From positions 7,852,001 to 7,916,000 of the forward strand of contig NZ_CP022685.1 in assembly GCF_002556545.1 (NCBI RefSeq): 64,000 bases of DNA. Reading direction: 5' to 3'. This document shows positions 1 through 64,000 of the stretch, piece by piece. Position numbers and translations under genes: made by a program. Origin of the DNA: Streptomyces formicae. Its GTDB lineage: Bacteria > Actinomycetota > Actinomycetes > Streptomycetales > Streptomycetaceae. Positions within the stretch are counted from its first letter, which is position 1. The number at the start of each line of letters is the position of its first letter. The notes under the pieces were generated by a model. That model was not told where the DNA came from and made no database searches. It saw only the letters and a list, made by a program, of their open reading frames with translations.

Positions 1-302
1 GGCGGGAACGCGGGCACCGCGGGGACGCCCGCGTAGAAGCAGCCGAACAGGGCGGCGAGGTAGTCGGGTCCCGGCGCGAACAGGAGCAGCACGGGGTCGG
101 GGCGCCCGTCGGTGGCCGCGAGGACCCCCGCCGCGACGGCGCGCGCCCGGGCGTCGAGCGCGGCGTGGGTGAGTTCCTCGGTGGACTCGTCCTCGTGGAC
201 GAACCGGTGGGCGACGACGTCGGGGGCGTGGCGCGCCCGCTCGTGCAACAGCCGCGCGAAGCCGAGCCCTTCGAGACCGTCGGGATCACGGACAGCTGAC
301 AC
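1..302 (-). CDS. Fatty acyl-AMP ligase / adenylate-forming enzyme, N-terminus only
   Basis: Only the first 100 codons are inside the window; the rest lies beyond the left edge. It starts at a GTG (302-300) that overlaps the end of the ferredoxin gene by 17 bases, so it is probably co-translated. The visible N-terminus has the pattern of acyl-AMP ligases: a leader around FARLLHERARHAPDVVAH, then VLLLFAPGPDYLAALFGCFYAGVPAVPAFP, which matches the segment before the first nucleotide-binding motifs in FAAL enzymes. No catalytic motif is visible, so FAAL rather than acyl-CoA synthetase rests on the AGxPAVPAFP signature and on the complete FAAL at 4481. It would activate a second carboxylic acid for the same pathway. 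Confidence 0.7.
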   Translation of the reverse strand, partial: MSAVRDPDGLEGLGFARLLHERARHAPDVVAHRFVHEDESTEELTHAALDARARAVAAGVLAATDGRPDPVLLLFAPGPDYLAALFGCFYAGVPAVPAFP

Positions 303-636
303 GGGGAGCCTGTTCCACGGGGAGGGTGTCCCACTTGCCCGGCCTGCCCTGCCACTGGTCGCCGTCGGGCAGCGGCTCGACGCGGGTGGTGGCCAGGGGG
401 AGTTCGGTGGCGAGCCGGGCGTTCCACTCGAGCGCGGGCGCGAGTTCGGGCGGCAGCTCGTCCTCGGGGTAGATCGCGTCGGTCGGGCACGCCTCGACGC
501 AGTTGCCGCAGTCGATGCACTCCTCGGGGTCGATCACCAGGAACGTGCCCGCCTCCCGGAAACAGGCGACGGGGCAGTAGGTGATGCACTCCGCGAACTT
601 GCAGTGGACGCACTGCTCGGTGACCACGTGTGTCAC
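286..636 (-). CDS. FdxA-like 7Fe/8Fe ferredoxin
   Basis: 116-aa soluble electron carrier. Two cluster-binding motifs are visible. The first, near residues 9-22, is C-x2-C-x4-C-x3-CP (CVHCKFAECITYCP). The second, near 40-51, is C-x2-C-x2-C-x3-CP (CIDCGNCVEACP). This is the layout of the FdxA family of 3Fe-4S/4Fe-4S ferredoxins. The GTG start is preceded by AGGAGGAG and overlaps the stop of the patatin-like gene by four bases (GTGA), so expression is coupled. The C-terminal 60 residues form the usual FdxA tail. Within this locus it may feed a cytochrome P450 or another oxidoreductase, but no such partner is inside the window; it may lie to the left. Confidence 0.9.
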   Translation of the reverse strand: MTHVVTEQCVHCKFAECITYCPVACFREAGTFLVIDPEECIDCGNCVEACPTDAIYPEDELPPELAPALEWNARLATELPLATTRVEPLPDGDQWQGRPGKWDTLPVEQAPRVSCP

Positions 637-1583
637 GCGCTCTCCTCCTGAACTCCGGTTCCTGCACGACCTGGTGCCGAGTCCGCCGCGGCGAGGAGCT
701 CGCCGTGCGCGTCCACGAACCGGTGGCCCGCCTCGAGGCCGAGCTCGTACGCCTTGACGAGCCCGTCCGCCGTCGCCGACGCGTAGTCGACGCCGAGGTT
801 CTTGAGGTCGTCCTCCGGCTTGATCACCAGGACGCGGGCCTGCCCGACGACGGAGCCGTCCACGATCTCCTCGGACGCGTACAGGTCGCGGAAGAGCGGG
901 AAGGGGTCGGAGCCGATCGCGATGAGCACGTCCACGCCCTTGGCGGCGACCTCGCGGGCCGGACACGAGCAGGTGTAGGAGGCGTCGACGTACGCCTCGC
1001 CGTCGATCTCGGCGGGCACCGCCCAGGCGTGCAGCATGCGCGTCGAGGCGTAGGAGACGGCGTCGTAGTTCTCCGGGGTCAGCCGCGGCTCGGCGCTCCC
1101 GGGCTCGGCGCGCGAGGAGAAAACGACGGTGGCGAGGTTCTCCTCGACCCAACTCCGGTCCCCGGTGAAGACGTTGCGCAGCAGGTCCCTGCCCAGCGCC
1201 TTCGCGCCGGAGCCCTGGGTGATCTCGGCGGCGGCCGGATTGGTGACCTTGCCGGTGGCCAGCAGGAACTCGGGGGCGTCCGCCGTGAAGAGCCCCTCGC
1301 GCAGGACGGGTCCGTACTCCTGGATGCTGTCCAGGACGACGGTGCTCATGCCCTTCTCCGCGGCGGCCGCGGTGGCCTTCAGCCAGTAGTCCACGCCGGT
1401 GCGCCGGGCCCTGCCGACCGCGGCGAGGCCGCCGGACAGGACGGAGGACGAGGCGGTGCCGTAGACGTCGGCGCGCAGCCCGCGTTCCTCGAACGCGGAC
1501 AGGACGCCGTGCCCGTAGACCCCTTTGAGCATCCCCGACGCGACGGCGATGCCTATGCGCTCCGTGGCGCCTGCGTCAGTCAT
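633..1583 (-). CDS. Degenerate patatin-like protein
   Basis: 316 aa with the outline of a patatin-like acyl hydrolase: a glycine-containing first loop (ASGMLKGVYGHGVL, residues 15-28), a nucleophile-elbow position (YGTASSSVLSGG, 41-52) and an Asp motif (AYVDASYT, 197-204). The canonical elbow G-x-S-x-G is not present: the residue two after Gly42 is Ala44, with serines only at 45-47, and the Asp motif is DAS rather than DGG/DGA. It may be a shifted active site or a binding-only fold. It overlaps the 68-aa gene upstream by 8 bases and the ferredoxin downstream by 4. The operon starts at the shared control region 1783-1927. Patatin ancestry is inferred by motif order; activity is uncertain. Confidence 0.65.
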   Translation of the reverse strand: MTDAGATERIGIAVASGMLKGVYGHGVLSAFEERGLRADVYGTASSSVLSGGLAAVGRARRTGVDYWLKATAAAAEKGMSTVVLDSIQEYGPVLREGLFTADAPEFLLATGKVTNPAAAEITQGSGAKALGRDLLRNVFTGDRSWVEENLATVVFSSRAEPGSAEPRLTPENYDAVSYASTRMLHAWAVPAEIDGEAYVDASYTCSCPAREVAAKGVDVLIAIGSDPFPLFRDLYASEEIVDGSVVGQARVLVIKPEDDLKNLGVDYASATADGLVKAYELGLEAGHRFVDAHGELLAAADSAPGRAGTGVQEESA

Positions 1584-1782
1584 TGCGTCCCTTCCCTGGC
1601 TGGTCGGTGGTGTCGGCGAACTGCTCGGTGCGGCCGGACAGGAGAGTGGCGTCGATCAGGCCGTCCAGGTCGTCCTTGAACGACTGGTTCGGGCCCGGGG
1701 GACGGTCTGCCGTCGCGCCCGGATCCGCGTCGGCGGAGCGCTGGGTCGCGGAGTGCTGCGTCGCGAAGTGCGGGTGCGTCAT
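1576..1782 (-). CDS. Small 68-aa protein of unknown function
   Basis: I do not recognise this protein. It begins at ATG 1782 with GGAGGA seven bases upstream, and its stop overlaps the patatin-like start by eight bases. The first 35 residues are polar, rich in His, Thr, Gln and Pro, and probably disordered. Residues 36-52 (SFKDDLDGLIDATLL) could form an amphipathic helix, followed by a polar tail. There is no Cys and only one Ser/Thr-rich stretch, so a lanthipeptide precursor is not obvious. As first gene of a tightly coupled operon controlled by two operator half-elements, it is likely real. It could be a partner or scaffold for the patatin-like protein, or a precursor peptide of an unknown type. 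Confidence 0.6.
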   Translation of the reverse strand: MTHPHFATQHSATQRSADADPGATADRPPGPNQSFKDDLDGLIDATLLSGRTEQFADTTDQPGKGRND

Positions 1783-1927
1783 GGCGTCCTCCAAGCAGGG
1801 GAGAGCTGACGTCGGGAACGTTAGCACGACCGTCCGTTCACTTTTCTGGTCGATGCGGGGAATCAATATGAGCGAACGGTCGTGCTAACATCTCGGCATT
1901 CCTGATCATCTGGATGGAGGGCGTGGG
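1783..1927. promoter_or_regulatory. Divergent control region with paired TetR-type operators
   Basis: Two 21-base elements face each other here: 1820-1840 (GTTAGCACGACCGTCCGTTCA) and 1869-1889 in the opposite orientation. They match at 19 of 21 positions. They are separated by 28 bases and lie between the leftward operon starting at 1782 and hydrolase A starting at 1928. The same core recurs upstream of the TetR gene, the acyl-AMP ligase gene and hydrolase B, so the TetR protein encoded at 3645-4307 is the likely ligand-responsive binder. No -35/-10 pair is certain. Confidence 0.75.
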
Positions 1928-2785
1928 ATGAATCCCGCTACAGCAGCCGCACACGCTGCCCCGAGCGACCAGGGCGAGGAGATGTTCGACCTCTTCCGCC
2001 GCCCTCAGGGCCGCAGCAGGGCCAGGCCCGACGAGCGGGCGGTCATCGACAGCGCGCGGACCTCGGAGCTGACGGTCAACGGCAAGTCGGCCGTCGTCTA
2101 CCGCTGGGGCGACGGCGAACGGCCGGTGCTCCTGGTGCACGGCTGGGAATCGCGCGCCTCGCGCTACGCCAAGACCATCGCCCGGCTCACCGAACTCGGC
2201 TACAGCCCGGTCGCGTTCGACGCGCCGGGGCACGGCGAGGCCACCGGCGACAGCACGACCATGATCGAGTACCGCGACATCATCGTCGAACTCCACCGCG
2301 CACACGGGGACTTCGAGGCCGTCGTGGGCCACTCCTTCGGGGTGACCGCGACCTACTTCGCCCTCCAGCACGGGGTGCGCACGGGCCGCATCGTGGCGAT
2401 CAGCCCGGTCCCCGACTTCGCCTACCTCGTCGACAGCTTCTGCACGGCGGCGCGGCTCTCCGCGGAGGTCAACGAGGAGCTGCGCGGGCGCATCGAGCGG
2501 GAGGTGTACCCGGGCGAGGCGGACATGTGGACGCGCTTCTCCGTCTTCCACGGCACCGCGGGAGCGCACATACCGCTCCTGGTCATCCACGACGAGAACG
2601 ACGGTTCGGTCGACCCCGGCCAGGGGGTGCGTCTGGCCGAGTTCTTCGGGGCGCGCCTGGTCACCACGCGGCGATTCGGGCACCTGCGCATTCTGGGCGC
2701 CCCCCAGGTCGTCGAGGAAATAACGGAGTTCGTCACGGCCGGCGCCACCGAGCCCGGCAGGAAGACCGAGGTGGTGGCGGGATGA
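1928..2785 (+). CDS. Alpha/beta-hydrolase A
   Basis: 285-aa cytoplasmic hydrolase of the alpha/beta fold. Visible are the oxyanion-region motif VLLVHGW (67-73), nucleophile GHSFG with Ser136, a likely acid at Asp225 in HDENDGSVD, and His252 in FGHLRIL. It lacks a signal peptide. It starts at ATG 1928, seven bases after GGAGGG. It is clearly paralogous to the hydrolase at 18822-19724: both share NGKSAVxYRWGxGERPVLLVHGW and EYxxI spacing. Its stop overlaps the start of the enoyl reductase (ATGA), so both are made together. In the locus it could be an editing thioesterase, a product-tailoring esterase or a fatty-acid supplier; the sequence does not decide. Confidence 0.85.
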   Translation: MNPATAAAHAAPSDQGEEMFDLFRRPQGRSRARPDERAVIDSARTSELTVNGKSAVVYRWGDGERPVLLVHGWESRASRYAKTIARLTELGYSPVAFDAPGHGEATGDSTTMIEYRDIIVELHRAHGDFEAVVGHSFGVTATYFALQHGVRTGRIVAISPVPDFAYLVDSFCTAARLSAEVNEELRGRIEREVYPGEADMWTRFSVFHGTAGAHIPLLVIHDENDGSVDPGQGVRLAEFFGARLVTTRRFGHLRILGAPQVVEEITEFVTAGATEPGRKTEVVAG

Positions 2786-3561
2786 GCGGGATACTCGCGG
2801 GCAAGCGCGTGCTGGTGACCGGGGTGCTCATGGAGTCCTCGATCGCCTTCCACGCGGCACGGCTCGCCCAGGAGCAGGGCGCCGAAGTGGTCCTCACCGG
2901 CTACGGCAGGCTCAGCCTGGTCGAACGCATCGCCAAGCGGCTGCCGCGCCCCGCGCCCCTGATCGAGCTCGACGTGCGGGACAAGGGGCATCTCGACAGC
3001 CTCGCGGACCGGGTCAGGGAGAGCGTCGGCGGCGACGCGCGCCTGGACGGCGTCGTGCACTCCATCGCCTTCGCGCCGCAGGACGCGCTCGGCGGCAACT
3101 TCCTGGAGACCGGCTGGGATTCGGTGGCGACCGCCGTCGAGGTCTCCGCGTACTCCCTCAAGTCCCTGGCCATGGCCTGTCTGCCGCTCATGGAGGAGCG
3201 GGGCGGCGCCGTGGTGGGCCTGGACTTCGACGCGAGCACTGCCTGGCCTGCGTACGACTGGATGGGCGTGGCCAAGGCCGCCCTGGAGTCCACCTCGCGC
3301 TATGTCGCACGGGACCTCGGGCCGCGCGGCATCCGCTGCAACCTCGTCGCGGCGGGTCCGATCAAGACGATGGCCGCCAAGTCCATCCCCGGCTTCGAGA
3401 CGTTCCGCGAGGTGTGGCGCACCCGCGCCCCCATCGGCTGGGACCTGTCCGACCCCGAGCCCGCGGCCCGCGCGGTGGTCGCGCTGCTCTCGGACTGGTT
3501 CCCCCGCACCACGGGCGAGATCGTGCACGTCGACGGCGGTGTGCACGCCATCGGGGCCTGA
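2782..3561 (+). CDS. InhA/FabI-type enoyl-ACP reductase (probable extra copy)
   Basis: 259-aa NADH-dependent enoyl reductase of the short-chain dehydrogenase superfamily. Residue numbering parallels mycobacterial InhA: Tyr158 and Lys165 of the catalytic Y-x6-K (AYDWMGVAK), Phe149, and the substrate/cofactor loop AGPIKTMA. The nucleotide-binding Gly motif is VTGVLMESSIAFH, with Met-Glu where I recall Thr-Asp in usual actinobacterial enzymes. Residue 96 is Ala in HSIAFAPQ; the equivalent in InhA and E. coli FabI (Gly93) is Gly, and Gly93 is the classic triclosan-resistance site. Housekeeping fabI normally sits elsewhere next to fabG, so this copy is either a self-resistance target duplicate or a trans-acting enoyl reductase for the ER-less PKS. 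It is coupled to hydrolase A by an ATGA overlap. Confidence 0.9.
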   Translation: MSGILAGKRVLVTGVLMESSIAFHAARLAQEQGAEVVLTGYGRLSLVERIAKRLPRPAPLIELDVRDKGHLDSLADRVRESVGGDARLDGVVHSIAFAPQDALGGNFLETGWDSVATAVEVSAYSLKSLAMACLPLMEERGGAVVGLDFDASTAWPAYDWMGVAKAALESTSRYVARDLGPRGIRCNLVAAGPIKTMAAKSIPGFETFREVWRTRAPIGWDLSDPEPAARAVVALLSDWFPRTTGEIVHVDGGVHAIGA

Positions 3562-3597
3562 CCCCGCGCCGCGGGGCCCCCGGCCCCGCCCATGAAC

Positions 3598-3644
3598 GCG
3601 CCGTGCGAGGGCCCGTCACCCCCGGGCGGACCCTCGCACGGCGC
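3598..3644. terminator. Bidirectional hairpin between convergent genes
   Basis: A perfect 14-bp inverted repeat (GCGCCGTGCGAGGG at 3598-3611 and its complement at 3631-3644) sits between the ends of the enoyl reductase gene and the TetR gene. There is no T-tract, as is common for GC-rich actinobacterial terminators. Confidence 0.75.
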
Positions 3645-4307
3645 CTACGCGCCCGCCGGTCCCTCGACGGACGCGGGCAGCAGCGACGGGTCGGTGGCCA
3701 CGCCGCGCAGCCGGGTCAGGATGGCCGTGGCCGCCTTGTCGTAGCTGGTGAACTCGGAGTGCAGGACGGACTCGGCGTTCGCCATCTCCATGAACGCGAT
3801 CAGCTCGAAGACGAGCTGCGGGATGTCGACGTCCGCGACGATCTCCTCCGTCTGCTGCGCCTCCCAGACGGTCTGCTCCAGATGCGTGGTCCAGTTGGTG
3901 CGGGCCGCGGCGAGGGTGTCGTGCACCTGGCCGGTGCGGGCGTCGTACTCGGCCGACGTGGAGTAGAAGAAGCAGCCGCCGGGGAAGACGCGCTCGCGCG
4001 AGTAGGTGAGCCAGCTGGTGCACACGCACCACAACCGGTTGATGCCCGGCGGGAGTTCGCGGGCGGGCTGGACCACGTGCTGCAGATAGACCTTGATCGC
4101 CGCGCGCACCGTGGCGAGCTGGAGGTCCTCCTTGGAGCCGAACAGGGCGAACACGCCGCTCTTGCTGAGCTTGAGTTCGCCCGCGAGGCGGCCGAGGGAG
4201 AGGCCCTCCAGACCTTCGACCGATGCGACCTGCATGGCGCGTTTGAGGACCAGCTGACGTGTCTGGTTCCCGCGGGCGACCCGTCCGTCGATGTGTGTCG
4301 CTGCCAT
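3645..4307 (-). CDS. TetR-family regulator, probable cluster repressor
   Basis: 220 aa. An N-terminal TetR helix-turn-helix spans about residues 38-60 (LSLGRLAGELKLSKSGVFAL). The larger C-terminal half carries YSRERVFPGGCFF (about 102-114), typical of one TetR ligand-domain subfamily. It is convergent with the enoyl reductase and divergent from the acyl-AMP ligase gene. Two copies of the ACGAYCGTGCG element lie in the intergenic region, and three more lie at the other two divergent promoters of the locus. It therefore probably represses itself and the cluster until an acyl or product ligand binds. The ATG start at 4307 leaves a normal-length N-terminus before the HTH. Confidence 0.88.
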   Translation of the reverse strand: MAATHIDGRVARGNQTRQLVLKRAMQVASVEGLEGLSLGRLAGELKLSKSGVFALFGSKEDLQLATVRAAIKVYLQHVVQPARELPPGINRLWCVCTSWLTYSRERVFPGGCFFYSTSAEYDARTGQVHDTLAAARTNWTTHLEQTVWEAQQTEEIVADVDIPQLVFELIAFMEMANAESVLHSEFTSYDKAATAILTRLRGVATDPSLLPASVEGPAGA

Positions 4308-4480
4308 GGTGGTGCCTACCTATCTCCTGGGCCAGGTGCTCGCGGTGCCCGATAGACGACCAGTGTACCGATTATGTGGACGATCGTGCGGTCAGTGTGT
4401 GAGGATGCAGTAACTGAACGACCGTGCGTGCAGTGAGTTGTCGCGGGTCACGGTGAGTCCATCTCAGTGACGGGGGCCCC
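4308..4480. promoter_or_regulatory. Divergent promoter with two operator copies
   Basis: The 173-base gap between tetR and the acyl-AMP ligase carries ACGATCGTGCG at 4380-4390 and ACGACCGTGCGT at 4418-4429. Both match the core of the elements at 1820, 1869 and 19766. They are 38 bases apart start to start. Placement suits repression of both the regulator and the main biosynthetic operon. Confidence 0.7.
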
Positions 4481-6214
4481 ATGTTCCGCTCGATGGTCGA
4501 TGTCCTCGCGTCCCAGGCGGCGGCGCACCCGGCCAGGACCGCGTTCCGGTTCCTGGCCACCGGGGACGTGGACGACGCCGGAGCGGGCGTGGCGGACGTG
4601 TCGTACGCGGCTCTCGACCGCCGGTCACGGGCCATCGGTGCGGCGCTGCACGAGCGCGGTCTCGCCGGGGCCCGCGCGATCCTGCTCCATCCGCCGGGGC
4701 TCGAATTCATCGCCGCCTATCTGGGCTGCCTCGCGGCCGCGACCGTCGCGGTGCCGGGACTCCCGCCGCAGGGGCGCGTCCTCAAGGCCCGCGCGGTCTC
4801 CCGGATCCGGCGCATGATCGCCGACGCGGACGCCCGGGTGATCCTCGCGACCAAGCCGGTCATCGCCGCGCTCGACGCGATCTCCGAGCACCTCCCCGAA
4901 CTGGACGAGATCACCTGCGTCGCCACCGAGGACATCCCCGACGAGGCCGGGGGATCCTGGCGCGCGAGCGACCTCACCGCCGACTCGATCGCCTTCCTCC
5001 AGTACACCTCGGGGTCCACCTCGGCGCCGCGCGGAGTGATGGTCACCCACGGCAACCTGATGGACAATCAGGTGGTCCTGTCCCGGGGGATGGGCCACAC
5101 GCCCGAGATCGTCGAGGAGTACGGCGGAGAGCTCTACGTCAGCTGGCTGCCCCTCTACCACGACCTCGGACTCATCGCCCCGGTCCTCAACAACCTCTAC
5201 CTGGGCGGCACGTCGACCCTCTTCTCGCCGCTGCACTTCCTGCAGAAGCCCGAGCGCTGGCTGACCGCGCTCTCCCGGTACCGGCCGCACACCAGCGGAG
5301 GACCCAACTTCGCGTACGAACTCTGTCTGCGCGACGCCACCCCCGAACTGCTCGGCCGACTCGACCTGAGCCGCTGGCGGGTGGCGCTCAACGCGGCCGA
5401 GCCACTGCGGGCGGGCACGCTGCGCCGGTTCGCCGAGACCTTCGCCCCCGCCGGGTTCAGGCCCGGCGCCCTGCACCCGGGCTACGGGCTCGCCGAGGCC
5501 ACGCTCATGGTGAGCGGAGGCCCCGTGGGGCAGGAGCCGAGGACGGCCCCCGCGGGCGACGGGGCGGCGGCGGACGGGGAGTGGGTGAGCTGCGGCCCGC
5601 CCGGCGCCGGACTCACCGTCGTGATCGCCGACGCCGCGCGGCGCGCGGAGTGCCCCGAGGGCGAGGTGGGCGAGGTCTGGGTGGCCGGCGCGAGCGTCAC
5701 CCAGGGCTACTGGCGCAACGCGCGGGCGACCCGCGAGGTCTTCGGCGCGTCGCTCGCGGACGGCAGAGGCGGCTTCCTGCGCACGGGCGACCTGGGGTTC
5801 ATGCGGGACGGCGAGCTGTATGTCACCGGGCGGCAGAAGGACCTCCTGGTGATCGACGGAAGGAACCACTACCCGCAGGACATCGAACTGACCGTGGAGA
5901 GTGCGCATCCGGCGGTGCGGGCGGGGTGTGTGGCGGCGTTCTCGGTGGCGGACGAGGGAGACGCCACGGCGGGGGAGCGGCCGGTGGTCGTCGCCGAGGT
6001 GGCCGCGGCGGACGCCTCGGCCGTCGGGGCGGGGTGGCACGGCGAGGCCGAGGCGGCGATCCGCGGCGCGATCGGCCGCGCCCACGGCCTGGCGCTCGCG
6101 GCGGTCGTCCTGATCGAGCCGGGCACCGTCCCCAAGACGTCCAGCGGCAAGATCCAGCGGGCGGCCGCGCGTGCGGCGTACCTGGGAGGGACGCTCGCGG
6201 CCGTCGGCCCGTAG
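4481..6214 (+). CDS. Fatty acyl-AMP ligase (FAAL)
   Basis: 577-aa adenylate-forming enzyme that activates a fatty acid with ATP and loads it on an acyl carrier protein, here most likely the N-terminal ACP of the PKS that follows. Motifs in order: P-loop YTSGSTSAPRGVMVTH from Tyr175, WLPLYHDLGLI, SGGPNFAYELC (a FAAL hallmark), GYGLAEATL, TGDLGFM, GRQKDLLVIDGRNHYPQDIE and the C-terminal catalytic Lys in PKTSSGKIQR. WLPxYHDxGLI plus SGGPNFAYxLC separates FAAL from acyl-CoA synthetases. Length matches the family. It heads the main rightward operon downstream of two operator copies; the PKS starts 71 bases after its stop. A second FAAL begins at 302 on the other strand, so two different acids may be used. 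Confidence 0.93.
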   Translation: MFRSMVDVLASQAAAHPARTAFRFLATGDVDDAGAGVADVSYAALDRRSRAIGAALHERGLAGARAILLHPPGLEFIAAYLGCLAAATVAVPGLPPQGRVLKARAVSRIRRMIADADARVILATKPVIAALDAISEHLPELDEITCVATEDIPDEAGGSWRASDLTADSIAFLQYTSGSTSAPRGVMVTHGNLMDNQVVLSRGMGHTPEIVEEYGGELYVSWLPLYHDLGLIAPVLNNLYLGGTSTLFSPLHFLQKPERWLTALSRYRPHTSGGPNFAYELCLRDATPELLGRLDLSRWRVALNAAEPLRAGTLRRFAETFAPAGFRPGALHPGYGLAEATLMVSGGPVGQEPRTAPAGDGAAADGEWVSCGPPGAGLTVVIADAARRAECPEGEVGEVWVAGASVTQGYWRNARATREVFGASLADGRGGFLRTGDLGFMRDGELYVTGRQKDLLVIDGRNHYPQDIELTVESAHPAVRAGCVAAFSVADEGDATAGERPVVVAEVAAADASAVGAGWHGEAEAAIRGAIGRAHGLALAAVVLIEPGTVPKTSSGKIQRAAARAAYLGGTLAAVGP

Positions 6215-6285
6215 GGAACGAGGCCCGGCAGGGCGCGAGGAAGACAGCAGACACCCGTGACCGAGCCCGCGGAGACGTTGCCCCG

Positions 6286-9200
6286 ATGACTGGCAAGCAC
6301 CTGAAGAAGCCCGGCGACTCCTCGGCCGCCGCGATCCGGGAGTGGCTGGTGGACGCCGTCGCCCGTACCGCCGGAATCGACCCCGAGCAGGTCACGACCG
6401 ACCGCCCGCTCGCCGAACTCGGTCTGGGATCGCGTGACTTGGTGGCACTGGGCGGGCGCCTGTCCGACCTGCTGGGCAGGCCGCTCGCGCCGACGCTGGC
6501 GTACGACCACCCGACGATCGGGGAGTTGGCGGACGCGGTGACCTCGGGCGGTGCCACGGCGCCCGCGCCCGCTCCGGAGGCCGTCAGGGCGGCCGTCGCC
6601 GCCGACGACGTGGCGATCGTCTCGATGGCCTGCCGCTTCCCCGGCGCCGACGACCCCGGGGAGCTGTGGCGGCTGCTCGCCGACGGCGTGGACGCGGTGT
6701 CCGACGTCCCCGCGGGCCGCTGGGACGCGGCGGCGCTGTACGACGCGGACCCGGAGGCCAGGGGCAGGGCGTACTCGCTGCGCGGTGGATTCCTCGACGG
6801 CATCGACCGCTTCGACGCCGCGTTCTTCGGGATCTCGCCGCAGGAGGCCGCCGCGATGGACCCCCAGCAGCGGCTGCTCCTGCAGACCGCGTGGGAGGCG
6901 ATCGAGCGGGCGGGAATGCTTCCCGACGCGCTCCGGGGCAGTGCCACCGGGGTGTACGTCGGCCTCTTCGACAGCGGCTACCTGGGCGCCGCCGCGCTGG
7001 ACCAGTTGGACGGGTACGTCGCCACGGGCACGTCGGCGAGTGTGGCCTCCGGGCGGATCGCGTACTCCCTGGACCTGCGGGGACCCGCCGTGACCGTCGA
7101 CACGGCGTGTTCCTCCTCGCTGGTCGCCCTGCACCTGGCGGCCCAGGCGGTGCGCGAGGGCACGTGTGACCTCGCGCTCGCGGGCGGCGCGACGCTGCTC
7201 CTGAGCCCGCGCACACATGTGGAGTTCAGCAGGCTGCGCGGCATGTCGAGGTCGGGGCGGTGCGGCCCGTTCTCCGCGGGGGCGGACGGCGCGGTGTGGG
7301 GCGAGGGCTGCGGTCTCGTCCTGCTCAAGCGGCTGAGCGACGCGCGGCGCGACGGTGACCGGGTGCTCGCGGTCGTCAAGGGTTCCGCCGTCAACCAGGA
7401 CGGCCGCAGCCAAGGGCTGAGCGCGCCGAGCGGCCCGGCGCAGGAGCGCGTGGTGCGGGCGGCCCTCGACGCGGCGGGCCTGCGCCCCGGCGACCTCGAC
7501 TACGTGGAGGCGCACGGCACCGGCACGACGCTGGGCGACCCCGTCGAAGGCGGGGCGCTTGCCCGGGTGTTCGGCCCCGACCGGCCGGTCGACCGGCCCC
7601 TCGCGGTGGGCTCGCTGAAGTCGAACATCGGCCACACGCAGGCCGCCGCGGGCATCGGCGGCGTCATCAAGACGGTCCTCGCCCTGCGCCACGAACTCCT
7701 GCCCGCGTCCCTGCACGCCGAGCACCCGACCGACCGGATCGACTGGGCGGGCGGCGGCCTGCAACTGTGCGACGAGCCCCGCCCCTGGCCACGCGGCCCG
7801 CGCACGCGCCGCGCGGGGGTGAGCGCGTTCGGGGTCAGCGGGACGAATGCGCATGTGGTGGTGGAGGAGGCGCCGGGGGCGTTGCCTGAGGGGCCGGAGG
7901 TGTGCCTTGAGGTGGCGGGGGTGTCGCCCGAGGCGCCGGAGGTGTGCCTTGAGGGTCCGGAGGTGTGCCTTGAGGGGGCGGGGGTGTCGCCTGAGGGTGC
8001 GGGGGTGTGCCTTGAGGTGGCGGGGGCGTCGCCCGAGGTGCCGGGGGTGTCGCCTGAGGTGCCGGAGGTGTTCCCTGAGGGGCCCGAGGTGTCCTCTGAG
8101 GGGTCGGGTGATTCGGCCGTTCCGGGTGTCTCCACCCTCTTCCCCCTCTCCGCCCGCACCCCCGAAGCCCTGCGCGGTCAGGCCCGGCGGCTGAGCCGCG
8201 CCCTGGAGGCCGAGCCCCGGGTGTCGCTCGCCGCCGTCGCCCGGACGCTCGCGCATCGGCGTACCCCCTTCGAGCGGCGGGCCGTCGTCGTGGCCAGGGA
8301 CCGTGCGGAGCTGCTGCACGGGCTGGACGCCCTGGCCACGGGGCGGTCCGCCCCCGAGATCGTTATCGGGCCCGAACAGGTGCGGCCGCAGGGCAAGTTG
8401 GCCTTCGTGTTCCCCGGGCAGGGGACCCAGTGGGCCGGGATGGCGCGGGACCTGCTGGATCGTTCCCCGCTGTTCGGGGACGAGATCGACCGCTGTGACG
8501 CGGCCCTGCGCCCGCACACCGGCTGGTCCGTCGGCGCCGTGCTGCGCGGTGAAGGCGGTGCGCCCCCGCTGGAGCGGGTCGACGTCGTCCAACCGGCGCT
8601 GTTCGCCGTCATGGTGGCGCTCGCCGCCGTGTGGCGCTCGCGCGGCGTGCGTCCGGAGGGCGTGGTCGGGCACAGCCAGGGCGAGGTCGCGGCCGCCTGC
8701 GTCTCCGGCGCGCTCGGACTCAACGACGCCGCCGCCGTGGTCGCGTTCCGGGCCCGCGCCCTGCGCGCCGTCGCGGGGAGCGGTGCGATGGCGATGGTGG
8801 CGCTGGGGCGCGAAGAGGTCGAGGAACGGCTCGCCGCGCACGGCGGACGGCTCTCCGTCGCCGCTCTCAACAGCCGTACGGCCACCGTGGTGTCGGGCGA
8901 TCCCGAGCCGCTCGACGCGCTCCTGGCGGACCTGGAACGCGAGCGCGTCTTCGTACGCAGGATGGGCATCGACTACGCCTCGCACAGCGCTCAGGTCGAG
9001 CCGGTGCGGGAGACCATGCTGACGGATCTGGCGGGGATCACGGCGTACCCCTCCTCGGTCGCCTGGTACTCGACGGTGACCGGGGAACCGGTCGCCGAGG
9101 AGCTGGAGTCCGAGTACTGGTTCCGGAACCTGCGCGAGCCCGTACGCTACGCCGACACCGTCGAGCGGATGGCGGCCGACGGCTACCGGTACTTCGTCGA

Positions 9201-12200
9201 ACTCGGCCCGCACCCCGCCCTGTTGACGGCGACCCGCGCTGTCGGCGAGGAGGCGGGGTACGACCTGGTGGCCGTTGGCTCCCTGCGGCGCGACGAGGAC
9301 GGACCCACCTGCCTGGACCGGGCCGCGGCCGAACTGCACACCGTGGGACGGCAGATCACCTGGCGACGCCTCGTGCCCGACGGCGACGCGGCGGAGCTGC
9401 CGACCTACGCGTGGGACGCGCGGCGCCACTGGACCGACGCGGCCGACGCGGCGGGCCGGGGCGGAACGCCGTTCGTGGCCACGCACATCGAATCCAGCGA
9501 CGAACCGGACCAGCACCTCTTCGAGGCGCGCCTCGACCTCGGCGACAGCAGGTACTCCTATCTCGCCGACCACCGGATCACGGGGGAGGCGTGGCTGCCC
9601 GCGGCCGCTTTCGTGGAGATGGCGCTCGAAGCGGTGGCCGAGGCGCGGGCGGCGGCGTCCGGTGACGCTTCGGTCGCGGGCCAGCGCGGTGGGCACGATG
9701 GTGGGCCCATCGAGCTCGCCGACGTCCGGTTCGAGCGGCCGCTCCCGCTCGCGGCGGACGCTTCCGTACGGCTTCAGATGGTCCTGCGGCCCCCCGACGC
9801 GGACGGCACACGCGAGTTCGGCATCTCCGCGAGGACGACGCGCACGCCGTGGCAGCGTCACGTCACGGGGCGAGTCCACACGGGAGAGACCACGGAGGCC
9901 GAGTACGCGGCGGACGCCGAGGGCACCGAACCCGTCGACCTCCCCGAGCTCTACGCCGCCCTCGCCGCACTCGGCATCGACTACGGTCCCGCGTTCCGCG
10001 GCCTGGAGCAGGCGTCGCGCGGTGCGTCGCGGTCGTCAGGGCGCCTGCGGAAGACCCCGCGCGCGGGGCACCTGCTGCACCCGGCCCTGCTCGACGCCGC
10101 CTTCCACACCGCCGCGCTCCCGAAGGACGCGCCCTCGGGACGGGCGTTCGTACCGGCGGGGATCGGGCGCCTGCGGTTCACGGGCCTGCGCACCGACCCG
10201 GCCCGCGTCACGTGCGTACTGCGCGGCACTGCCGGGGACCGGGACCGGCACCGGGACGGATACTCGCTCGACCTGCGGTTGCTGGACGACCAGGAACGCC
10301 TCGTCCTCGCCGTCGAAGGGCTCGAACTGGCCGCGCTGTCCCCCCAGGGCGGCACCCTCTTCGAGGTGTGCTGGCAGCCGCGACCGCCCGCCGAGGAGCG
10401 GCGGGCGGCAGGGACCGGCGGCAGCTGGCTGATCCTCGCCGACGACTCCGGTGTCGGGGACGAGATCGCCCGACGGCTGGGGTCGACACCCCACGTGGTC
10501 GTACGCAAGGGCGAGAAGTACGCCGCCGAGGGCCCTGGACGCTTCACGATCGACCACGGGGATCCGGCTCACCTGGAACGCCTGCTCGACGAGGCGTCGG
10601 CGTTCGCCGCGGGCCCGCCGGACCGGGTGGTGCAGCTGTTCGGCCTGGACGCTCCCGTGCTCGTGTCCCCGGCGCGGGCCGAGACGGTCGCGGAGGCCGC
10701 CGCGCTGTGCTGCGTCAGCTCGCTGAACCTCGTGCGGGCACTCTCCGGCAGGACTGGCGGCGGCGCGCCCCGGCTCTACCTGGTCGGCCGTGGCAGCCAG
10801 GCCGTCGTCGACAGCACGGACGTCACCCACCCGCAGCAGGCGCTCGCCTGGGGCTTCGGCGCCTCGGTGGCCCAGGAACACCCGGAACTCGCCCTCACCC
10901 TCATCGACCTGCCGCCCGCCGGGGAAGCGGAGGCGCTGTGGGCCGAGCTGTGCGGGGCGGACGACGAACGAATGGTCGCGCTGCGCCCCACCGGCCGGTT
11001 CGTCCCGCGTCTCGTGCGGGCCGACGCTCCCGGAGGGGGAGTCACGGGTGGGGGCGGACCTGGTGCGGAGGTGCCCGGACGCGTCCGTCCCGACGGCGGC
11101 TACCTGATCACCGGGGGACTCGGCGGCCTCGGCAGGGTCGTCGCCGAACGCCTCGTACGCAACGGCGCCCGCCACCTCGCCCTCCTGGCCCGCCGCGCGC
11201 CCGACGCGGACGCGGCCCGCTGGATCGCCGGGCTGCGCGACGGCGGCGTCGCCGTGCACGTCGTACAGGCCGACGTCACCGACCGCGAAGCGCTGCGCGC
11301 CGCGCTCGACGCCCTGCGCGGCGAGCTGCCCCCGATCACGGGAATCGTGCACGCCGCGGGCGTCCTCGACGACGCGACGCTGCCGAACCTGACGCCCGAA
11401 CGCGTCGCGCGGGTCCTCGCGCCCAAGGTGCTCGGCACGGTCCTGCTCACCGAGTTGGTGCCCGAGGCGGAGTCGCTGGTGCTCTTCTCCTCGGCCGCGG
11501 GCCTGCTCGGCTCTGCGGGTCAGAGTCCGTACGGCGCGGCGAACGCGTTCATGGACGCGTGGGCGCACCACCTCGCCCGCACGGGGCGGCGCGCGCTCAG
11601 TCTCGACTGGGGCGTGTGGGCGGACGTCGGCCTGGTCGCGGGCTCCGCGGCGCGGACCGCCGCGACCGGCCGTTCGGGCCTTCTCGCCCTCTCGCCCGAG
11701 GAGGGCGGCGACCTCTTCGAACGGGCGCTGGCCGCGGGCCATCGTCAGCTCGTGCCGCTCGCCCTCGATTGGGAGGCGTTCGCGCGCGACCCGGACCAGG
11801 CGCGGTCACGGCCGCTCCTGCACGGCCTCGTCCCGGTCCCGACGGACGCGCCCGGCGCCGACGGCCTCGCCGCCCGGGTGCTCGCCGCCGCGACGGAGGA
11901 GGAGCGGACCGCCCTGCTCGAAGCGCACGTACGACGGCGGATCGCCGATGTCACCGGCGGTGAGGCGGGCGGCCTCACGCCGACGACCGGGCTGAAGGAA
12001 CTCGGGCTCGACTCCCTGATGACGGTCAGGCTGCGCAACCTCCTCGGCCGCGACCTGGGCGTCGAACTGTCGGCGTCTGCGGTCTTCGCGGCGGACGACG
12101 TCGGGGCGCTTGCGCGGGAGCTGCGCACCACGTTGGAGAGTGGGGGCGGGGGAGGGGTGCCAGTCTCGGCCCGTATAGGTACGGGTACGGGTACTGGCTC

Positions 12201-15189
12201 CGGCGACACCGTGGTGCCCGATGCCGATGCCGATGCCGATGCCGATGCCGATGTTGATGTCGAACTGCGCCCCGCCACCCGCGACGTGCTGCGCCTGCTC
12301 CGCGCGGCGCAGCACGGCACACCCAGCGCGGCGCACTCCCTCGGCCTGGCGCTCCGGCTCACCGAGCCGACCACCCGGGAACGGCTGACGGACATCCTCA
12401 CGCGGCTCGCGGGACGGCATGCCGCGTTGCGCACCGGCGTCGTCAACGGCCCCGACAACGAGCGCCGGTTGAGTACGGAACGGGCTCCGGAGGCACCGCT
12501 GCTGCGGTGGTCCGACCTCGACGACACCCGCGACGGCGGCGACGCCCACGAGGGTGAGGGCGAGGACGCCCCCGGCCCGCGACTCGCCGCGCTCCTGGAA
12601 CCGCCCTTCGACCTGGCGACCGCACCGCTCTGGCGGTTCGAGCTGCTCGACCGGGGAGACGCGGGGCAGACCCTGCTCTTCGGCGCCCACCACAGCGTGA
12701 GCGACCTGCAGTCGCTGCTCCTGGTGGCGGCCGAGATCGATGCCGAACTCGTCGGCACGTGGCTCGGCGACGAGGTGTCCGACCGAGACATCGACCTGCT
12801 CGGCCTGGCCCAGCCCGCGAAGCCGTCGGGCGGCCAGGGCCCGGGTGACGACTCTGCCGCCCGGCGCGCGGAGTTCGACGGCAGTCGGCGCCTCGATCTG
12901 ACACTGACTCAAGAACGGCCTGCCGCACGGTCGTTTCGGGCAGGAAGCCTGACCCTTGAGCTGCCCGACGGGCTCATGGAGCGCGTCGCGGAGCGGGCGC
13001 GGCAGCTCGCGATCACCCCGGCCGCCTTCTGCCTCGGTGTGCTCACGGTGCACCTCGCCAGACTGCGGCAGCGGGACCGCTTCGTGCTTGCGGTCCCGGT
13101 GGACACCCGTATCCACGTCGACGCGTTCGACGCGGTCGGCTTCTTCGGGGTGCCGGTGCCGTTCCCCGCGCAGGCGGCACCGGGCGAGCGCGTCGACGAG
13201 GTGCTGCGCCGCACCGACGGGAGGCTCGCGCGGATCCTGGCGAAGGGCGCCATGTTCTCCGACTCCCTCGCGGCGCTCGCCGCCCAGGGGCTGCACCGGG
13301 AGAACGCGCCACTGGTCGAGGTCTACTTCAACTACGTACGCTCCGCCGCGAAGTTCGAGCGGCTGGAAGTCCTCCCCGCGGGGACCGGGTACTCCGATCT
13401 CGACCTCATGATCATCATGATGCCGGACGCCGGTCTGGTGCGCTTCGACCACAACGCCGACATCATGGACGGGACGGCTTGCGCCGAACTGGCCGCCGGA
13501 TTCCTGCAGTTGCTCGCGACGGCAGCGGACGATCCGACCGCCCCCGCCCGGCCGGGCCCGTCGCCGGTCACCGCACCCGGCACGCTCGCACTCGCCGCCA
13601 CCTTCGCGCTCGGCAACCTCCCGCTGCTGTGCGAGGCGGCCCTCGCGGAGGAGGTGGCGGACGGCCCGGCCGCGAGCGTGACCGTCGCCGAGGCGCCCTA
13701 CCACCACGTACTGGCCGCCCTGAAGGACCCCTCCGGTGTCTTCGGCCGGCCTTCGACGGCGCCCGGCGTCGTCCTGCTCCGGGCGGCCGATCTGGAGCGG
13801 TTCGGCCCTGTGACGGACGAGCTGCGCACCGAACTCGGCGCGGAACTCGCCGCAACCCTCAGCCAGTTGCCCGGTCGGGCCGGTCGTCCGGTCATCGTCG
13901 GATTCCTGCCCGCCGCGCGCCACGACGTACGGCACGAGCGCTGGGAGCGGGACGTGGCCGAGCGGCTGACCGGCGTGCCGGGCATCGCCGTGCTGCGCGC
14001 CGACGACTGGACCCGGCACCACGAGGTCGGTGAGTGGTTCGACGAGAGGACCGAGGAGCTGGCGCACCTGCCCTTCACCCCGGAGTTCCAGGCGGCCGTG
14101 GCCCTCACCCTGGCCGAGGTCGTGCGCGCGGCGGGACGCACACCGCCGAAGGTGATCGCGGTCGACGGCGACGAGACGCTGTGGGGCGGCATCGCGGGTG
14201 AACACGGCCCGGACCGCGTGGACGTGGGCGGGGCGAGGGAGCTGCTGGCCCGGCGGCTGCTCCAGTGGCGGGCGGCGGGCACTCTGCTCGTTCTCGTCAG
14301 CAACAACGACGAGGAGACCGTACGCGCGGTCCTCGCGCGCCCCGACAGCGTGCTGCGCGCGGAGCACTTCAGCGTGATCTCCGCCGAGTGGGGCCGCAAG
14401 GCCGACCGGATCGCGGCGGCGGCAGGGGCGTTGGGGCTCGGGCTCGACAGTTTCCTCTTCCTCGACGACAACCCCGTCGAGATCGCCGCCGTGCGCTCCG
14501 CGCTGCCCGATGTCCTCTCCGTGACCTGCCCGCCCGTCGACGAACTCGACGCGTTCCTGCGCCGGTTGTGGCCGCTGGTCCCGGTGGCGGCCACCGCGGA
14601 GGACTCCCTGCGGGCGGACTTCTACCGGCAGGAGAAGGACCGTGACGCGGCCCGCGAAGCGGCAGGGTTCGAGGAGTTCCTCGACGGCCTCGAACTCGAC
14701 GTCACGGTGCGGCCGCTGACCGACGAGGACTCCGAGCGCGCCGCCCAACTCGTACGCCGCACCAACCAGTTCACGCTGCGCGCGCGATCCGCCGACGGCG
14801 GTGACCTGGAGCGGTGGCGGCAGCGGGGTGAGGTGTGGACGGCGTCGGCCCGCGACCGCTTCGGCGACTACGGCCAGATCGGTCTGCTCGCGGTCCGCGC
14901 GGAGGGCGGCCGACTCGACGTACTGGCCTGGACGCTCAGTTGCCGGGCCCTCGGCCGAGGAGTGGAGGAGCGGCTGCTCCAGTGGCTGGCGGGCCGGGCC
15001 GAGGAACTGGGCTGCGCGACGGTACGGCTGACGGCGGAGCGCACCCCGCGCAACGCACCGGTGCGACGCCTTGTCGCCGCGCTCGGCGGCTCCCCGGACG
15101 CGCCGGACGACCCGGACGCCCCGCACCTTGAGGTCGAGACGACCCCGGAGCTTCTGCGCGCCTTCCGGTCCTGGAGGCGCACGCCATGA
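6286..15189 (+). CDS. Hybrid PKS: ACP-KS-AT-DH-KR-ACP-C-FkbH
   Basis: 2967-aa multidomain enzyme. ACP1 (Ser49 in LGLGSRDLV); KS (Cys275, His410, His450); repetitive KS-AT linker (about 527-610); AT (Ser797 in GHSQGE, YASH 897-900, predicting methylmalonyl-CoA); DH (His1096 in HRITGEAWLP, Asp1270); no ER; KR (GGLGGLG about 1610, LDD 1694-1696 suggesting B-type, Tyr1749, Asn1753); ACP2 (Ser1910 in LGLDSLMTV); Asp-Ala linker; condensation domain (HHSVSD, His2136 as base); FkbH-like unit with a long N-terminal part (about 2435-2600), HAD domain (DGDETLWGG from Asp2627, DDNP 2727-2730) and GNAT-like tail. The FAAL upstream would prime ACP1. FkbH proteins load a glyceryl unit from 1,3-bisphosphoglycerate on an ACP; no ACP follows inside this protein, so the acceptor is probably the ACP of the next protein. 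Here the HAD motif is DGDET, not the usual DxDNT. The start ATG has GGAGA 10-11 bases upstream. Confidence 0.92.
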   Translation: MTGKHLKKPGDSSAAAIREWLVDAVARTAGIDPEQVTTDRPLAELGLGSRDLVALGGRLSDLLGRPLAPTLAYDHPTIGELADAVTSGGATAPAPAPEAVRAAVAADDVAIVSMACRFPGADDPGELWRLLADGVDAVSDVPAGRWDAAALYDADPEARGRAYSLRGGFLDGIDRFDAAFFGISPQEAAAMDPQQRLLLQTAWEAIERAGMLPDALRGSATGVYVGLFDSGYLGAAALDQLDGYVATGTSASVASGRIAYSLDLRGPAVTVDTACSSSLVALHLAAQAVREGTCDLALAGGATLLLSPRTHVEFSRLRGMSRSGRCGPFSAGADGAVWGEGCGLVLLKRLSDARRDGDRVLAVVKGSAVNQDGRSQGLSAPSGPAQERVVRAALDAAGLRPGDLDYVEAHGTGTTLGDPVEGGALARVFGPDRPVDRPLAVGSLKSNIGHTQAAAGIGGVIKTVLALRHELLPASLHAEHPTDRIDWAGGGLQLCDEPRPWPRGPRTRRAGVSAFGVSGTNAHVVVEEAPGALPEGPEVCLEVAGVSPEAPEVCLEGPEVCLEGAGVSPEGAGVCLEVAGASPEVPGVSPEVPEVFPEGPEVSSEGSGDSAVPGVSTLFPLSARTPEALRGQARRLSRALEAEPRVSLAAVARTLAHRRTPFERRAVVVARDRAELLHGLDALATGRSAPEIVIGPEQVRPQGKLAFVFPGQGTQWAGMARDLLDRSPLFGDEIDRCDAALRPHTGWSVGAVLRGEGGAPPLERVDVVQPALFAVMVALAAVWRSRGVRPEGVVGHSQGEVAAACVSGALGLNDAAAVVAFRARALRAVAGSGAMAMVALGREEVEERLAAHGGRLSVAALNSRTATVVSGDPEPLDALLADLERERVFVRRMGIDYASHSAQVEPVRETMLTDLAGITAYPSSVAWYSTVTGEPVAEELESEYWFRNLREPVRYADTVERMAADGYRYFVELGPHPALLTATRAVGEEAGYDLVAVGSLRRDEDGPTCLDRAAAELHTVGRQITWRRLVPDGDAAELPTYAWDARRHWTDAADAAGRGGTPFVATHIESSDEPDQHLFEARLDLGDSRYSYLADHRITGEAWLPAAAFVEMALEAVAEARAAASGDASVAGQRGGHDGGPIELADVRFERPLPLAADASVRLQMVLRPPDADGTREFGISARTTRTPWQRHVTGRVHTGETTEAEYAADAEGTEPVDLPELYAALAALGIDYGPAFRGLEQASRGASRSSGRLRKTPRAGHLLHPALLDAAFHTAALPKDAPSGRAFVPAGIGRLRFTGLRTDPARVTCVLRGTAGDRDRHRDGYSLDLRLLDDQERLVLAVEGLELAALSPQGGTLFEVCWQPRPPAEERRAAGTGGSWLILADDSGVGDEIARRLGSTPHVVVRKGEKYAAEGPGRFTIDHGDPAHLERLLDEASAFAAGPPDRVVQLFGLDAPVLVSPARAETVAEAAALCCVSSLNLVRALSGRTGGGAPRLYLVGRGSQAVVDSTDVTHPQQALAWGFGASVAQEHPELALTLIDLPPAGEAEALWAELCGADDERMVALRPTGRFVPRLVRADAPGGGVTGGGGPGAEVPGRVRPDGGYLITGGLGGLGRVVAERLVRNGARHLALLARRAPDADAARWIAGLRDGGVAVHVVQADVTDREALRAALDALRGELPPITGIVHAAGVLDDATLPNLTPERVARVLAPKVLGTVLLTELVPEAESLVLFSSAAGLLGSAGQSPYGAANAFMDAWAHHLARTGRRALSLDWGVWADVGLVAGSAARTAATGRSGLLALSPEEGGDLFERALAAGHRQLVPLALDWEAFARDPDQARSRPLLHGLVPVPTDAPGADGLAARVLAAATEEERTALLEAHVRRRIADVTGGEAGGLTPTTGLKELGLDSLMTVRLRNLLGRDLGVELSASAVFAADDVGALARELRTTLESGGGGGVPVSARIGTGTGTGSGDTVVPDADADADADADVDVELRPATRDVLRLLRAAQHGTPSAAHSLGLALRLTEPTTRERLTDILTRLAGRHAALRTGVVNGPDNERRLSTERAPEAPLLRWSDLDDTRDGGDAHEGEGEDAPGPRLAALLEPPFDLATAPLWRFELLDRGDAGQTLLFGAHHSVSDLQSLLLVAAEIDAELVGTWLGDEVSDRDIDLLGLAQPAKPSGGQGPGDDSAARRAEFDGSRRLDLTLTQERPAARSFRAGSLTLELPDGLMERVAERARQLAITPAAFCLGVLTVHLARLRQRDRFVLAVPVDTRIHVDAFDAVGFFGVPVPFPAQAAPGERVDEVLRRTDGRLARILAKGAMFSDSLAALAAQGLHRENAPLVEVYFNYVRSAAKFERLEVLPAGTGYSDLDLMIIMMPDAGLVRFDHNADIMDGTACAELAAGFLQLLATAADDPTAPARPGPSPVTAPGTLALAATFALGNLPLLCEAALAEEVADGPAASVTVAEAPYHHVLAALKDPSGVFGRPSTAPGVVLLRAADLERFGPVTDELRTELGAELAATLSQLPGRAGRPVIVGFLPAARHDVRHERWERDVAERLTGVPGIAVLRADDWTRHHEVGEWFDERTEELAHLPFTPEFQAAVALTLAEVVRAAGRTPPKVIAVDGDETLWGGIAGEHGPDRVDVGGARELLARRLLQWRAAGTLLVLVSNNDEETVRAVLARPDSVLRAEHFSVISAEWGRKADRIAAAAGALGLGLDSFLFLDDNPVEIAAVRSALPDVLSVTCPPVDELDAFLRRLWPLVPVAATAEDSLRADFYRQEKDRDAAREAAGFEEFLDGLELDVTVRPLTDEDSERAAQLVRRTNQFTLRARSADGGDLERWRQRGEVWTASARDRFGDYGQIGLLAVRAEGGRLDVLAWTLSCRALGRGVEERLLQWLAGRAEELGCATVRLTAERTPRNAPVRRLVAALGGSPDAPDDPDAPHLEVETTPELLRAFRSWRRTP
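7868..8106 (+). repeat. In-frame minisatellite in the KS-AT linker
   Basis: About 240 bases of short degenerate repeats built on gaggtgtgccttgag and gcgggggtgtcgcctgag. They encode alternating blocks such as PEVCLEG and GVSPE. Unit lengths are multiples of three, so copy-number change keeps the frame. This lengthens the normally compact KS-AT linker. Confidence 0.8.
12170..12257 (+). repeat. Simple repeats in the ACP-C linker
   Basis: A run of ggtacg-type units (12177-12195) encodes Gly-Thr repeats. It is followed by six or so gatgcc hexamers (12220-12256) encoding a poly Asp-Ala stretch. Together they form a flexible acidic linker between ACP2 and the condensation domain. Confidence 0.85.
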
Positions 15190-15232
15190 GAGGCGCAGGC
15201 ACAGGCACAGGCACTTCGAGGAGAGGCACCCC

Positions 15233-17638
15233 ATGGGGGACGTGAGCAACGAGGATCCGGCAGCGCACCGACCGGCCGAGCCCGGGCCGCGTGCGATCGG
15301 GCGGCGTACGACCGGCGAGTCCATCGAGCGGGGCGGCGGGCGTCTGGGCGTGGCCGACCTGTTGGCCAAGGTCGGCGCGGCGACCAGGGGCCCGGTGACC
15401 GGGGACCGGGTGACCGAGGGCCCGGCGACCGAGGGCCGGGTGACAGAGGGCACGGCGGCCACCGATCCGGTGGATTCCGCCGCCACCGCACCGGGCTCCC
15501 CACCCGCCCCTCCCCGCGACGCGGAAGCCCTCGCCCACGCCATCGCCTCCATCGCCGCCCGCTTCCTGCCGGGCGTACCCATGGGGCCCGACACGGACTT
15601 CTTCGACGCGGGCGGCACGTCCGTCGACGCGGTGGAGCTCGTCGCCGCGCTCGCCCGCGAGGTGGATCTGGACGTCACCCTGGACGACGTGTTCGCCGAC
15701 GCCAGGCCGCGCAGGCTCGCCGAGCGGACCCTCCCGTACGCTCCGGAAGCGGGCTCCGGCTTCCTGCCGGTGCTCGCCACCCGGGCAGCGGATCCCGCGC
15801 GATCCGGCGCTCCCGACGAAGACCTCGACCTCGTCCTCGCCGACCTCGCCCGCGCCGACGCCCTGCCCTGGGCACGCCGCCCCGAGCCCGCCGCGCCGCG
15901 CCGGATCCTGCTGACCGGAGCGACCGGTTTCCTCGGCGGGCACATGCTGCTCGACCTGCTGCGGCACAGCGACGCGCACGTGGTGTGCCTGGTGCGCGCG
16001 GCCGACGAGGAGGCGGGGCTGAAGCGGCTCGGCGCCGCGCTGACCGGGTTCGCGCTGCCGTGGTCCGCGGAGATCCGCAGGCGCGTGACCGTCCTGCCGG
16101 GCGATCTGCGCAAGCCGCGGCTCGGGCTGACGGACGATCAGTGGGGCGCGCTGGCCGACGAGGTGGACTCCGTCGTCGGGGTGGGCGCCGCCGTGGACTT
16201 CCTGCGCGGCTACGCGTCGCTGCGGCAGAGCAATGTGGCGGGACCGCTCACCCTCGCCGAACTGGCCGCGACGGGACGGCCCAAGCCCCTGCACCACATC
16301 TCCTCGATCGCGGTCTTCAACGAGGTCGGCATCGAGTCGATGGGCGAGGACGACCCCGTCGCGCACATCGACGCCCTTGCCGCCGGGTACGACAAGTCGA
16401 AGTGGGCCGCCGAGGCCGCGCTGCGCAGGGCCCGCGAACACGGACTCGTGGTCACCCTGCTGCGCCCCGGCGGCATCGGCGGGCACACCAGGACCGGCGC
16501 CAACAACCCGCAGGACCTCAGCAGCGGCATGATGTCGGCGTTCAGCCGCTTCCGTACGGTGCCGGGCTTCCGCTACATCAACGCGGCCCCGGTGGACTGG
16601 GTGAGCCGGATCGCGGTGGCCGTGGTGTGCGAGCCGAGCGCCTGGGGCTACAACTACAACCTGACGGGCGTGCCGAGCGACCTGTCGGACGTGGTGCGCG
16701 ACATGAAGTTCGCCGGCATGAACGTCCGCGTCCAGGACTGGGACGAGTGGCGGCAGGACGTCGTACGCCGCCTGAAGGACGATCCCGTGCCCGAACTCGA
16801 CTTCCTCGCACGGGTGTTGGCGAGCCCGACCGCGAGGAAGCTCTGCGAGGCGACCCTGACGGGTCCCGCGGTGACCGGCGAGCGCACCGAGGCGTTCATC
16901 GCCGAGTGGAAGCTGCCGCCCGCCGCGCGGTACGGCATGCGGGAGCAGACCGAGGCGTTCGAGCGGCTCGCGCGGGACGGCCTGGCCCGGCTGCCCGACC
17001 GGTCCGACCCGCCCTACCTGTGGTTCCCCGAGACGATGGAGGGGGCGCTCGGACCGGTCGGCGGGAGCGCCGACAGCAGGTGCACCCTGGCGCTCACCCT
17101 GTCGATCGCGAGCATGTACCAACTGGTGCGCGAGCGCCGCGTGGACGTCAGGGGCGAGCTCTCCTGCCCGCTGCTGCACCCGGCGCCCCTCGTGGTGGAG
17201 CACGGCGACGTGTGGGTCCGCCCCGAGGAGGGCATCCCGCTGGAGCACGGCATGCGCCACCCGCTGCTGCGCTACCGGCTGCGCCTGCGCGACGCCGACG
17301 GGCGCGAATGGTGGCTGGAGGGACGGAAGTTCGCCAGGGCGCGGCGTGACCTGTGGCGCCAGACACGCGCGCTGAGCGTACGGCTCGGACGAGTCGACCA
17401 GCCCGCGACGCTGGCCGGTGAGGTCGTGGTGCCCTCCGACAGCTACGTGCGCGACCAGGTCGACGGCATCCGGGTCGACCCGCGCCTTTCGGGCCAGGAG
17501 AAGCGCGTCGCCAAACTGACCTGGCTCGCCTGGTTCGGCCTGGAGATCGGCCGCGGACTGCTCGGCCCGTTCGCCCGCGTCGGCGCCGACCTGCTCGACC
17601 TGCGCGGGACCACGACACCGACGGAGCGCACCCGATGA
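15233..17638 (+). CDS. ACP-thioester reductase with extra C-terminal domain
   Basis: 801 aa. Residues 1-95 are a low-complexity leader with VTEGxATEGR-type repeats. An ACP follows with Ser130 in DAGGTSVDAVEL. Then a short-chain-dehydrogenase-type thioester reductase: ILLTGATGFLGG (225-236), HISSIAVFNE, and catalytic Tyr386/Lys390 in YDKSK. Such domains release ACP-bound acyl chains as aldehydes or alcohols. After about residue 590 comes a 200-residue domain (from YLWFPETMEG) that I cannot name; it resembles, from memory, the beta-rich part between the oxidoreductase and hydrolase halves of actinobacterial GMC oxidoreductase-esterase fusions. The ATG start is 43 bases after the PKS stop, after GAGGAG. 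The ACP here is the likely acceptor for the FkbH-derived unit. The stop overlaps the next gene (ATGA). Confidence 0.88.
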   Translation: MGDVSNEDPAAHRPAEPGPRAIGRRTTGESIERGGGRLGVADLLAKVGAATRGPVTGDRVTEGPATEGRVTEGTAATDPVDSAATAPGSPPAPPRDAEALAHAIASIAARFLPGVPMGPDTDFFDAGGTSVDAVELVAALAREVDLDVTLDDVFADARPRRLAERTLPYAPEAGSGFLPVLATRAADPARSGAPDEDLDLVLADLARADALPWARRPEPAAPRRILLTGATGFLGGHMLLDLLRHSDAHVVCLVRAADEEAGLKRLGAALTGFALPWSAEIRRRVTVLPGDLRKPRLGLTDDQWGALADEVDSVVGVGAAVDFLRGYASLRQSNVAGPLTLAELAATGRPKPLHHISSIAVFNEVGIESMGEDDPVAHIDALAAGYDKSKWAAEAALRRAREHGLVVTLLRPGGIGGHTRTGANNPQDLSSGMMSAFSRFRTVPGFRYINAAPVDWVSRIAVAVVCEPSAWGYNYNLTGVPSDLSDVVRDMKFAGMNVRVQDWDEWRQDVVRRLKDDPVPELDFLARVLASPTARKLCEATLTGPAVTGERTEAFIAEWKLPPAARYGMREQTEAFERLARDGLARLPDRSDPPYLWFPETMEGALGPVGGSADSRCTLALTLSIASMYQLVRERRVDVRGELSCPLLHPAPLVVEHGDVWVRPEEGIPLEHGMRHPLLRYRLRLRDADGREWWLEGRKFARARRDLWRQTRALSVRLGRVDQPATLAGEVVVPSDSYVRDQVDGIRVDPRLSGQEKRVAKLTWLAWFGLEIGRGLLGPFARVGADLLDLRGTTTPTERTR

Positions 17639-18759
17639 CCACCCGACGCACCACCACCCGGCGACCCACCCCGAGGCGCACCGCCACCCTGCGGCCGCTG
17701 TACGCACGTCTCGACGGCGCCACCGTCGAGGAGATCCCCTTCCACGCGGGCGACGGCACCCGCATCGGCCTCACCCGCGTCAGCAGGGGCCATCAGGATC
17801 GCCCCGCGGTGCTCCTGCTGCACGGGCACACCGCCTCGTCCGACATGTTCGTGCAGCCCGAGACCCGCAACCTCGTCGAGGCGCTGCTCGACGAGGGGTA
17901 CGAACCGTGGCTGCTCGACTGGCGGGGAAGCTGCCGCCTGCCGTACAACGAGACCGGCCGCCGGTACACGTACGACGACGTCGCCCTGTACGACATCCCC
18001 GCCGCCGTGTCGTACATCAGACAACGCCTCGACGGGCGGCCGCTGTTCGCGGTGGCGCACTGCATCGGCGCGCTCTCCCTGTCGATGAGCATGACCGCGG
18101 GCCTGGTGCCGGGCCTCGCGGGCGTCGTCGCGCAGGGCGTGTTCCTGACGCCCAAGCTCGCCGGGCGCACGTCGCTGAAGATGACCGTGGCCGGTGAGCT
18201 GTTCCGCTCCCGCTTCGACCACATCCCGGTGGACTTCCGCAAGGTCGGCTTCCGGTCGCGGTACACCGCGCTGTTCGCCCTCGCCTCCCGAGGTGCGGAC
18301 TGCCCCGACCCCACCTGCCAGATCCTGTGCAACTCGGCCTGGGGCGTGGGCGCTTCGCTCTACGTGCACGACAACCTGTCGGACGCCACCCACGACCGCC
18401 TCGCCGAGCTGCTCGGCCCCGCGCCGCTGTGGATCCTGCCGCACCTGCGCCGCGTCAGCCTGGCCCGCAGCGTGGTGCGCTGGAACCAGGACGACCACCG
18501 CTACCGCGCGCTCCCGGAGAACGCCCTGGACGCGGCGGGCAGGATCGACTGCCCGGTGCTGCTGATCTCCGGCAGCGAGAACGGGATGTGGCTGGACTCG
18601 CAGAAGCTCTGCCACGAGGTACTCGCCTCCCGGCAGCCGCAGTTGGACGTGCGGTACGCGGAGATCCCCGGGTACGGCCACTTCGACGCCTTCGTCGGCA
18701 GGGGCGCCGCGCTCGACGTGTTCGGGCACATCCTGGAGTTCCTCGGCGAGCGGGTGTGA
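17635..18759 (+). CDS. Alpha/beta-hydrolase with Cys nucleophile
   Basis: 374 aa. An Arg/Thr-rich leader is followed by an alpha/beta-hydrolase fold: LLLHGHTASSD near 61-70, the nucleophile elbow VAHCIGA with Cys143 where most family members have Ser, and a C-terminal His in GYGHFDAF. A G/A-x-C-x-G elbow is known from PHA synthases and dienelactone hydrolases, and points to acyl transfer or slow thioester chemistry. YDDVALYDIPAAVSYI resembles, from memory, the esterase half of actinobacterial GMC oxidoreductase fusions. Its start overlaps the reductase stop by four bases (ATGA). Together with the unusual C-terminal domain of the reductase it looks like a split two-part module. It is the last gene of the FAAL-PKS operon. 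Confidence 0.85.
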   Translation: MTTRRTTTRRPTPRRTATLRPLYARLDGATVEEIPFHAGDGTRIGLTRVSRGHQDRPAVLLLHGHTASSDMFVQPETRNLVEALLDEGYEPWLLDWRGSCRLPYNETGRRYTYDDVALYDIPAAVSYIRQRLDGRPLFAVAHCIGALSLSMSMTAGLVPGLAGVVAQGVFLTPKLAGRTSLKMTVAGELFRSRFDHIPVDFRKVGFRSRYTALFALASRGADCPDPTCQILCNSAWGVGASLYVHDNLSDATHDRLAELLGPAPLWILPHLRRVSLARSVVRWNQDDHRYRALPENALDAAGRIDCPVLLISGSENGMWLDSQKLCHEVLASRQPQLDVRYAEIPGYGHFDAFVGRGAALDVFGHILEFLGERV

Positions 18760-18811
18760 GGGTGCGCGGGAACCCCGGCGCCGCCGGGGCCGCCGGGGTT
18801 CCCGCGCACCC
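18760..18811. terminator. Perfect 21-bp-stem hairpin
   Basis: Arms 18760-18780 and 18791-18811 are exact complements with a 10-base loop. It starts directly after the hydrolase stop and ends 11 bases before the end of the convergent hydrolase B, so it should stop both transcripts. Confidence 0.85.
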
Positions 18812-18821
18812 GGGTCCCGGC

Positions 18822-19724
18822 TCAGTCCACCGCGGGGACCGCGTCGGCCCGGTCCTCGGGACGGTCGCTCGCGCCGGGCCCGTGCTCCACGAAGTCCAGT
18901 ACGGCGCGCACCACTTCGGGGTCGCCGAGGATCTTGCGGTGCCCGAGCCCCTGGGTGGTGACCAGCCGCGCCCGGTCGCCGAAGGCCGCGGCGATCGCCC
19001 GCCCCTGCCCGACCCCGATCCGGGCGTCGTCCTCGTCGTGCACCACGAGGACCGGTGCCGTGATGACCTCGGTGGCGTACCTGACGGAGAACGGCATGCG
19101 GTCGGCGGGCACGCCGGGGAAGAGGTCCTTGCCGATCCGGACGAGCAACTCGTCCTTCAGGGACGGGCGGAGCTTGAGCTCGGAGACGTACTCGTCGACC
19201 AGGTACTCGAAGTCGCAGACCCCGCTGATGGCCACGATCCGCTCCGCCTCCACGCCCTTGGTGAGCGCGTGGAACGAGCCGAGCGCGCCGAGGGAGTGCG
19301 CGATGAGGGCCTCGAACGTGCCGTACTGGTCGTGGAGTTCGGTGAGGATCTTCTGGTATTCGATGATGGTGGTGCTGCGGCCCGTGCCGTCGCCGTGTCC
19401 CGGCGCGTCGAAGGTGACGACGCTGTAGCCCCGGTCGAGCAGGCCGGAGATGAAGTCGCTGAAGCGCGAGCCGCGCGACTGCCAGCCGTGCACGAGCAGG
19501 ACGGGGCGCTCCCCGGTGCCCCACCGGTAGGTCACCGCGGACTTGCCGTTGACGCGGACGCGCCCGAGGTGCGCCGCCTCGAACAGCTCGCGCTCCGACG
19601 AGCGCATCTTGCTGCGGGCCAGCGGCATGTGGAACAGGGCGTAGGCGCCGGTGCCCGCGAGCCGCCCCGAGACGCGGGAGACGGTGTTGAGGGTCGTACT
19701 CACAACTGCCGCGGTGGGGTCCAT
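18822..19724 (-). CDS. Alpha/beta-hydrolase B (paralogue of A)
   Basis: 300-aa hydrolase. VLLVHGWQSRGSRF (75-88), nucleophile AHSLG with Ser144, acidic cluster HDEDD at 229-233, and His262 in LGHRKIL. It shares with hydrolase A (1928-2785) the block NGKSAVTYRWGTGERPVLLVHGW and much of the cap spacing, so the two come from one duplication. The start chosen is ATG 19724, with GAGGAG eight bases upstream; upstream in-frame sequence runs through an operator and is unlikely to be translated. An operator lies at 19766-19785, 42 bases before the start, which places the gene in the same TetR regulon. The N-terminal 40 residues lack a signal peptide. Confidence 0.87.
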   Translation of the reverse strand: MDPTAAVVSTTLNTVSRVSGRLAGTGAYALFHMPLARSKMRSSERELFEAAHLGRVRVNGKSAVTYRWGTGERPVLLVHGWQSRGSRFSDFISGLLDRGYSVVTFDAPGHGDGTGRSTTIIEYQKILTELHDQYGTFEALIAHSLGALGSFHALTKGVEAERIVAISGVCDFEYLVDEYVSELKLRPSLKDELLVRIGKDLFPGVPADRMPFSVRYATEVITAPVLVVHDEDDARIGVGQGRAIAAAFGDRARLVTTQGLGHRKILGDPEVVRAVLDFVEHGPGASDRPEDRADAVPAVD

Positions 19725-19842
19725 GTCCAGTACTCCTCGGTCGGCGGTAGCAGGAGCGTGGTATATTAGCACGATCGTCCGTGCTTTTAGATGTTGTTCC
19801 GTCCGAGGGGCCACGGGCCCCAGCGCTCATGAGGGGAACGCC
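19725..19842. promoter_or_regulatory. Divergent promoter with operator
   Basis: TTAGCACGATCGTCCGTGCT at 19766-19785 is the most symmetrical of the five cluster operators: AGCACG and CGTGCT form the outer arms of an 18-bp dyad. It sits between hydrolase B and the small monooxygenase-like gene and probably controls both directions. Confidence 0.72.
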
Positions 19843-20304
19843 ATGCCGTCCACCATCTGGTTCGCGCCATGGACGTCGGGACCGGCGGCGGAGACCGCGC
19901 ACGAGAAGAACGTGACCGGCGCGGCCGTCGTCAGCGTCACCGAGTTCACCCCGCACCGCCCCTGGACCGCCCTCGGCGTCAACATCGCCGGGGCGGCGCT
20001 GCGCAAGTCCTGGCCCGAGGTCACCGGTGCCGTCGGCCTCTGGCTGTGGGTGGACCCCGACGTCCGCCGCCCCCGGTCGGGTTCGGTCTCGGTGTGGCGC
20101 GAGGAGAAGGACCTGAAGGGTTTCGTGGCGCGCCACGACCATCTGCGCGTCATGCGCTCGTATCGTGACCGGGGCACGATGCGCTCGGCCCTGTGGGAGA
20201 CCGCGCGCTTCGACGCGGAGGCGACACGGGCGGCGGTCCGCTCCTTCCTCTCCGGCCGCTCGCAGTGGCCGCGCGATCCCGCCGCAGGAGGTGGGCGCGC
20301 GTAG
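19843..20304 (+). CDS. Small protein, possible dimeric alpha+beta-barrel monooxygenase
   Basis: 153 aa starting at ATG 19843 after GAGGGG. The mix of WxxxDxDVRRPRSGSVSVWREE, a HDHLRVMRSYRDRGTMRSALWE stretch and a terminal RFDAEATRAAVRSFL helix recalls proteins of the spheroidene-monooxygenase/DUF3291 type or antibiotic-biosynthesis-monooxygenase type. No cofactor motif is certain. There is no signal peptide or membrane segment. It shares an operator region with hydrolase B and precedes the F420 oxidoreductase by 118 bases, so it is probably co-regulated with the biosynthetic locus. The assignment rests on overall pattern only. Confidence 0.55.
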   Translation: MPSTIWFAPWTSGPAAETAHEKNVTGAAVVSVTEFTPHRPWTALGVNIAGAALRKSWPEVTGAVGLWLWVDPDVRRPRSGSVSVWREEKDLKGFVARHDHLRVMRSYRDRGTMRSALWETARFDAEATRAAVRSFLSGRSQWPRDPAAGGGRA

Positions 20305-20422
20305 AGGCCCTCTTGCCACGGTTCGGGAACGGGTCCAGGATCGTCCCTCCCGCGGGCGCTCGCCGAGGCGTCGCACCGCACGGGAGAGCGCGAGATCAGT
20401 ACCTGAACCAGGAGGTCCTGCC

Positions 20423-21421
20423 GTGGATTTCGGACTTGTGCTGCAGACCGACCCGCCCGCTTCCGCGGTCGTCGGACTCATGCGACGCGCGGAACGCAAC
20501 GGCTTCCGCTACGGCTGGACGTTCGACTCCGCGGTGCTCTGGCAGGAGCCGTTCGTCATCTACAGCCGCATCCTCGAACACACCGAGCGGCTGATCGTGG
20601 GCCCCATGGTCACCAATCCCGGGACCAGGACCTGGGAAGTCACCGCGTCCACCTTCGCCACCCTCAACGACATGTACGGCAACCGCACCGTCTGCGGCAT
20701 CGGGCGCGGCGACTCCGCGATGCGCGTGGCCGGGCGCAAGCCCAACACCCTGGCCCGGCTCGGCGAGGCCATCGACGTCATCCGCGACCTCGGCGAGGGG
20801 CGCTCGGCGGACGTCGGCGGGCAGACGCTGCGGCTGCCGTGGGTGCGCGAGGGGAAGCTGCCGGTGTGGATGGCGGCGTACGGACCCAAGGCGCTGGCGC
20901 TCGCCGGGCAGAAGGCCGACGGGTTCATCCTGCAGCTCGCCGACCCCTACCTCACCGAGTGGATGGTCAAGGCCGTGCGGGACGCGGCGGCCGAGGCGGG
21001 GCGCGATCCGGCCGCCGTGAAGATCTGTGTCGCCGCGCCCGCCTACGTCGGCGACGACCTCGCGCACGCCCGCGAGCAGTGCCGCTGGTTCGGCGGCATG
21101 GTCGGCAACCACGTCGCCGACCTCGTCGCCAAGTACGGCGAGCACTCCTCGATGGTGCCCGAGGCCCTCACCGAGTACATCAAGGCCCGCGAGGGCTACG
21201 ACTACAGCCACCACGGACGGACGGGCAACCCCGACACCGCCTTCGTGCCCGACGAGATCGTCGACCGGTTCTGCCTGGTCGGACCCGTCGAGGCGCACAT
21301 CGAACGGCTGCGGGAGCTGCGGGACCTGGGGGTCGACCAGTTCGCGCTGTACGCCATGCACGACGCGCGGGAGGGCGTCATCGACGCGTACGGCACGCAC
21401 GTCGTCCCCGCGTTCGCCTGA
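20423..21421 (+). CDS. F420-dependent LLM-class oxidoreductase (TIGR03842-like)
   Basis: 332-aa TIM-barrel oxidoreductase of the luciferase-like superfamily. The N-terminus MDFGLVLQTDPPA, LLWQEPFVIYS-type segment, VGPMVTNPGTRTWEVTAS, MYGNRTVCGIGRGDS and LPVWMAAYGPKAL match what I recall of the F420-dependent CPS_4043 subfamily. A GTG start at 20423 sits seven bases after AGGAGG, an ideal site. Members of this subfamily are often found away from biosynthetic loci near hydantoinase-type genes, so it may be the last cluster gene or the first flanking gene. Its position 118 bases after a co-oriented cluster gene favours the former. Possible roles are reduction or oxidation of the released product. 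Confidence 0.85.
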   Translation: MDFGLVLQTDPPASAVVGLMRRAERNGFRYGWTFDSAVLWQEPFVIYSRILEHTERLIVGPMVTNPGTRTWEVTASTFATLNDMYGNRTVCGIGRGDSAMRVAGRKPNTLARLGEAIDVIRDLGEGRSADVGGQTLRLPWVREGKLPVWMAAYGPKALALAGQKADGFILQLADPYLTEWMVKAVRDAAAEAGRDPAAVKICVAAPAYVGDDLAHAREQCRWFGGMVGNHVADLVAKYGEHSSMVPEALTEYIKAREGYDYSHHGRTGNPDTAFVPDEIVDRFCLVGPVEAHIERLRELRDLGVDQFALYAMHDAREGVIDAYGTHVVPAFA

Positions 21422-21431
21422 CCGGTGCCGG

Positions 21432-22340
21432 TCAGGAGTGCGGACGCAGGGCCGTCACCAGCCACACCGCGGCCTTCATCCGCACGCCCGCCGGGGTCGC
21501 GTGGGGGAGCAGCGCGTCCTCCAGGGCGGTGCGCGTGGCGGGGGTGACGGTGCGGCCCGGGGTGCGGGACAGGAGGAAGTCGACCGCGTCGGCGGGGGTC
21601 CGGCCCCAGTGGGTCTCGACGGGCAGCGGGGTCACGGTCACGTCGTCGTAGGAGGCCAGGGACGCGCGGATGTGGTCGGGGTCGGAGAGGGAGGCCATGG
21701 CGGTGTGGGCGGCGGAGGTGTCGGTGCTGTGGCCTGCGCTCGTGCGGCCCCCTTGCTTTCCCCCTTGCTCTCCCCCTCCCTCCTCCCCTTCGCCGAGCAG
21801 CTTCGAGAGGAGGCCGAGCGTCCGGGACTCCTCGGCGCCGGAACCCGCGGGCTGCGGACAGACGAAGACGAGGCGGCCGCCGGGGATCAACCCGCGGGCG
21901 ATGTTGTCGAAGGCGGCGGCGTGATCGGCGAAGAACATCACGCCGCCCCGGCTGATCGCCACGTCGTACCCGGCGACGGGAAAGGGGTGCGTCTGCGCGT
22001 CGGCGCGTTCGAACGCGACGTTCCTGACGCGCTCGGCCTTCGCCCTGGACCTGGCGCGCTCCAGGAGCGGCGCCGAGATGTCGACGCCGACCGCGTGACC
22101 GAGCCCGGCGAGCCGGGCGGCCATGCGCGTGACCGTGCCCGCGCCGCAGCCGATGTCCAGGACGCGGTCGCCGTTGCGGATGGCCGCGGCCTCGAAGAGG
22201 TGGTCGTTGAGGGCGGAGGTCATCGCGTCGTAGCGGTCCTGCTGTTCGGCCCAGTGGTGGCCGAGCGGACCGTTCCAGATCTCTTCCTGACGGGCGTTGG
22301 CGCCGGTGCTGGTGGTGCTGGGGCCAGTGCTGGTCTTCAT
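21432..22340 (-). CDS. Class I SAM-dependent methyltransferase
   Basis: 302 aa with the SAM-binding motif VLDIGCGAGTVTRMA at about 60-74, followed by VGVDIS and FERADAQTHPF, as in ubiquinone/menaquinone-type methyltransferases. Residues 180-210 form a low-complexity Gly/Glu/Gln insert (GEGEEGGGEQGGKQGG) not expected in the fold. It is convergent with the F420 oxidoreductase, whose stop lies only 10 bases away, so cluster membership is unclear. The substrate is unknown. Confidence 0.85.
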   Translation of the reverse strand: MKTSTGPSTTSTGANARQEEIWNGPLGHHWAEQQDRYDAMTSALNDHLFEAAAIRNGDRVLDIGCGAGTVTRMAARLAGLGHAVGVDISAPLLERARSRAKAERVRNVAFERADAQTHPFPVAGYDVAISRGGVMFFADHAAAFDNIARGLIPGGRLVFVCPQPAGSGAEESRTLGLLSKLLGEGEEGGGEQGGKQGGRTSAGHSTDTSAAHTAMASLSDPDHIRASLASYDDVTVTPLPVETHWGRTPADAVDFLLSRTPGRTVTPATRTALEDALLPHATPAGVRMKAAVWLVTALRPHS

Positions 22341-22528
22341 GGTGTCTCCCTCGGTCGTCCGGGTACCGATGCTCGCCGTGCCGCACGTCCCCGGTCGTCG
22401 TACGGGGGAAGGGAGTTGGATCTACCTCACCGGGGCCCCGCGGCGCCGGGACTACTCCCCTGGGAGTAGCGGGCGAGCGGTCCGTGCGGGGGACGCCGTT
22501 GTCGGTGGCGGAGGCTAGGGTGCGGAGC
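22341..22528. promoter_or_regulatory. Divergent promoter with 18-bp palindrome
   Basis: CTACTCCC-CT-GGGAGTAG at 22452-22469 has perfect 8-bp arms and lies between the methyltransferase and the histidine kinase. It is a plausible binding site for the LuxR-type response regulator. A -10-like TAGGGT at 22515-22520 stands eight bases before ATG 22529, which suggests a leaderless kinase transcript. Confidence 0.55.
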
Positions 22529-23749
22529 ATGAGGGGGGTCGGGGCGCGGGACGCCCACGGGACGGGAAGCGCCCACGAGATGCCCGCGTGGCAGAAGCGG
22601 TCCGCCGACGCGGCGTTCGCGGTCGTCGTGACCGCGATCGTGCTGCTCGCCTCGGCGTACGCGGGCGGGGTGGACGCGGTCGACTACGCCCTGATGGCGG
22701 TCGGCTCCCTCGCGCTCGTCGCCCACCGGGCCCTGCCGCGTACGGTGCTCGCCGTCACCACGGCCTGCCTCACCGCCCTGGTGCTGCACGCCGAGCCCAC
22801 CACGACGGCCGCCTTCCCGGTGCTCGGCGCCGTGCACGCGGCCGCCCACCGGGGGCATCGCGGCGTGGGCCTCGGCGCGAGCGCGGTGTTCCTCACGGGG
22901 TTCTACGCGGCCGCCCCGGGGGACCCCGGCATCGTCGAGCGGACGCTGCTGCTCGCCGGGTGGTTCGTGTGCGCACTGGCCACGGGCATCGCGGGCAAGA
23001 CCTGGCAGGCGTATCTGCGCCAGACCGAGGAGCGCGCCCTGGAGGCCGAGCGGACCCGCGAGGAGGCGGCGCTGCGCAGGGCGGGCGAGGAGCGTCTGCG
23101 GATCGCGCGCGAGCTGCACGACTCGCTCACGCACAGCATCTCGATCATCAAGCTGCAGGCGGGCGTCGCCGTGCACCTGGCGCGCAAGCGCGGCGAGGAG
23201 ATACCGCCCGCGCTGCTCGCCATCGAGGAGGCGAGCGGCGAGGCGATGCGTGAACTGCGCTCGACGCTGGAGGTGTTGCGCACCGACGAGCCCACCGGAA
23301 GCCCCGCGCTGCTCGTGGAGCGGGCCCGTTCGGCGGGGCTCGCGGTCGAGCTGACGGTGACAGGGCGCGAGCGGCCCCTCTCGCCCGAGGTGGACAGGGC
23401 CGCCTACCGCATCGTGCAGGAGTGCCTGACCAACGCGGCGCGCCATGCGGGAGGTTCCGCGTCGGTGCGGGTGCGCCTCGGCTACGGGGAAAGGGAGTTG
23501 GTTATACGCGTGGTGGACGACGGGGCCGGTGACGCGGCGCGTCCGCCGGTGGAGGGCACCGGCCTGACGGGGATGCGTGAGCGGGTCGCGGCGCTGGGCG
23601 GCGTGCTGCGGGTGGGGCCGCGCGCGGAGGGCGGGTTCGCGGTGCGGGCCGAACTGCCGCTCGACGCGGTGCCGCACGCGCGAGGGCAAGAGGCCGAAGG
23701 GGGCGGCGCGCTGCTGGAAGCGCGGCGCCTCAAGGGGGCGGCGCAGTGA
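22529..23749 (+). CDS. Sensor histidine kinase (HisKA_3/NarL type)
   Basis: 406 aa. Four to five hydrophobic segments between about residues 26 and 152 form the membrane sensor part, with almost no extracellular loop. A coiled linker (160-190) leads to the dimerisation helix with phospho-acceptor His197 in RELHDSLTHS. The ATPase part shows the N-box QECLTNAARHAGG and the G-box DDGAGD...GTGLTGMRERV. The ATG at 22529 follows a TAGGGT -10-like element by eight bases and no good Shine-Dalgarno is seen, hence leaderless. Its stop overlaps the response-regulator start (GTGA). The signal is unknown. Confidence 0.92.
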   Translation: MRGVGARDAHGTGSAHEMPAWQKRSADAAFAVVVTAIVLLASAYAGGVDAVDYALMAVGSLALVAHRALPRTVLAVTTACLTALVLHAEPTTTAAFPVLGAVHAAAHRGHRGVGLGASAVFLTGFYAAAPGDPGIVERTLLLAGWFVCALATGIAGKTWQAYLRQTEERALEAERTREEAALRRAGEERLRIARELHDSLTHSISIIKLQAGVAVHLARKRGEEIPPALLAIEEASGEAMRELRSTLEVLRTDEPTGSPALLVERARSAGLAVELTVTGRERPLSPEVDRAAYRIVQECLTNAARHAGGSASVRVRLGYGERELVIRVVDDGAGDAARPPVEGTGLTGMRERVAALGGVLRVGPRAEGGFAVRAELPLDAVPHARGQEAEGGGALLEARRLKGAAQ

Positions 23750-24414
23750 TCCGTGTCGTGCTCGTCGACGACCAGGCGCTCATGCGCGCCGGGTTCAGGG
23801 CCCTGCTCGACGCCGAGGACGGCATCGAGGTGGTGGGGGAGGGAGCCGACGGCGCGGAAGGCGTCGCCGTCGTACGGGACACGGTGCCCGACGTCGCGCT
23901 CATCGACGTGCAGATGCCCGTGATGACCGGCATCGAGGCGACCCGCAGGATCGTCGCCGAGCCGCGCCTGGCCGCCGTGCGCGTGGTGATCCTCACCAAC
24001 TACGGCCACGACGAGTACGTCTTCGACGCGCTGCGCGCCGGGGCCAGCGGGTTCCTGCTCAAGGACACCGAGCCCGCCGATCTGCTGCACGGCATCGACG
24101 TCGTCGCGCGCGGCGAGGCGTTGCTCTCGCCGTCGGTGACGCGCAGCCTGATCGGCGAGTTCGTGTCCCGGCCCCCCGACCGGACCAGCGCGCCGGGACT
24201 CGAGACCCTCACCCGCCGCGAGCGCGAGGTGACCGCGCTGGTCGCCCGCGGGCTGACGAACGAGGAGATCGCCGCGCACATGGTCATCAGCCCGTTCACG
24301 GCGAAGACGCACGTGAGCCGTGCGATGACCAAGCTCGGCGCGCGCGACCGGGCCCAACTGGTCGTGTTCGCCTACGAGTCGGGCCTGGTGGCGGCCCGGA
24401 GCGTCGATCTCTAG
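23746..24414 (+). CDS. NarL/LuxR-family response regulator
   Basis: 222 aa. Receiver domain with the acidic pair at Asp8/Asp9, phospho-acceptor Asp54 in VALIDVQMP and a conserved Lys in FLLKDTEP. The LuxR-type DNA-binding domain spans about 150-215 (LTRREREVTALVARGLTNEEIA and AKTHVSRAMTKLG). It is translationally coupled to the kinase by a GTGA overlap and is its cognate regulator. The palindrome at 22452-22469 is a candidate autoregulatory site. Confidence 0.95.
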   Translation: MIRVVLVDDQALMRAGFRALLDAEDGIEVVGEGADGAEGVAVVRDTVPDVALIDVQMPVMTGIEATRRIVAEPRLAAVRVVILTNYGHDEYVFDALRAGASGFLLKDTEPADLLHGIDVVARGEALLSPSVTRSLIGEFVSRPPDRTSAPGLETLTRREREVTALVARGLTNEEIAAHMVISPFTAKTHVSRAMTKLGARDRAQLVVFAYESGLVAARSVDL

Positions 24415-24465
24415 GCCGAATCGGCTCATAGGGGACGGGATGGAGGGGCGTGGCATGATCTGCGC

Positions 24466-25224
24466 GTGACCGTCATACCGAGACCACTCAGACAGGCCCT
24501 GGCGCTGTCGGCGACCGCGCTGCTCGTGGCCGGTTGCGGGCTCTCCGCGGAGCTGGACCGCGAGGCGAACCCGGAGCGCGAGCCGAGGACGGAGGCGACC
24601 CCTTCCGACGCGACCCCGTCCGAGGCGACCCCTTCCCAGCCGACCCGTTCCGCGCCGGGCGCGCCCGGCGACGTCGCGCTCGGCCCCGACGGTCGTTCCC
24701 CCGCCGACGCGCCGTCCGCCGGCACCCCGCGCTGCCCGGAGTCCGGCGTGACGATGTCGCCGGGCATGGTGAGCGCCACGATGGGCCTGCGCGCGATGTC
24801 GGTGACCGTGACCAACTGCGGCAAGGGCGTGCGGCGGATCAACGGCTACCCGGACATTCGCGTCCGCGGCGTGGACAAGCAATTGTTCCGCGTGAACGTG
24901 CTCAAGGGCACCGAGCCGGTCACCACCATGGACGACCCCGGGCCGCGCCGCGTCACGCTGAAGCCGGGCGAATCCGCGTACACCTCGCTGGTCTGGCGGT
25001 ACTCGGCCGTCGACGCCGCCACCCTGGAGGGCAGCGGCGTCTACGTGGAGATCGGCACCGGCAAGGGCGCGGCCCGGCAGACCATCCAGCCGGACGGCGG
25101 CCTCGACATCGGTGAGACGGGCATGCTCGGCACGACCGCCTGGCAGCGCAGCCCGTCGGACGAAGAGCCTCGGAGCCGGGGCGCCCGGCCTACGGCACCC
25201 GCGCCGTCCACTCCGGCGAGCTGA
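24466..25224 (+). CDS. DUF4232-type secreted lipoprotein
   Basis: 252 aa. A lipoprotein signal peptide ends in LLVAGCG with Cys24 as the lipid-modified residue. A Pro/Thr/Ser-rich spacer with ATPS repeats (about 40-70) follows, then a globular beta domain from about 90 (PRCPESGVTMSPGMVSATMG) with TVTNCGKGVRRINGYPDIR, as in the actinobacterial DUF4232 family; two Cys may form a disulfide. The GTG start is eight bases after a CATGAT -10-like element, suggesting a leaderless transcript. The last 35 bases overlap the convergent lipoate-ligase gene. The role at the cell surface is unknown. Confidence 0.85.
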   Translation: MTVIPRPLRQALALSATALLVAGCGLSAELDREANPEREPRTEATPSDATPSEATPSQPTRSAPGAPGDVALGPDGRSPADAPSAGTPRCPESGVTMSPGMVSATMGLRAMSVTVTNCGKGVRRINGYPDIRVRGVDKQLFRVNVLKGTEPVTTMDDPGPRRVTLKPGESAYTSLVWRYSAVDAATLEGSGVYVEIGTGKGAARQTIQPDGGLDIGETGMLGTTAWQRSPSDEEPRSRGARPTAPAPSTPAS

Positions 25225-26254
25225 ACTTCGTCCTGGCCAGCTCGCGCGCCCGCGCCAGCTCCTCCTCGGTGACCCCGCCGTCCGTCAGGCCGTACCGCCC
25301 TCGGAAGGAGTCGATCATCCGCTCGATGACCGACTCGCGCGGCAGCCCGGTCTGGCGGCGCAGCGGGTCCACGCGCTTCTTGGCGCTCTTGGTCCCCTTG
25401 TCGGACAGCTTCTCCTTGCCGATGCGCAGGACCTCCAGCATCTTGTCCGCGTCGATGTCGTACGACATGGTCACGTGGTGCAGGACCGCGCCGGGGCCGC
25501 CGCCGGGCCCCACCATGCGCTTCTGCGCGGCACCCGCGATCTTCCCCGCGTCCGTCGCGATGTCGTTCAGCGGCTGGTACCACGCCTTGATGCCCATGTC
25601 GGCGAGGGCGCCGAGCACCCAGTCGTCGAGATAGGCGTAGCTGTCCTGGAACGACAGCCCCTGGACGAGGGCGTCGGGCACCGAGAGGGAGTACGTGATC
25701 GTGTTCCCCGGCTCCACGAACATCGCGCCGCCGCCGGAGATCCTGCGGACGACGTCGATGCCGTGGCGGGCCGCGCCCTCAGGGTCGACCTCGTTGGCGA
25801 GCGACTGGAAGCTGCCGATGATCACCGAAGGGGCGCCCCACTCCCACACGCGCAGCGTCGGCGGGCGCCTCCCCGCCGCGACCTCCTGGGTGAGCACCTC
25901 GTCCAGGGCCATGTGCAGGGTGGGCGCCTGCGGGCCCTCGTGGACGAGCTGCCAGTCGTAGTCGGTCCAGTCCGTGGCGTGCGCGAGGGCGCGGCGCACC
26001 GCGATGCCGATGCCCTCCGACGTCAGGCCGTACATCACGGTGCCCTCGGGCAGCGCGGTGTCGATGCGCGCGGCGAGGCCCGCGGTGTCCGTGTCGGCGG
26101 GGGCGCCGTCGAGGGCGCCGTTGATCGCGTCGAGCGCCTCGTCGGGTTCGAGGAAGAAGTCACCGGCCACGCGCGTGTGCCGCAACTCGCCGCCGTCGAC
26201 GTCCAGATCCACTACGACGAGCTTGCCGCCGGGGACCTTGTACTCACCGTGCAC
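25190..26254 (-). CDS. Lipoate-protein ligase A family
   Basis: 354-aa ligase that attaches lipoyl (or octanoyl) groups to E2/H proteins. The N-terminal 90 residues resemble the small accessory domain of two-part ligases (start MHGEYKVPGGKLVVVDLDV). The catalytic domain shows the RRISGGGA signature (170-177), VIIGSFQ, and Lys238 in DAGKIAGAAQ. Fusion of accessory and catalytic parts is the form common in Streptomyces. The GTG start at 26254 follows GGAGGA by seven bases. The gene's 3' end overlaps the DUF4232 lipoprotein gene by 35 bases on the opposite strand, so no terminator fits between them. Confidence 0.88.
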   Translation of the reverse strand: MHGEYKVPGGKLVVVDLDVDGGELRHTRVAGDFFLEPDEALDAINGALDGAPADTDTAGLAARIDTALPEGTVMYGLTSEGIGIAVRRALAHATDWTDYDWQLVHEGPQAPTLHMALDEVLTQEVAAGRRPPTLRVWEWGAPSVIIGSFQSLANEVDPEGAARHGIDVVRRISGGGAMFVEPGNTITYSLSVPDALVQGLSFQDSYAYLDDWVLGALADMGIKAWYQPLNDIATDAGKIAGAAQKRMVGPGGGPGAVLHHVTMSYDIDADKMLEVLRIGKEKLSDKGTKSAKKRVDPLRRQTGLPRESVIERMIDSFRGRYGLTDGGVTEEELARARELARTKFSSPEWTARVP

Positions 26255-26388
26255 CGTGCTTCCTCCATGCCCATGGGTCGGTCCGGCCTGTCGTGGCCGT
26301 TCCGAATTCTTCTTTACGTCAAGTGTGTCCGATTCGGCGCCGGTGATCTTCGGGCGGGCGCGTCACCACCGGCGCTAGCCTGCGGATC

Positions 26389-28230
26389 ATGTTCACGACG
26401 CGTCCCACCCTTCAGGGCACCTTCGGCATGGTGTCGTCCACCCACTGGCTCGCCTCCCAGTCCGCGATGGCCGTCCTGGAGGACGGTGGCAACGCCTTCG
26501 ACGCCGCCGTCGCCGCGGGGTTCGTGCTGCACGTGGTCGAGCCGCACCTCAACGGTCCCGCGGGCGAGGTGCCGATCGTCCTCGCGCCCGCGGACGGCGA
26601 GGTGCGCGTGCTCTGCGGCCAGGGGCCCGCGCCCGCCGGAGCCACCGTGGCGCACTACCGCTCCCTGGGGCTCGACCTGGTGCCGGGCACGGGACCCCTC
26701 GCCGCCGCGGTGCCCGGCGCCTTCGACGCGTGGCTGCTGCTCCTGCGCGACCACGGCACGAAGTCGCTGGCCGACGTGCTCACGTACGCCATCGGTTACG
26801 CGGCGGACGGGCACGCGCCCGTGGAGCGCGTCGTGGAGACCGTGGAGACGGTGCGGGAACTCTTCGAGCGGGAGTGGCCCACCTCCGCCGAGGTGTACCT
26901 GCCGGACGGTGAACCGCCGCGCACCGGCGAGCTGTTGCGCAACCCGGCGCTCGCGGCCACCTGGCGGCGGCTCATAGCCGAGGCGCGGGAGAAGGCGGCG
27001 GCCTCGGGGGGCGGCCGCGTAGCGGAGATCGACGCCGCGCGCGAGGTGTGGCGCACCGGCTTCATCGCCGAAGCGCTGGTGCGGCAGGCGGGGCGGCCCA
27101 CCATGGACACCAGCGGCCGACGGCACACGGGCACGCTCACGGCCGACGACCTGCGCGACTGGTCCGCGCGGTACGAGGCCCCGGTCACCTACGACTGGAA
27201 CGGCTGGACCCTGTGCAAGGCGGGCGCGTGGAGCCAGGGCCCCGCCCTCCTCCAGCAGTTCGCCCTGCTGCCCCGCGAGGTGGCCGAGCTGCCCGCGTAC
27301 GGCTCCGCCGAGTACGTCCATCTCCTGGTCGAGGGCTGCAAGTTGGCGATGGCCGACCGGGAGGCCTGGTACGGGGACGCCGGGGGCGGCGCCGATGAGG
27401 TGCCCGTCGGTGAGCTGCTCTCGGGCGCGTACAACGCCCTGCGGCGGCGGCTCATCGGCGAGAAGGCGTCCTACGAGCTGCGCCCCGGCAGCCCCGGCGG
27501 GCGCGAGCCCCGGCTGTCGGCGCACGCGCGCGCGGTGGCTGCGGGGGAGCGGCCGCACGCCGACGCGGCGGGGGGCGTCGCGGCGGCGGGGGCGGGCGAG
27601 CCGACCGTGGCGGGCGACGGCGGGACCCGCGGCGACACCTGCCACCTCGACATCGTCGACCGCTGGGGCAACATGCTCTCGGCCACGCCCAGCGGCGGCT
27701 GGCTGCAGTCCAACCCCGTCGTCCCCGAGCTCGGCTTCCCGCTGGGGACCCGGTTGCAGATGGCGTGGCTCGAGGAAGGGCTGCCCAACTCGCTCACTCC
27801 GGGGCGGCGGCCCCGGACCACGCTCACCCCGTCCCTCGCGCTCAAGGACGGGGTGCCCGTGCTGGCCTTCGGCACGCCGGGCGGCGACCAGCAGGACCAG
27901 TGGCAGGTGCACTTCTTCCTGGGTGTGGCGCTGCGGGACGCCGTACGGGGCGGCCTGGACCTGCAAGGCGCGATCGACGCCCCCAACTGGCACACCGACG
28001 CCTTCCCCGGCTCCTTCCACCCGCGCGAGATGCGGGCGGGCAGCCTCACCGTCGAATCGCGGATGGACCCCGAGGTGGTGGCGGAGCTGCGGCGGCGGGG
28101 GCACGAGGTGACGGTGGGCGGGCCGTGGTCGGAGGGGCGGCTGTGCGCGGTGGCGCGCGACCCACGGACCGGTGTCCTCTCCGCGGGGGCCAATCCTCGC
28201 GGGATGCAGGGGTACGCCGTGGGGCGGTGA
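26389..28230 (+). CDS. Gamma-glutamyltransferase family protein
   Basis: 613 aa. Ntn-hydrolase of the gamma-glutamyltranspeptidase family: GGNAFDAAVAAGFVLHVVEPH and LNGPAGE near the N-terminus, and the self-cleavage site GDTCHLDIVDRWGN with Thr417 as predicted nucleophile, followed by SATPSGGW and FGTPGGDQQDQW in the small subunit. No signal peptide is visible, which differs from secreted GGTs and is usual for the cytoplasmic actinobacterial subgroup. The insert at 380-412 is Ala/Gly-rich. A TAGCCT -10-like box 10 bases before the ATG suggests a leaderless transcript. The substrate could be gamma-glutamyl compounds or acylated amines. Confidence 0.9.
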   Translation: MFTTRPTLQGTFGMVSSTHWLASQSAMAVLEDGGNAFDAAVAAGFVLHVVEPHLNGPAGEVPIVLAPADGEVRVLCGQGPAPAGATVAHYRSLGLDLVPGTGPLAAAVPGAFDAWLLLLRDHGTKSLADVLTYAIGYAADGHAPVERVVETVETVRELFEREWPTSAEVYLPDGEPPRTGELLRNPALAATWRRLIAEAREKAAASGGGRVAEIDAAREVWRTGFIAEALVRQAGRPTMDTSGRRHTGTLTADDLRDWSARYEAPVTYDWNGWTLCKAGAWSQGPALLQQFALLPREVAELPAYGSAEYVHLLVEGCKLAMADREAWYGDAGGGADEVPVGELLSGAYNALRRRLIGEKASYELRPGSPGGREPRLSAHARAVAAGERPHADAAGGVAAAGAGEPTVAGDGGTRGDTCHLDIVDRWGNMLSATPSGGWLQSNPVVPELGFPLGTRLQMAWLEEGLPNSLTPGRRPRTTLTPSLALKDGVPVLAFGTPGGDQQDQWQVHFFLGVALRDAVRGGLDLQGAIDAPNWHTDAFPGSFHPREMRAGSLTVESRMDPEVVAELRRRGHEVTVGGPWSEGRLCAVARDPRTGVLSAGANPRGMQGYAVGR

Positions 28231-28349
28231 GAGAGTGGGCGGGCGGCGCGCGGCGGGCGGCGCGGGGCGGCACGGGAGGTTCACCGTGAGGTAAGGGGGC
28301 GTTCAGGTGGGGCGTACGGGATGTCAGTGGGGCGTGCTCTCATGGACGC

Positions 28350-29177
28350 ATGATCGAAAAGTTTCTGGTGCACGGCGTGCACGGCGTTGAAGAGGCCCTC
28401 CGCAAGGCTGCCGCGGCCGAGGTTATGCCCCGGTTCCGGCAGCTCGCCGAGGGCGACGTGGTCGAGAAGTCCGGGCCGCACGACGTGGTGACCGTCGCCG
28501 ACCGCCGCGCCGAGGAGCAGCTGACCGCCGACCTCCTCGCGCTGCTGCCGGGATCGGTCGTGGTCGGCGAGGAGGCGGTGCACGCGGACCCGTCGAGGTA
28601 CGAGGCGATACGCGGCGCCGCTCCGGTGTGGATAGTCGACCCGGTCGACGGGACGCGCCAGTTCGTGAACGGCGACCCCGGCTTCTGCATGCTCGTCGCC
28701 CTCGCGGTCGACGGCGAGGTCCAGGCTTCGTGGACGTACGCTCCGGCGCTCGACGAGTTCGCCGTCGCCATCCGGGGCAAGGGCGCCACGCTCGACGGGA
28801 AGCCGCTGGTGGCGGGCTCGCCCGCGCCGGGTGCCGACATCGAAGTGGCCACCTCGCACCCGGACTTCACCACCGACGACCAGAAGCGGGCGCTGAGCGG
28901 CCTGCGCACCGAGGGCGTGCGGCCGAGGCCGTGCGGCTCCGCGGGGCTCGAGTACCTCGCCATCGCCAAGGGCGAGTTGGACGCCGTCGCCTTCTCCTGG
29001 GAGCTGGCCTGGGACCACGCGGCGGGGCTGCTGCTCGTCGCCGAGGCCGGCGGCACCGACCTGACCCTGACGGGAGAGCCGTTCCGCATAGGCGGCGGGA
29101 ACGCGCTGCCGTTCACCGCCGCACGCGACGCGGCGACGGCCCGCCGGGTGGTGGAGCTCCTCGGGGGTTCGGCCTGA
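28350..29177 (+). CDS. Inositol monophosphatase family phosphatase (HisN-like)
   Basis: 275 aa. Metal-dependent phosphatase with all family signatures: Asp51 in VTVADRRAE, Glu74 in VVGEEA, WIVDPVDGTRQF at 94-105, and AWDHAAGLLLVAEAGG near 222-237. Possible substrates are inositol phosphate, histidinol phosphate or PAPS; the sequence alone does not separate these. It stands alone, with 119 bases upstream and the 630-base repeat region downstream. Confidence 0.88.
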   Translation: MIEKFLVHGVHGVEEALRKAAAAEVMPRFRQLAEGDVVEKSGPHDVVTVADRRAEEQLTADLLALLPGSVVVGEEAVHADPSRYEAIRGAAPVWIVDPVDGTRQFVNGDPGFCMLVALAVDGEVQASWTYAPALDEFAVAIRGKGATLDGKPLVAGSPAPGADIEVATSHPDFTTDDQKRALSGLRTEGVRPRPCGSAGLEYLAIAKGELDAVAFSWELAWDHAAGLLLVAEAGGTDLTLTGEPFRIGGGNALPFTAARDAATARRVVELLGGSA

Positions 29178-29807
29178 GCGGCCTTGCGCGGTCGCTTGAA
29201 CTCGCTGGTGGGCCCTGCCTGAATCCTTGCGGGCTCGGCACGTGTCCCGGCGGGCGAGGTCTGGATCCTGGCGGGTCCGGCCCGCGTCCGGATGGCCTCG
29301 ACCGCGTCCCGGTGGGTCTGGTCCGGATCTCGGCGGGCCTCGGCCGTATTCCGGTGGGCCTGGTCCGAGCGTCCTGGTGGGCCTCGCCTGAGCCTCCTGG
29401 CGGGCGCGTCCGTACACGGGCGCTGTCTTACGGCACCGTGCCGAGGGCAGCCTGAACGAGAGCGGTTTCGCCCCGGGTTCCGGTGGGTCCGGTCCGGGTC
29501 TCGGCGGCCCCCGGCCGGATCCCGGTGGGCCTCGCCCGAGCTTCCCGGCGGGCACGCCCGTACACGGCTGCTGCCTGCGGCACCGTGCCGAGGGCAGCCT
29601 GTATCGGAGCGGCCTCGCCCCGGGGCCCGGTGGCTCCGGTCCGGATCTCGGCGGGTCCGGCCCGAGCCCCCCGGTGGGCCTCGCCCGAGTCTCCCGGCGG
29701 GTGCGCCCGCGCACCGCTGTCGGCCCGCCGCACCGCGCCGACGGCGGCGAAGGCGTCCCGGCCTATCCTGGGCGGCAGTGGCCATCGGCTGACGAAGGAG
29801 TCCGAAG
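29178..29807. repeat. Degenerate tandem-repeat intergenic region
   Basis: No gene is credible here; open frames on both strands are low-complexity Gly/Arg/Pro products of the repeat. Three diverged copies of a long unit can be aligned on ggrtctcggcgg, starting at 29325, 29496 and 29643 (periods 171 and 147). The phrase gcaccgtgccgagggcagcctg recurs exactly at about 29434 and 29581. Within each unit a 25-30-base subunit (ccggtgggcctcgcccgag) recurs. Confidence 0.8.
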
Positions 29808-31226
29808 GTGCCGTCGATGCTTGATGCCGTCGTCGTGGGGGCGGGACCGAACGGGCTCACCGCTGCCGTCGAGCTGGCCCGCCGAGGCTTCTCCGTGGCC
29901 GTCTTCGAGGCCAGGGACACGGTGGGCGGCGGGGCGCGCACCGAAGAGCTGACGCTGCCCGGATTCCGGCACGACCCCTGCTCCGCCGCCCACCCCCTCG
30001 GCATCAACTCCCCTGCGTTCCGCGCCATGCCGCTCGACCGGTACGGCCTGGAGTGGCTGCAGCCCCCGCTGCCGATGGCGCACCCCTTTCTCGACGGGAC
30101 CGCCGCCGTGCTGTCCCGCTCCGTCGCCGAGACCGCCGCCTCGTTCGGGCCGCGCGACGCGGGAGCGTACCGACGCCTGGTGGAGCCCTTCCTCGGCCCG
30201 TGGGACGACCTCCTGCGGGACTTCATGTCGCTGCCGCTGACCTCCCTGCCACGGGACCCCGTCACGCTCGCCCGGTTCGGGCTCGTGGGACTGCCGCCCT
30301 CGACCTGGCTGATGCGGCGCTTCCGCGACGACCGCGCCCGCGCGCTCTTCGCCGGTCTGGTCGCCCATGTCATCGCGCCCCTCGACGGCATCATCACCGG
30401 CGGCGTCGGCCTGGTCTTCGCCCTTGCCGCGCACGCCCGGGGCTGGCCCGTCGCGCGCGGCGGCTCCCAGTCCATCTCCGACGCGCTCACCGCGTACCTG
30501 AAGGACCTCGGCGGCACCGTCCACACGGACTACGAGGTCAAGCGCCTGGACGACCTGCCGCCCGCCCGCGCGTACGTCTTCGACACCTCACCCACCGCGC
30601 TCGCCAGGATCGCCGGGCTCGGCCGCGCCTACCAGGGATACCGGTACGGAGCCAGCGCCTTCAAGATCGACTACGCGCTCGACGGGCCCGTGCCCTGGAC
30701 CGCGCAGGAGCCGAGGACCGCGGGGACCGTCCAGGTCGGCGCGAGCAGCAAGGAGATCGGCGCCGCGCTACACGCCGCCTCGCGCGAGGGGCGCGCCCCC
30801 GACGCGCCGTTCCTGATCACGGTGCAGCCCAGCGTCGTCGACCCCGGCCGCGCCCCGGCGGGCAAGCACGTCTTCTGGGCGTACGGCCACGTCCCCAACG
30901 GCTGGGACGGTGACCTGACCGACGCGATCGAGCGGCAGCTGGAACGCTTCGCGCCCGGCTTCCGCGACCGCGTCCTGGCCCGCGCCACGGCGGGCCCGCC
31001 CGAGCTGGCCGCGCGCAACGCGAACTACGTGGGCGGCGACATCGCCTGCGGAGCCGCCAGCGGACTCCAGCTGCTGCTGCGGCCCAAGCTCTCCCTGTTC
31101 CCGTACAGCACCCCGCACCCCGCCGTCTTCATCTGCTCGTCGGCGACCCCGCCGGGCCCCGGGGTGCACGGGATGTCCGGGCACAACGCGGCGAAGGCGG
31201 TGTGGCGGCGGCTCAGGAGTGCATGA
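29808..31226 (+). CDS. FAD-dependent oxidoreductase, phytoene-dehydrogenase-like
   Basis: 472 aa. The N-terminal FAD/NAD-binding fold shows [20 protein letters not shown] (residues 8-27) and [10 protein letters not shown], as in the phytoene desaturase/NAD(P)-binding Rossmann family. The C-terminus has the second FAD contact [15 protein letters not shown]. No membrane segment or signal peptide. The GTG start at 29808 follows AAGGAG by seven bases; an ATG three codons later is an alternative. The substrate is unknown; there are no carotenoid genes nearby. Confidence 0.87.
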
Positions 31227-31304
31227 GCCCGTGGTGCAGGTCGCGCGAGGTTGATGTCGGATTCTCGCCAGCCCGGGCGGCGGGCATCGACCATCCTTGA
31301 GGAC

Positions 31305-32804
31305 ATGCACACCGACACCGAACGCTGCGTGCGCGCTGTTCAGTCGAAGGACGCCCGCTTCGACGGATGGTTCTTCACGGCCGTCACCACCACCCGGATC
31401 TACTGCCGCCCCAGCTGCCCGGTCGTGCCGCCCAAGCCCGAGAACATGACCTTCTACCCGAGCGCCGCCGCCTGCCAGCAGGCCGGATTCCGGGCCTGCA
31501 AGCGGTGCCGCCCCGACAGCAGCCCCGGCTCGCCCGAGTGGAACCAGCGGGCCGACCTGGTGGCCCGCGCCATGCGGCTCATCGGTGACGGCGTCGTCGA
31601 CCGCGACGGCGTCCCCGGTCTCGCTTCCCGGCTCGGCTACAGCGCGCGCCAGGTCGAGCGCCAACTGCGCGCCGAGCTCGGTGCGGGACCGCTCGCGCTC
31701 GCCCGCGCCCAGCGCGCGCAGACCGCGCGGCTCCTCATCGAGACGACCGCGCTGCCCATGGCGGAGATCGCCTTCGCCGCCGGGTTCGCCTCGATCCGCA
31801 CCTTCAACGACACCGTGCGCGAGGTCTTCGCACTCGCCCCCGGCGAGCTGCGCGCCCGGGCGCCGAAGCGCACCGCGTCCCCGGCGGGCGCGGCCCCGCC
31901 CGCGTCGGCAGGCGCCCCCGGTGTCCTCTCGCTGCGGCTGCCGTTCCGCAAGCCGCTCAACCCCGACAACCTCTTCGGACACCTCATCGCGACCGGCGTG
32001 CCCGGCGTCGAGGAATGGCGCGACGGCGCCTACCGGCGCACCCTCGACCTCCCCTTCGGACACGGCATCGTCGCGCTCACCCCGCACCCCGACCACATCG
32101 GCTGCCGCCTCAGCCTCACCGACCTGCGCGACCTCACCATCGCCATCAGCCGCTGCCGCCGCATGCTCGACCTGGACGCCGACCCGGCGGCCGTGGACGG
32201 CCAGTTGAGGAGCGATCCGGTGCTCGCGCCCCTCGTCGACAAGGCGCCGGGGCGGCGCGTGCCCGGCACCGTCGACGAGGCGGAGTTCGCGGTGCGCGCC
32301 GTGCTCGGCCAACAGGTCTCCACGGCCGCGGCCCGTACCCACGCGGCCCGCCTCGTCACCGCGCACGGCACGCCCGTCGAGGACCCGGAGGGCGGCCTCA
32401 CCCACCTCTTCCCCACCCCGGAGCAGCTCGCCGCACTCGACCCCGACGCGCTCGCCCTGCCCCGCAGCCGCCGCACCACCCTGACCACGCTGGTGAGCCA
32501 CCTCGCCGAAGGACGCCTCAAGCTCGGCGCCGAGAGCGACTGGGAGGAGGCGAGGGCCCGCCTCGCCGAGCTGCCCGGGTTCGGTCCCTGGACGATCGAG
32601 GTGATCGCCCTGCGGGCCCTCGGCGACCCGGACGCCTTCCTCCCCTCCGACCTCGGGATCCGGCGCGCCGCACAGGAGTTGGGCCTGCCGCACACGCCTG
32701 CCGCGCTCACCGTGCGCGCGGCGGCCTGGCGGCCCTGGCGGGCGTACGCGGTCCAGTACCTGTGGGCCATCGACGACCACCCGATCAACTTCATCCCCGC
32801 GTAA
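31305..32804 (+). CDS. Ada-AlkA fusion: methyl-damage sensor and 3-methyladenine glycosylase
   Basis: 499 aa. N-terminal Ada zinc domain with four Cys (34, 38, 65 and 68, in RIYCRPSCP and ACKRCRP) that accepts methyl groups from phosphotriesters. An AraC-type DNA-binding domain follows at about 85-165 (LGYSARQVERQLRAELG). The C-terminal half is an AlkA glycosylase with the helix-hairpin-helix LPGFGPWTIE and catalytic Asp in FLPSDLGIRRA. It removes alkylated bases and probably activates its own operon. The ATG at 31305 fits the usual Ada N-terminus. The Ogt gene follows 27 bases later as the same operon. Confidence 0.93.
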   Translation: MHTDTERCVRAVQSKDARFDGWFFTAVTTTRIYCRPSCPVVPPKPENMTFYPSAAACQQAGFRACKRCRPDSSPGSPEWNQRADLVARAMRLIGDGVVDRDGVPGLASRLGYSARQVERQLRAELGAGPLALARAQRAQTARLLIETTALPMAEIAFAAGFASIRTFNDTVREVFALAPGELRARAPKRTASPAGAAPPASAGAPGVLSLRLPFRKPLNPDNLFGHLIATGVPGVEEWRDGAYRRTLDLPFGHGIVALTPHPDHIGCRLSLTDLRDLTIAISRCRRMLDLDADPAAVDGQLRSDPVLAPLVDKAPGRRVPGTVDEAEFAVRAVLGQQVSTAAARTHAARLVTAHGTPVEDPEGGLTHLFPTPEQLAALDPDALALPRSRRTTLTTLVSHLAEGRLKLGAESDWEEARARLAELPGFGPWTIEVIALRALGDPDAFLPSDLGIRRAAQELGLPHTPAALTVRAAAWRPWRAYAVQYLWAIDDHPINFIPA

Positions 32805-32831
32805 GGCACGCACACCGCAAGGGACGCCACC

Positions 32832-33332
32832 ATGGAACGCCTGCACACCGTCATCGACAGCCCCTACGGGCCGCTCACGCTCGTCGCCACCGACGGCGTC
32901 CTCAGCGGCCTCTACATGACCGAACAGCGCCACCGCCCGCCGGAGGAGTCCTTCGGCGACCGCGACACGGCACCGTTCGGCGAGACGATCAGCCAGCTCG
33001 CGGCCTACTTCGCCGGTGAGCTGACCGAGTTCGACCTGCCGCTGTGCCTGGACGGCACGCCGTTCCAGCGGACCGTGTGGCGCGAGCTCCAGCGGATCCC
33101 GTACGGCGAGACCCGCTCGTACGGCCAACTCGCCGACGCCCTCGGCAAACCCAACGCCTCACGCGCGGTCGGCCTCGCCAACGGCAAGAACCCGATCGGC
33201 GTGATCGTGCCCTGCCACCGGGTCGTCGGCGCCGACGGGAGCCTGACGGGGTACGGCGGCGGGCTCGACCGCAAGCGTCAACTGCTGGCCTTCGAGGGCG
33301 GTACGGGGGGCGGGGCCGACGCCCTGTTCTGA
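32832..33332 (+). CDS. ogt: Methylated-DNA-protein cysteine methyltransferase
   Basis: 166 aa. Suicide repair enzyme for O6-methylguanine. The acceptor Cys128 lies in VIVPCHRVVG, preceded by the DNA-binding segment YGETRSYGQLADALGKPNASRAVG. The last residues carry the usual GYGGGLDRKRQLL. It is co-oriented with Ada-AlkA, with a 27-base gap, so this is an adaptive-response operon. The ATG start is the only one that gives the full N-terminal ribonuclease-like domain. Confidence 0.95.
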   Translation: MERLHTVIDSPYGPLTLVATDGVLSGLYMTEQRHRPPEESFGDRDTAPFGETISQLAAYFAGELTEFDLPLCLDGTPFQRTVWRELQRIPYGETRSYGQLADALGKPNASRAVGLANGKNPIGVIVPCHRVVGADGSLTGYGGGLDRKRQLLAFEGGTGGGADALF

Positions 33333-33350
33333 GCGGTGGCGCGGGCGGGG

Positions 33351-33851
33351 TCAGGCGACCCGGTAGCCGTTCTCCAGCTCCGCCGTGCCGCCGCCCTCCG
33401 CCAGGACGTCGAGCGCGATCGCGACCCTGCGCGCGGTCGCGCCGAGCAACAGCTCCGCGAGGTCGGCGCGGTCCACCAGGCGCCAGGAGAGCAGCTCCTC
33501 CTCCTGGAGCCGGATCGACTTCAGCCGCTCCTCGTCGAGCACCCCGCCGTCGTACAGATAGGCGACCAGCGGCGGCCGTACCCCCTCGCTGCCCGCGGGC
33601 ACCCAGTCCACCGCGAGCAGCCGCCCGAGCTCGACGTCGAGCCCGATCTCCTCGAGGCTCTCCCTGCGGGCGCCCTGCCGGGGCGTCTCCCCGGTATCGG
33701 ACTCGACGGTGCCGCCCGGCAGTGCCCAGCCCTCGCGGTAGTTGGGCTCGACGAGCAGGACCCGCCCCTCGGTGTCCCTGAAGAGCGCGGCGGCTCCGAC
33801 GAGCACCCTCGGGAGTCCTGCGATGTACGTGGCGAAGTCCTGGATGGTCAC
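33351..33851 (-). CDS. Nudix hydrolase
   Basis: 166 aa. The Nudix box is complete: GGTVESDTGETPRQGARRES followed by LEEIGLD (G-x5-E-x7-REUxEExGU with Ser at the U position). Members cleave nucleoside diphosphates linked to another moiety. The substrate is not predictable. It is convergent with ogt and only 18 bases from it, and lies 27 bases from the end of the conflict-island operon upstream of it in reading direction. Confidence 0.92.
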   Translation of the reverse strand: MTIQDFATYIAGLPRVLVGAAALFRDTEGRVLLVEPNYREGWALPGGTVESDTGETPRQGARRESLEEIGLDVELGRLLAVDWVPAGSEGVRPPLVAYLYDGGVLDEERLKSIRLQEEELLSWRLVDRADLAELLLGATARRVAIALDVLAEGGGTAELENGYRVA

Positions 33852-33878
33852 GGGGGAAGGGTAGCCGGGGCGCTCCCG

Positions 33879-36800
33879 TCAGCCCGCGGGCGGCCGGGGG
33901 TCCGTCCCGATGCGCAGGGTCGCGAGCGTGTCGGGGTGGTCGGGGCCGAGGACCCTCCCGCGCGCGGCGTGGACGGCGTCGGCCACGTCGAGTGCCTCGG
34001 CCCTGCGGCCCGTGCCGCTGAGCGCGACGGCCAGTTCATGGCCGCTCGCCAGGGTGTCGGGGTGCTCGTCGCCGAGGATGAGCGCCCGGCTGGTGCGGGT
34101 GGCGCGGGCCTCGGACACGGCCTCCTCGTAGCGGCGCATCGCGATGAGGGTGACGGTCAGGTTGTGGCGGCACAGCAGGGTGTCGGGGTGGTGGTGGCCC
34201 CGCACGTTCTCCCAGAGGGCGAGGACGGTGCGGTAGATCGTGTGCGCCTCCTCGTGGCGGCCCGTGCGGAACAGCACGTAGGCGCACTGCTGGTGTGCGG
34301 TCAGGGTGTCGGGGTGCTCCCTGCCGAGCACCTCGGCGCGGCGCGACGCGCAGGCGGAGAACGAGTGCAGGGCGTCCTCCAAGAGGCCGAGCGCGAGCTG
34401 GAGGTGGCCGATCTCGTACTGGGTGGCCAGCAGTTGAGGGTGGTCGCGGCCGAGGTGTTCGAGCTGCCGGGCGGCGAGTCGCTCCAGCCAGATCAGCGCC
34501 GACTCGTGGTGCCCCTCACGGCCCTGCGAGACGGCGACCTTGAACTCGTCGGTGAGCATCGCCTCCAGCGGGACGCGCCGGGGGAGCGGCAGCCGGAACG
34601 TGATGCCCGACGAGGGCGCCCGCGAGTGGTGGAGGACCGGGTCACGGCCGGTGAGGTCGATGCGGAAGTCGAGGTCGAGCGCTCCTCTTTCGGGACCGTC
34701 GAGCACCAGGAGGTGGATGCCGAGGTCTTCGAGCCAGCTCTCGTCGCCCGGCAGCCCCTGCGCCGTGCGGACGACGATCAGGCTGGTCCGGGCCGGGTGG
34801 GCGAGGCCCACGTCCTGTGCCTCGGCGAGCAGCTCCCTCCGGTGGCCGCGCTCGATGTCGAGGGCCTGCTCAAGGGAGCGGGAGTCGGCGGCCGTCTTGA
34901 CGTGCGGCACCGTGCCGCTCGCCGTCGAACGCAGGTACCGCTCGGTCGAGTCGAGCATGTGGAACTGCACCGCTGCCGGTGAGTGCCGCTCGGCCACGCC
35001 CCGGACGAGCTCGTCGAGGACGGTGGACCACTGTGCCTCCGTGCCCTGGACGATGCCGTGCGGGCCCATGGAGCGGAAGTCCAGTACGACGTCGGAGCCC
35101 CGCTCGTCGCGTCCGATGGGTACGGCGAGCGTGCCGTCGGCGCCGTCGTCCGCGCCGGACGGCGGTGCCTGTGCGTCGAGGAACGACCGGAAGTGCGCGA
35201 CGACTTCGGCCGCCGTGGGCCGCTCGTCGAGCAGCGGCGACGAGCAGCGCCGCAGGATGCCGGTCAAGGAGTCGGGCAGGCCGTGGCCCGCGGCCTCCAG
35301 GAGGACGAGACCGAGCTTGGAGACGTCGTGGAAGGCGCCGTCGGCGTGCTCCTGCACGCACCAGCCGGTGACGCACACGCCGTCGGGGGTCAGCAGCACC
35401 CGGCGCGGCACCAGGTCGCCGTGGAGGATCCCGCGTACGTGGGCGTCCGCGAGGATCCCGGCGACCCGCTGGCCGAGCAGGGCGAACCGCACCGGATCGT
35501 CGTACCGTTCACCGGTCAGCGCACGGGTTTCGAGGTGCGTGGCGGGCACCCCGTCCACCAGGCAGAGTTCCGTCGCGAGCCAGGAAGGCAGCACCGCCGG
35601 GTCCATGTCCACGATCCGGGGCACCGACGAGCAGCTGAGCAGGCGCAGCGCCTCGGCCTGCCGGGGCAGCGAGGCGCGGCGCACGGACCCCGGACGGGTG
35701 AGCCGGAGCGCCGCGACGCCGCCCTCCGCGCGCCGTCCCAGGAACATCCCGCTGGTGGACCGCGCGCCGACGTGCCGGGCGAACAGGCGCCAGGGGCCCG
35801 CCCACCGGGGGTTCACGGGTTGGAGCGAGAGCCACGGGGAGCCCGGCGCGTCGACGTAACCGGGCAGCTCGGGATCGTCGTCCCGCCCGGGCGGCTGGCG
35901 GTCCCGGGGGACGCCCACGCCCAGCCTCCGCATCAGCCGGTCGTCCACCCACCCGAACGGCCGCGTGCCGTCCCCGGCCCGTCCCGCGCCGTCCGGGTGG
36001 GCGAGCCAGGCGGGGAAGTCGGCTGAGCGGCCCGCGAGTTCGCCCAGACGGTCCGTCACCGTCCGGCTGGTGCGCAGGAGTTCACGGACCGGCGCGGTGC
36101 CCAGGAGGATGTCGCGGGCCTCGGCCGTGACGTCGTAACTCCGGTGGCGCGGGGCGAGGTCCACGGCGTCGTCACAGCGCCCCATCAGGCCGCTCAGGAA
36201 CACCTCGGCCAAGTGCCCGGTCGTCACGTCGGGGCCGAGGGCGTCCTGCACCAGACGCATCACCGGTACGGACACCGGGGCGACGGCGGCGAGATGGGCG
36301 GCGAGGCGGTACGCCTCGGGGGACGCCGTCTCCCGGAACCGCAGCACCCGCCCTCCCGCGTCCAGGTCGGTGGGTGGCGCCCCGATCGGCTCGAAGGGCG
36401 CGGTCAGGAGCGGCAGGACCGCGCTCGCCCCGGGGGACGCGACCAGGCCCGCCCACGCGCCGACCGCCCCCGGCTCGGGCGCGAGCACCGGGACGGGAAC
36501 GCCGTCGAACGCGGTGAGCCCGGGCGGCAGCACAGGATCCGCCACGTCCCAGGTGAGGTTGGGCGCGCCGCGCCGCCGGGTGGTCACCTGCCAGCGTTCG
36601 GCGCGGATGCCCGAGCCGTCCCACAGGTGCGGCGGCAGCGCGTGCAGCACGGCCGTCGGACCGAACCTCCCCCACTGCGTGAGGAGTTCGCGCATCCGGC
36701 CGTCCCGCCAGGCCGCGCCGACGCCGTCGCTGAGCACGAGGATCAGGGTGTTGCCGCCGGGGTCGGTCACGGTGGCGGGCGGCAGCACGGCGGTGCCGGG

Positions 36801-37703
36801 AGTGAAGGGGCGGCGGCCGAGCAGCGGGGCGCCGGGGGTGCGGGTGTCCAGGCCGTGGACGCGTACGTCACGGAAGGCGCCGCTGCGCTCCAGGAGCAGC
36901 CGCGTCTCGGTGGCGAGCCGCTGCCACAGGAGCATGGAGGCGCCGTCGTCCACGAGCAGCGTCAGGTCGAGCCAGCGCGCGCGGGCGGGGCGAAGCACGG
37001 CGTCGGTGAGTCCGCTGTGGGCCGTCGAGTCCGCGGTGGCCGTCTCGTCGAGCTCCCAGCGCCTACGGTCGGCCACGGTCTGCTTCAACGGGCGCAGCGC
37101 GCGGCCCAGTTGGAGCTGCCGGGAGCCGAGGGCACGGGTGCCGGGCGCGCGGACGGGACGGACGGGCAGGGTGCGGTGGTGCGGGGCGCGGCCGGGGGCG
37201 GTGCCGCCGTAGAGGGGGGAGCGCCGGGCTGCCTCGCGGTGCGGGGTGGACGCGCCGGGGCGCGCGGCGGCGTCGGACGCGTCCTCGGCACTCGGGTCGG
37301 CCCGCGAGTCCGACCGCGCGGCGGCGTCCGCGGGCGGCTCGGCGGCGTCGGACTGCCGCTGCGGAGGCGGCTCCTGGGTGCGGCGCCGCCAGGCCACGGG
37401 CCTACTGAGCAGCGGCGGGAACGCCCCCGGCGCGAGGTCCGGCGACGGCCACTCGTCCTCGTGGGCCGTCCGCTCCGCCGGTGCGAGCGCCCCCGCGGCC
37501 CGCGCCAGCGCCGTCGACGCGCCGTCGGGCAGCCGTCCCGCCAGCCACAGCGCGTCGAGCAGTTCCTCCTGGGCGAGCTCGACACCGCTGTCCGTGAGGG
37601 CCCGGAGTGCTTGGCGCAGCCGCTCGGGTCGGGTGCCTGCGGCGGTGGTCGCCCTGATGATCCGGTCGACCAGGGCGGCGACGTCGGGGCGCTCGGCCGT
37701 CAC
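33879..37703 (-). CDS. SAV_2336-type conflict protein: vWA-like, pseudokinase, dead FtsK-like, TPR
   Basis: 1274 aa. N-terminal helical part with EELLDALWLAGRLPDG (about 33-50), as in SAV_2336-related proteins; a Pro/Ala-rich linker; a vWA-like domain near 240 (LTLLVDDGASMLL) whose MIDAS is imperfect; a kinase-like lobe near 755 (HGDLVPRRVLL) without a DFG motif; a stretch near 860-1040 (VPIGRDERG...GPHGIVQG) that parallels FtsK/EccC ATPases but has GTEAQWS where the P-loop GxxGSGKS should be; and four kinesin-light-chain-type TPRs (about 1085-1265, DHPDTL repeats). The GTG start lies two bases after the MoxR stop. It is probably a sensor/scaffold that assembles with the MoxR ATPase. Domain names rest on recalled family patterns. 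Confidence 0.8.
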   Translation of the reverse strand: MTAERPDVAALVDRIIRATTAAGTRPERLRQALRALTDSGVELAQEELLDALWLAGRLPDGASTALARAAGALAPAERTAHEDEWPSPDLAPGAFPPLLSRPVAWRRRTQEPPPQRQSDAAEPPADAAARSDSRADPSAEDASDAAARPGASTPHREAARRSPLYGGTAPGRAPHHRTLPVRPVRAPGTRALGSRQLQLGRALRPLKQTVADRRRWELDETATADSTAHSGLTDAVLRPARARWLDLTLLVDDGASMLLWQRLATETRLLLERSGAFRDVRVHGLDTRTPGAPLLGRRPFTPGTAVLPPATVTDPGGNTLILVLSDGVGAAWRDGRMRELLTQWGRFGPTAVLHALPPHLWDGSGIRAERWQVTTRRRGAPNLTWDVADPVLPPGLTAFDGVPVPVLAPEPGAVGAWAGLVASPGASAVLPLLTAPFEPIGAPPTDLDAGGRVLRFRETASPEAYRLAAHLAAVAPVSVPVMRLVQDALGPDVTTGHLAEVFLSGLMGRCDDAVDLAPRHRSYDVTAEARDILLGTAPVRELLRTSRTVTDRLGELAGRSADFPAWLAHPDGAGRAGDGTRPFGWVDDRLMRRLGVGVPRDRQPPGRDDDPELPGYVDAPGSPWLSLQPVNPRWAGPWRLFARHVGARSTSGMFLGRRAEGGVAALRLTRPGSVRRASLPRQAEALRLLSCSSVPRIVDMDPAVLPSWLATELCLVDGVPATHLETRALTGERYDDPVRFALLGQRVAGILADAHVRGILHGDLVPRRVLLTPDGVCVTGWCVQEHADGAFHDVSKLGLVLLEAAGHGLPDSLTGILRRCSSPLLDERPTAAEVVAHFRSFLDAQAPPSGADDGADGTLAVPIGRDERGSDVVLDFRSMGPHGIVQGTEAQWSTVLDELVRGVAERHSPAAVQFHMLDSTERYLRSTASGTVPHVKTAADSRSLEQALDIERGHRRELLAEAQDVGLAHPARTSLIVVRTAQGLPGDESWLEDLGIHLLVLDGPERGALDLDFRIDLTGRDPVLHHSRAPSSGITFRLPLPRRVPLEAMLTDEFKVAVSQGREGHHESALIWLERLAARQLEHLGRDHPQLLATQYEIGHLQLALGLLEDALHSFSACASRRAEVLGREHPDTLTAHQQCAYVLFRTGRHEEAHTIYRTVLALWENVRGHHHPDTLLCRHNLTVTLIAMRRYEEAVSEARATRTSRALILGDEHPDTLASGHELAVALSGTGRRAEALDVADAVHAARGRVLGPDHPDTLATLRIGTDPRPPAG

Positions 37704-37705
37704 TC

Positions 37706-38704
37706 CTAGACCGCCCCGCCGAGCCGGTGGAGCACCGCGTCGAGCAGCGCCCCCGCGGGCAGGTCGAGACCGCCCTTGCGCAGGAACACGGCGTTCAGGA
37801 GCTGGTCGGTGGCCAGTTCGCCGGGGGCGCGGCGGCCCAGGAAGGCGCGCAGGAGGTCGTCGACGCCGTCGAGGGCCGCGTCGCCGAGGTGGGCTTCGAC
37901 GATGTCGCGCAGGCGCTGCTCGTCCGGCTCCGCGAGATCGAGCCGTACGCAGCGGCGCAGGAACGCGGGCGGGAACTCGCGTTCGCCGTTGCTGGTGATG
38001 ACCACCACGGGGAACTCGGAGCAGCGCACCCTGCCCCGCGTCACGGGCGCCCGTACCCGGGGGTCCGCGGTGAGGACGTCGACGTGCGACTGGTCCTCGG
38101 GCAGCCTGGCCAGCTCGGGGATCTCGAACTCGCCCTCCTCGAAGACCGTCAGGAGGTCGTTGGGCAGGTCGACGTCGCCCTTGTCGAGCTCGTCGACGAG
38201 CAGGACGCGCGGCCGCTCGCCCGGGACGAAGGCGGTGCCGAGCGGGCCGAGCCGGACGTACGAGCCGATGTCCGGGCCCTCGCCCGGCGCGTCGTCGTCG
38301 GAACCGGCCTCCTCGCGGCGCAGGTTGGACTCCCTCAGGCGGCCGATCGCGTCGTAGTCGTAGAGGGCGTCGCGCAGCGTGGAGCGGCTGTTGACCGGCC
38401 AGGTCAGCACGCGGCCGAGGGTCAGCTCGTGGGCGATGGCGTGCGCGAGGGAGGACTTGCCGGTGCCGGGATGGCCGGTGACCAGGAGCGGGCGGCGCAG
38501 CAGCAGTGCGGCGTTGACCACCTCGGACTCGTCGGGGCCGATCAGGTAGGGGCGGGGGCGCGGCGCGTCGTCCGCGGGGGTGAAGCGGCGCCACGGCGGG
38601 GCCTCGGGGAAGTCGACGCGGCGGGCGTCGCCGTCGCCGCGGAAGAGCCGCCAGTCGTCCTGAGGGGGTGTCCGGGGCGCCCGGGGTCCCTGGGGTGCGG
38701 TCAT
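37706..38704 (-). CDS. MoxR-type AAA+ ATPase
   Basis: 332 aa. Walker A VTGHPGTGKSSLAHAIA (about residue 70-86), Walker B VLLVDELDKGDVDLPNDLL, sensor region VVITSNGEREFPPAFLRRC and the arginine-finger context typical of MoxR proteins. MoxR ATPases act as chaperones for vWA-domain partners. The ATG overlaps the stop of the protease gene (ATGA), and the SAV_2336-type gene starts two bases after its stop, so the trio is stoichiometrically coupled. Length is normal for the family. Confidence 0.93.
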   Translation of the reverse strand: MTAPQGPRAPRTPPQDDWRLFRGDGDARRVDFPEAPPWRRFTPADDAPRPRPYLIGPDESEVVNAALLLRRPLLVTGHPGTGKSSLAHAIAHELTLGRVLTWPVNSRSTLRDALYDYDAIGRLRESNLRREEAGSDDDAPGEGPDIGSYVRLGPLGTAFVPGERPRVLLVDELDKGDVDLPNDLLTVFEEGEFEIPELARLPEDQSHVDVLTADPRVRAPVTRGRVRCSEFPVVVITSNGEREFPPAFLRRCVRLDLAEPDEQRLRDIVEAHLGDAALDGVDDLLRAFLGRRAPGELATDQLLNAVFLRKGGLDLPAGALLDAVLHRLGGAV

Positions 38705-40932
38705 GAACGGCGTACTCCTTCGTCGGGAAGCGGGCGCGGCGCGTCGGGGTCCGTCAGTCTCGGCTCGTGCTCGGACCCCACGCGGTCCTGCCAGGCGAGG
38801 TCCTCCCACACGAGGGAGGGGCGGGCCCTGAGCCCCGTCGCGTCCGGCAGCGTGGCCGCCCTGAACCGGTGGACGCGGAAGGGCAGTTCGTGCAGCCGCC
38901 CGGTCGGCGCGAGGGGATCGAGGCGGTCGGCCTGGTCGTGCCCCTCGGCCTCGCGGTCCCAGAGCACCACGGGCACGCCGAGGGCCAGGCAGAGGTCGAG
39001 CAGTTGGGCGCGGAGCGCGGGCGGGCCGTGCAGGACGACGTGGTTGGCGTCCCGGTGGGTGGAGTTGAGCAGCGCGGCGACCTGCCGCCCGTCCGCGCAG
39101 CTCGGGTCGATGACCAGCGGTCTGCCGTGCCCGTCGCCCCAGCGGCGGCGGTGCTCCACGTCGCGCCGGGGCACCCGGCGGCTCATCTCCGGGCAGCGCA
39201 GCGTGAGCGGGAAGGACGCACCGAGTGGCAGGCTCGGCACGAACTCGTTGGGACTGCCCGCGTCCCATTCGTCGACGGGCAGGTGCAGACCGGCGCGGTC
39301 CACCTCGATGTCCACGGCGGGCAGGGCGTCCCCCGACCGCTCGGCGCCCTCGCGGATCAGGGCGCCGACCTGCTCGGGAGTGAGCGGCGCGTCCCCCGCC
39401 GCGGTGTCCAGGCGGCGCACAGACCCGTCCGCGTGCTGCTGCCACAGCCGACAGCGGTAGCGCTCCGCCCGCTCCGCGCCCGCGCCCGTCCCCATGCCGA
39501 TGCCTGGGCCCGTGCCTTCGCCCTCCGGCTCGGTCCTGGTGAGCCGGGCGAGCAGCCGCGTCACCCGGGGCGCCCGCGCGCCCGCCCAGTGCGCGGCGTC
39601 GGCCCTGCGCTGGTCGCGCGCCGCGGGGTGCACGCCGAGCCGGTCGCAGACCCGCTCGCTCCAGCGGCTCAGCCCGGCGCCGACGGGGTCGCCCGATGCC
39701 GCGGCGATGAACTCGACCAGGTGCACGAGCGCGGGCACCCGAGGCGTCCCCGCCGGCACGCTGCCGCCGTCCTGGTACTGCTCCAGGTCCGCGATGACCT
39801 GCCCGAGCGCATCGGGCGCCAGCCGCGCGGTGCACAGGGCGGAGGGCAGCGGGGTATAGCGCAGCGCCTCCTGGGCCGCGCGGGCGGGCAGCGTCGGGTC
39901 GGCGAGGACGACGCTCCTCAACTGCTTCTCCAGGTAGGCGTGTTCACCCAGGGAGAGCAGTCCGGACGCCTCGACCGCGCGGCCGGTGCCCAGCAGGGCC
40001 GTGAGCCTCTCCGGACGTGCGCCGTAGGGTCCCGCGGTGAGCAGGGACTCGCTGAGGGTGGGCAGGGCGCGGTGCCGGGCGAGCAGGACGGCGGTGAGTT
40101 CCTCGACGCGGGGCGCCGAGCCGTCCTGCGGCACGGCGAGGTCCAGTTCGGCGGCGAGTCGCCGCGCGTGTTCGGCGCGCGCGGCGGGGTCCGGCAGCAA
40201 CGAGCGCAGCAGTGCGGTGAGTTCGGCGCCGAGCGGGTCGTCCTGCGGGGTGGCGCGCAGGGTGCGGCAGTCGGCCACGACGGCGTCCGCCCCCGCCGCG
40301 TACAGCTGATCGCGCACCGCCTGCCAGGGCAGTGCCCAGGTGCGCCGCAGGGTGTGAGCGGGGTGCGCGGCGGCGTCCCCCTGCCCGAGTTGGCCGACCA
40401 CGAGCCCGGCCACGCTGTCCCCCGAGTCGGTCCACAGCGGTCCGCCGCTGAACCCGGGGCCGATCGCGGCTCCGGACAACGCGCCGTCCAGATAGCCGAG
40501 TTGGTCGTCGAGCACCTTGAGGACCGTGTCCGCGAAGGTGATCGGCTCCCCGCAGCCGTGCCAGGCGCGCAGCGACTGGCCCTCCGTCATGTCCGTCCAG
40601 ACGACGGGATCGGCGTCCGTGGGCGCGGGCTCGGCGAGCTGGAGTACGCACAGGTCGCCCTGCCAGGCTCCGGCGCCGCGCCGGGGCGGCACCCACACCT
40701 CGATCTGCGCCTTGATCCGGACCGTGCGCCGGGCGAACCCCACCTGGAGCACCTCGCCCGAGGGCGTCGTCCCGCTCAACGGGGCCCGCCCGAGTGCTTC
40801 GTTGACCACGTGCGCGCAGGTCAGGGCGCGGCCGGGGGAGAGGAGCGCGGCCGCGCCGACGGCCGCGTCGCCGTGCCGCCCGAGGATCGCGACCACCGGG
40901 GGCGGCTTCCGCGTCCCCTTGAACCAGCCCAC
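38701..40932 (-). CDS. Trypsin-like protease fused to VMAP-like region
   Basis: 743 aa. Residues 1-210 form a trypsin-like peptidase with all catalytic residues: His41 in LTCAHVVN, Asp93 in GDLCVLQLA, Ser162 in GPGFSGGPLW. No signal peptide, so it acts in the cytoplasm. Residues 230-430 are helical (three or four bundles, including LTALLGTGRAVEASGLL), and 480-743 resemble the C-terminal effector-associated region of VMAP proteins. Such proteins belong to vWA-MoxR ternary conflict systems thought to trigger proteolysis on invasion. The GTG start is two bases after the Trypco1-like gene's stop; the stop overlaps the MoxR start. Trypsin part certain, VMAP part inferred from gene order and pattern. 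Confidence 0.85.
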   Translation of the reverse strand: MGWFKGTRKPPPVVAILGRHGDAAVGAAALLSPGRALTCAHVVNEALGRAPLSGTTPSGEVLQVGFARRTVRIKAQIEVWVPPRRGAGAWQGDLCVLQLAEPAPTDADPVVWTDMTEGQSLRAWHGCGEPITFADTVLKVLDDQLGYLDGALSGAAIGPGFSGGPLWTDSGDSVAGLVVGQLGQGDAAAHPAHTLRRTWALPWQAVRDQLYAAGADAVVADCRTLRATPQDDPLGAELTALLRSLLPDPAARAEHARRLAAELDLAVPQDGSAPRVEELTAVLLARHRALPTLSESLLTAGPYGARPERLTALLGTGRAVEASGLLSLGEHAYLEKQLRSVVLADPTLPARAAQEALRYTPLPSALCTARLAPDALGQVIADLEQYQDGGSVPAGTPRVPALVHLVEFIAAASGDPVGAGLSRWSERVCDRLGVHPAARDQRRADAAHWAGARAPRVTRLLARLTRTEPEGEGTGPGIGMGTGAGAERAERYRCRLWQQHADGSVRRLDTAAGDAPLTPEQVGALIREGAERSGDALPAVDIEVDRAGLHLPVDEWDAGSPNEFVPSLPLGASFPLTLRCPEMSRRVPRRDVEHRRRWGDGHGRPLVIDPSCADGRQVAALLNSTHRDANHVVLHGPPALRAQLLDLCLALGVPVVLWDREAEGHDQADRLDPLAPTGRLHELPFRVHRFRAATLPDATGLRARPSLVWEDLAWQDRVGSEHEPRLTDPDAPRPLPDEGVRRS

Positions 40933-40934
40933 GG

Positions 40935-41339
40935 CTAGGCCCCGTCGGCGCCGCTGTGCGGGCCTTCGGCTCCGTCGCCAGGACCTTCCGTACGCCGCCA
41001 GGTGGCGGACACCGTCATGGTGGCCGAGCCCTTGAGCCCGACGATGCCGAGCTTGAGGTCCTTGCCCACCTCGATGCCGAACTCGACCGTGAACTCCTCC
41101 GGCGGGCGCTCGGCCCGGGACACCGAGGCGTGCACCTCGTCCAGGAGCGGGCCGAGCGGGCTCAGCGTCGCCCGCAGCGCCCCGGCGGCGAGCGCCGCGC
41201 CCCGGCCGCGGCCGGTGGAGACGGGCTCGGGCACGCCGAACTCCGGCGGCAGGGAGCCGGATTCGGGCGCCTGCCCCACGTCGGCGAGCTCGACGCGCAG
41301 CGCGGCTCCCGCCAGGTCGAGTTCCAGGTACTCAGGCAT
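40935..41339 (-). CDS. Trypco1-like (CU044_2847 family) small protein
   Basis: 134 aa, no signal peptide, mostly beta. The N-terminus LELDLAGAALRVEL, the centre EEFTVEFGIEVGKDLKLGIVGLKGSATMTVSATW and the acidic tail match what I recall of the CU044_2847 family, called the trypsin-co-occurring domain because it sits next to protease genes in conflict systems. That is the case here: the protease starts two bases downstream. It may hold the protease inactive or act as sensor. Start ATG 41339. Confidence 0.82.
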   Translation of the reverse strand: MPEYLELDLAGAALRVELADVGQAPESGSLPPEFGVPEPVSTGRGRGAALAAGALRATLSPLGPLLDEVHASVSRAERPPEEFTVEFGIEVGKDLKLGIVGLKGSATMTVSATWRRTEGPGDGAEGPHSGADGA

Positions 41340-41343
41340 GGGA

Positions 41344-42414
41344 TCATTGTGCGGCCAATTCCACGGTACGCGCCGCGAGTTCGCTGATCCGGGCCCCGTC
41401 GAAGCCGAAGACCGCGCTGCTGACGCGGTCCTGGAGGGGCTCGGTCCACCGCGCGGGGATCGCCGCCGCCCCGCACAGGACGCCCGCCACCGAGCCCGCC
41501 GTGGCGCCGTTGGAGTCGGTGTCGAGGCCGCCGCGCACCGTGAGCGCGATGGTCGTGGTGAAGTCGCCCTCGCCGTAGAGCAGTCCGGCGGTCAGCACGG
41601 CGACGTTCGGCACGACGTGGATCCAGCCGAGCCCCGCCGTCTCCTCGCCCACGGTGTCGAGCGTGTCGGCCCAGCCGAGGCCCGCCTCGTGCAGCGAGGC
41701 CACGCGCCGCACGGTGCGCGCGAGGCGGCAGCTCGCGGGGATCACGGTGAGCGCGGTGTCCACGGCCCGGCGCGGCGTGGCCGCGGTGAACGCCGCCGCG
41801 ATCAGCGCGGCCGCCCACATCGCGCCGTAGACCCCGTTGCCCGTGTGGGAGAGCACGGCGTCGCGGCGGGCCAGCGAGGCGGCGCGGCGCGGGTCGCCGG
41901 GCGAGGTCCAGCCGAAGACGTCGGCGCGGATGAGGGCGCCGATGTACTCCTGATAGGGGTTGTCGTACGTCGCGGTGAGCGGCGGCCGCAGCCCGCCCGC
42001 GAGATTGCGGTACGCGGCGCGCTCCGCCGTGAACGTCTGCAAGTACGGCAGGCGCAGCAGCCACAGGTCGCCGACCTGCTCGGTGCTGAACGCGCTCCCG
42101 TGGGTCTCCAGGAGGTGCAGGCCGAGGATCGCGTAGTCGACGTCGTCGTCCCGGCAGCTGCCGCGGATCCGGCCGCGCACGCACCTGCGCCACTCCGGGC
42201 GCAGCGCGAACTCCTCGCCGCCGACGGGTGGTTCGGGAAGGTAGTCGGTGAGCGGCAGGGCGTCGGCGCTCCGCAGATAGCGGTCGATGCGCTCGCGCGT
42301 CCAGTAGTCACCCCGCTCCACCGGTTTGCCGAGCATGTTGCCCGCGATCCGCCCGAGCCATCCGCCGAGCACGCGGTCGGCGAGGCCCGGTCCCGCCGGG
42401 TTCGTGGAGGTCAT
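41344..42414 (-). CDS. ADP-ribosylglycohydrolase family protein
   Basis: 356 aa. Family signatures: LGGWLGRIAGNMLGKPVE at the N-terminus, a metal-binding DDDVDYAILGL near 90-100, HTGNGVYGA in the middle, and GGLDTDSNGATAGSVAG near 300, the characteristic C-terminal Asp motif that binds the two Mg ions. These enzymes remove ADP-ribose from proteins or nucleic acids, or act on ADP-ribosylated small molecules. The gene ends four bases before the Trypco1-like start, so it is the first gene of the conflict operon. It could reverse an ADP-ribosylation linked to the system. Confidence 0.88.
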   Translation of the reverse strand: MTSTNPAGPGLADRVLGGWLGRIAGNMLGKPVERGDYWTRERIDRYLRSADALPLTDYLPEPPVGGEEFALRPEWRRCVRGRIRGSCRDDDVDYAILGLHLLETHGSAFSTEQVGDLWLLRLPYLQTFTAERAAYRNLAGGLRPPLTATYDNPYQEYIGALIRADVFGWTSPGDPRRAASLARRDAVLSHTGNGVYGAMWAAALIAAAFTAATPRRAVDTALTVIPASCRLARTVRRVASLHEAGLGWADTLDTVGEETAGLGWIHVVPNVAVLTAGLLYGEGDFTTTIALTVRGGLDTDSNGATAGSVAGVLCGAAAIPARWTEPLQDRVSSAVFGFDGARISELAARTVELAAQ

Positions 42415-42476
42415 GTCTCCGGTCTACCGAATCCGCACGGATTCCGCGCGGGTTCCTCCTGAGGCCGGAGGCCCGG

Positions 42477-42508
42477 GAGCGGGCCCGGGGCCCCTCCCGG
42501 GCCCGCTC
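42477..42508. terminator. 13-bp-stem hairpin
   Basis: GAGCGGGCCCGGG at 42477-42489 and its exact complement at 42496-42508 lie just past the end of the BCCT gene (42525, leftward), before the conflict operon starts. Confidence 0.75.
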
Positions 42509-42524
42509 AGGGCCTGCCTCCGCC

Positions 42525-44249
42525 TCAGTCCTCGTCCTGGCTCCGAGACCTGGCGATCCGGCGCAGCCGGGGATGCCGTTCCGGGGTCTGTTCCGTGATC
42601 GCGTCGCCGACCATCGTGCGGACCGCGTCGCGCAGGCCGTGCAGCGCGTGGCCGCGTGCGGGGCCCGCGCCGGGGTCCTGGCGCAGTTCCTTGAGCAGGG
42701 CCCAGCACAGCGTCAGCATCACCACGACGAACGGCAGGGCCACCAGGATCGTCGCGCTCTGGAGCGAGCTGAGGCCGCCCGCGACCAGGAGCACCGCGGC
42801 CACCGCGGCCATCAGTACGCCCCAGGTGACGACCAGCCAGGTCGGCGGGTGCAGGGAGCCGCGGCTGCTGAGGGAGCCCATGACCAGGGAGGCCGAGTCG
42901 GCGCTCGTGACGAAGTACGTCATGACGAGGATCATCGCGACCCACGAGGTGATCGTGCCGAGCGGCAGCGCGTCCAGCATCGCGAAGAGCGAGGACTCCG
43001 CGCCCTCCTTGACCTTCTCGGCCATGTCGACCTTGCCGGTGGAGTCGAGCCGGATCCCCGTACCGCCCATCACGCAGAACCAGATGACGGTGGCACCGCT
43101 CGGCACCAGCAGCACGCCGATCAGGAACTCACGGATCGTACGGCCGTGGGAGATCCGCGCGATGAACGTGCCGACGAACGGCGCCCACGACAGCCACCAC
43201 GCCCAGTAGAAGATCGTCCACGCGCCGAGCCAGCTGCTGTCGGTGAAGGCGCCGGTGCGCGAGGCCATCGGCAGGAGCTGGTGGAGGTAGCCGCCGACGC
43301 TCGCCGGGATCGCGTCCAGGATGTAGACGGTCGGTCCGAGCACGAAGACGAACAGCATCAGACAGGCGGCGAGCGCGAGGTTGAGGGTGCTGAGCCACTT
43401 CACGCCCTTGTGCACCCCGGAGAACGCGGAGATCACGAAGGCCGCGCCGAGCGAGACGATGATGATGAGCTGGAGCGTGGTCGAATTCTCCGCGCCCGTC
43501 GTGAGGTTGAGCCCGGTGGCGACCTGGAGGGCGCCCACGCCGAGGCTGGTCGCCGTGCCGAAGACGGTGGCGAAGAGCGCGAGCAGGTCGATGAGACGGC
43601 CCGGCCAGCCCGCCGCGCGCCGCTCGCCGATCAGGGGCACGAAGACCGCGCTGAGACGGTTCCCGCGGCCCTTGCGGAAGCCGGCGTAGGCGAGCGCGAG
43701 GCCCGCGATGCCGTAGATCGCCCAGGGCGTCAGGGTCCAGTGGAAGAACGAGTACTCGAGCGCGGTCCGCGCCGCGCCGCCGGTGCGCGGCTCGGCGGTG
43801 CTGGACGGCGGCGGATTCAGATAGTGGGTGAGGGGCTCGCCGACGCCGTAGAACATCAGGCCGATGCCCATGCCCGCGCTGAACATCATCGCGATCCACG
43901 CGAGGTCGGTGAACTCGGGCCGCGCGTCGTCCTTGCCGAGCCTGATCCGCCCGAATCTGCTCACCGCGATGACCACGCACAGCACGAGGAAGATGTCCGC
44001 GGCGATCACGAAGAGCCAGGCGAAGTTCTCCAGGACCCAGGCGAGCGCCGTGCTCGACGCGCTCTCGAAGGACTTCTTGCCGATCGCCGCCCAGGCGACC
44101 ACCGCGAGGACGGCGACCACGCCGATGCCGATGACGGTGTAGTCAGGGGTGCCGTCCGAGGGCGAGCCGCCCGCGGAGTCCTGGCCGGTGGACGGCGGGC
44201 CCGGCGGACCCTCGTCGGGGAGGGGCTGATCGATCATTTCCGTGCTCAT
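42525..44249 (-). CDS. BCCT-family transporter (betaine/carnitine/choline)
   Basis: 574-aa inner-membrane protein with about twelve hydrophobic segments from residue 37. It carries the BCCT Trp-rich substrate segment FYWAWWLSWAPFVGTF and the GMGIGLMFYGVGEP motif early in the fold. The N-terminal 35 residues are polar and Pro-rich and the C-terminal 60 are charged, consistent with osmosensing tails. Uptake of glycine betaine or a related compound is likely, but the substrate cannot be fixed. Start ATG 44249 is divergent from the glycerate kinase gene. Confidence 0.93.
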   Translation of the reverse strand: MSTEMIDQPLPDEGPPGPPSTGQDSAGGSPSDGTPDYTVIGIGVVAVLAVVAWAAIGKKSFESASSTALAWVLENFAWLFVIAADIFLVLCVVIAVSRFGRIRLGKDDARPEFTDLAWIAMMFSAGMGIGLMFYGVGEPLTHYLNPPPSSTAEPRTGGAARTALEYSFFHWTLTPWAIYGIAGLALAYAGFRKGRGNRLSAVFVPLIGERRAAGWPGRLIDLLALFATVFGTATSLGVGALQVATGLNLTTGAENSTTLQLIIIVSLGAAFVISAFSGVHKGVKWLSTLNLALAACLMLFVFVLGPTVYILDAIPASVGGYLHQLLPMASRTGAFTDSSWLGAWTIFYWAWWLSWAPFVGTFIARISHGRTIREFLIGVLLVPSGATVIWFCVMGGTGIRLDSTGKVDMAEKVKEGAESSLFAMLDALPLGTITSWVAMILVMTYFVTSADSASLVMGSLSSRGSLHPPTWLVVTWGVLMAAVAAVLLVAGGLSSLQSATILVALPFVVVMLTLCWALLKELRQDPGAGPARGHALHGLRDAVRTMVGDAITEQTPERHPRLRRIARSRSQDED

Positions 44250-44406
44250 GACGCACCACTATGGAGCGACAAAGGCTCATTTTTCGCCTGGGCACGCCGT
44301 CCATCGCCGAGGGCGGCCATGGGCAGGGAGCCCCTCCTGCGGTTATGGTCGCAGCGGCGCGACTGCCTTGACGCGAGCAAGGCCCGGAAAGCAAGGGGAA
44401 TGCAAG

Positions 44407-45576
44407 GTGGCGGACGCTGCAGGGACGGCGGGACACGAGCGGCAGGCGCAGCACGTACTCATCGCCGCGGACAAGTTCAAGGGTTCGCTCACGGCCGTCC
44501 AGGTCGCCGAGCGGGTGAAGGCCGGGCTCCACCGGATCGCCCCCAACGTGCCGGTCGAGGCGCTGCCGGTCGCCGACGGCGGCGACGGCACGGTCGCCGC
44601 GGCCGTCGCGGGCGGCTTCGAGCGCCGCGAGGCACGGGTCACCGGGCCGCTGGGCTCCGCGGTGACCGCCGCGTACGCCTTCAAGGACGGCACCGCCGTG
44701 GTGGAGATGGCCGAGGCGTCCGGCCTCCAGCTGCTCCCCGACGGCGTCTTCGCGCCGCTCACGTCCACGACGTACGGCTCCGGAGAGCTGCTCCGCGCGG
44801 CCCTCGACGCGGGCGCCCGCACGATCGTCTTCGGCGTCGGCGGCAGCGCCACGACCGACGGCGGCGCGGGCATGCTGGCCGCGCTCGGCGCGCGCTTCCT
44901 GACCGGGGACGGCGAGCCCGTCGCGCCCGGCGGCGGCCCCCTGAAGGAACTGGCCAGCGCCGATCTGTCGGGCCTCGACCCGCGCCTGAAGGACGTCGAG
45001 ATCGTCCTCGCCAGCGACGTCGACAACCCGCTGACGGGCCCGAAGGGCGCGCCCGCCGTCTACGGCCCGCAGAAGGGCGCGTCCCTCGGCGACGTCGCGG
45101 CCCTGGACGCGGCCCTCGCGCACTTCGCCACGGTCCTGGAGAAGGCGATCGGACCCAAGGCCGCCGAGTACGCGCGGTCGCCCGGCGCGGGAGCGGCGGG
45201 CGGCATCGGATACGGCGCGCTCGTCGGGCTCGGCGCGAGCTTCAGGCCCGGCATCGAGGTCATGCTCGACGTGCTCGGCTTCGCGCCCGCCCTGGAGCGG
45301 GCCACCCTCGTCATCACCGGCGAGGGCTCGCTCGACGAGCAGACGCTGCACGGCAAGGCGCCCGCGGGAGTGGCCGCGGCCGCCAGGGCCGCGGGCATCG
45401 AGGTCGTCGCGGTCTGCGGCCGCCTGGCCCTGGCCCCCGAGGTCCTCGGCAAGGCGGGCATCCGCCGCGCCTACGCCCTCACCGACGTCGAGCCCGACGT
45501 GGCGCGGTGCATCGCGGAGGCGGGCCCCATCCTGGAGACGGCGGCGGAGGGAATCGCCAGGGACTTCCTGGTCTGA
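44407..45576 (+). CDS. Glycerate kinase
   Basis: 389 aa. GlxK-family kinase that phosphorylates glycerate: IAADKFKGSLTAVQVAERV near residue 19, VADGGDGT, GGSATTDGGAGML, LASDVDNPLTGPKGA and ITGEGSLDEQT are all diagnostic. The GTG at 44407 gives an N-terminus of 16 residues before the first strand; translation further upstream would read through a low-complexity stretch. A 13-bp-stem terminator follows at 45612. It links the glyoxylate/glycerate branch to glycolysis. Confidence 0.92.
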   Translation: MADAAGTAGHERQAQHVLIAADKFKGSLTAVQVAERVKAGLHRIAPNVPVEALPVADGGDGTVAAAVAGGFERREARVTGPLGSAVTAAYAFKDGTAVVEMAEASGLQLLPDGVFAPLTSTTYGSGELLRAALDAGARTIVFGVGGSATTDGGAGMLAALGARFLTGDGEPVAPGGGPLKELASADLSGLDPRLKDVEIVLASDVDNPLTGPKGAPAVYGPQKGASLGDVAALDAALAHFATVLEKAIGPKAAEYARSPGAGAAGGIGYGALVGLGASFRPGIEVMLDVLGFAPALERATLVITGEGSLDEQTLHGKAPAGVAAAARAAGIEVVAVCGRLALAPEVLGKAGIRRAYALTDVEPDVARCIAEAGPILETAAEGIARDFLV

Positions 45577-45611
45577 CCTCCGGCTCTTCCATACGTCGAG
45601 TCATCCGTTCA

Positions 45612-45644
45612 GCGAGGCCCCGCCCCACCCCGGCGGGGCCTCGC
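45612..45644 (+). terminator. 13-bp-stem hairpin after glycerate kinase
   Basis: GCGAGGCCCCGCC at 45612-45624 pairs exactly with 45632-45644 over a seven-base loop, 36 bases after the glycerate kinase stop. Confidence 0.8.
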
Positions 45645-45728
45645 CGCCGTTTCGCGACGCCTGTCCTGAAGCCCCCGTATCCGACCCGGGACTTGATCGT
45701 TTCTTCAGGACGTGAAGAGGAGTCGATC

Positions 45729-46334
45729 TTGACAGGGTGGGCGGGCCTCGGCGTCGGGGGCCTGGGCATCGCCACGACCCTGTGCCCGGTGGGCGGCGCG
45801 TCCGTCGCCGCGCACGTCGAGGCGCTCGGCGTGGCCCTGACCGGCCACGTGGAGATCTGCCGGCCGGACGAGCCGGTCGCCGAGGCCGCCGTGACCGTCG
45901 CGCCCGCGCCGGGGCCCGCCGCGCCTCGCTCGGGCCCCCGGCCGCCCGAGGAACCGCCGCAGGAGCCGCCGCGGGACCCCGCGCCGCGCGCCGCCAGGCC
46001 ACCACACCCCGCGCCGCCGTCCCCCGCCCGCCCCGCCGCACCGAGCCAGGCCCCGGCCCCGCCCCGCGTGCGGGAACTCGTCGTCCCCGTACGCCTGGAG
46101 TCCGCCCCGCCCCGCGAGCCACCCGCGCCCGGGCCCCCACCGGACCCCTCCTTCCCCGCGCCGCACTACCGCCCCGCCGAAGGCCCCGAGCCCCCGGTCG
46201 GACGGTCCGTGGTCACCACCACGATGGTCGTCACCACCCCGGCCGTCCTCGCCGCGGCCATGCTGCGGCCGCGCTCGGGCTCCCGCTCGGGCGCCGCTTC
46301 CCGTTCCCACTCCCACTCCGGAGGATCTTCGTGA
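45729..46334 (+). CDS. Pro-rich protein of unknown function
   Basis: I do not recognise it. The chosen start is TTG 45729, seven bases after AGGAG; no ATG or GTG suits. The N-terminal 45 residues (TGWAGLGVGGLGIATTLCPV...) are moderately hydrophobic and could be a membrane or signal-like segment. The middle 110 residues are Pro/Ala/Arg-rich and disordered. A short hydrophobic stretch (TTTMVVTTPAVLAAAML) precedes the Ser/Gly tail. Its stop overlaps the DUF4239 gene start (GTGA), which is the main reason to accept it as a real gene. It may be an envelope-associated partner of the DUF4239 protein. Confidence 0.5.
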   Translation: MTGWAGLGVGGLGIATTLCPVGGASVAAHVEALGVALTGHVEICRPDEPVAEAAVTVAPAPGPAAPRSGPRPPEEPPQEPPRDPAPRAARPPHPAPPSPARPAAPSQAPAPPRVRELVVPVRLESAPPREPPAPGPPPDPSFPAPHYRPAEGPEPPVGRSVVTTTMVVTTPAVLAAAMLRPRSGSRSGAASRSHSHSGGSS

Positions 46335-47086
46335 CGGAATGGCTCGTACTCGCCATCGCCATGGCGCTGGCCTGCGCGGTCGTTCTGACCGTCACCGTCC
46401 TCAGGCACCGCCGCGTGCCCGAGGACGACGACCCGAGTCAGACACCGGACGTCATCGAGTACATGGTGATGATGGTCGGCGTCGTGTACGCGATCGTCCT
46501 CGGACTCGCCATCGCGGGCGTCTGGGAGGCCCGCGGCGCCGCCGAGGACGGCACCCGCCAGGAGGCCCAGGCGCTGCACGAGATCAGCAGCCGCGCCAAG
46601 ATCTACCCGGCCGCCACCCAGGACCGCATCCAGGAGGACGTACGGCGCTACACGCGGCACGTGACGGCCGTGGAGTGGCCGCGCATGATCGAACAGCACG
46701 AACTGACGGACCGGGGCACCGAACTGCTCGACACCCTGCGCCAGGACATCGCCGAGCGCGAGCCCGCCAACGACCTGGAGGCGCAGACCTATCAGCCGCT
46801 GCTCGACCAGGTGGCCGCCGCCGACGAGGCGCGCAGGGCCCGCGCCGACAACGCGGAGGCGACGCTGCCCGGGGTGGTCTGGTTCGGCCTCGTCGCCGGG
46901 GCGATCGTCACCGTCGGCCTGATCTTCACGTTGCAGATCAGGCGCTCCTCACGGGAGTTGCTGCTCGCGGGGACCTTCAGCGCCCTGATCGCCTTCCTGC
47001 TCTTCCTCGTCTGGAACTTCGACGCGCCCTTCGGCAGGTCCGTGACGGAATCGACGAGCGCCTTCCAGGACCTGCTCACCGTCTAG
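46331..47086 (+). CDS. DUF4239-family membrane protein
   Basis: 251 aa. A first transmembrane helix (about 4-24), a second (MVMMVGVVYAIVLGLAIAGVW, about 45-65), a soluble coiled region of 110 residues (QEAQALHEISSRAKIYP to RRARADNAEATLPG), and two terminal helices (VWFGLVAGAIVTVGLIF and LLLAGTFSALIAFLLFLVW). This is the layout of the bestrophin-like DUF4239 family. Role unknown, possibly an ion channel. It overlaps the Pro-rich gene by four bases, and its stop overlaps the end of the convergent PaaX-type gene by four bases. Confidence 0.82.
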   Translation: MTEWLVLAIAMALACAVVLTVTVLRHRRVPEDDDPSQTPDVIEYMVMMVGVVYAIVLGLAIAGVWEARGAAEDGTRQEAQALHEISSRAKIYPAATQDRIQEDVRRYTRHVTAVEWPRMIEQHELTDRGTELLDTLRQDIAEREPANDLEAQTYQPLLDQVAAADEARRARADNAEATLPGVVWFGLVAGAIVTVGLIFTLQIRRSSRELLLAGTFSALIAFLLFLVWNFDAPFGRSVTESTSAFQDLLTV

Positions 47087-47910
47087 CCCGCCGACGACGG
47101 GTCCCGCGCCAGCTCCCGCCAGCAGCGGTCGGCGGGGACCCGCAGCGCGCGCCACATGTCGATGAACAGCTTCGTCGACACAAGCCCCGGCCACCCGGGC
47201 GGCAGGAGCGCCCCGGGCAGCCGGGGGTCCCGCTCGAACGTGCCGCGCCACGCGTGCACGAGCCGGGTGCGCAGCACGAACGCCTCCTCGTCCGACGCCG
47301 CACGCAGCCCGTCGAAACGGTCGACGAACTCCTCGTGCGCGGCCCGCACCGCCGCCAGGTCCCAGGCGCGGGCCACCAGCGCGCCGTCGTCGTCGGCGCG
47401 CGAGACCAGCCACGTGGCCCGCGCGGCCAGGCCCTGCTCCCGCAGCAGCTCCTTGAGAGCGCCCACGCCCCCCGGGTCCGCCGCGATCCAGCCACCGGGC
47501 GCGAGCCGCCCGAACCCCTCGAAGGCCAGCTGCTCCGCCACAAGCGCCCGGCCGTGCGCGGGACCGCGCAGCAGCAACTGCTGCCACTCGCCGTGCCACG
47601 GCGTCTCCAGGACCGCGCGCTCGAGCCGGTGCGTCCAGGCCGTGAGGAGCGCGACCAGACGCGGCTCCAGGACGAGCGCGGTCCACCGCCCCACCGACTC
47701 CGTACGCAGCCAGCCCTCCTGGACGAGCCGGGTGATCGCCCGCCGGGTCGCCGTCTCACCCACCCCGCAGGCGCCGAGCGCGGCCACGACGGCACGGGAC
47801 CACACGCGCGCGTCGCCCGCGTAGCGCACGTACTCGCCGAGCACCGTGAGCAGCAGCGTCCGCGCGCTGGGGGAGCCGTCCGCGCGGCGACGGGTGCGTG
47901 GCCTCTCCAA
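47083..47910 (-). CDS. PaaX-family transcriptional regulator
   Basis: 275 aa. N-terminal winged-helix part (ARTLLLTVLGEYVRYAG to RRAITRLVQEGWLRTESVGR), then the PaaX central segment (WHGEWQQLLLRGPAHG) and a C-terminal part ending in LVHAWRGTFERDPRLPGALLPPGWPG, as in phenylacetate-type repressors. Divergent from a flavin monooxygenase gene across a 34-bp palindrome, so it probably represses that operon and responds to an aryl-CoA-like ligand. Start at 47910, from which the HTH begins at about residue 18. Confidence 0.88.
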   Translation of the reverse strand: MERPRTRRRADGSPSARTLLLTVLGEYVRYAGDARVWSRAVVAALGACGVGETATRRAITRLVQEGWLRTESVGRWTALVLEPRLVALLTAWTHRLERAVLETPWHGEWQQLLLRGPAHGRALVAEQLAFEGFGRLAPGGWIAADPGGVGALKELLREQGLAARATWLVSRADDDGALVARAWDLAAVRAAHEEFVDRFDGLRAASDEEAFVLRTRLVHAWRGTFERDPRLPGALLPPGWPGLVSTKLFIDMWRALRVPADRCWRELARDPSSAG

Positions 47911-47956
47911 CGTCCCCTGCCTGTCTGCCTGTTGACCTCTTCGGCGCCCCGGTATA

Positions 47957-47990
47957 GGACGTAAGAATTCGAGCGCTCGATATTACGTCC
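47957..47990. promoter_or_regulatory. 34-bp palindromic operator of the PaaX-type regulator
   Basis: Outer arms GGACGTAA and TTACGTCC flank a perfect 12-bp centre TCGAGCGCTCGA at 47969-47980. It is almost exactly symmetrical and lies between the PaaX-type gene and the monooxygenase gene. A TATAGG-like -10 precedes it. Confidence 0.82.
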
Positions 47991-48018
47991 AATGTCATCG
48001 CCCACGGAAGGCGTACGC

Positions 48019-49197
48019 ATGGATCACCGGAGTCGCCCCGTCCCGCTCCCGCCCACCCGCTTCGGCGTCTTCCTGGCGCCCTACCACGGGCTCGCGTCGC
48101 ACCCCGCGCTACAGCTCCGCCGCGACCTCGACCTGGTGCGCCACCTCGACGCCCTCGGCTTCGACGAGGCGTGGATCGGCGAGCACCACTCCGCCGGGTA
48201 CGAGACGATCGCGTCGCCGGAGGTCTTCATCGCGGCGGCGGCCGAGCACACGCGCCGGATCAGGCTCGGCACGGGCGTGAACTCCCTGCCCTACCACCAC
48301 CCGCTGATCCTCGCGGACCGCGTCCGCCAGCTCGACCACCAGACCATGGGGCGGGTGATGCTGGGCGCGGGCCCGGGGCAGCTGGCCTCCGACGCCTTCA
48401 TGATGGGCATCGACCCGCTGCGGCAGCGCGCCATGATGGCCGAGGCCCTGGAGGCCGTCGTGCGGCTCTTGCGCGGCGAGACCGTCACGATGCGCACGGA
48501 CTGGTTCGAACTGGCAGAGGCGCGCCTCCAGCTGCGTTCCCACGGCCCTGAGGGCGTCGAGCTGGCGGTCGCCTCCGCCGTCTCGCCCTCGGGCGCCGTG
48601 CAGGCGGGGCGGCACGGCATCGGACTGCTCTCGCTGGCGGCCGCCGCCCCCGCCGGTCTCGCCGCGCTGACCGGGAACTGGGCCGCGTACGAGAAGTCCT
48701 GCGCCGAGCACGGCCACACCGCCGACCGCGCCGCCTGGCGGCTCGTGGTGCCGATGCACCTCGCGGAGACCGCAGCGCAGGCCCGCGCCCAGGCCGCGTA
48801 CGGCGTCCTCGACCTGGTCCGCTATCTCGAGGGCCTCTCGGACACGACGCTGCCGTGGGGCCGCACCGAGCAGGACGCGCTCGACCGCTGGACCGGCGAG
48901 GGCTTCCCCGTCTTCGGCGTCGCCACCATCGGCACCCCGGCGGACGCCATCGCCCGCATCGAGGCTCTCGCGGAAGCCTCCGGCGGTTTCGGCACCCTGC
49001 TCCTGCTCGACCTGCCGACCGGCACCCCTGAGGCGAAGCGGCGCAGCTACGAACTCTTCGCCGAGTACGTGGTGCCGCACTTCACCGGCGCCAACCGGGC
49101 CCGCGAGGAGTCCATGGCCTGGGCCCGCGCGCACAGTGAGCGGTTCCTCGGCGCGATGCGCGCGGCCGTCGATGCCGCCGTCACGGACGCGCGATGA
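48019..49197 (+). CDS. LLM-class flavin-dependent monooxygenase
   Basis: 392-aa luciferase-like TIM-barrel protein. RFGVFLAPYHG, EAWIGEHHSAGYETI, RIRLGTGVNSLPYHHP, MLGAGPGQLASDAFMMGID and the C-terminal YELFAEYVVPHF match bacterial luciferase-type monooxygenases. It uses reduced FMN (or F420) to oxidise an unknown substrate. The ATG at 48019 has GGAAGG seven bases upstream; an ATG at 47992 lies next to the palindrome and has no ribosome site. The stop overlaps the dehydrogenase start (ATGA), and the PaaX-type regulator probably controls both. Confidence 0.88.
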   Translation: MDHRSRPVPLPPTRFGVFLAPYHGLASHPALQLRRDLDLVRHLDALGFDEAWIGEHHSAGYETIASPEVFIAAAAEHTRRIRLGTGVNSLPYHHPLILADRVRQLDHQTMGRVMLGAGPGQLASDAFMMGIDPLRQRAMMAEALEAVVRLLRGETVTMRTDWFELAEARLQLRSHGPEGVELAVASAVSPSGAVQAGRHGIGLLSLAAAAPAGLAALTGNWAAYEKSCAEHGHTADRAAWRLVVPMHLAETAAQARAQAAYGVLDLVRYLEGLSDTTLPWGRTEQDALDRWTGEGFPVFGVATIGTPADAIARIEALAEASGGFGTLLLLDLPTGTPEAKRRSYELFAEYVVPHFTGANRAREESMAWARAHSERFLGAMRAAVDAAVTDAR

Positions 49198-50225
49198 GGG
49201 CGGCGGTGCTGCGCGCGGGCCGCTTCGTCGAAGCCGAGGTCCCCGAGCCGCCGGCGCCGGGCCCGGGACAGGTCGTCGCCGAGACGCTGGCGACCGGCAT
49301 CTGCGGTTCGGACCTCTCGGCGGTCCGGCACACCGAGGACTTCCTCGCGGCCTGGCGGGACTCGGGTACGCAGGCGTTCCTCTTCGACCCCGAGCAGGAC
49401 CTGGTGATGGGCCACGAGCTGTGCGCGCGGGTGCTGAGCCCGGGGGAGTGGCAGGGCAAGGTCGTCGTCGGCCTGCCCTGGGCCCTCGACCCCTCGGGGA
49501 CCCTGCGCACCATCGGCTACTCGACGCGCTTCCCCGGTGGCTTCGGCGAGCGGATGACGCTCCAGGAGGCCGCCCTCGTCCCGGTCCCCGACCACGTGCC
49601 GCCGCGCGTCGCGGCCCTCACGGAGCCGCTCGCCGTCGGCTTCGGCAACGTCGCCCGCGCGGCGCAGGCCCCCGGCACGGGCGCCCTGGTCATCGGAGCG
49701 GGCCCCATCGGCCTCGGCGCCACGGCGGCGCTCGTCGAGCGGGGCGTCGCCCCCGTCGTCGTATCGGAGCCCTCCCCGCGCCGCAGGGCGCTGGCAGCGC
49801 GCTTCGGGGCGCACACGGTGGTGGACCCGGCGCTGCGCGACCCCTTCGACGTCTGGCGCGCGGCGCGTGGATCCGGCCAGTCACTCACCGTGTACGAGTG
49901 CTCGGGCAGGCCGGGCATGCTGAACACGGTCCTGCACCGCGCCCCGCGCTCCACCCACGTCCTGCTGATCGGCGCCTGCATGACGGAGGACGTCTTCCGC
50001 CCCGCCGTGGGCATCTGCAAGGACATCACGGTGACCATGTGCATGGAGTACCCGCCGCAGGAGTTCGCCCGCACGCTGGAGCGGATCGCGGACGGCAGGG
50101 TGGACGCGGCGGCGCTGATCACGGGTGAGGTGGGCTTCGGGGAGGTCGGGGCGGCGATGGAGACCCTGACCCACCCGGACGACCACGTGAAGGTACTGGT
50201 GGTTGATAGCCCGTCCGGCGTTTGA
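49194..50225 (+). CDS. Zinc-type (MDR) alcohol dehydrogenase family protein
   Basis: 343 aa. MDR fold: zinc-site residues GICGSDL and GHELCARV, and the nucleotide-binding GAGPIGLGATAALVERG. The usual structural-zinc Cys loop is absent, so it may lack the second zinc. It is coupled to the monooxygenase gene by an ATGA overlap, so it probably oxidises an alcohol made by it or supplies a substrate. The last six codons (SPSGV) and stop are part of a Streptomyces-type intergenic repeat (50209-50240). Confidence 0.88.
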   Translation: MRAAVLRAGRFVEAEVPEPPAPGPGQVVAETLATGICGSDLSAVRHTEDFLAAWRDSGTQAFLFDPEQDLVMGHELCARVLSPGEWQGKVVVGLPWALDPSGTLRTIGYSTRFPGGFGERMTLQEAALVPVPDHVPPRVAALTEPLAVGFGNVARAAQAPGTGALVIGAGPIGLGATAALVERGVAPVVVSEPSPRRRALAARFGAHTVVDPALRDPFDVWRAARGSGQSLTVYECSGRPGMLNTVLHRAPRSTHVLLIGACMTEDVFRPAVGICKDITVTMCMEYPPQEFARTLERIADGRVDAAALITGEVGFGEVGAAMETLTHPDDHVKVLVVDSPSGV

Positions 50226-50240
50226 GGACGAGCCCGCAGG
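50209..50240. repeat. Streptomyces intergenic repeat (REP-like)
   Basis: AGCCCGTCCGGCGTTTGAGGACGAGCCCGC matches a short repeat I recall as common between Streptomyces genes. Its first bases encode the C-terminal residues and stop of the dehydrogenase. Confidence 0.65.
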
Positions 50241-50259
50241 GCGACAGACGCAAGCAAAG

Positions 50260-50287
50260 GGGGCCCGGACCATACGGTCCGGGCCCC
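50260..50287. terminator. 12-bp-stem hairpin between convergent genes
   Basis: GGGGCCCGGACC (50260-50271) and its exact complement (50276-50287) with a four-base loop lie between the dehydrogenase stop and the end of pssA, suiting both directions. Confidence 0.85.
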
Positions 50288-50308
50288 ACAAGCACTGCCA
50301 AAGCGCCG

Positions 50309-51163
50309 CTACGGCAACTGCGCCGCCCGCGCCTCACGCCGGTTGTCGCGGAAGTTGTTCAACCGTCGAGCCGTGGCGAAGAGGGGGATCACCGCGCCGA
50401 GGACGACCTGGAGCGCGCAGCCCGTCTGCAGGAGAAGCTGGCCGCCGGGAGCGTCGAACGCCCAGGCCGCGAGCAGCCCCATGGCCGCGACGATCCACGA
50501 GAGCATGGCCACCGCGAGGGGACCGCGCGGCTTCGGGTACTCGACGCGGCTGACCATGAGCCAGGCCGTGCCGATGATCGCCAGGAGCGTCGCCACGAAG
50601 GGCAGCTCCAGGAGCACGATCGAGACGACCGTGAGCGCGCCGAACGGCGATGGCATGCCCTGGAAGGTGCCGTCCTTCACGGTCACGCACGAGAACCGCG
50701 CAAGCCGCAGCACCACCGCCAACAGCACGACGATCGCGCCGACCGCCGCCACCCGCTGGTGCGCGTCGTCGGCGACCATGCCGTAGACGAGGACGAAGTA
50801 CGCGGGCGCCAGACCGAAGCTGATCAGGTCCGACAGGTTGTCGAGCTCGGCGCCCATCGGCGAGGACCGCAGCTTGCGCGCCACGAGGCCGTCGAACAGG
50901 TCGAAGACGGCCGCGCAGAGCATCAGGATCACGGCGGTCGCGGCGGAGTGCCGCGCCATGCCGCTCTCGTTGCTGCCTTGCAGGTGCGGGATGAGGATGC
51001 CCGTGGTGGTGAAGTACACCGCCATGAACCCGCACGTGGCGTTACCGAGCGTGAGGGTGTCCGCTATTGAGAGGCGCAGCGAGAGAGGCATCTCCTCGTC
51101 GGCCTCGTCCTCCGCGGCCTCGGGCACCCAGCCCGCTTGTGTCTCAGGATCAACCACGGTCAA
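50309..51163 (-). CDS. pssA: CDP-diacylglycerol-serine O-phosphatidyltransferase
   Basis: 284-aa membrane enzyme that makes phosphatidylserine. The CDP-alcohol phosphotransferase signature is complete, DLFDGLVARKLRSSPMGAELD followed by NLSD (D-G-x2-A-R-x8-G-x3-D-x3-D), near residues 87-112. About seven hydrophobic segments follow. The start is a TTG at 51163; a GTG two codons later (51157) is an alternative. It overlaps the end of psd by 14 bases, so the two are one operon for phosphatidylethanolamine synthesis. Confidence 0.93.
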   Translation of the reverse strand: MTVVDPETQAGWVPEAAEDEADEEMPLSLRLSIADTLTLGNATCGFMAVYFTTTGILIPHLQGSNESGMARHSAATAVILMLCAAVFDLFDGLVARKLRSSPMGAELDNLSDLISFGLAPAYFVLVYGMVADDAHQRVAAVGAIVVLLAVVLRLARFSCVTVKDGTFQGMPSPFGALTVVSIVLLELPFVATLLAIIGTAWLMVSRVEYPKPRGPLAVAMLSWIVAAMGLLAAWAFDAPGGQLLLQTGCALQVVLGAVIPLFATARRLNNFRDNRREARAAQLP

Positions 51164-51806
51164 TGCGAGTCACCCCAGCCACGGTCTTCTGACCGACCTC
51201 GACGTCCACCTCGACACCCTCGGGGAGGTAGATGTCGACGCGGGAGCCGAAGCGGATCAGGCCGATCCGCTCGCCCTGCTCCACCTTCGACCCCTGCGGC
51301 ACGTAAGGCACGATGCGCCGCGCGACCGCGCCCGCGATCTGGATCATCTCGATGTCACCGAGCTCGGTGTCGAAGTGCCAGACAACGCGCTCGTTGTTCT
51401 CGCTCTCCTTGTTGAACGCCGGGACGAACCCGCCGGGGATGTGCTCCACGGACGTCACCGTGCCCGCGAGGGGCGCGCGGTTGACGTGGACGTTCAGCGG
51501 GCTCATGAAGATGGCGACGCGGGTGCGCCCGTCCTTCCACGGCATGATGCTCTGCACCACGCCGTCGGCGGGAGAGATGACCCGGCCCTGAGCGATCTCG
51601 CGCTCGGGGTCGCGGAAGAACCACAGCATGCCCGCCGCCAGCGCGGTGGCGGGTACGGCGACGGCCGCGGCGCCCTTGGAGCGGCGCGCGCGGGCGAGGC
51701 TGAGTGCCGCGGTGGCGACGGTCGGCAGGAGCCACGGCGATGCTCCGCGAGCAAGGCGTCCCTGAAGAATGCCGTCGCGTGGTGCAGAGGTTTGGCTGTG
51801 GGGCAT
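51150..51806 (-). CDS. psd: Phosphatidylserine decarboxylase
   Basis: 218 aa. Short, archaeal/actinobacterial-type enzyme that converts phosphatidylserine to phosphatidylethanolamine. It self-cleaves between Gly187 and Ser188 in LIRFGSRVDIY to form the pyruvoyl group. Other markers are FFRDPEREI and MSPLNVHVNR. One N-terminal hydrophobic segment (about 24-62). ATG 51806 has GAAGG seven bases upstream. Coupled to pssA by a 14-base overlap. Confidence 0.93.
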   Translation of the reverse strand: MPHSQTSAPRDGILQGRLARGASPWLLPTVATAALSLARARRSKGAAAVAVPATALAAGMLWFFRDPEREIAQGRVISPADGVVQSIMPWKDGRTRVAIFMSPLNVHVNRAPLAGTVTSVEHIPGGFVPAFNKESENNERVVWHFDTELGDIEMIQIAGAVARRIVPYVPQGSKVEQGERIGLIRFGSRVDIYLPEGVEVDVEVGQKTVAGVTRIDRG

Positions 51807-51944
51807 GGATGACCTTCGTAGCGGATGATGCCGCGCAGTGAATGGGGGACGGCGGCTTTCTCCGGATGCTATCGGTTGCGAGGCACAACTGGGCAAGCCA
51901 GGAAGCCGAGTCGACGGCTGAAGAGTGTTGACAGGGTGTGATCT

Positions 51945-51958
51945 TCTTCGCGAAGAAA
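51945..51958. promoter_or_regulatory. 14-bp perfect palindrome
   Basis: TTCTTCGCGAAGAA lies between the start of psd and the end of the acyl-CoA dehydrogenase gene, 19 bases past the latter's stop. Weak stem for a terminator, so it may be a protein site or part of the terminator of the ethylmalonyl operon. Confidence 0.4.
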
Positions 51959-51976
51959 ACCCCTCAAACCGGGCAT

Positions 51977-53182
51977 CTAGCCCTGGAATCGATACTCTTC
52001 GAGCAGTCGACGACCAATGATCATTTTCTGGATCTCGGCGGTACCTTCACCGATCAACAGCATCGGAGCCTCCCTGTAGAGGCGCTCGATCTCGTACTCC
52101 TTCGAGAAGCCGTAACCGCCGTGAATCCTGAACGCGTCCTCCACGACTTCCTTGCAGTACTCGGAGGCGAGGTACTTCGCCATCCCCGCTTCGAGGTCGT
52201 TTCGCTCCCCGGAGTCCTTTTTGCGTGCTGCATTGACCATCATCGCATGGGCGGCCTCGACCTTGGTAGCCATCTCGGCCAGCTTGAACTGAATCGCCTG
52301 GTGCTGGGCGATCGCCTTGCCGAAAGTGTGACGTTGCTGGGCATAAGAGACACCGAGCTCAAATGCACGCTGAGCGACACCGCAACCACGCGCCGCCACA
52401 TTGACGCGGCCGACTTCGACGCCGTCCATCATTTGGTAAAACCCTCGGCCCGTGGTCCCGCCGAGCACGCGATTGGCCGGAATACGTAGCCCGTCCATGA
52501 TGAGTTCGGTCGTGTCGACGCCCTTGTAACCCATCTTGTCGATCTTGCCGGGGATGGTGAGGCCTGGTCGGACCTCTCCGAAACCGGGCTCCTTCTCGAC
52601 AAGGAACGTGGTCATCGACTTGTGGGGCGCCGTGCCCTCGGGGTGTCCTTCGTCACTTCGGCACAGGACGGCCACCAAAGTGGATGTGCCGCCGTTCGTC
52701 AACCACATCTTCTGGCCGTTGAGGACGTACTCGTCCCCGTCCTTGACGCCCTTCGATGTGATCGCCGACACATCGGAGCCGAGTCCCGGCTCCGACATGG
52801 AGAACGCGCCGCGCACCTCGCCCGCCGCCATGCGCGGCAGGAACGTCTCCTTCTGCTCCTGCGTGCCGTGCTGCTTGAGCATGTAGGCCACGATGAAGTG
52901 GGTGTTGATGATGCCGGAGACCGACATCCAGCCGCGCGCTATCTCCTCCACGCACAGGGCGTAGGTGAGCAGCGACTCGCCCAGGCCGCCGTACTCCTCA
53001 GGGATCATGAGCCCGAACAGGCCCAACTCCTTGAGACCGTCCACGATCTGCTGCGGGTACTCGTCACGGTGCTCGAGATCGGTCGCGACAGGGATGATCT
53101 CCTTGTCGACGAAGTCCCGGACCGTGGACAGGATCTCCTGCTGGATGTCGGTGAGACCTGCGGTCTGCGCGAGTCGGCTCAT
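51977..53182 (-). CDS. Acyl-CoA dehydrogenase, probable methylsuccinyl-CoA dehydrogenase
   Basis: 401 aa. FAD-dependent dehydrogenase: SMSEPGLGSDVSAI, MWLTNGGTST, QHQAIQFKLAEMATKVEAA, RIHGGYGFSKEYEIERLYREA and the terminal LIGEGTAEIQ. Its position as last gene of the ethylmalonyl-CoA locus (mutase, lyase and hydratase upstream) points to methylsuccinyl-CoA oxidation to mesaconyl-CoA. ATG 53182 is two bases after the hydratase stop. The catalytic base could not be placed with certainty. Confidence 0.85.
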   Translation of the reverse strand: MSRLAQTAGLTDIQQEILSTVRDFVDKEIIPVATDLEHRDEYPQQIVDGLKELGLFGLMIPEEYGGLGESLLTYALCVEEIARGWMSVSGIINTHFIVAYMLKQHGTQEQKETFLPRMAAGEVRGAFSMSEPGLGSDVSAITSKGVKDGDEYVLNGQKMWLTNGGTSTLVAVLCRSDEGHPEGTAPHKSMTTFLVEKEPGFGEVRPGLTIPGKIDKMGYKGVDTTELIMDGLRIPANRVLGGTTGRGFYQMMDGVEVGRVNVAARGCGVAQRAFELGVSYAQQRHTFGKAIAQHQAIQFKLAEMATKVEAAHAMMVNAARKKDSGERNDLEAGMAKYLASEYCKEVVEDAFRIHGGYGFSKEYEIERLYREAPMLLIGEGTAEIQKMIIGRRLLEEYRFQG

Positions 53183-53184
53183 GG

Positions 53185-53712
53185 CTACTTCTTCTCCGTG
53201 CTCGTCGAAGGGGCGTTGAGCTCCGGGCGGCCGGGCTGTTCGCCGCCGCGCTCCTTGATGTACGTCTCGGTGGGCACCATCACCTTGCGGCGGAACACGC
53301 AGACCAGGGTGCCGTCCTGCTTGTAGCCCTTCGTCTCCACGTGGACGATGCCCCGGTCGCTCTTCGACTTCGAAGGCGTCTTGTCCAGGACGGTCGTCTC
53401 GCCGTAGATCGTGTCGCCGTGGAAGGTCGGCGCCACGTGCTTGAGCGACTCGACCTCCAGGTTGGCGATGGCCTTTCCGGAGACGTCGGGGACGGACATG
53501 CCGAGCAGCAGCGAGTAGATGTAGTTGCCCACGACGACGTTCTTCCCGAAGTCCGTCGTCTTCTCCGCATAGTTGTTGTCCATGTGGAGCGGGTGGTGGT
53601 TCATGGTGAGCAGACAGAAGAGGTGGTCGTCGTACTCGGTGACCGTCTTTCCCGGCCAGTGCTTGTAGACGTCCCCGACGGTGAACTCTTCGTAGGTGCG
53701 GCCGAACTGCAT
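53185..53712 (-). CDS. MaoC-family dehydratase, probable mesaconyl-CoA hydratase
   Basis: 175 aa. Hot-dog-fold MaoC family: GRTYEEFTVGDVYKHWPGKTV, DHLFCLLTMNHHPLHMDNNYA with the catalytic-type Asp/His context, and YSLLLGMSVPDVSGKAIANLE. Encoded between the lyase and the acyl-CoA dehydrogenase, so it probably converts mesaconyl-CoA to beta-methylmalyl-CoA. Gaps to both neighbours are 2-6 bases, consistent with a single operon. The C-terminal 20 residues are Arg/Gly-rich and variable. Confidence 0.88.
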   Translation of the reverse strand: MQFGRTYEEFTVGDVYKHWPGKTVTEYDDHLFCLLTMNHHPLHMDNNYAEKTTDFGKNVVVGNYIYSLLLGMSVPDVSGKAIANLEVESLKHVAPTFHGDTIYGETTVLDKTPSKSKSDRGIVHVETKGYKQDGTLVCVFRRKVMVPTETYIKERGGEQPGRPELNAPSTSTEKK

Positions 53713-53718
53713 GATGTC

Positions 53719-54684
53719 TTACGCCTCCGGAGCCTCGAACGTGGACGTGCGCTCCATGCCCGCCGCACGGCCCTTGCCGGAGATGACGAGCGCCATCTTC
53801 CGGCTCGCCTCGTCGATCATCTCGTCGCCGAGCATCGCCGAGCCCTTCTTGCCGCCCGCCTCGGACGTGTAGTACTCGTACGCGTCCAGGATCAGCTCGG
53901 CGTGGTCGAAGTCCTCCTGCGAGGGCGAGAAGACCTCGTTGGCCGCCTCGACCTGGCCGGGGTGCAGGACCCACTTGCCGTCGAAGCCGAGGGCCGCGGC
54001 GCGGTTCGCGACCTCGCGGTAGCCGTCGACGTTCTTGATCTGGAGGTAGGGGCCGTCGATCGCCTGGAGGTTGTTGGCGCGGGCGGCCATCAGGATCTTC
54101 ATCAGGATGAAGTGGTAGGCGTCGGCCGGGTAGCCGGGCGGCTGCTCGCCGACGACGAGGGACTTCATGTTGATCGACGCCATGAAGTCGGCCGGGCCGA
54201 AGATGATCGTCTCGACGCGCTGGGACGCCTCGGCGATCGCGTTGACGTTGTTGAGGCCCTGGGCGTTCTCGATCTGCGCCTCGATGCCGATCTTGCCGAC
54301 CTCGAAGCCCATGGTCTTCTCGATCTGGGTGAGCAGCAGGTCGAGCGCGACGACCTGGTCGGCCGTCTGCACCTTCGGCAGCATGATGCAGTCGAGGTTC
54401 TGGCCCGCGCCCTCGACGACCGTGACGACGTCGCGGTACGTCCACTCGGTGGTCCAGTCGTTGACGCGCACCACCCGCGTCTTGCCCGTCCAGTCGCCCT
54501 CGTTGAGGAACTTCACGATGGTGTGCCGGGCCTCGGGCTTGGCGAGCGGCGCGCAGGCGTCCTCCAGGTCCAGGAAGACCTGGTCGGCGGGGAGGCCCTG
54601 GGCCTTCTCCAGGAAGCGCGGATTCGAGCCCGGTACCGCGAGGCAGGAGCGACGCGGGCGAAGGCGGTTGATGGGCGCGGTCAT
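53719..54684 (-). CDS. HpcH/HpaI (CitE-like) lyase, probable beta-methylmalyl-CoA lyase
   Basis: 321 aa. TIM-barrel of the CitE family: RRSCLAVPGSNPRFLEKA, VFLDLEDACAPLAKPEAR, IMLPKVQTADQV, AQIENAQGLNNVNAIAEAS and KWVLHPGQVEAANEVFSP. It cleaves beta-methylmalyl-CoA to glyoxylate and propionyl-CoA in the ethylmalonyl-CoA pathway. Its start overlaps the mutase stop by four bases (ATGA). Confidence 0.9.
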   Translation of the reverse strand: MTAPINRLRPRRSCLAVPGSNPRFLEKAQGLPADQVFLDLEDACAPLAKPEARHTIVKFLNEGDWTGKTRVVRVNDWTTEWTYRDVVTVVEGAGQNLDCIMLPKVQTADQVVALDLLLTQIEKTMGFEVGKIGIEAQIENAQGLNNVNAIAEASQRVETIIFGPADFMASINMKSLVVGEQPPGYPADAYHFILMKILMAARANNLQAIDGPYLQIKNVDGYREVANRAAALGFDGKWVLHPGQVEAANEVFSPSQEDFDHAELILDAYEYYTSEAGGKKGSAMLGDEMIDEASRKMALVISGKGRAAGMERTSTFEAPEA

Positions 54685-56729
54685 GCGGGGACCTCCAGAG
54701 GGTCGAGCTTGTTCGCTTTCCGGATCTCGTCGACGATACGACCGATGATCTCCGTGATGCCGAAGTCCTTGGGCGTGAACACGGCGGCCACGCCCGCACG
54801 CTTCAGGTCTTCGGCGTCGGCGTTGGGGATGATGCCACCGACGATGACGGGGACGTCGGTGGCGCCCGCCTCGCGCATCCTGACGAGGACGTCGGGCACC
54901 AGCTCGGCGTGTGATCCGGAGAGGATCGACAGGCCGACGCAGTGCACGTCCTCGGCGAGCGCGGCGGACACGATCTGTTCCGGGGTGAGCCGGATGCCCT
55001 GGTAGACCACCTCGAACCCGGCGTCGCGGGCGCGCACGGCGATCTGTTCGGCGCCGTTGGAGTGGCCGTCCAGGCCCGGCTTGCCGACCAGGAGGCGGAG
55101 CTTGCCGCCGAGTTCCTCACCGGTCAGGGCGACCTTGCGCCGGACCTCGGCCATCGGCGTGCCCTCCTCGGCGGCCACCGCGACCGGCGCCGAGGAGACG
55201 CCGGTGGGGGCGCGGAACTCGCCGAACACCTCGCGCAGGGCCTCGGACCACTCGCCGGTCGTGACCCCGGCGCGGGCGCACTCCAGGGTGGCCTCCATGA
55301 GGTTCTCCGTACCGGCGGCCGCCTCCTTGAGGCGGTCGAGGGCCTGCTGGGTGGTCGGGAAGTGGTACGGGTCGCCCATGCCCTGGCGGTCCGATGACTC
55401 CTGACGCGTGGTGCGCCAGTCGCCGATGGCCCGCACGACCTTCGCCTCGACGGCGTGGTCCACCGTCATGATCGCGGCGTCCAGGTCGGCGGTGAGCGGG
55501 TTGGGCTCGGTCGACTCGTACACGTTCACGCCCACGATCTTCTCGTGGCCCGCCTCGATCCTGGCCCTGCGCTCGGCGTGCGAGGAGACGAGCTGGGACT
55601 TGAGGTAACCGGACTCGACGGCGGCCATCGCGCCGCCCATCTCCTGGATCCGGTCCATCTCGGTGAGCGAGTCGGTGACCAGCTCGTCGACCTTCTTCTC
55701 GATGACGTGCGAGCCCGCGAAGATGTCCTCGTACTCCAGCAGGTCGCTCTCGTGCGCGAGGACCTGCTGGATGCGCAGGGACCACTGCTGGTCCCAGGGG
55801 CGGGGGAGCCCCAACGCCTCGTTCCAGGCCGGGAGTTGCACGGCACGCGCGCGTGCGTCCTTGGAGAGCGTGACGGCCAGCATTTCGAGCACGATGCGCT
55901 GGACGTTGTTCTCCGGCTGGGCCTCGGTCAGGCCGAGGGAGTTGACCTGCACGCCGTAGCGGAACCGGCGCTGCTTCGGGTTCTCGATGCCGTACCGCTC
56001 GCGCGTGATCTGGTCCCAGATCCGCCCGAACGCCCGCATCTTGCACATCTCCTCGATGAAGCGGACACCCGCGTTCACGAAGAAGGAGATGCGGGCCACG
56101 ACGTCCCCGAACTTCTCCTCGGGGACCTGCCCTGAGTCGCGTACGGCATCGAGAACCGCGACGGCGGTGGACATCGCGTACGCGATCTCCTGGACCGGTG
56201 TGGCCCCCGCCTCCTGGAGGTGGTAGCTGCAGATGTTGATCGGGTTCCACTTGGGGATGTGGGCCACCGTGTACGTGATCATGTCGGTGGTCAGGCGCAG
56301 GGAGGGCCCCGGCGGGAAGACGTGCGTCCCGCGCGAGAGGTACTCCTTGACGATGTCGTTCTGCGTCGTCCCCTGGAGCTGGGTGATGTCCGCGCCCTGC
56401 TCCTCCGCGACCACCTGGTAGAGCGCCAGAAGCCACATGGCGGTGGCGTTGATCGTCATCGAGGTGTTCATCCGGTCCAGGGGGATGTCCTGGAACAGCC
56501 GCCGCATGTCACCGAGGTGCGAGACCGGGACGCCGACCCGGCCGACCTCGCCGCGGGCGAGGATGTGGTCGGGGTCGTAGCCGGTCTGCGTGGGCAGGTC
56601 GAACGCGACCGAGAGGCCCGTCTGCCCCTTGGCGAGGTTGCGCCGGTACAGCTCGTTGGACGCCTCCGCCGTGGAGTGACCGGCGTACGTCCGCATGAGC
56701 CACGGCCGATCCTTCTGACGCTCTGTCAT
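54681..56729 (-). CDS. B12-dependent acyl-CoA mutase, probable ethylmalonyl-CoA mutase
   Basis: 682 aa. N-terminal TIM barrel (YAGHSTAEASNELYRRNLAKGQTGLS, LPTQTGYDPDH, NTSMTINATAMW) and a C-terminal B12-binding domain with GLDGHSNGAEQIAV (D-x-H-x-x-G) and GLSILSGSHAEL. One-protein mutases of this size with a ccr neighbour are ethylmalonyl-CoA mutases of the MeaA type; methylmalonyl-CoA mutases usually have a second subunit. Starts 22 bases after the ccr stop. Feeds the lyase and dehydrogenase downstream. Confidence 0.9.
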   Translation of the reverse strand: MTERQKDRPWLMRTYAGHSTAEASNELYRRNLAKGQTGLSVAFDLPTQTGYDPDHILARGEVGRVGVPVSHLGDMRRLFQDIPLDRMNTSMTINATAMWLLALYQVVAEEQGADITQLQGTTQNDIVKEYLSRGTHVFPPGPSLRLTTDMITYTVAHIPKWNPINICSYHLQEAGATPVQEIAYAMSTAVAVLDAVRDSGQVPEEKFGDVVARISFFVNAGVRFIEEMCKMRAFGRIWDQITRERYGIENPKQRRFRYGVQVNSLGLTEAQPENNVQRIVLEMLAVTLSKDARARAVQLPAWNEALGLPRPWDQQWSLRIQQVLAHESDLLEYEDIFAGSHVIEKKVDELVTDSLTEMDRIQEMGGAMAAVESGYLKSQLVSSHAERRARIEAGHEKIVGVNVYESTEPNPLTADLDAAIMTVDHAVEAKVVRAIGDWRTTRQESSDRQGMGDPYHFPTTQQALDRLKEAAAGTENLMEATLECARAGVTTGEWSEALREVFGEFRAPTGVSSAPVAVAAEEGTPMAEVRRKVALTGEELGGKLRLLVGKPGLDGHSNGAEQIAVRARDAGFEVVYQGIRLTPEQIVSAALAEDVHCVGLSILSGSHAELVPDVLVRMREAGATDVPVIVGGIIPNADAEDLKRAGVAAVFTPKDFGITEIIGRIVDEIRKANKLDPLEVPA

Positions 56730-56751
56730 GTTCCGCTGCTCCTCGCTCGGT

Positions 56752-58089
56752 TCAGACGTTGCGGAAACGGTTGATGGCGTCGATGTGCTGGGCCCGCTTC
56801 TCCGGGTCGCGCACGCCCAGGCCCTCCTCGGGCGCGAGCGCGAGGACGCCGACCTTGCCCTGGTGGGCGTTGCGGTGGACGTCGTGGGCCGCCTGCCCCG
56901 TCTCTTCGAGCGAGTAGACCTTGGAGAGGGTGGGGTGGATCTTGCCCTTGGCGATCAGGCGGTTGGCCTCCCACGCCTCGCGGTAGTTGGCGAAGTGGGA
57001 GCCGATGATGCGCTTGAGGGACATCCACAGGTAGCGGTTGTCGTACTCGTGCATGTAGCCCGAAGTGGAGGCGCAGGTGGTGATGGTGCCGCCCTTGCGG
57101 GTGACGTAGACGCTGGCGCCGAAGGTCTCGCGGCCCGGGTGCTCGAAGACGATGTCGATGTCCTCGCCGCCGGTGAACTCGCGGATGCGCTTGCCGAAGC
57201 GCTTCCACTCCTTCGGGTCCTGGGTGCGCTCGTCCTTCCAGAACCGGTAGCCCTCGGCGCTGCGGTCGATGATCGCCTCGGCGCCCATCGCCCGGCAGAT
57301 GTCCGCCTTCTGCTGGCTGGAGACGACACAGATCGGGTTGGCGCCGCCCGCGAGCGCGAACTGCGTGGCGTAGGAGCCGAGTCCACCGCTCGCGCCCCAG
57401 ATCAGGACGTTGTCGCCCTGCTTCATCCCCGCGCCGTTGCGCGACACGAGCTGGCGGTACGCGGTGGAGTTGACCAGGCCGGGAGCGGCGGCCTCCTCCC
57501 AGCTGAGGTGGTTCGGCTTGGGCATCAGCTGGTTGGACTTGACGAGCGCGATCTCGGCGAGGCCGCCGAAGTTCGTCTCGAAGCCCCAGATGCGCTGCTC
57601 GGGGTCGAGCATCGTGTCGTTGTGGCCGTCGCTGGACTCCAACTCGACGCTCAGGCAGTGCGCGACGACCTCGTCGCCCGGGTTCCAGGCGTTCACGCCG
57701 GGGCCGGTGCGCAGGACGACGCCCGCGAGGTCGGAGCCGATGACGTGGTACGGCAGGTCGTGGCGCTTGGTGAGCTCGCTGACCCTGCCGTAGCGCTCCA
57801 GGAAGCCGAAGGTCGACAGCGGCTCGAAGATCGAGGTCCACACGGAGTTGTAGTTGACCGAGGAGGCCATGACGGCCACCAGGGCCTCGCCCGGGCCGAG
57901 TTCGGGCACCGGCACGTCGTCCAGGTGGAGGGACTTGCGGGGGTCCTTGTCGCGGGTGTCCAGGCCCGCGAACATCTCCGCCTCGTCCTTGTGCACGGTG
58001 ATCGCGCGGTACGAGTCGGGCAGGGGGAGAGCGGCGAAGTCGGCAGACGTGGCGGTCTGCGACTGAATCGCGTCCAGGATTTCCTTCAC
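56752..58089 (-). CDS. ccr: Crotonyl-CoA carboxylase/reductase
   Basis: 445 aa. NADPH-dependent reductive carboxylase that makes ethylmalonyl-CoA from crotonyl-CoA. CO2-site residues of characterised Ccr enzymes are present: Asn in SSVNYNSVW, Phe-Glu in WGFETNFGG, and His in IIGSHFANY. Nucleotide motif IWGASGGLGSYATQFAL. GTG 58089 lies after GGAGGC. First gene of the ethylmalonyl operon. Supplies ethylmalonyl-CoA and, via the pathway, methylmalonyl-CoA for polyketides. Confidence 0.95.
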   Translation of the reverse strand: MKEILDAIQSQTATSADFAALPLPDSYRAITVHKDEAEMFAGLDTRDKDPRKSLHLDDVPVPELGPGEALVAVMASSVNYNSVWTSIFEPLSTFGFLERYGRVSELTKRHDLPYHVIGSDLAGVVLRTGPGVNAWNPGDEVVAHCLSVELESSDGHNDTMLDPEQRIWGFETNFGGLAEIALVKSNQLMPKPNHLSWEEAAAPGLVNSTAYRQLVSRNGAGMKQGDNVLIWGASGGLGSYATQFALAGGANPICVVSSQQKADICRAMGAEAIIDRSAEGYRFWKDERTQDPKEWKRFGKRIREFTGGEDIDIVFEHPGRETFGASVYVTRKGGTITTCASTSGYMHEYDNRYLWMSLKRIIGSHFANYREAWEANRLIAKGKIHPTLSKVYSLEETGQAAHDVHRNAHQGKVGVLALAPEEGLGVRDPEKRAQHIDAINRFRNV

Positions 58090-58485
58090 GGTGATGCCTC
58101 CGGCGAAGAAGCGCTCTGCGGGAACGCTGCTTGAGGGTTACGTCGGGGTGCTGGTGGTGCTGGGTGGAGGTGTGCCGTCGGTTCGGCGAAGGGTGGTGCT
58201 CGGCGGCGCCGTGGTGGGGCGCGAGAGGTGCCTGTGACGCAGGCGTCCGGGCGCACAAGCCGTGGCTTGAGGGGACAGCCGACGTACGGAAGTTCTCTGC
58301 ACGCCGGCCGCCCGGACAACATCAACGTATGACACCACGTGCCAACGGGCAAGGCACTGAGTGCCATGAGTTTTTGACCGATGATCGATCAGTGCAGGTC
58401 AGAGGGGGTGGCGGCATGCGAGAGGGGGCGCTACCGGTCGGTAGCGCCCCCTCGAAACCCAAGGACGAATCGTGACAAACCCGGA
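58090..58485. promoter_or_regulatory. ccr upstream region with palindromes and terminator
   Basis: A 396-base gap without a credible gene. It holds GGCACTGAGTGCC (58353-58365), a TTGACC -35-like box near 58376, the overlapping palindrome TGATCGATCA inside TGACC...GGTCA (58376-58400), and a 15-bp perfect hairpin 58422-58436/58439-58453 that is the likely terminator of the TetR gene. The palindromes are candidate binding sites for the adjacent TetR protein. Confidence 0.55.
58422..58453 (-). terminator. 15-bp-stem hairpin after tetR
   Basis: GAGGGGGCGCTACCG and its exact complement with a two-base loop, 32 bases beyond the TetR stop in reading direction. Confidence 0.8.
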
Positions 58486-59292
58486 CTAGGGGTGCTCCCT
58501 GAGTGCCTTCTCGATCGTTCGCATGACCTCGTCGAGCGGCGCGTCCGTACGGGCCACGGTGACGAGCACCTCGCCCTGCGCGGACACCGTGGCCGGGGTG
58601 GTGGCCGGTGCCGACGAGCGGCCCGCGCCGATCCCGGTGCCGAAGGTGCGCCGGACGATGCCGAACGCGTGGTCCAGGTGGTTCTCCAGGTCGCCCTGGC
58701 CGCCCGCCCGCAGCCAGCGGCGCAGGACGTGGTTGTGGGCGGTGACCACCGCCGATGCGGCGACCTCGGCGAGCAGCGGGTCGTCGTTGCCGTCGTGGTG
58801 CGCCTGCTCGTCGAAGTGGCCGAGCAGGTACCGCGTGAACAGCCGCTCGTAGCGGGCCACGGAGGCGATCTCGCGCTCGCGCAGCGTGGGCACCTCACGG
58901 GTGAGGCGGTAGCGCTCCACGGAGACCGCGGGCGAGGCCGCGTACATCTTCATGACTTCCTTGATGCCGCGGCACACCGTGTCGAGCGGATGCTCGTGCG
59001 CCGGGGCGGCGTTGAGCACCGCCTCCGCGCGGACCAGGGTGTCGTCGTGGTCGGGGAAGATCGCCTCTTCCTTGGAGCGGAAGTGCCGGAAGAAGGTCCG
59101 GCGGGCGACGCCCGCGGCGGCGGCGATCTCGTCGACCGTCGTCGCCTCGTACCCCTTGGTCGCGAAGAGTTCCATGGCCGCCGCAGCCAGCTCCCTGCGC
59201 ATCTTGAGGCGTTGGGCGGCGGCACGGCTGCCCGCGGCGCTCTCCGGAGCGTCGGGGCTGGCGTTGCGTGAGGACTTGGCGGCCTTGGACAT
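58486..59292 (-). CDS. TetR-family regulator of the ethylmalonyl locus
   Basis: 268 aa. A Ser/Ala-rich leader precedes the TetR HTH (TTVDEIAAAAGVARRTFFRHF, about residues 50-70, with FRSKEEAIFP after it). The ligand domain is helical, with YERLFTRYLLGHFDEQAHH in its centre. It sits between the duplicated hydroxyacyl-CoA dehydrogenase and ccr, all reading left. ATG 59292 is chosen; ATG 59310, six codons earlier, is possible. Likely controls acyl-CoA assimilation. Confidence 0.87.
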   Translation of the reverse strand: MSKAAKSSRNASPDAPESAAGSRAAAQRLKMRRELAAAAMELFATKGYEATTVDEIAAAAGVARRTFFRHFRSKEEAIFPDHDDTLVRAEAVLNAAPAHEHPLDTVCRGIKEVMKMYAASPAVSVERYRLTREVPTLREREIASVARYERLFTRYLLGHFDEQAHHDGNDDPLLAEVAASAVVTAHNHVLRRWLRAGGQGDLENHLDHAFGIVRRTFGTGIGAGRSSAPATTPATVSAQGEVLVTVARTDAPLDEVMRTIEKALREHP

Positions 59293-59404
59293 GCCACGAA
59301 CGTACTGCATATGCGCAGCACGGTGCTCGTGTGGGAGGGGGCCGCCCGAGGGTTCGAGCAGCCCGCCCCAGTCCGTCGGAGAGTCCAGGCGGTCCTCGGT
59401 CGGC

Positions 59405-61186
59405 TCAGCGCCGGGCATATTCGCGGAAGCCACGACCCGTCTTGCGGCCGAGGCAGCCCGCGGCCACCAGGTGTTCGAGCAGCGGCGCCGGGGCCAGGCC
59501 CGGGTCGCGGAACTCGTGGTGCAGGACCTTCTCGATGGCGAGCGAGACGTCGAGGCCGACCACGTCCAGGAGCTCGAAGGGGCCCATGGGGTAGCCGCCG
59601 CCGAGCTTCATCGCGGCGTCGATGTCGTCCAGGGTGGCGTAGTGCTCCTGGACCATCTTGACCGCGTTGTTCAGGTACGGGAAGAGCAGCGCGTTCACGA
59701 TGAAGCCCGCGCGGTCGCCGCAGTCCACCGGGTGCTTGCGGATCGCCGTGCAGACCTCGCGGACGGTGGCGTGCACGTCGTCCCCGGTCAGCACGGTGCG
59801 GACCACCTCGACCAGCTTCATCGCGGGCGCCGGGTTGAAGAAGTGCATGCCGATCACGTCGCGCGGGCGCGAGGTGGCGCGGGCGCAGGCGACGACCGGC
59901 AGCGAGGACGTCGTGGTCGCCAGGATCGCGCCCGGCTTGCAGACCTTGTCCAGCGTCGCGAACAGCTGCTGCTTGACCTCCAGGTCCTCCGCGATGGCCT
60001 CCAGGGCCAGATCGACGTCGGCGAACGCCTCGTACGAGTCGGCCGGGGTGATCCGCTCCAGGGTCTCCGCCGCCGACTCGGCGGACATCCTCCCCTTCTC
60101 GACCGAGCGGGCGAGGGACGTGCCGATGCGGGCCTTGGCGGTCCGCGCCTTCTCCTCGCTGCGCGCGGCGAGCACCACGTCGTACCCCGCCTTGGCGAAG
60201 ACCTCGGCGATGCCGGACGCCATCGTGCCGGAGCCCGCCACCCCGACCGCGCGGACGGCACGGCTCGGGACGCGTCGCTCGTCCTCCTGCGGGGTCAGCG
60301 CGTCGCGCACCACCTCCGTGCTGCCGGGCTCGGCGTACGTGTAAAAGCCGCGCCCCGACTTGCGGCCGGTCAGGCCCGCCTCGCTGAGCTGCTTGAGGAT
60401 CGGCGCGGGGGCGTGCAGGCGGTCGTGGGACTCGGCGTACATGGCGTCGAGGACCGTGCGGGCGGTGTCCACGCCGATCAGGTCGAGCAGCGCGAGCGGG
60501 CCCATCGGCAGGCCGCAGCCCAGCTTCATCGCGGCGTCGATGTCCTCGCGGGACGCGTACTTCGCCTCGTACATCGCGGCGGCCTGGTTGAGGTAGCCGA
60601 AGAGCAGCCCGTCGGCGACGAAACCGGGCCGGTCGCCGACCGCGACGGGCTCCTTGCCCAGGGCGTACGCGAGGTCGGTGACCGAGGCGACGGCGGCGGG
60701 CGCGGTCAGCACGGAGGAGACGACCTCGACGAGCTTCATCGCGGGCGCGGGGTTGAAGAAGTGCAGGCCGAGCACCCGCTCGGGGCGGGCGGACTCGGCG
60801 GCGAGCCGGGTGACGGACAGCGCGTTGGTGCCGGTCGCGATGATCGTGTCGGGGCGGACCACGGCGTCGAGTTCACGGACGATCCGCTGCTTGATCTCGT
60901 ACGACTCGGGGACGACCTCGATCACCAGGTCGGCGTCGGCGGCGGCCTGCAGATCGGTGAAGGTGCGGACGCGGGCCAGGATGCCGCGCCGCTCCTCCTC
61001 GGTGAGGCGCTCGCGCCGCACCGCGCGGGCCGTCGAGGTCTCCAGGGCCACCACCGCCCGGGTGGCCGCCGCCTGGCTGATGTCGATGCCGATGACCTCG
61101 CGGCCCGCGCGGGCCAGGACCTCGGCGATGCCGGTGCCCATGGTGCCAAGACCGATGACGGCGACGGTGTTCAAGGGAGTGTCCAT
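59405..61186 (-). CDS. 3-hydroxyacyl-CoA dehydrogenase with tandem duplication
   Basis: 593 aa. Two complete 3-hydroxyacyl-CoA dehydrogenase units in tandem. The first has VIGLGTMGTGIAEVLARAG (about 9-27) and GLHFFNPAPAMKLVEVV. The second has VAGSGTMASGIAEVFAKAG and GMHFFNPAPAMKLVEVV. Each is followed by its substrate domain with DDIDAAMKLG and GRKxGRGFY/F. It probably interconverts acetoacetyl- and 3-hydroxybutyryl-CoA and so feeds ccr. ATG 61186 has TGGAG eight bases upstream. Whether both halves are active cannot be told. Confidence 0.9.
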   Translation of the reverse strand: MDTPLNTVAVIGLGTMGTGIAEVLARAGREVIGIDISQAAATRAVVALETSTARAVRRERLTEEERRGILARVRTFTDLQAAADADLVIEVVPESYEIKQRIVRELDAVVRPDTIIATGTNALSVTRLAAESARPERVLGLHFFNPAPAMKLVEVVSSVLTAPAAVASVTDLAYALGKEPVAVGDRPGFVADGLLFGYLNQAAAMYEAKYASREDIDAAMKLGCGLPMGPLALLDLIGVDTARTVLDAMYAESHDRLHAPAPILKQLSEAGLTGRKSGRGFYTYAEPGSTEVVRDALTPQEDERRVPSRAVRAVGVAGSGTMASGIAEVFAKAGYDVVLAARSEEKARTAKARIGTSLARSVEKGRMSAESAAETLERITPADSYEAFADVDLALEAIAEDLEVKQQLFATLDKVCKPGAILATTTSSLPVVACARATSRPRDVIGMHFFNPAPAMKLVEVVRTVLTGDDVHATVREVCTAIRKHPVDCGDRAGFIVNALLFPYLNNAVKMVQEHYATLDDIDAAMKLGGGYPMGPFELLDVVGLDVSLAIEKVLHHEFRDPGLAPAPLLEHLVAAGCLGRKTGRGFREYARR

Positions 61187-61527
61187 GCGTGGACTCCAGG
61201 AAGAGAGTGACGACTGAGGGGCGCACGCGCAGGCGGCAACTGCCGTACGGCGTGCGGAGAGTGATGCGTGTCGTGGCCGGGCGGCGAAGAGGGCACGCCC
61301 GGTGAGGAGCCGACGGGCCCTGTCCCGGAGCCGCGTCGTACTGGGTGGTGCAGCGGTACCTGACGTACCGAACCGACAAGCTGCCCACTGCGGCTGCGTC
61401 ACCAGGCCGCGGCGGGAAAAGGAGGTGCTACGGGGAGTGTGCCCCGCTCACATGAGATTAACCGGCGAGTAACGAGCGCGCCAGCCCTCAGTGTTTGTGA
61501 TCTACGTCGCCGCGGGGGATCGACGGC
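61187..61527. promoter_or_regulatory. Upstream region of the hydroxyacyl-CoA dehydrogenase
   Basis: No gene is credible here. It contains GGTAC-CTGAC-GTACC (about 61353-61367) and TTAACCGGCGAGTAA (about 61457-61471), an imperfect inverted repeat of the kind bound by acyl-CoA-responsive TetR proteins. Confidence 0.4.
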
Positions 61528-61794
61528 TAGGGCCTGTCCGGCGGGTCAGGGCGCGCTCGGGTGGCGTCCACCGTCCGGTGCGGGCGAGCGGGGTCTGGTG
61601 CGTGCAGCTGCAAGGCGGAGGAGGGCGGCAACGCAGTGGGGTCTCCCCTGCTCGAGCGGAGCCGAGAGCTTGGGGAAGTTGGCAACCGACGACAACGCCG
61701 GAGGGGGTGCCTCCCTGCTCGAGCGGAGCCGAGAGCTTGGGGGAGTGCGTGCCAGACCCCGCGACAGCGCCATGATCCGCCGGACAGGCCCTAG
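61528..61794. mobile_element. MITE-like element with 22-bp terminal inverted repeats
   Basis: Left end 61528-61549 (CTAGGGCCTGTCCGGCGGGTCA) and right end 61773-61794 are inverted repeats matching at 21 of 22 positions. They are 267 bp apart and carry no transposase. CTAG stands at each outer end and could be a target duplication (TA or CTAG). Inside are two direct copies of tgctcgagcggagccgagag at about 61648 and 61718, resembling a repeat I recall in many Streptomyces intergenic regions. Confidence 0.72.
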
Positions 61795-61804
61795 GCTCGC
61801 GCCC

Positions 61805-62374
61805 ATGGATGAGGAGTTGCGGACGGTGACGGAACGTTTACGCGCCGAGGCGGGCGGCTCGAAGGAGTATGAGCGGCTGGTCGCGACCGGTGACCTCGAC
61901 GAGCTCGCCGAGGTGCTCGTCTCGCCGGGACAGCCCTTGTGGACGCGGGAGTTGGCGGCGGTCCGGCTCGGCGTCGCCGGGGACCGGCGGGCCTTCGAAG
62001 CGCTCGTCCTGCTCCTCAACCACCGGGACGCGCCGCGCTGCGCGGCGGCGGCGTACGCGCTCGCCCGGCTCGGCGACCCCCGCACGGCGCGCGCGGCGGC
62101 CGCCCTCGCGACCAACGAACTCCGCGTCGCCTATGCCCTCCACCCGGTGCGCCTCCTGACGGAGCTGCGCGCCCCGGAGTCGGCGCCCGCGCTCATCACG
62201 ACGCTGCGGCGGCGCCTCGCCCCGCACGACCCGTTCGGCAAGATCGCGCTCGCCTGCGTGGAGGGCCTGGGCGCGCTCGGTGATCCCCGGGCCAGACCGG
62301 TCCTGACCGCGGCGCGGGCCCACCCCCGGCTCGCGGCGGCGGCCTCGGCGGCGCTGGCGCGGTTGCCGGAGTGA
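61805..62374 (+). CDS. HEAT-repeat-like protein
   Basis: 189 aa with helical repeats of the HEAT type: LWTRELAAVRLGVAGDRRAFEALVLLL, CAAAAYALARLGDPRTARAAAAL and IALACVEGLGALGDPRARPVLTAA, each a helix pair with the GDPRA turn. Probably a protein-interaction scaffold. ATG 61805 follows TAGGCT by seven bases with no Shine-Dalgarno, so the mRNA is probably leaderless; the TAG of that -10-like box is the last three bases of the MITE-like element. Confidence 0.8.
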   Translation: MDEELRTVTERLRAEAGGSKEYERLVATGDLDELAEVLVSPGQPLWTRELAAVRLGVAGDRRAFEALVLLLNHRDAPRCAAAAYALARLGDPRTARAAAALATNELRVAYALHPVRLLTELRAPESAPALITTLRRRLAPHDPFGKIALACVEGLGALGDPRARPVLTAARAHPRLAAAASAALARLPE

Positions 62375-62390
62375 GCGCCCGGGTGGGCGC
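62375..62390. terminator. Short hairpin between convergent genes
   Basis: GCGCCC and GGGCGC around a GGGT loop lie between the HEAT-like stop and the RidA end. Confidence 0.5.
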
Positions 62391-62395
62391 GGCGC

Positions 62396-62794
62396 CTACT
62401 CGGCCACCACCGCGAACGCCTCGATCTCCATCAGGTACTCGGGGGCGACGAGCGCGCCCACCTGCATCGCCGATGCCGCGGGGAGTCGCCCGGGGTCCAG
62501 GAAGGCGTCCCTGGCGGCGCGGATCGCGGGCATGTGCGCCATGTCCGTCACGAAGTACGTCAGCTTCACGACGTCGTCGAACGTCGCGCCCGCCGCGGCG
62601 AGGCAGCGCCGCAGGTTCTCGAACACCCGCAGGGCCTGCACCGCCGCGTCACCCTCGCCGACCAGCTTGCCGTCCTCGTCCAGGGCCAACTGCCCCGATA
62701 TCGCGATGAATCGGCCCGTGCCCATCACGACGTGGGTGTACGCGGTGGCGGGGGCGACGCCCTCGGGGGCGCGGATGTGGGTCAGTCTGCTCAT
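62396..62794 (-). CDS. RidA family protein
   Basis: 132 aa of the YjgF/YER057c/RidA family, which hydrolyse reactive enamine/imine intermediates. Characteristic segments are FIAISGQLALDEDGKLVGEGD, QALRVFENLRRCLAAAGATFDDVVKLTYFVTDM and PEYLMEIEAFAVV. ATG 62794 gives normal family length. The usual catalytic Arg position could not be confirmed. It is monocistronic. Confidence 0.9.
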   Translation of the reverse strand: MSRLTHIRAPEGVAPATAYTHVVMGTGRFIAISGQLALDEDGKLVGEGDAAVQALRVFENLRRCLAAAGATFDDVVKLTYFVTDMAHMPAIRAARDAFLDPGRLPAASAMQVGALVAPEYLMEIEAFAVVAE

Positions 62795-62832
62795 GGCCCC
62801 ATGGTGGACCACGGGTGTGACAACGCGACCCG

Positions 62833-63087
62833 TCAGATCAGCTCTTCGGCCAGCAGGTCCGTCAGCAAGGCGTCCTGCCACGCGCCGGTCGCGTGGTCAC
62901 GGGCGTACGACCGCATGATTCCGACCGGCTTGAACCCCGCCTTGCCGTAGCTGCGGATCGCCGTGAGGAAGATGTCGATGCCCGCGTGCCGGAACTCCGG
63001 GTCGTCCTCCTCCTCGTACTGCACCGCCCCGATGACCTCGCCGTCGTGCACGGGGCGTAGCCGTACTTTCTCACCGTTGAGTTCCAC
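62833..63087 (-). pseudogene. Decayed GNAT / AAC(6')-like acetyltransferase
   Basis: 84 codons in frame (from GTG 63087) that look like fragments of one GNAT acetyltransferase joined end to end. VELNGEKVRLRPV is the family N-terminus. HDGEVIGAVQYEEEDDPEFRHAGIDIFLT is the central strand pair. AIRSYGKAGFKPVGIMRSYARD...LLTDLLAEEL is the C-terminal part. The segment between the first two (about 60 residues) and the acetyl-CoA-binding motif A between the last two (R/Q-x-x-G-x-G/A, about 35 residues) are missing, so it cannot bind the cofactor. Frame is intact, suggesting in-frame deletions or a very recent relic. The full-length model is from memory of the family. Confidence 0.7.
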
Positions 63088-63179
63088 TCCCGCATGGTGT
63101 CCGGGACCGCGCCTGCGGATGCAGCAGTTTCGATCAGCCCGCATGCTGAAGGTGACGGCTCGAACCGAGGAGGCCGACG

Positions 63180-63368
63180 ATGTCCGTGATGGACAAGCTC
63201 AAGCAGATGCTCAAGGGGCATGAGGACCAGGCGGGGAAGGGCGTCGACAAGGCCGGCGACTTCGTCGACGACAAGACCCAGGGCAAGTACAGCTCCCAGG
63301 TGGACACGGCCCAGGACAAGCTCAAGGAGCAGCTGGGCAGGGACCAGGACCAGCCGCCCCAGTCGTGA
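63180..63368 (+). CDS. Rv0909/MT0933-like small antitoxin-family protein
   Basis: 62 aa, highly charged: MDKLKQMLKGHEDQAGKGVDKAGDFVDDKTQGKYSSQVDTAQDKLKEQLG. This is the pattern of the actinobacterial antitoxin family proteins of Rv0909 type. No toxin gene is adjacent, so a stress-related role is equally possible. The ATG at 63180 is preceded by GAGGAGG seven to eight bases upstream. A strong hairpin follows. Confidence 0.78.
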   Translation: MSVMDKLKQMLKGHEDQAGKGVDKAGDFVDDKTQGKYSSQVDTAQDKLKEQLGRDQDQPPQS

Positions 63369-63445
63369 CGCGGAGCCTCCCGTCGTGACGCGGAGCCTCT
63401 AGGGCGGACATCGGGGGCGGCGCGCGCCGCGCCGCCGCCCCCGAT
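63362..63445 (+). terminator. 21-bp tandem repeat and strong GC hairpin
   Basis: GTCGTGACGCGGAGCCTC occurs twice in tandem (63362-63400). It is followed by ATCGGGGGCGGCGCG...GCCGCCGCCCCCGAT, a near-perfect inverted repeat at 63410-63445. The hairpin probably ends the antitoxin-family transcript. Confidence 0.7.
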
Positions 63446-63459
63446 GCATGATCTGACCC

Positions 63460-64000
63460 ATGCTCGTGGAGTCCCTGTCCGTCGCGGCCCTGGCCGTGGT
63501 CCTCGTCTGCGCCGTCGTCCGGCCGTTCCGCTGGCCGGAGGCGGCCTTCGCCGTACCCGCCGCCGGTGTCGTGATCCTCAGCGGCGCGATCCCGCTCGAC
63601 GCCGTGCGCGACGAGGCCGCGCGGCTCGGCCCGGTGATCGGCTTCCTCGCGGGCGTCCTCGTGCTCGCCAAGCTCTGCGCCGACGAGGGACTCTTCCACG
63701 CCTGCGGTACATGGATGGCGCGTTGGGCCCGACGGCGCCCGCGCCGACTCCTGACCGCCGTCTTCGGACTCGCCTCGGTGATCACCGCGGCGCTGAGCCT
63801 GGACGCCACCGTGGTCCTGCTGACCCCGGTGGTCTTCGCCACGGCCGCCCGCATGGGCGCCCCGCCCAAGCCGCACGTCTACGCGAGCGCCCATCTGTCC
63901 AACACCGCGTCGCTCCTGCTGCCCGTGTCGAACCTGACGAACCTGCTCGCGTTCACCGCGACGGGGCTGAGCTTCACGCGCTTCGCCCTGCTCATGACGC
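63460..64000 (+). CDS. ArsB/SLC13-like ion transporter, N-terminal part
   Basis: The first 180 codons; the gene continues past the right edge. It has five to six hydrophobic segments. AGVVILSGAIPLDAV, GPVIGFLAGVLVLAKLCADEGLF and LTAVFGLASVITAALSLDATVVLLTPVVF, with LSNTASLLLPVSNLTNLLAF, match arsenite/ArsB-type permeases of the ion transporter superfamily. ATG 63460 is seven bases after CATGAT, so it is probably leaderless. The substrate cannot be told from this part. Confidence 0.82.
   Translation, partial: MLVESLSVAALAVVLVCAVVRPFRWPEAAFAVPAAGVVILSGAIPLDAVRDEAARLGPVIGFLAGVLVLAKLCADEGLFHACGTWMARWARRRPRRLLTAVFGLASVITAALSLDATVVLLTPVVFATAARMGAPPKPHVYASAHLSNTASLLLPVSNLTNLLAFTATGLSFTRFALLMT

Follow-up and report, generated by a model that had tools for sequence, protein, structure and literature searches.

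A one-module foxicin-type polyketide operon in Streptomyces formicae that may release an acylated glyceraldehyde or acylglycerol

The closest described system is the foxicin (fox) cluster of Streptomyces diastatochromogenes Tu6028, published in 2017 and given, in the accessible sections of that paper, as [A]-[ACP-(KS-AT-DH-KR-ACP)x2-C-FkbH]-[PCP-TE]-esterase (PMC5318452). The same sections state that disruption of foxBII abolishes foxicin production, that FoxBII carries two extension modules in all strains of the paper, and that an extra PKS/NRPS lies upstream of the fox cluster in three strains; the carriers named include S. regalis, S. curacoi, S. mangrovisoli, S. bicolor and S. bingchenggensis (PMC5318452). 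Foxicin A, the only family product found in our literature search, is presented there as a polyketide on the amide of an aminoquinone, a structure without a glyceryl ester (PMC5318452).

Outside this family, as far as the accessible text goes, the vioprolide starter is FAAL-ACP-C-HAD-T, its FkbH part being said to activate 3-phosphoglycerate, and both vioprolide and corramycin are described as having the order FAAL-ACP-C-FkbH-T and an ester to glycerate (PMC10099666, PMC8949500). For malleicyprol, the available part of the description states that the C domain of BurF forms an ester and that its Red domain yields an aldehyde (PMC12304814).

We analysed a window, the whole stretch of 64,000 nucleotides from the 9.61 Mb chromosome of Streptomyces formicae, that contains an operon with the following features.

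4481 to 6214, forward strand: fatty acyl-AMP ligase (FAAL), FoxBI-like; ligase-model scores and 65% identity to the S. curacoi homologue (G317)
6286 to 15189, forward strand: PKS gene, FoxBII-like, one module; ACP-KS-AT-DH-KR-ACP-C by Pfam and FkbH by TIGR01686
12298 to 13560, forward strand: condensation (C) domain, motif HHSVSDL
13558 to 15150, forward strand: FkbH part with N-terminal extension, HAD (DGDET) and GNAT-like (SCR) parts; TIGR01686
15233 to 17638, forward strand: ACP-thioester reductase-CTD protein, FoxBIII-like; PP-binding, TIGR01746 and R-domain structures in Foldseek
16841 to 17635, forward strand: C-terminal domain (CTD) without assigned family, small beta-barrel core; Pfam, search for short relatives and AF2 model
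17635 to 18759, forward strand: alpha/beta hydrolase in the position of FoxEI; profile match and conserved place after the reductase

The domain order and coordinates claimed by the sequence-only reading (FAAL; ACP-KS-AT-DH-KR-ACP-C-FkbH; ACP-TR) were confirmed by Pfam, TIGR01686, TIGR01746 and motifs. Its claim that an A domain is lacking also held, with no ER and no A domain matched by Pfam from the FAAL to the end of the reductase. The FAAL scored 414 bits against the fatty-acid-AMP ligase model, short of that model's own cut-off of 775, and 140 bits against the amino-acid adenylation model. Translation of the 2967 aa PKS protein revealed the KS motif TACSSS, the AT motifs GHSQG/RVDVVQ/YASH, the DH motif HxxxGxxxxP, the KR motifs LDD and SxYxN, the C motif HHSVSDL, the FkbH motifs DGDET and SCR, and the ACP serines; the reductase protein has the TR motifs GxxGxxG and YDKSK. 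We concluded that the catalytic motifs of both proteins are intact as translated. The AT motifs are of the methylmalonyl type, and because the AT bears this signature, an alpha-methyl product is expected. The domain order is not a matter of chance, since it recurs in related genomes.

The order of FoxBI (A-like), FoxBII (ACP..KR-ACP-C-FkbH), FoxBIII and the FoxEI esterase is that of the window, where the four homologues are adjacent and match the loci of S. curacoi (G317) and S. regalis (G097). Carrier species from the foxicin paper recur among the relatives of the window proteins, although the strains may differ. The published clusters have two modules, whereas the window PKS has one KS, and we concluded from these comparisons that the operon belongs to the foxicin family in a one-module form. 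Among the ORFs scanned in the window, none was recognised as a counterpart of foxGI-GIII; a DeoC/LacD-type aldolase is encoded some 18 kb upstream of the FAAL. The accessible text of the foxicin paper assigns FoxBIII as PCP-TE and FoxBI as an A domain (PMC5318452), whereas the homologues here are an ACP-thioester reductase and a FAAL. The annotation of the third protein in both S. regalis and S. curacoi reads thioester reductase domain-containing protein, and ACP-TR-CTD stands downstream of C-FkbH. Judging from the homologues in these species, the most likely assignment is reductase for FoxBIII and FAAL for FoxBI.

In a protein search the C-FkbH region had 439 relatives with E no higher than 0.001; our counts cover the best 120 of them, including the window's own. 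Two KS hits were present in 99 of these; a further 16, counting the window's own, were one-module proteins of 2856-3050 aa, and the remaining five had other lengths or fewer KS. Relative to the 99 two-module proteins, the window KS was a median 78% identical to module 1 and 68% to module 2, and the AT a median 73% and 48%, respectively. The opposite held for the DH (54% to module 2 versus 28% to module 1, where a module 1 DH was seen in 32 of the 99) and for the KR (74% to module 2 versus 45% to module 1). The identity ranges for modules 1 and 2 did not overlap for any of the four domains. Thus KS-AT resembles module 1 and DH-KR resembles module 2, so that the two forms differ by a DH-KR-ACP-KS-AT block whose junction falls between AT and DH. 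A natural merge or split of modules in the AT-DH linker might account for the one-module form, and either form could be the older.

Family membership, the intact motifs and the conserved linkage are what the sequences establish; each chemical step that follows is proposed. With moderate confidence, we favor a one-module foxicin-type line in which an acyl chain is esterified to glyceryl-ACP and released as an acyl-glyceraldehyde (or acylglycerol). The FAAL would activate a carboxylic acid and load it onto the first ACP, and KS, AT, KR and DH would add one methylmalonyl unit to leave a 2-methyl-2-enoyl chain on the second ACP, which an InhA-like reductase might reduce in trans. FkbH would take a glyceryl unit from (bis)phosphoglycerate and charge the ACP of the reductase protein, the C domain would acylate a hydroxyl of the glyceryl thioester, and the reductase would free the acylated glyceraldehyde, or an acylglycerol after a second reduction. 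The conserved hydrolase and further enzymes would process the released compound. FAAL loading and a methylmalonyl-type module, as read earlier, have precedents.

The FkbH part scored 367 bits against TIGR01686 (cut-off 147) and carries the marks of the glyceryl-loading type: the model match, the HAD DxDxT motif and the cysteine of the GNAT part. It comprises three parts (N-terminal extension, HAD and GNAT-like). The names given to the outer two draw in part on the malleicyprol paper (PMC12304814). Elsewhere in the genome, a second FkbH gene lies beside other PKS genes (G000:C1:1474141-1475118), and its HAD part is 41% identical to the window's.

The C domain has the C fold with HHxxxD expected of an ester-forming domain, and its closest sequence matches in the PDB are ordinary and mixed C domains. 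Its two pieces are the weakest two of the 79 PF00668 matches in the genome (68 bits combined; the other 77 score at least 89), a low score that shows divergence and not ester specificity. Being the most divergent such match in its genome, the domain might be a scaffold only, with glyceryl-ACP reduced directly to glyceraldehyde and the polyketide freed by a hydrolase; we consider this very improbable, given that HHxxxD is kept in all 120 relatives among the matches listed and that the C domains of the 99 two-module proteins among the best 120 of 439 share 60-70% identity with it. Among the same matches listed, the HAD, GNAT-Cys, ACP-Ser and TR motifs were each likewise kept in 120 of 120. C-domain esterification, as the sequence-only reading proposed, has precedents in vioprolide and, within the accessible text, BurF, the choice of ester over amide being read by analogy.

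That reading had also called the C-FkbH fusion unusual, which did not stand: the fusion is published for vioprolide, corramycin and foxicin, and the region has 439 relatives, with C and FkbH motifs in all of the best 120. Its chemical steps otherwise have precedents and the motifs are kept, but it had overlooked the foxicin-type operon, the adjoining enoyl reductase gene and the upstream NRPS. As the accessible sources describe them, the vioprolide and corramycin starters share with the window the joint occurrence of FAAL, C and FkbH and the loading of glycerate, and vioprolide also a C-domain ester (PMC10099666, PMC8949500). They start a peptide, however, and T comes next in the named order, whereas the C domain of the window follows a PKS module, the carrier sits on the protein encoded downstream, and the line finishes with a reductase.

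When C-FkbH fusions were sought beside ACP-thioester reductases in relatives, the cassette C, NEX, HAD, GNAT, ACP, TR, CTD and hydrolase was found complete and in order in 28 of 31 loci, most of which had been picked for encoding TR; L003/G313 and L005/G146 were each counted once and a lone FkbH control was excluded. The other three (L001, G033, G061) are cut by a contig end. The hydrolase follows the reductase in 30 of the 31, and L001 ends before it. Wherever the next carrier after FkbH is visible, it is the ACP on the TR protein; this agrees with the earlier proposal that FkbH charges the next protein's ACP, a pairing deduced from gene order. As a check with lower bias, the FkbH part was used as a query against 101 genomes of the genus and gave 16 close places (at least 61% identity, window included) in 15 genomes. 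Eleven were contiguous with TR, four were cut by contig ends (G001, G033, G061 and, by coordinates only, G081) and one, G063, showed the ACP and then a 100-N scaffold gap. None of the 16 places showed another partner, and the TR family was present in 13 of the 101 genomes at identities of at least 64%. A second lineage with other, often longer PKSs carries the same cassette (G014, G067b, G282b, G196, G280, G180, G175).

The reductase gene runs from an ATG at 15233 to 17638. Its product has the marks of a terminal thioester reductase: a match to TIGR01746 (243 bits, cut-off 213), GxxGxxG, YxxxK and a PP-binding carrier in front; it also matched R-domain structures in Foldseek. The reductive release proposed earlier thus has intact TR motifs and a precedent in BurF, with aldehyde or alcohol read by analogy to the accessible description. 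According to that description, malleicyprol BurF (C-NEX-T-Red) shares with our system an ester-forming C domain with HHxxxDx and reductive release to an aldehyde, but it keeps only the NEX part of FkbH, receives another small unit, and turns a beta-keto substrate into a butenolide (PMC12304814); the likeness is drawn from the published description.

BurF closes its butenolide after reductive release, and a similar course here (ester, reduction, then attack of the acyl alpha carbon on the aldehyde to give a five-membered lactone) is in our view quite improbable. The native substrate of BurF is a beta-keto chain, and with substrates lacking the keto group the accessible text reports trapped aldehydes (PMC12304814), whereas the KR and DH motifs of the window are intact. 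The methylated alpha carbon would also be poorly acidic and would not allow dehydration to a simple butenolide. Given the intact KR and DH, we consider an open product (acyl-glyceraldehyde or acylglycerol) more probable than a butenolide.

The reductase protein ends in a conserved CTD of ~265 aa on which the sequence-only reading was silent. A Pfam scan of this domain gave no family above cut-off. In the AF2 model a predicted barrel core occupies residues 597-735, and confidence is low elsewhere. A search among proteins of 146-464 aa found 25 short relatives; 24 are collinear with the ACP-TR protein and are apparently fragments of it, the start lying inside TR in all that are long enough, and the remaining one (P0267) shares only 47 aa with the CTD. 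The domain occurred in 45 of 392 sampled species of the genus; in a family-level sample, 10 of 150 genomes carried it, and these fell in 3 of 17 genera. Our guess is that the released lipid is its ligand.

The operon is flanked by the following genes and sites.

633 to 1583, reverse strand: patatin-like hydrolase gene, divergent from the enoyl reductase operon; Patatin 20.8 bits, below the cut-off of 27.7; 79% in S. poriferorum
1821 to 1839, forward strand: putative operator TTAGCACGACCGTCCGTTC; pattern count and same place in S. poriferorum
1870 to 1888, reverse strand: putative operator, second copy in the same intergenic region as 1821 to 1839; pattern count and S. poriferorum
1928 to 2785, forward strand: alpha/beta hydrolase; Abhydrolase_6 48 bits; 78% in S. 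poriferorum
2782 to 3561, forward strand: InhA/FabI-type enoyl-ACP reductase; NF005908 440 bits; 94% in S. poriferorum
3645 to 4307, reverse strand: TetR-family regulator between two divergent operons; TetR_C_13 108 bits; 77% in S. poriferorum
18822 to 19814, reverse strand: alpha/beta hydrolase with putative operator in its promoter region; profile match; 66% in S. poriferorum
19766 to 19784, forward strand: putative operator TTAGCACGATCGTCCGTGC; pattern count and S. poriferorum

S. poriferorum (L003 = G313) has the same one-module operon and the same flanking genes; in the stretches fetched for the other compared loci, the patatin-like, hydrolase, InhA/FabI, TetR and second-hydrolase flanks were not found. 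The pattern TTAGCACGAYCGTYCGTKC matched three times in the window (1821, 1870 and 19766) versus a shuffle mean of 0.09, and none of 100 shuffles reached three, but the pattern was written from the three sites themselves and the statistic is thus not independent. Because these sites occur in the same places in S. poriferorum, which has one further copy before the FAAL, 633-19814 is probably a regulon with a putative shared operator that links the PKS operon to the InhA-like reductase gene and the hydrolases. The InhA/FabI-type reductase is a second copy, 68% identical to the other in the genome, and may be a trans-acting ER for the enoyl chain or a duplicated fatty-acid/housekeeping enzyme. It is also a possible self-resistance isozyme. 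Between the two genomes this paralogue is 94% identical, compared with 66-86% for its neighbours.

Left of the window, we located the following genes.

G000:C1:7828636-7835976, ~20 kb upstream of the operon: NRPS, C-A-T-C-A-T-TE
G000:C1:7837591-7839612: 3,4-AHBA gene pair, GriI/BagB-like aldolase and GriH/BagC-like synthase
About window -1730 to -1470 (L133 about 9273-9530), reverse strand: ThiS/SAMP-like protein ending in GG, beside a second FAAL

The second FAAL reaches window position 302, and the region further holds, besides the ThiS/SAMP-like small protein, a weakly thioesterase-like protein, two acyl-CoA dehydrogenases and a SnoaL-like protein. The stretch from the NRPS to this FAAL looks like an unsaturated-lipid dipeptide line adjoining the operon. 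S. poriferorum keeps the NRPS, FAAL, small protein, thioesterase-like and dehydrogenase genes at 68-85% identity, the second dehydrogenase at 58% through a wrong-frame query only; the FabV, KS and 3,4-AHBA (GriI/GriH-like) genes present in between here are absent from its contig. The ThiS/SAMP-like protein (ThiS just above cut-off, SAMP1 below) is 85% identical in S. poriferorum.

The sequence-only reading had considered a partner A domain elsewhere in the cluster. A domains do exist in the upstream NRPS, but they sit with C and PP-binding domains of their own, and so are no evident partner for the PKS C domain. Since this NRPS is found ~20 kb upstream, and S. poriferorum has retained it, the acyl-glyceryl unit is perhaps not the end product; the NRPS may extend it, and the final product may combine parts from both. 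Against the ester reading, the chain of foxicin A is amide-bound without a glyceryl ester, so the C domain may form an amide in foxicin, or the acyl group may be transferred later. In an amide route through the present operon, glyceryl-ACP would become an amino C3 unit by oxidation and transamination, C would form an amide, and an N-acyl amino aldehyde would enter a foxicin-like scaffold. We regard this route as unlikely: it fits the amide linkage of foxicin A given in the accessible text (PMC5318452) and the NRPS and 3,4-AHBA pair upstream in S. formicae, yet no aminotransferase family was matched in the part of the ORFs scanned from 630 to 22340, and the S. poriferorum contig lacks the pair while keeping most of the remaining genes.

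Elsewhere in the window, a VMAP-C/trypsin protein, an AAA protein and a long TPR protein are encoded at 33879-40932 on the reverse strand, with uncertain ORF starts, and resemble what we take to be a vWA-MoxR-associated conflict system. A methylmalonyl-CoA mutase gene at 54681-56729 on the reverse strand is a possible source of methylmalonyl-CoA.

What is new is the one-module form, the reannotation of the reductase, the extra domain and the probable regulon; the remainder is mostly explained by known families. These findings move the likely release step in a widespread and largely silent Streptomyces family from thioesterase to reductase, so that what becomes of the FkbH-loaded C3 unit can be tested directly. 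The natural pair of one- and two-module synthases, with its clear AT/DH junction, is useful for PKS engineering, and the CTD is an uncharacterised domain to study. More tentatively, about one in nine sampled species (the 45 of 392 that carry the reductase's private CTD) might make acylated glyceraldehydes or glycerols on carrier proteins, bypassing the glycerol-phosphate acyltransferases, with the beta-barrel domain taking up the reactive lipid aldehyde.
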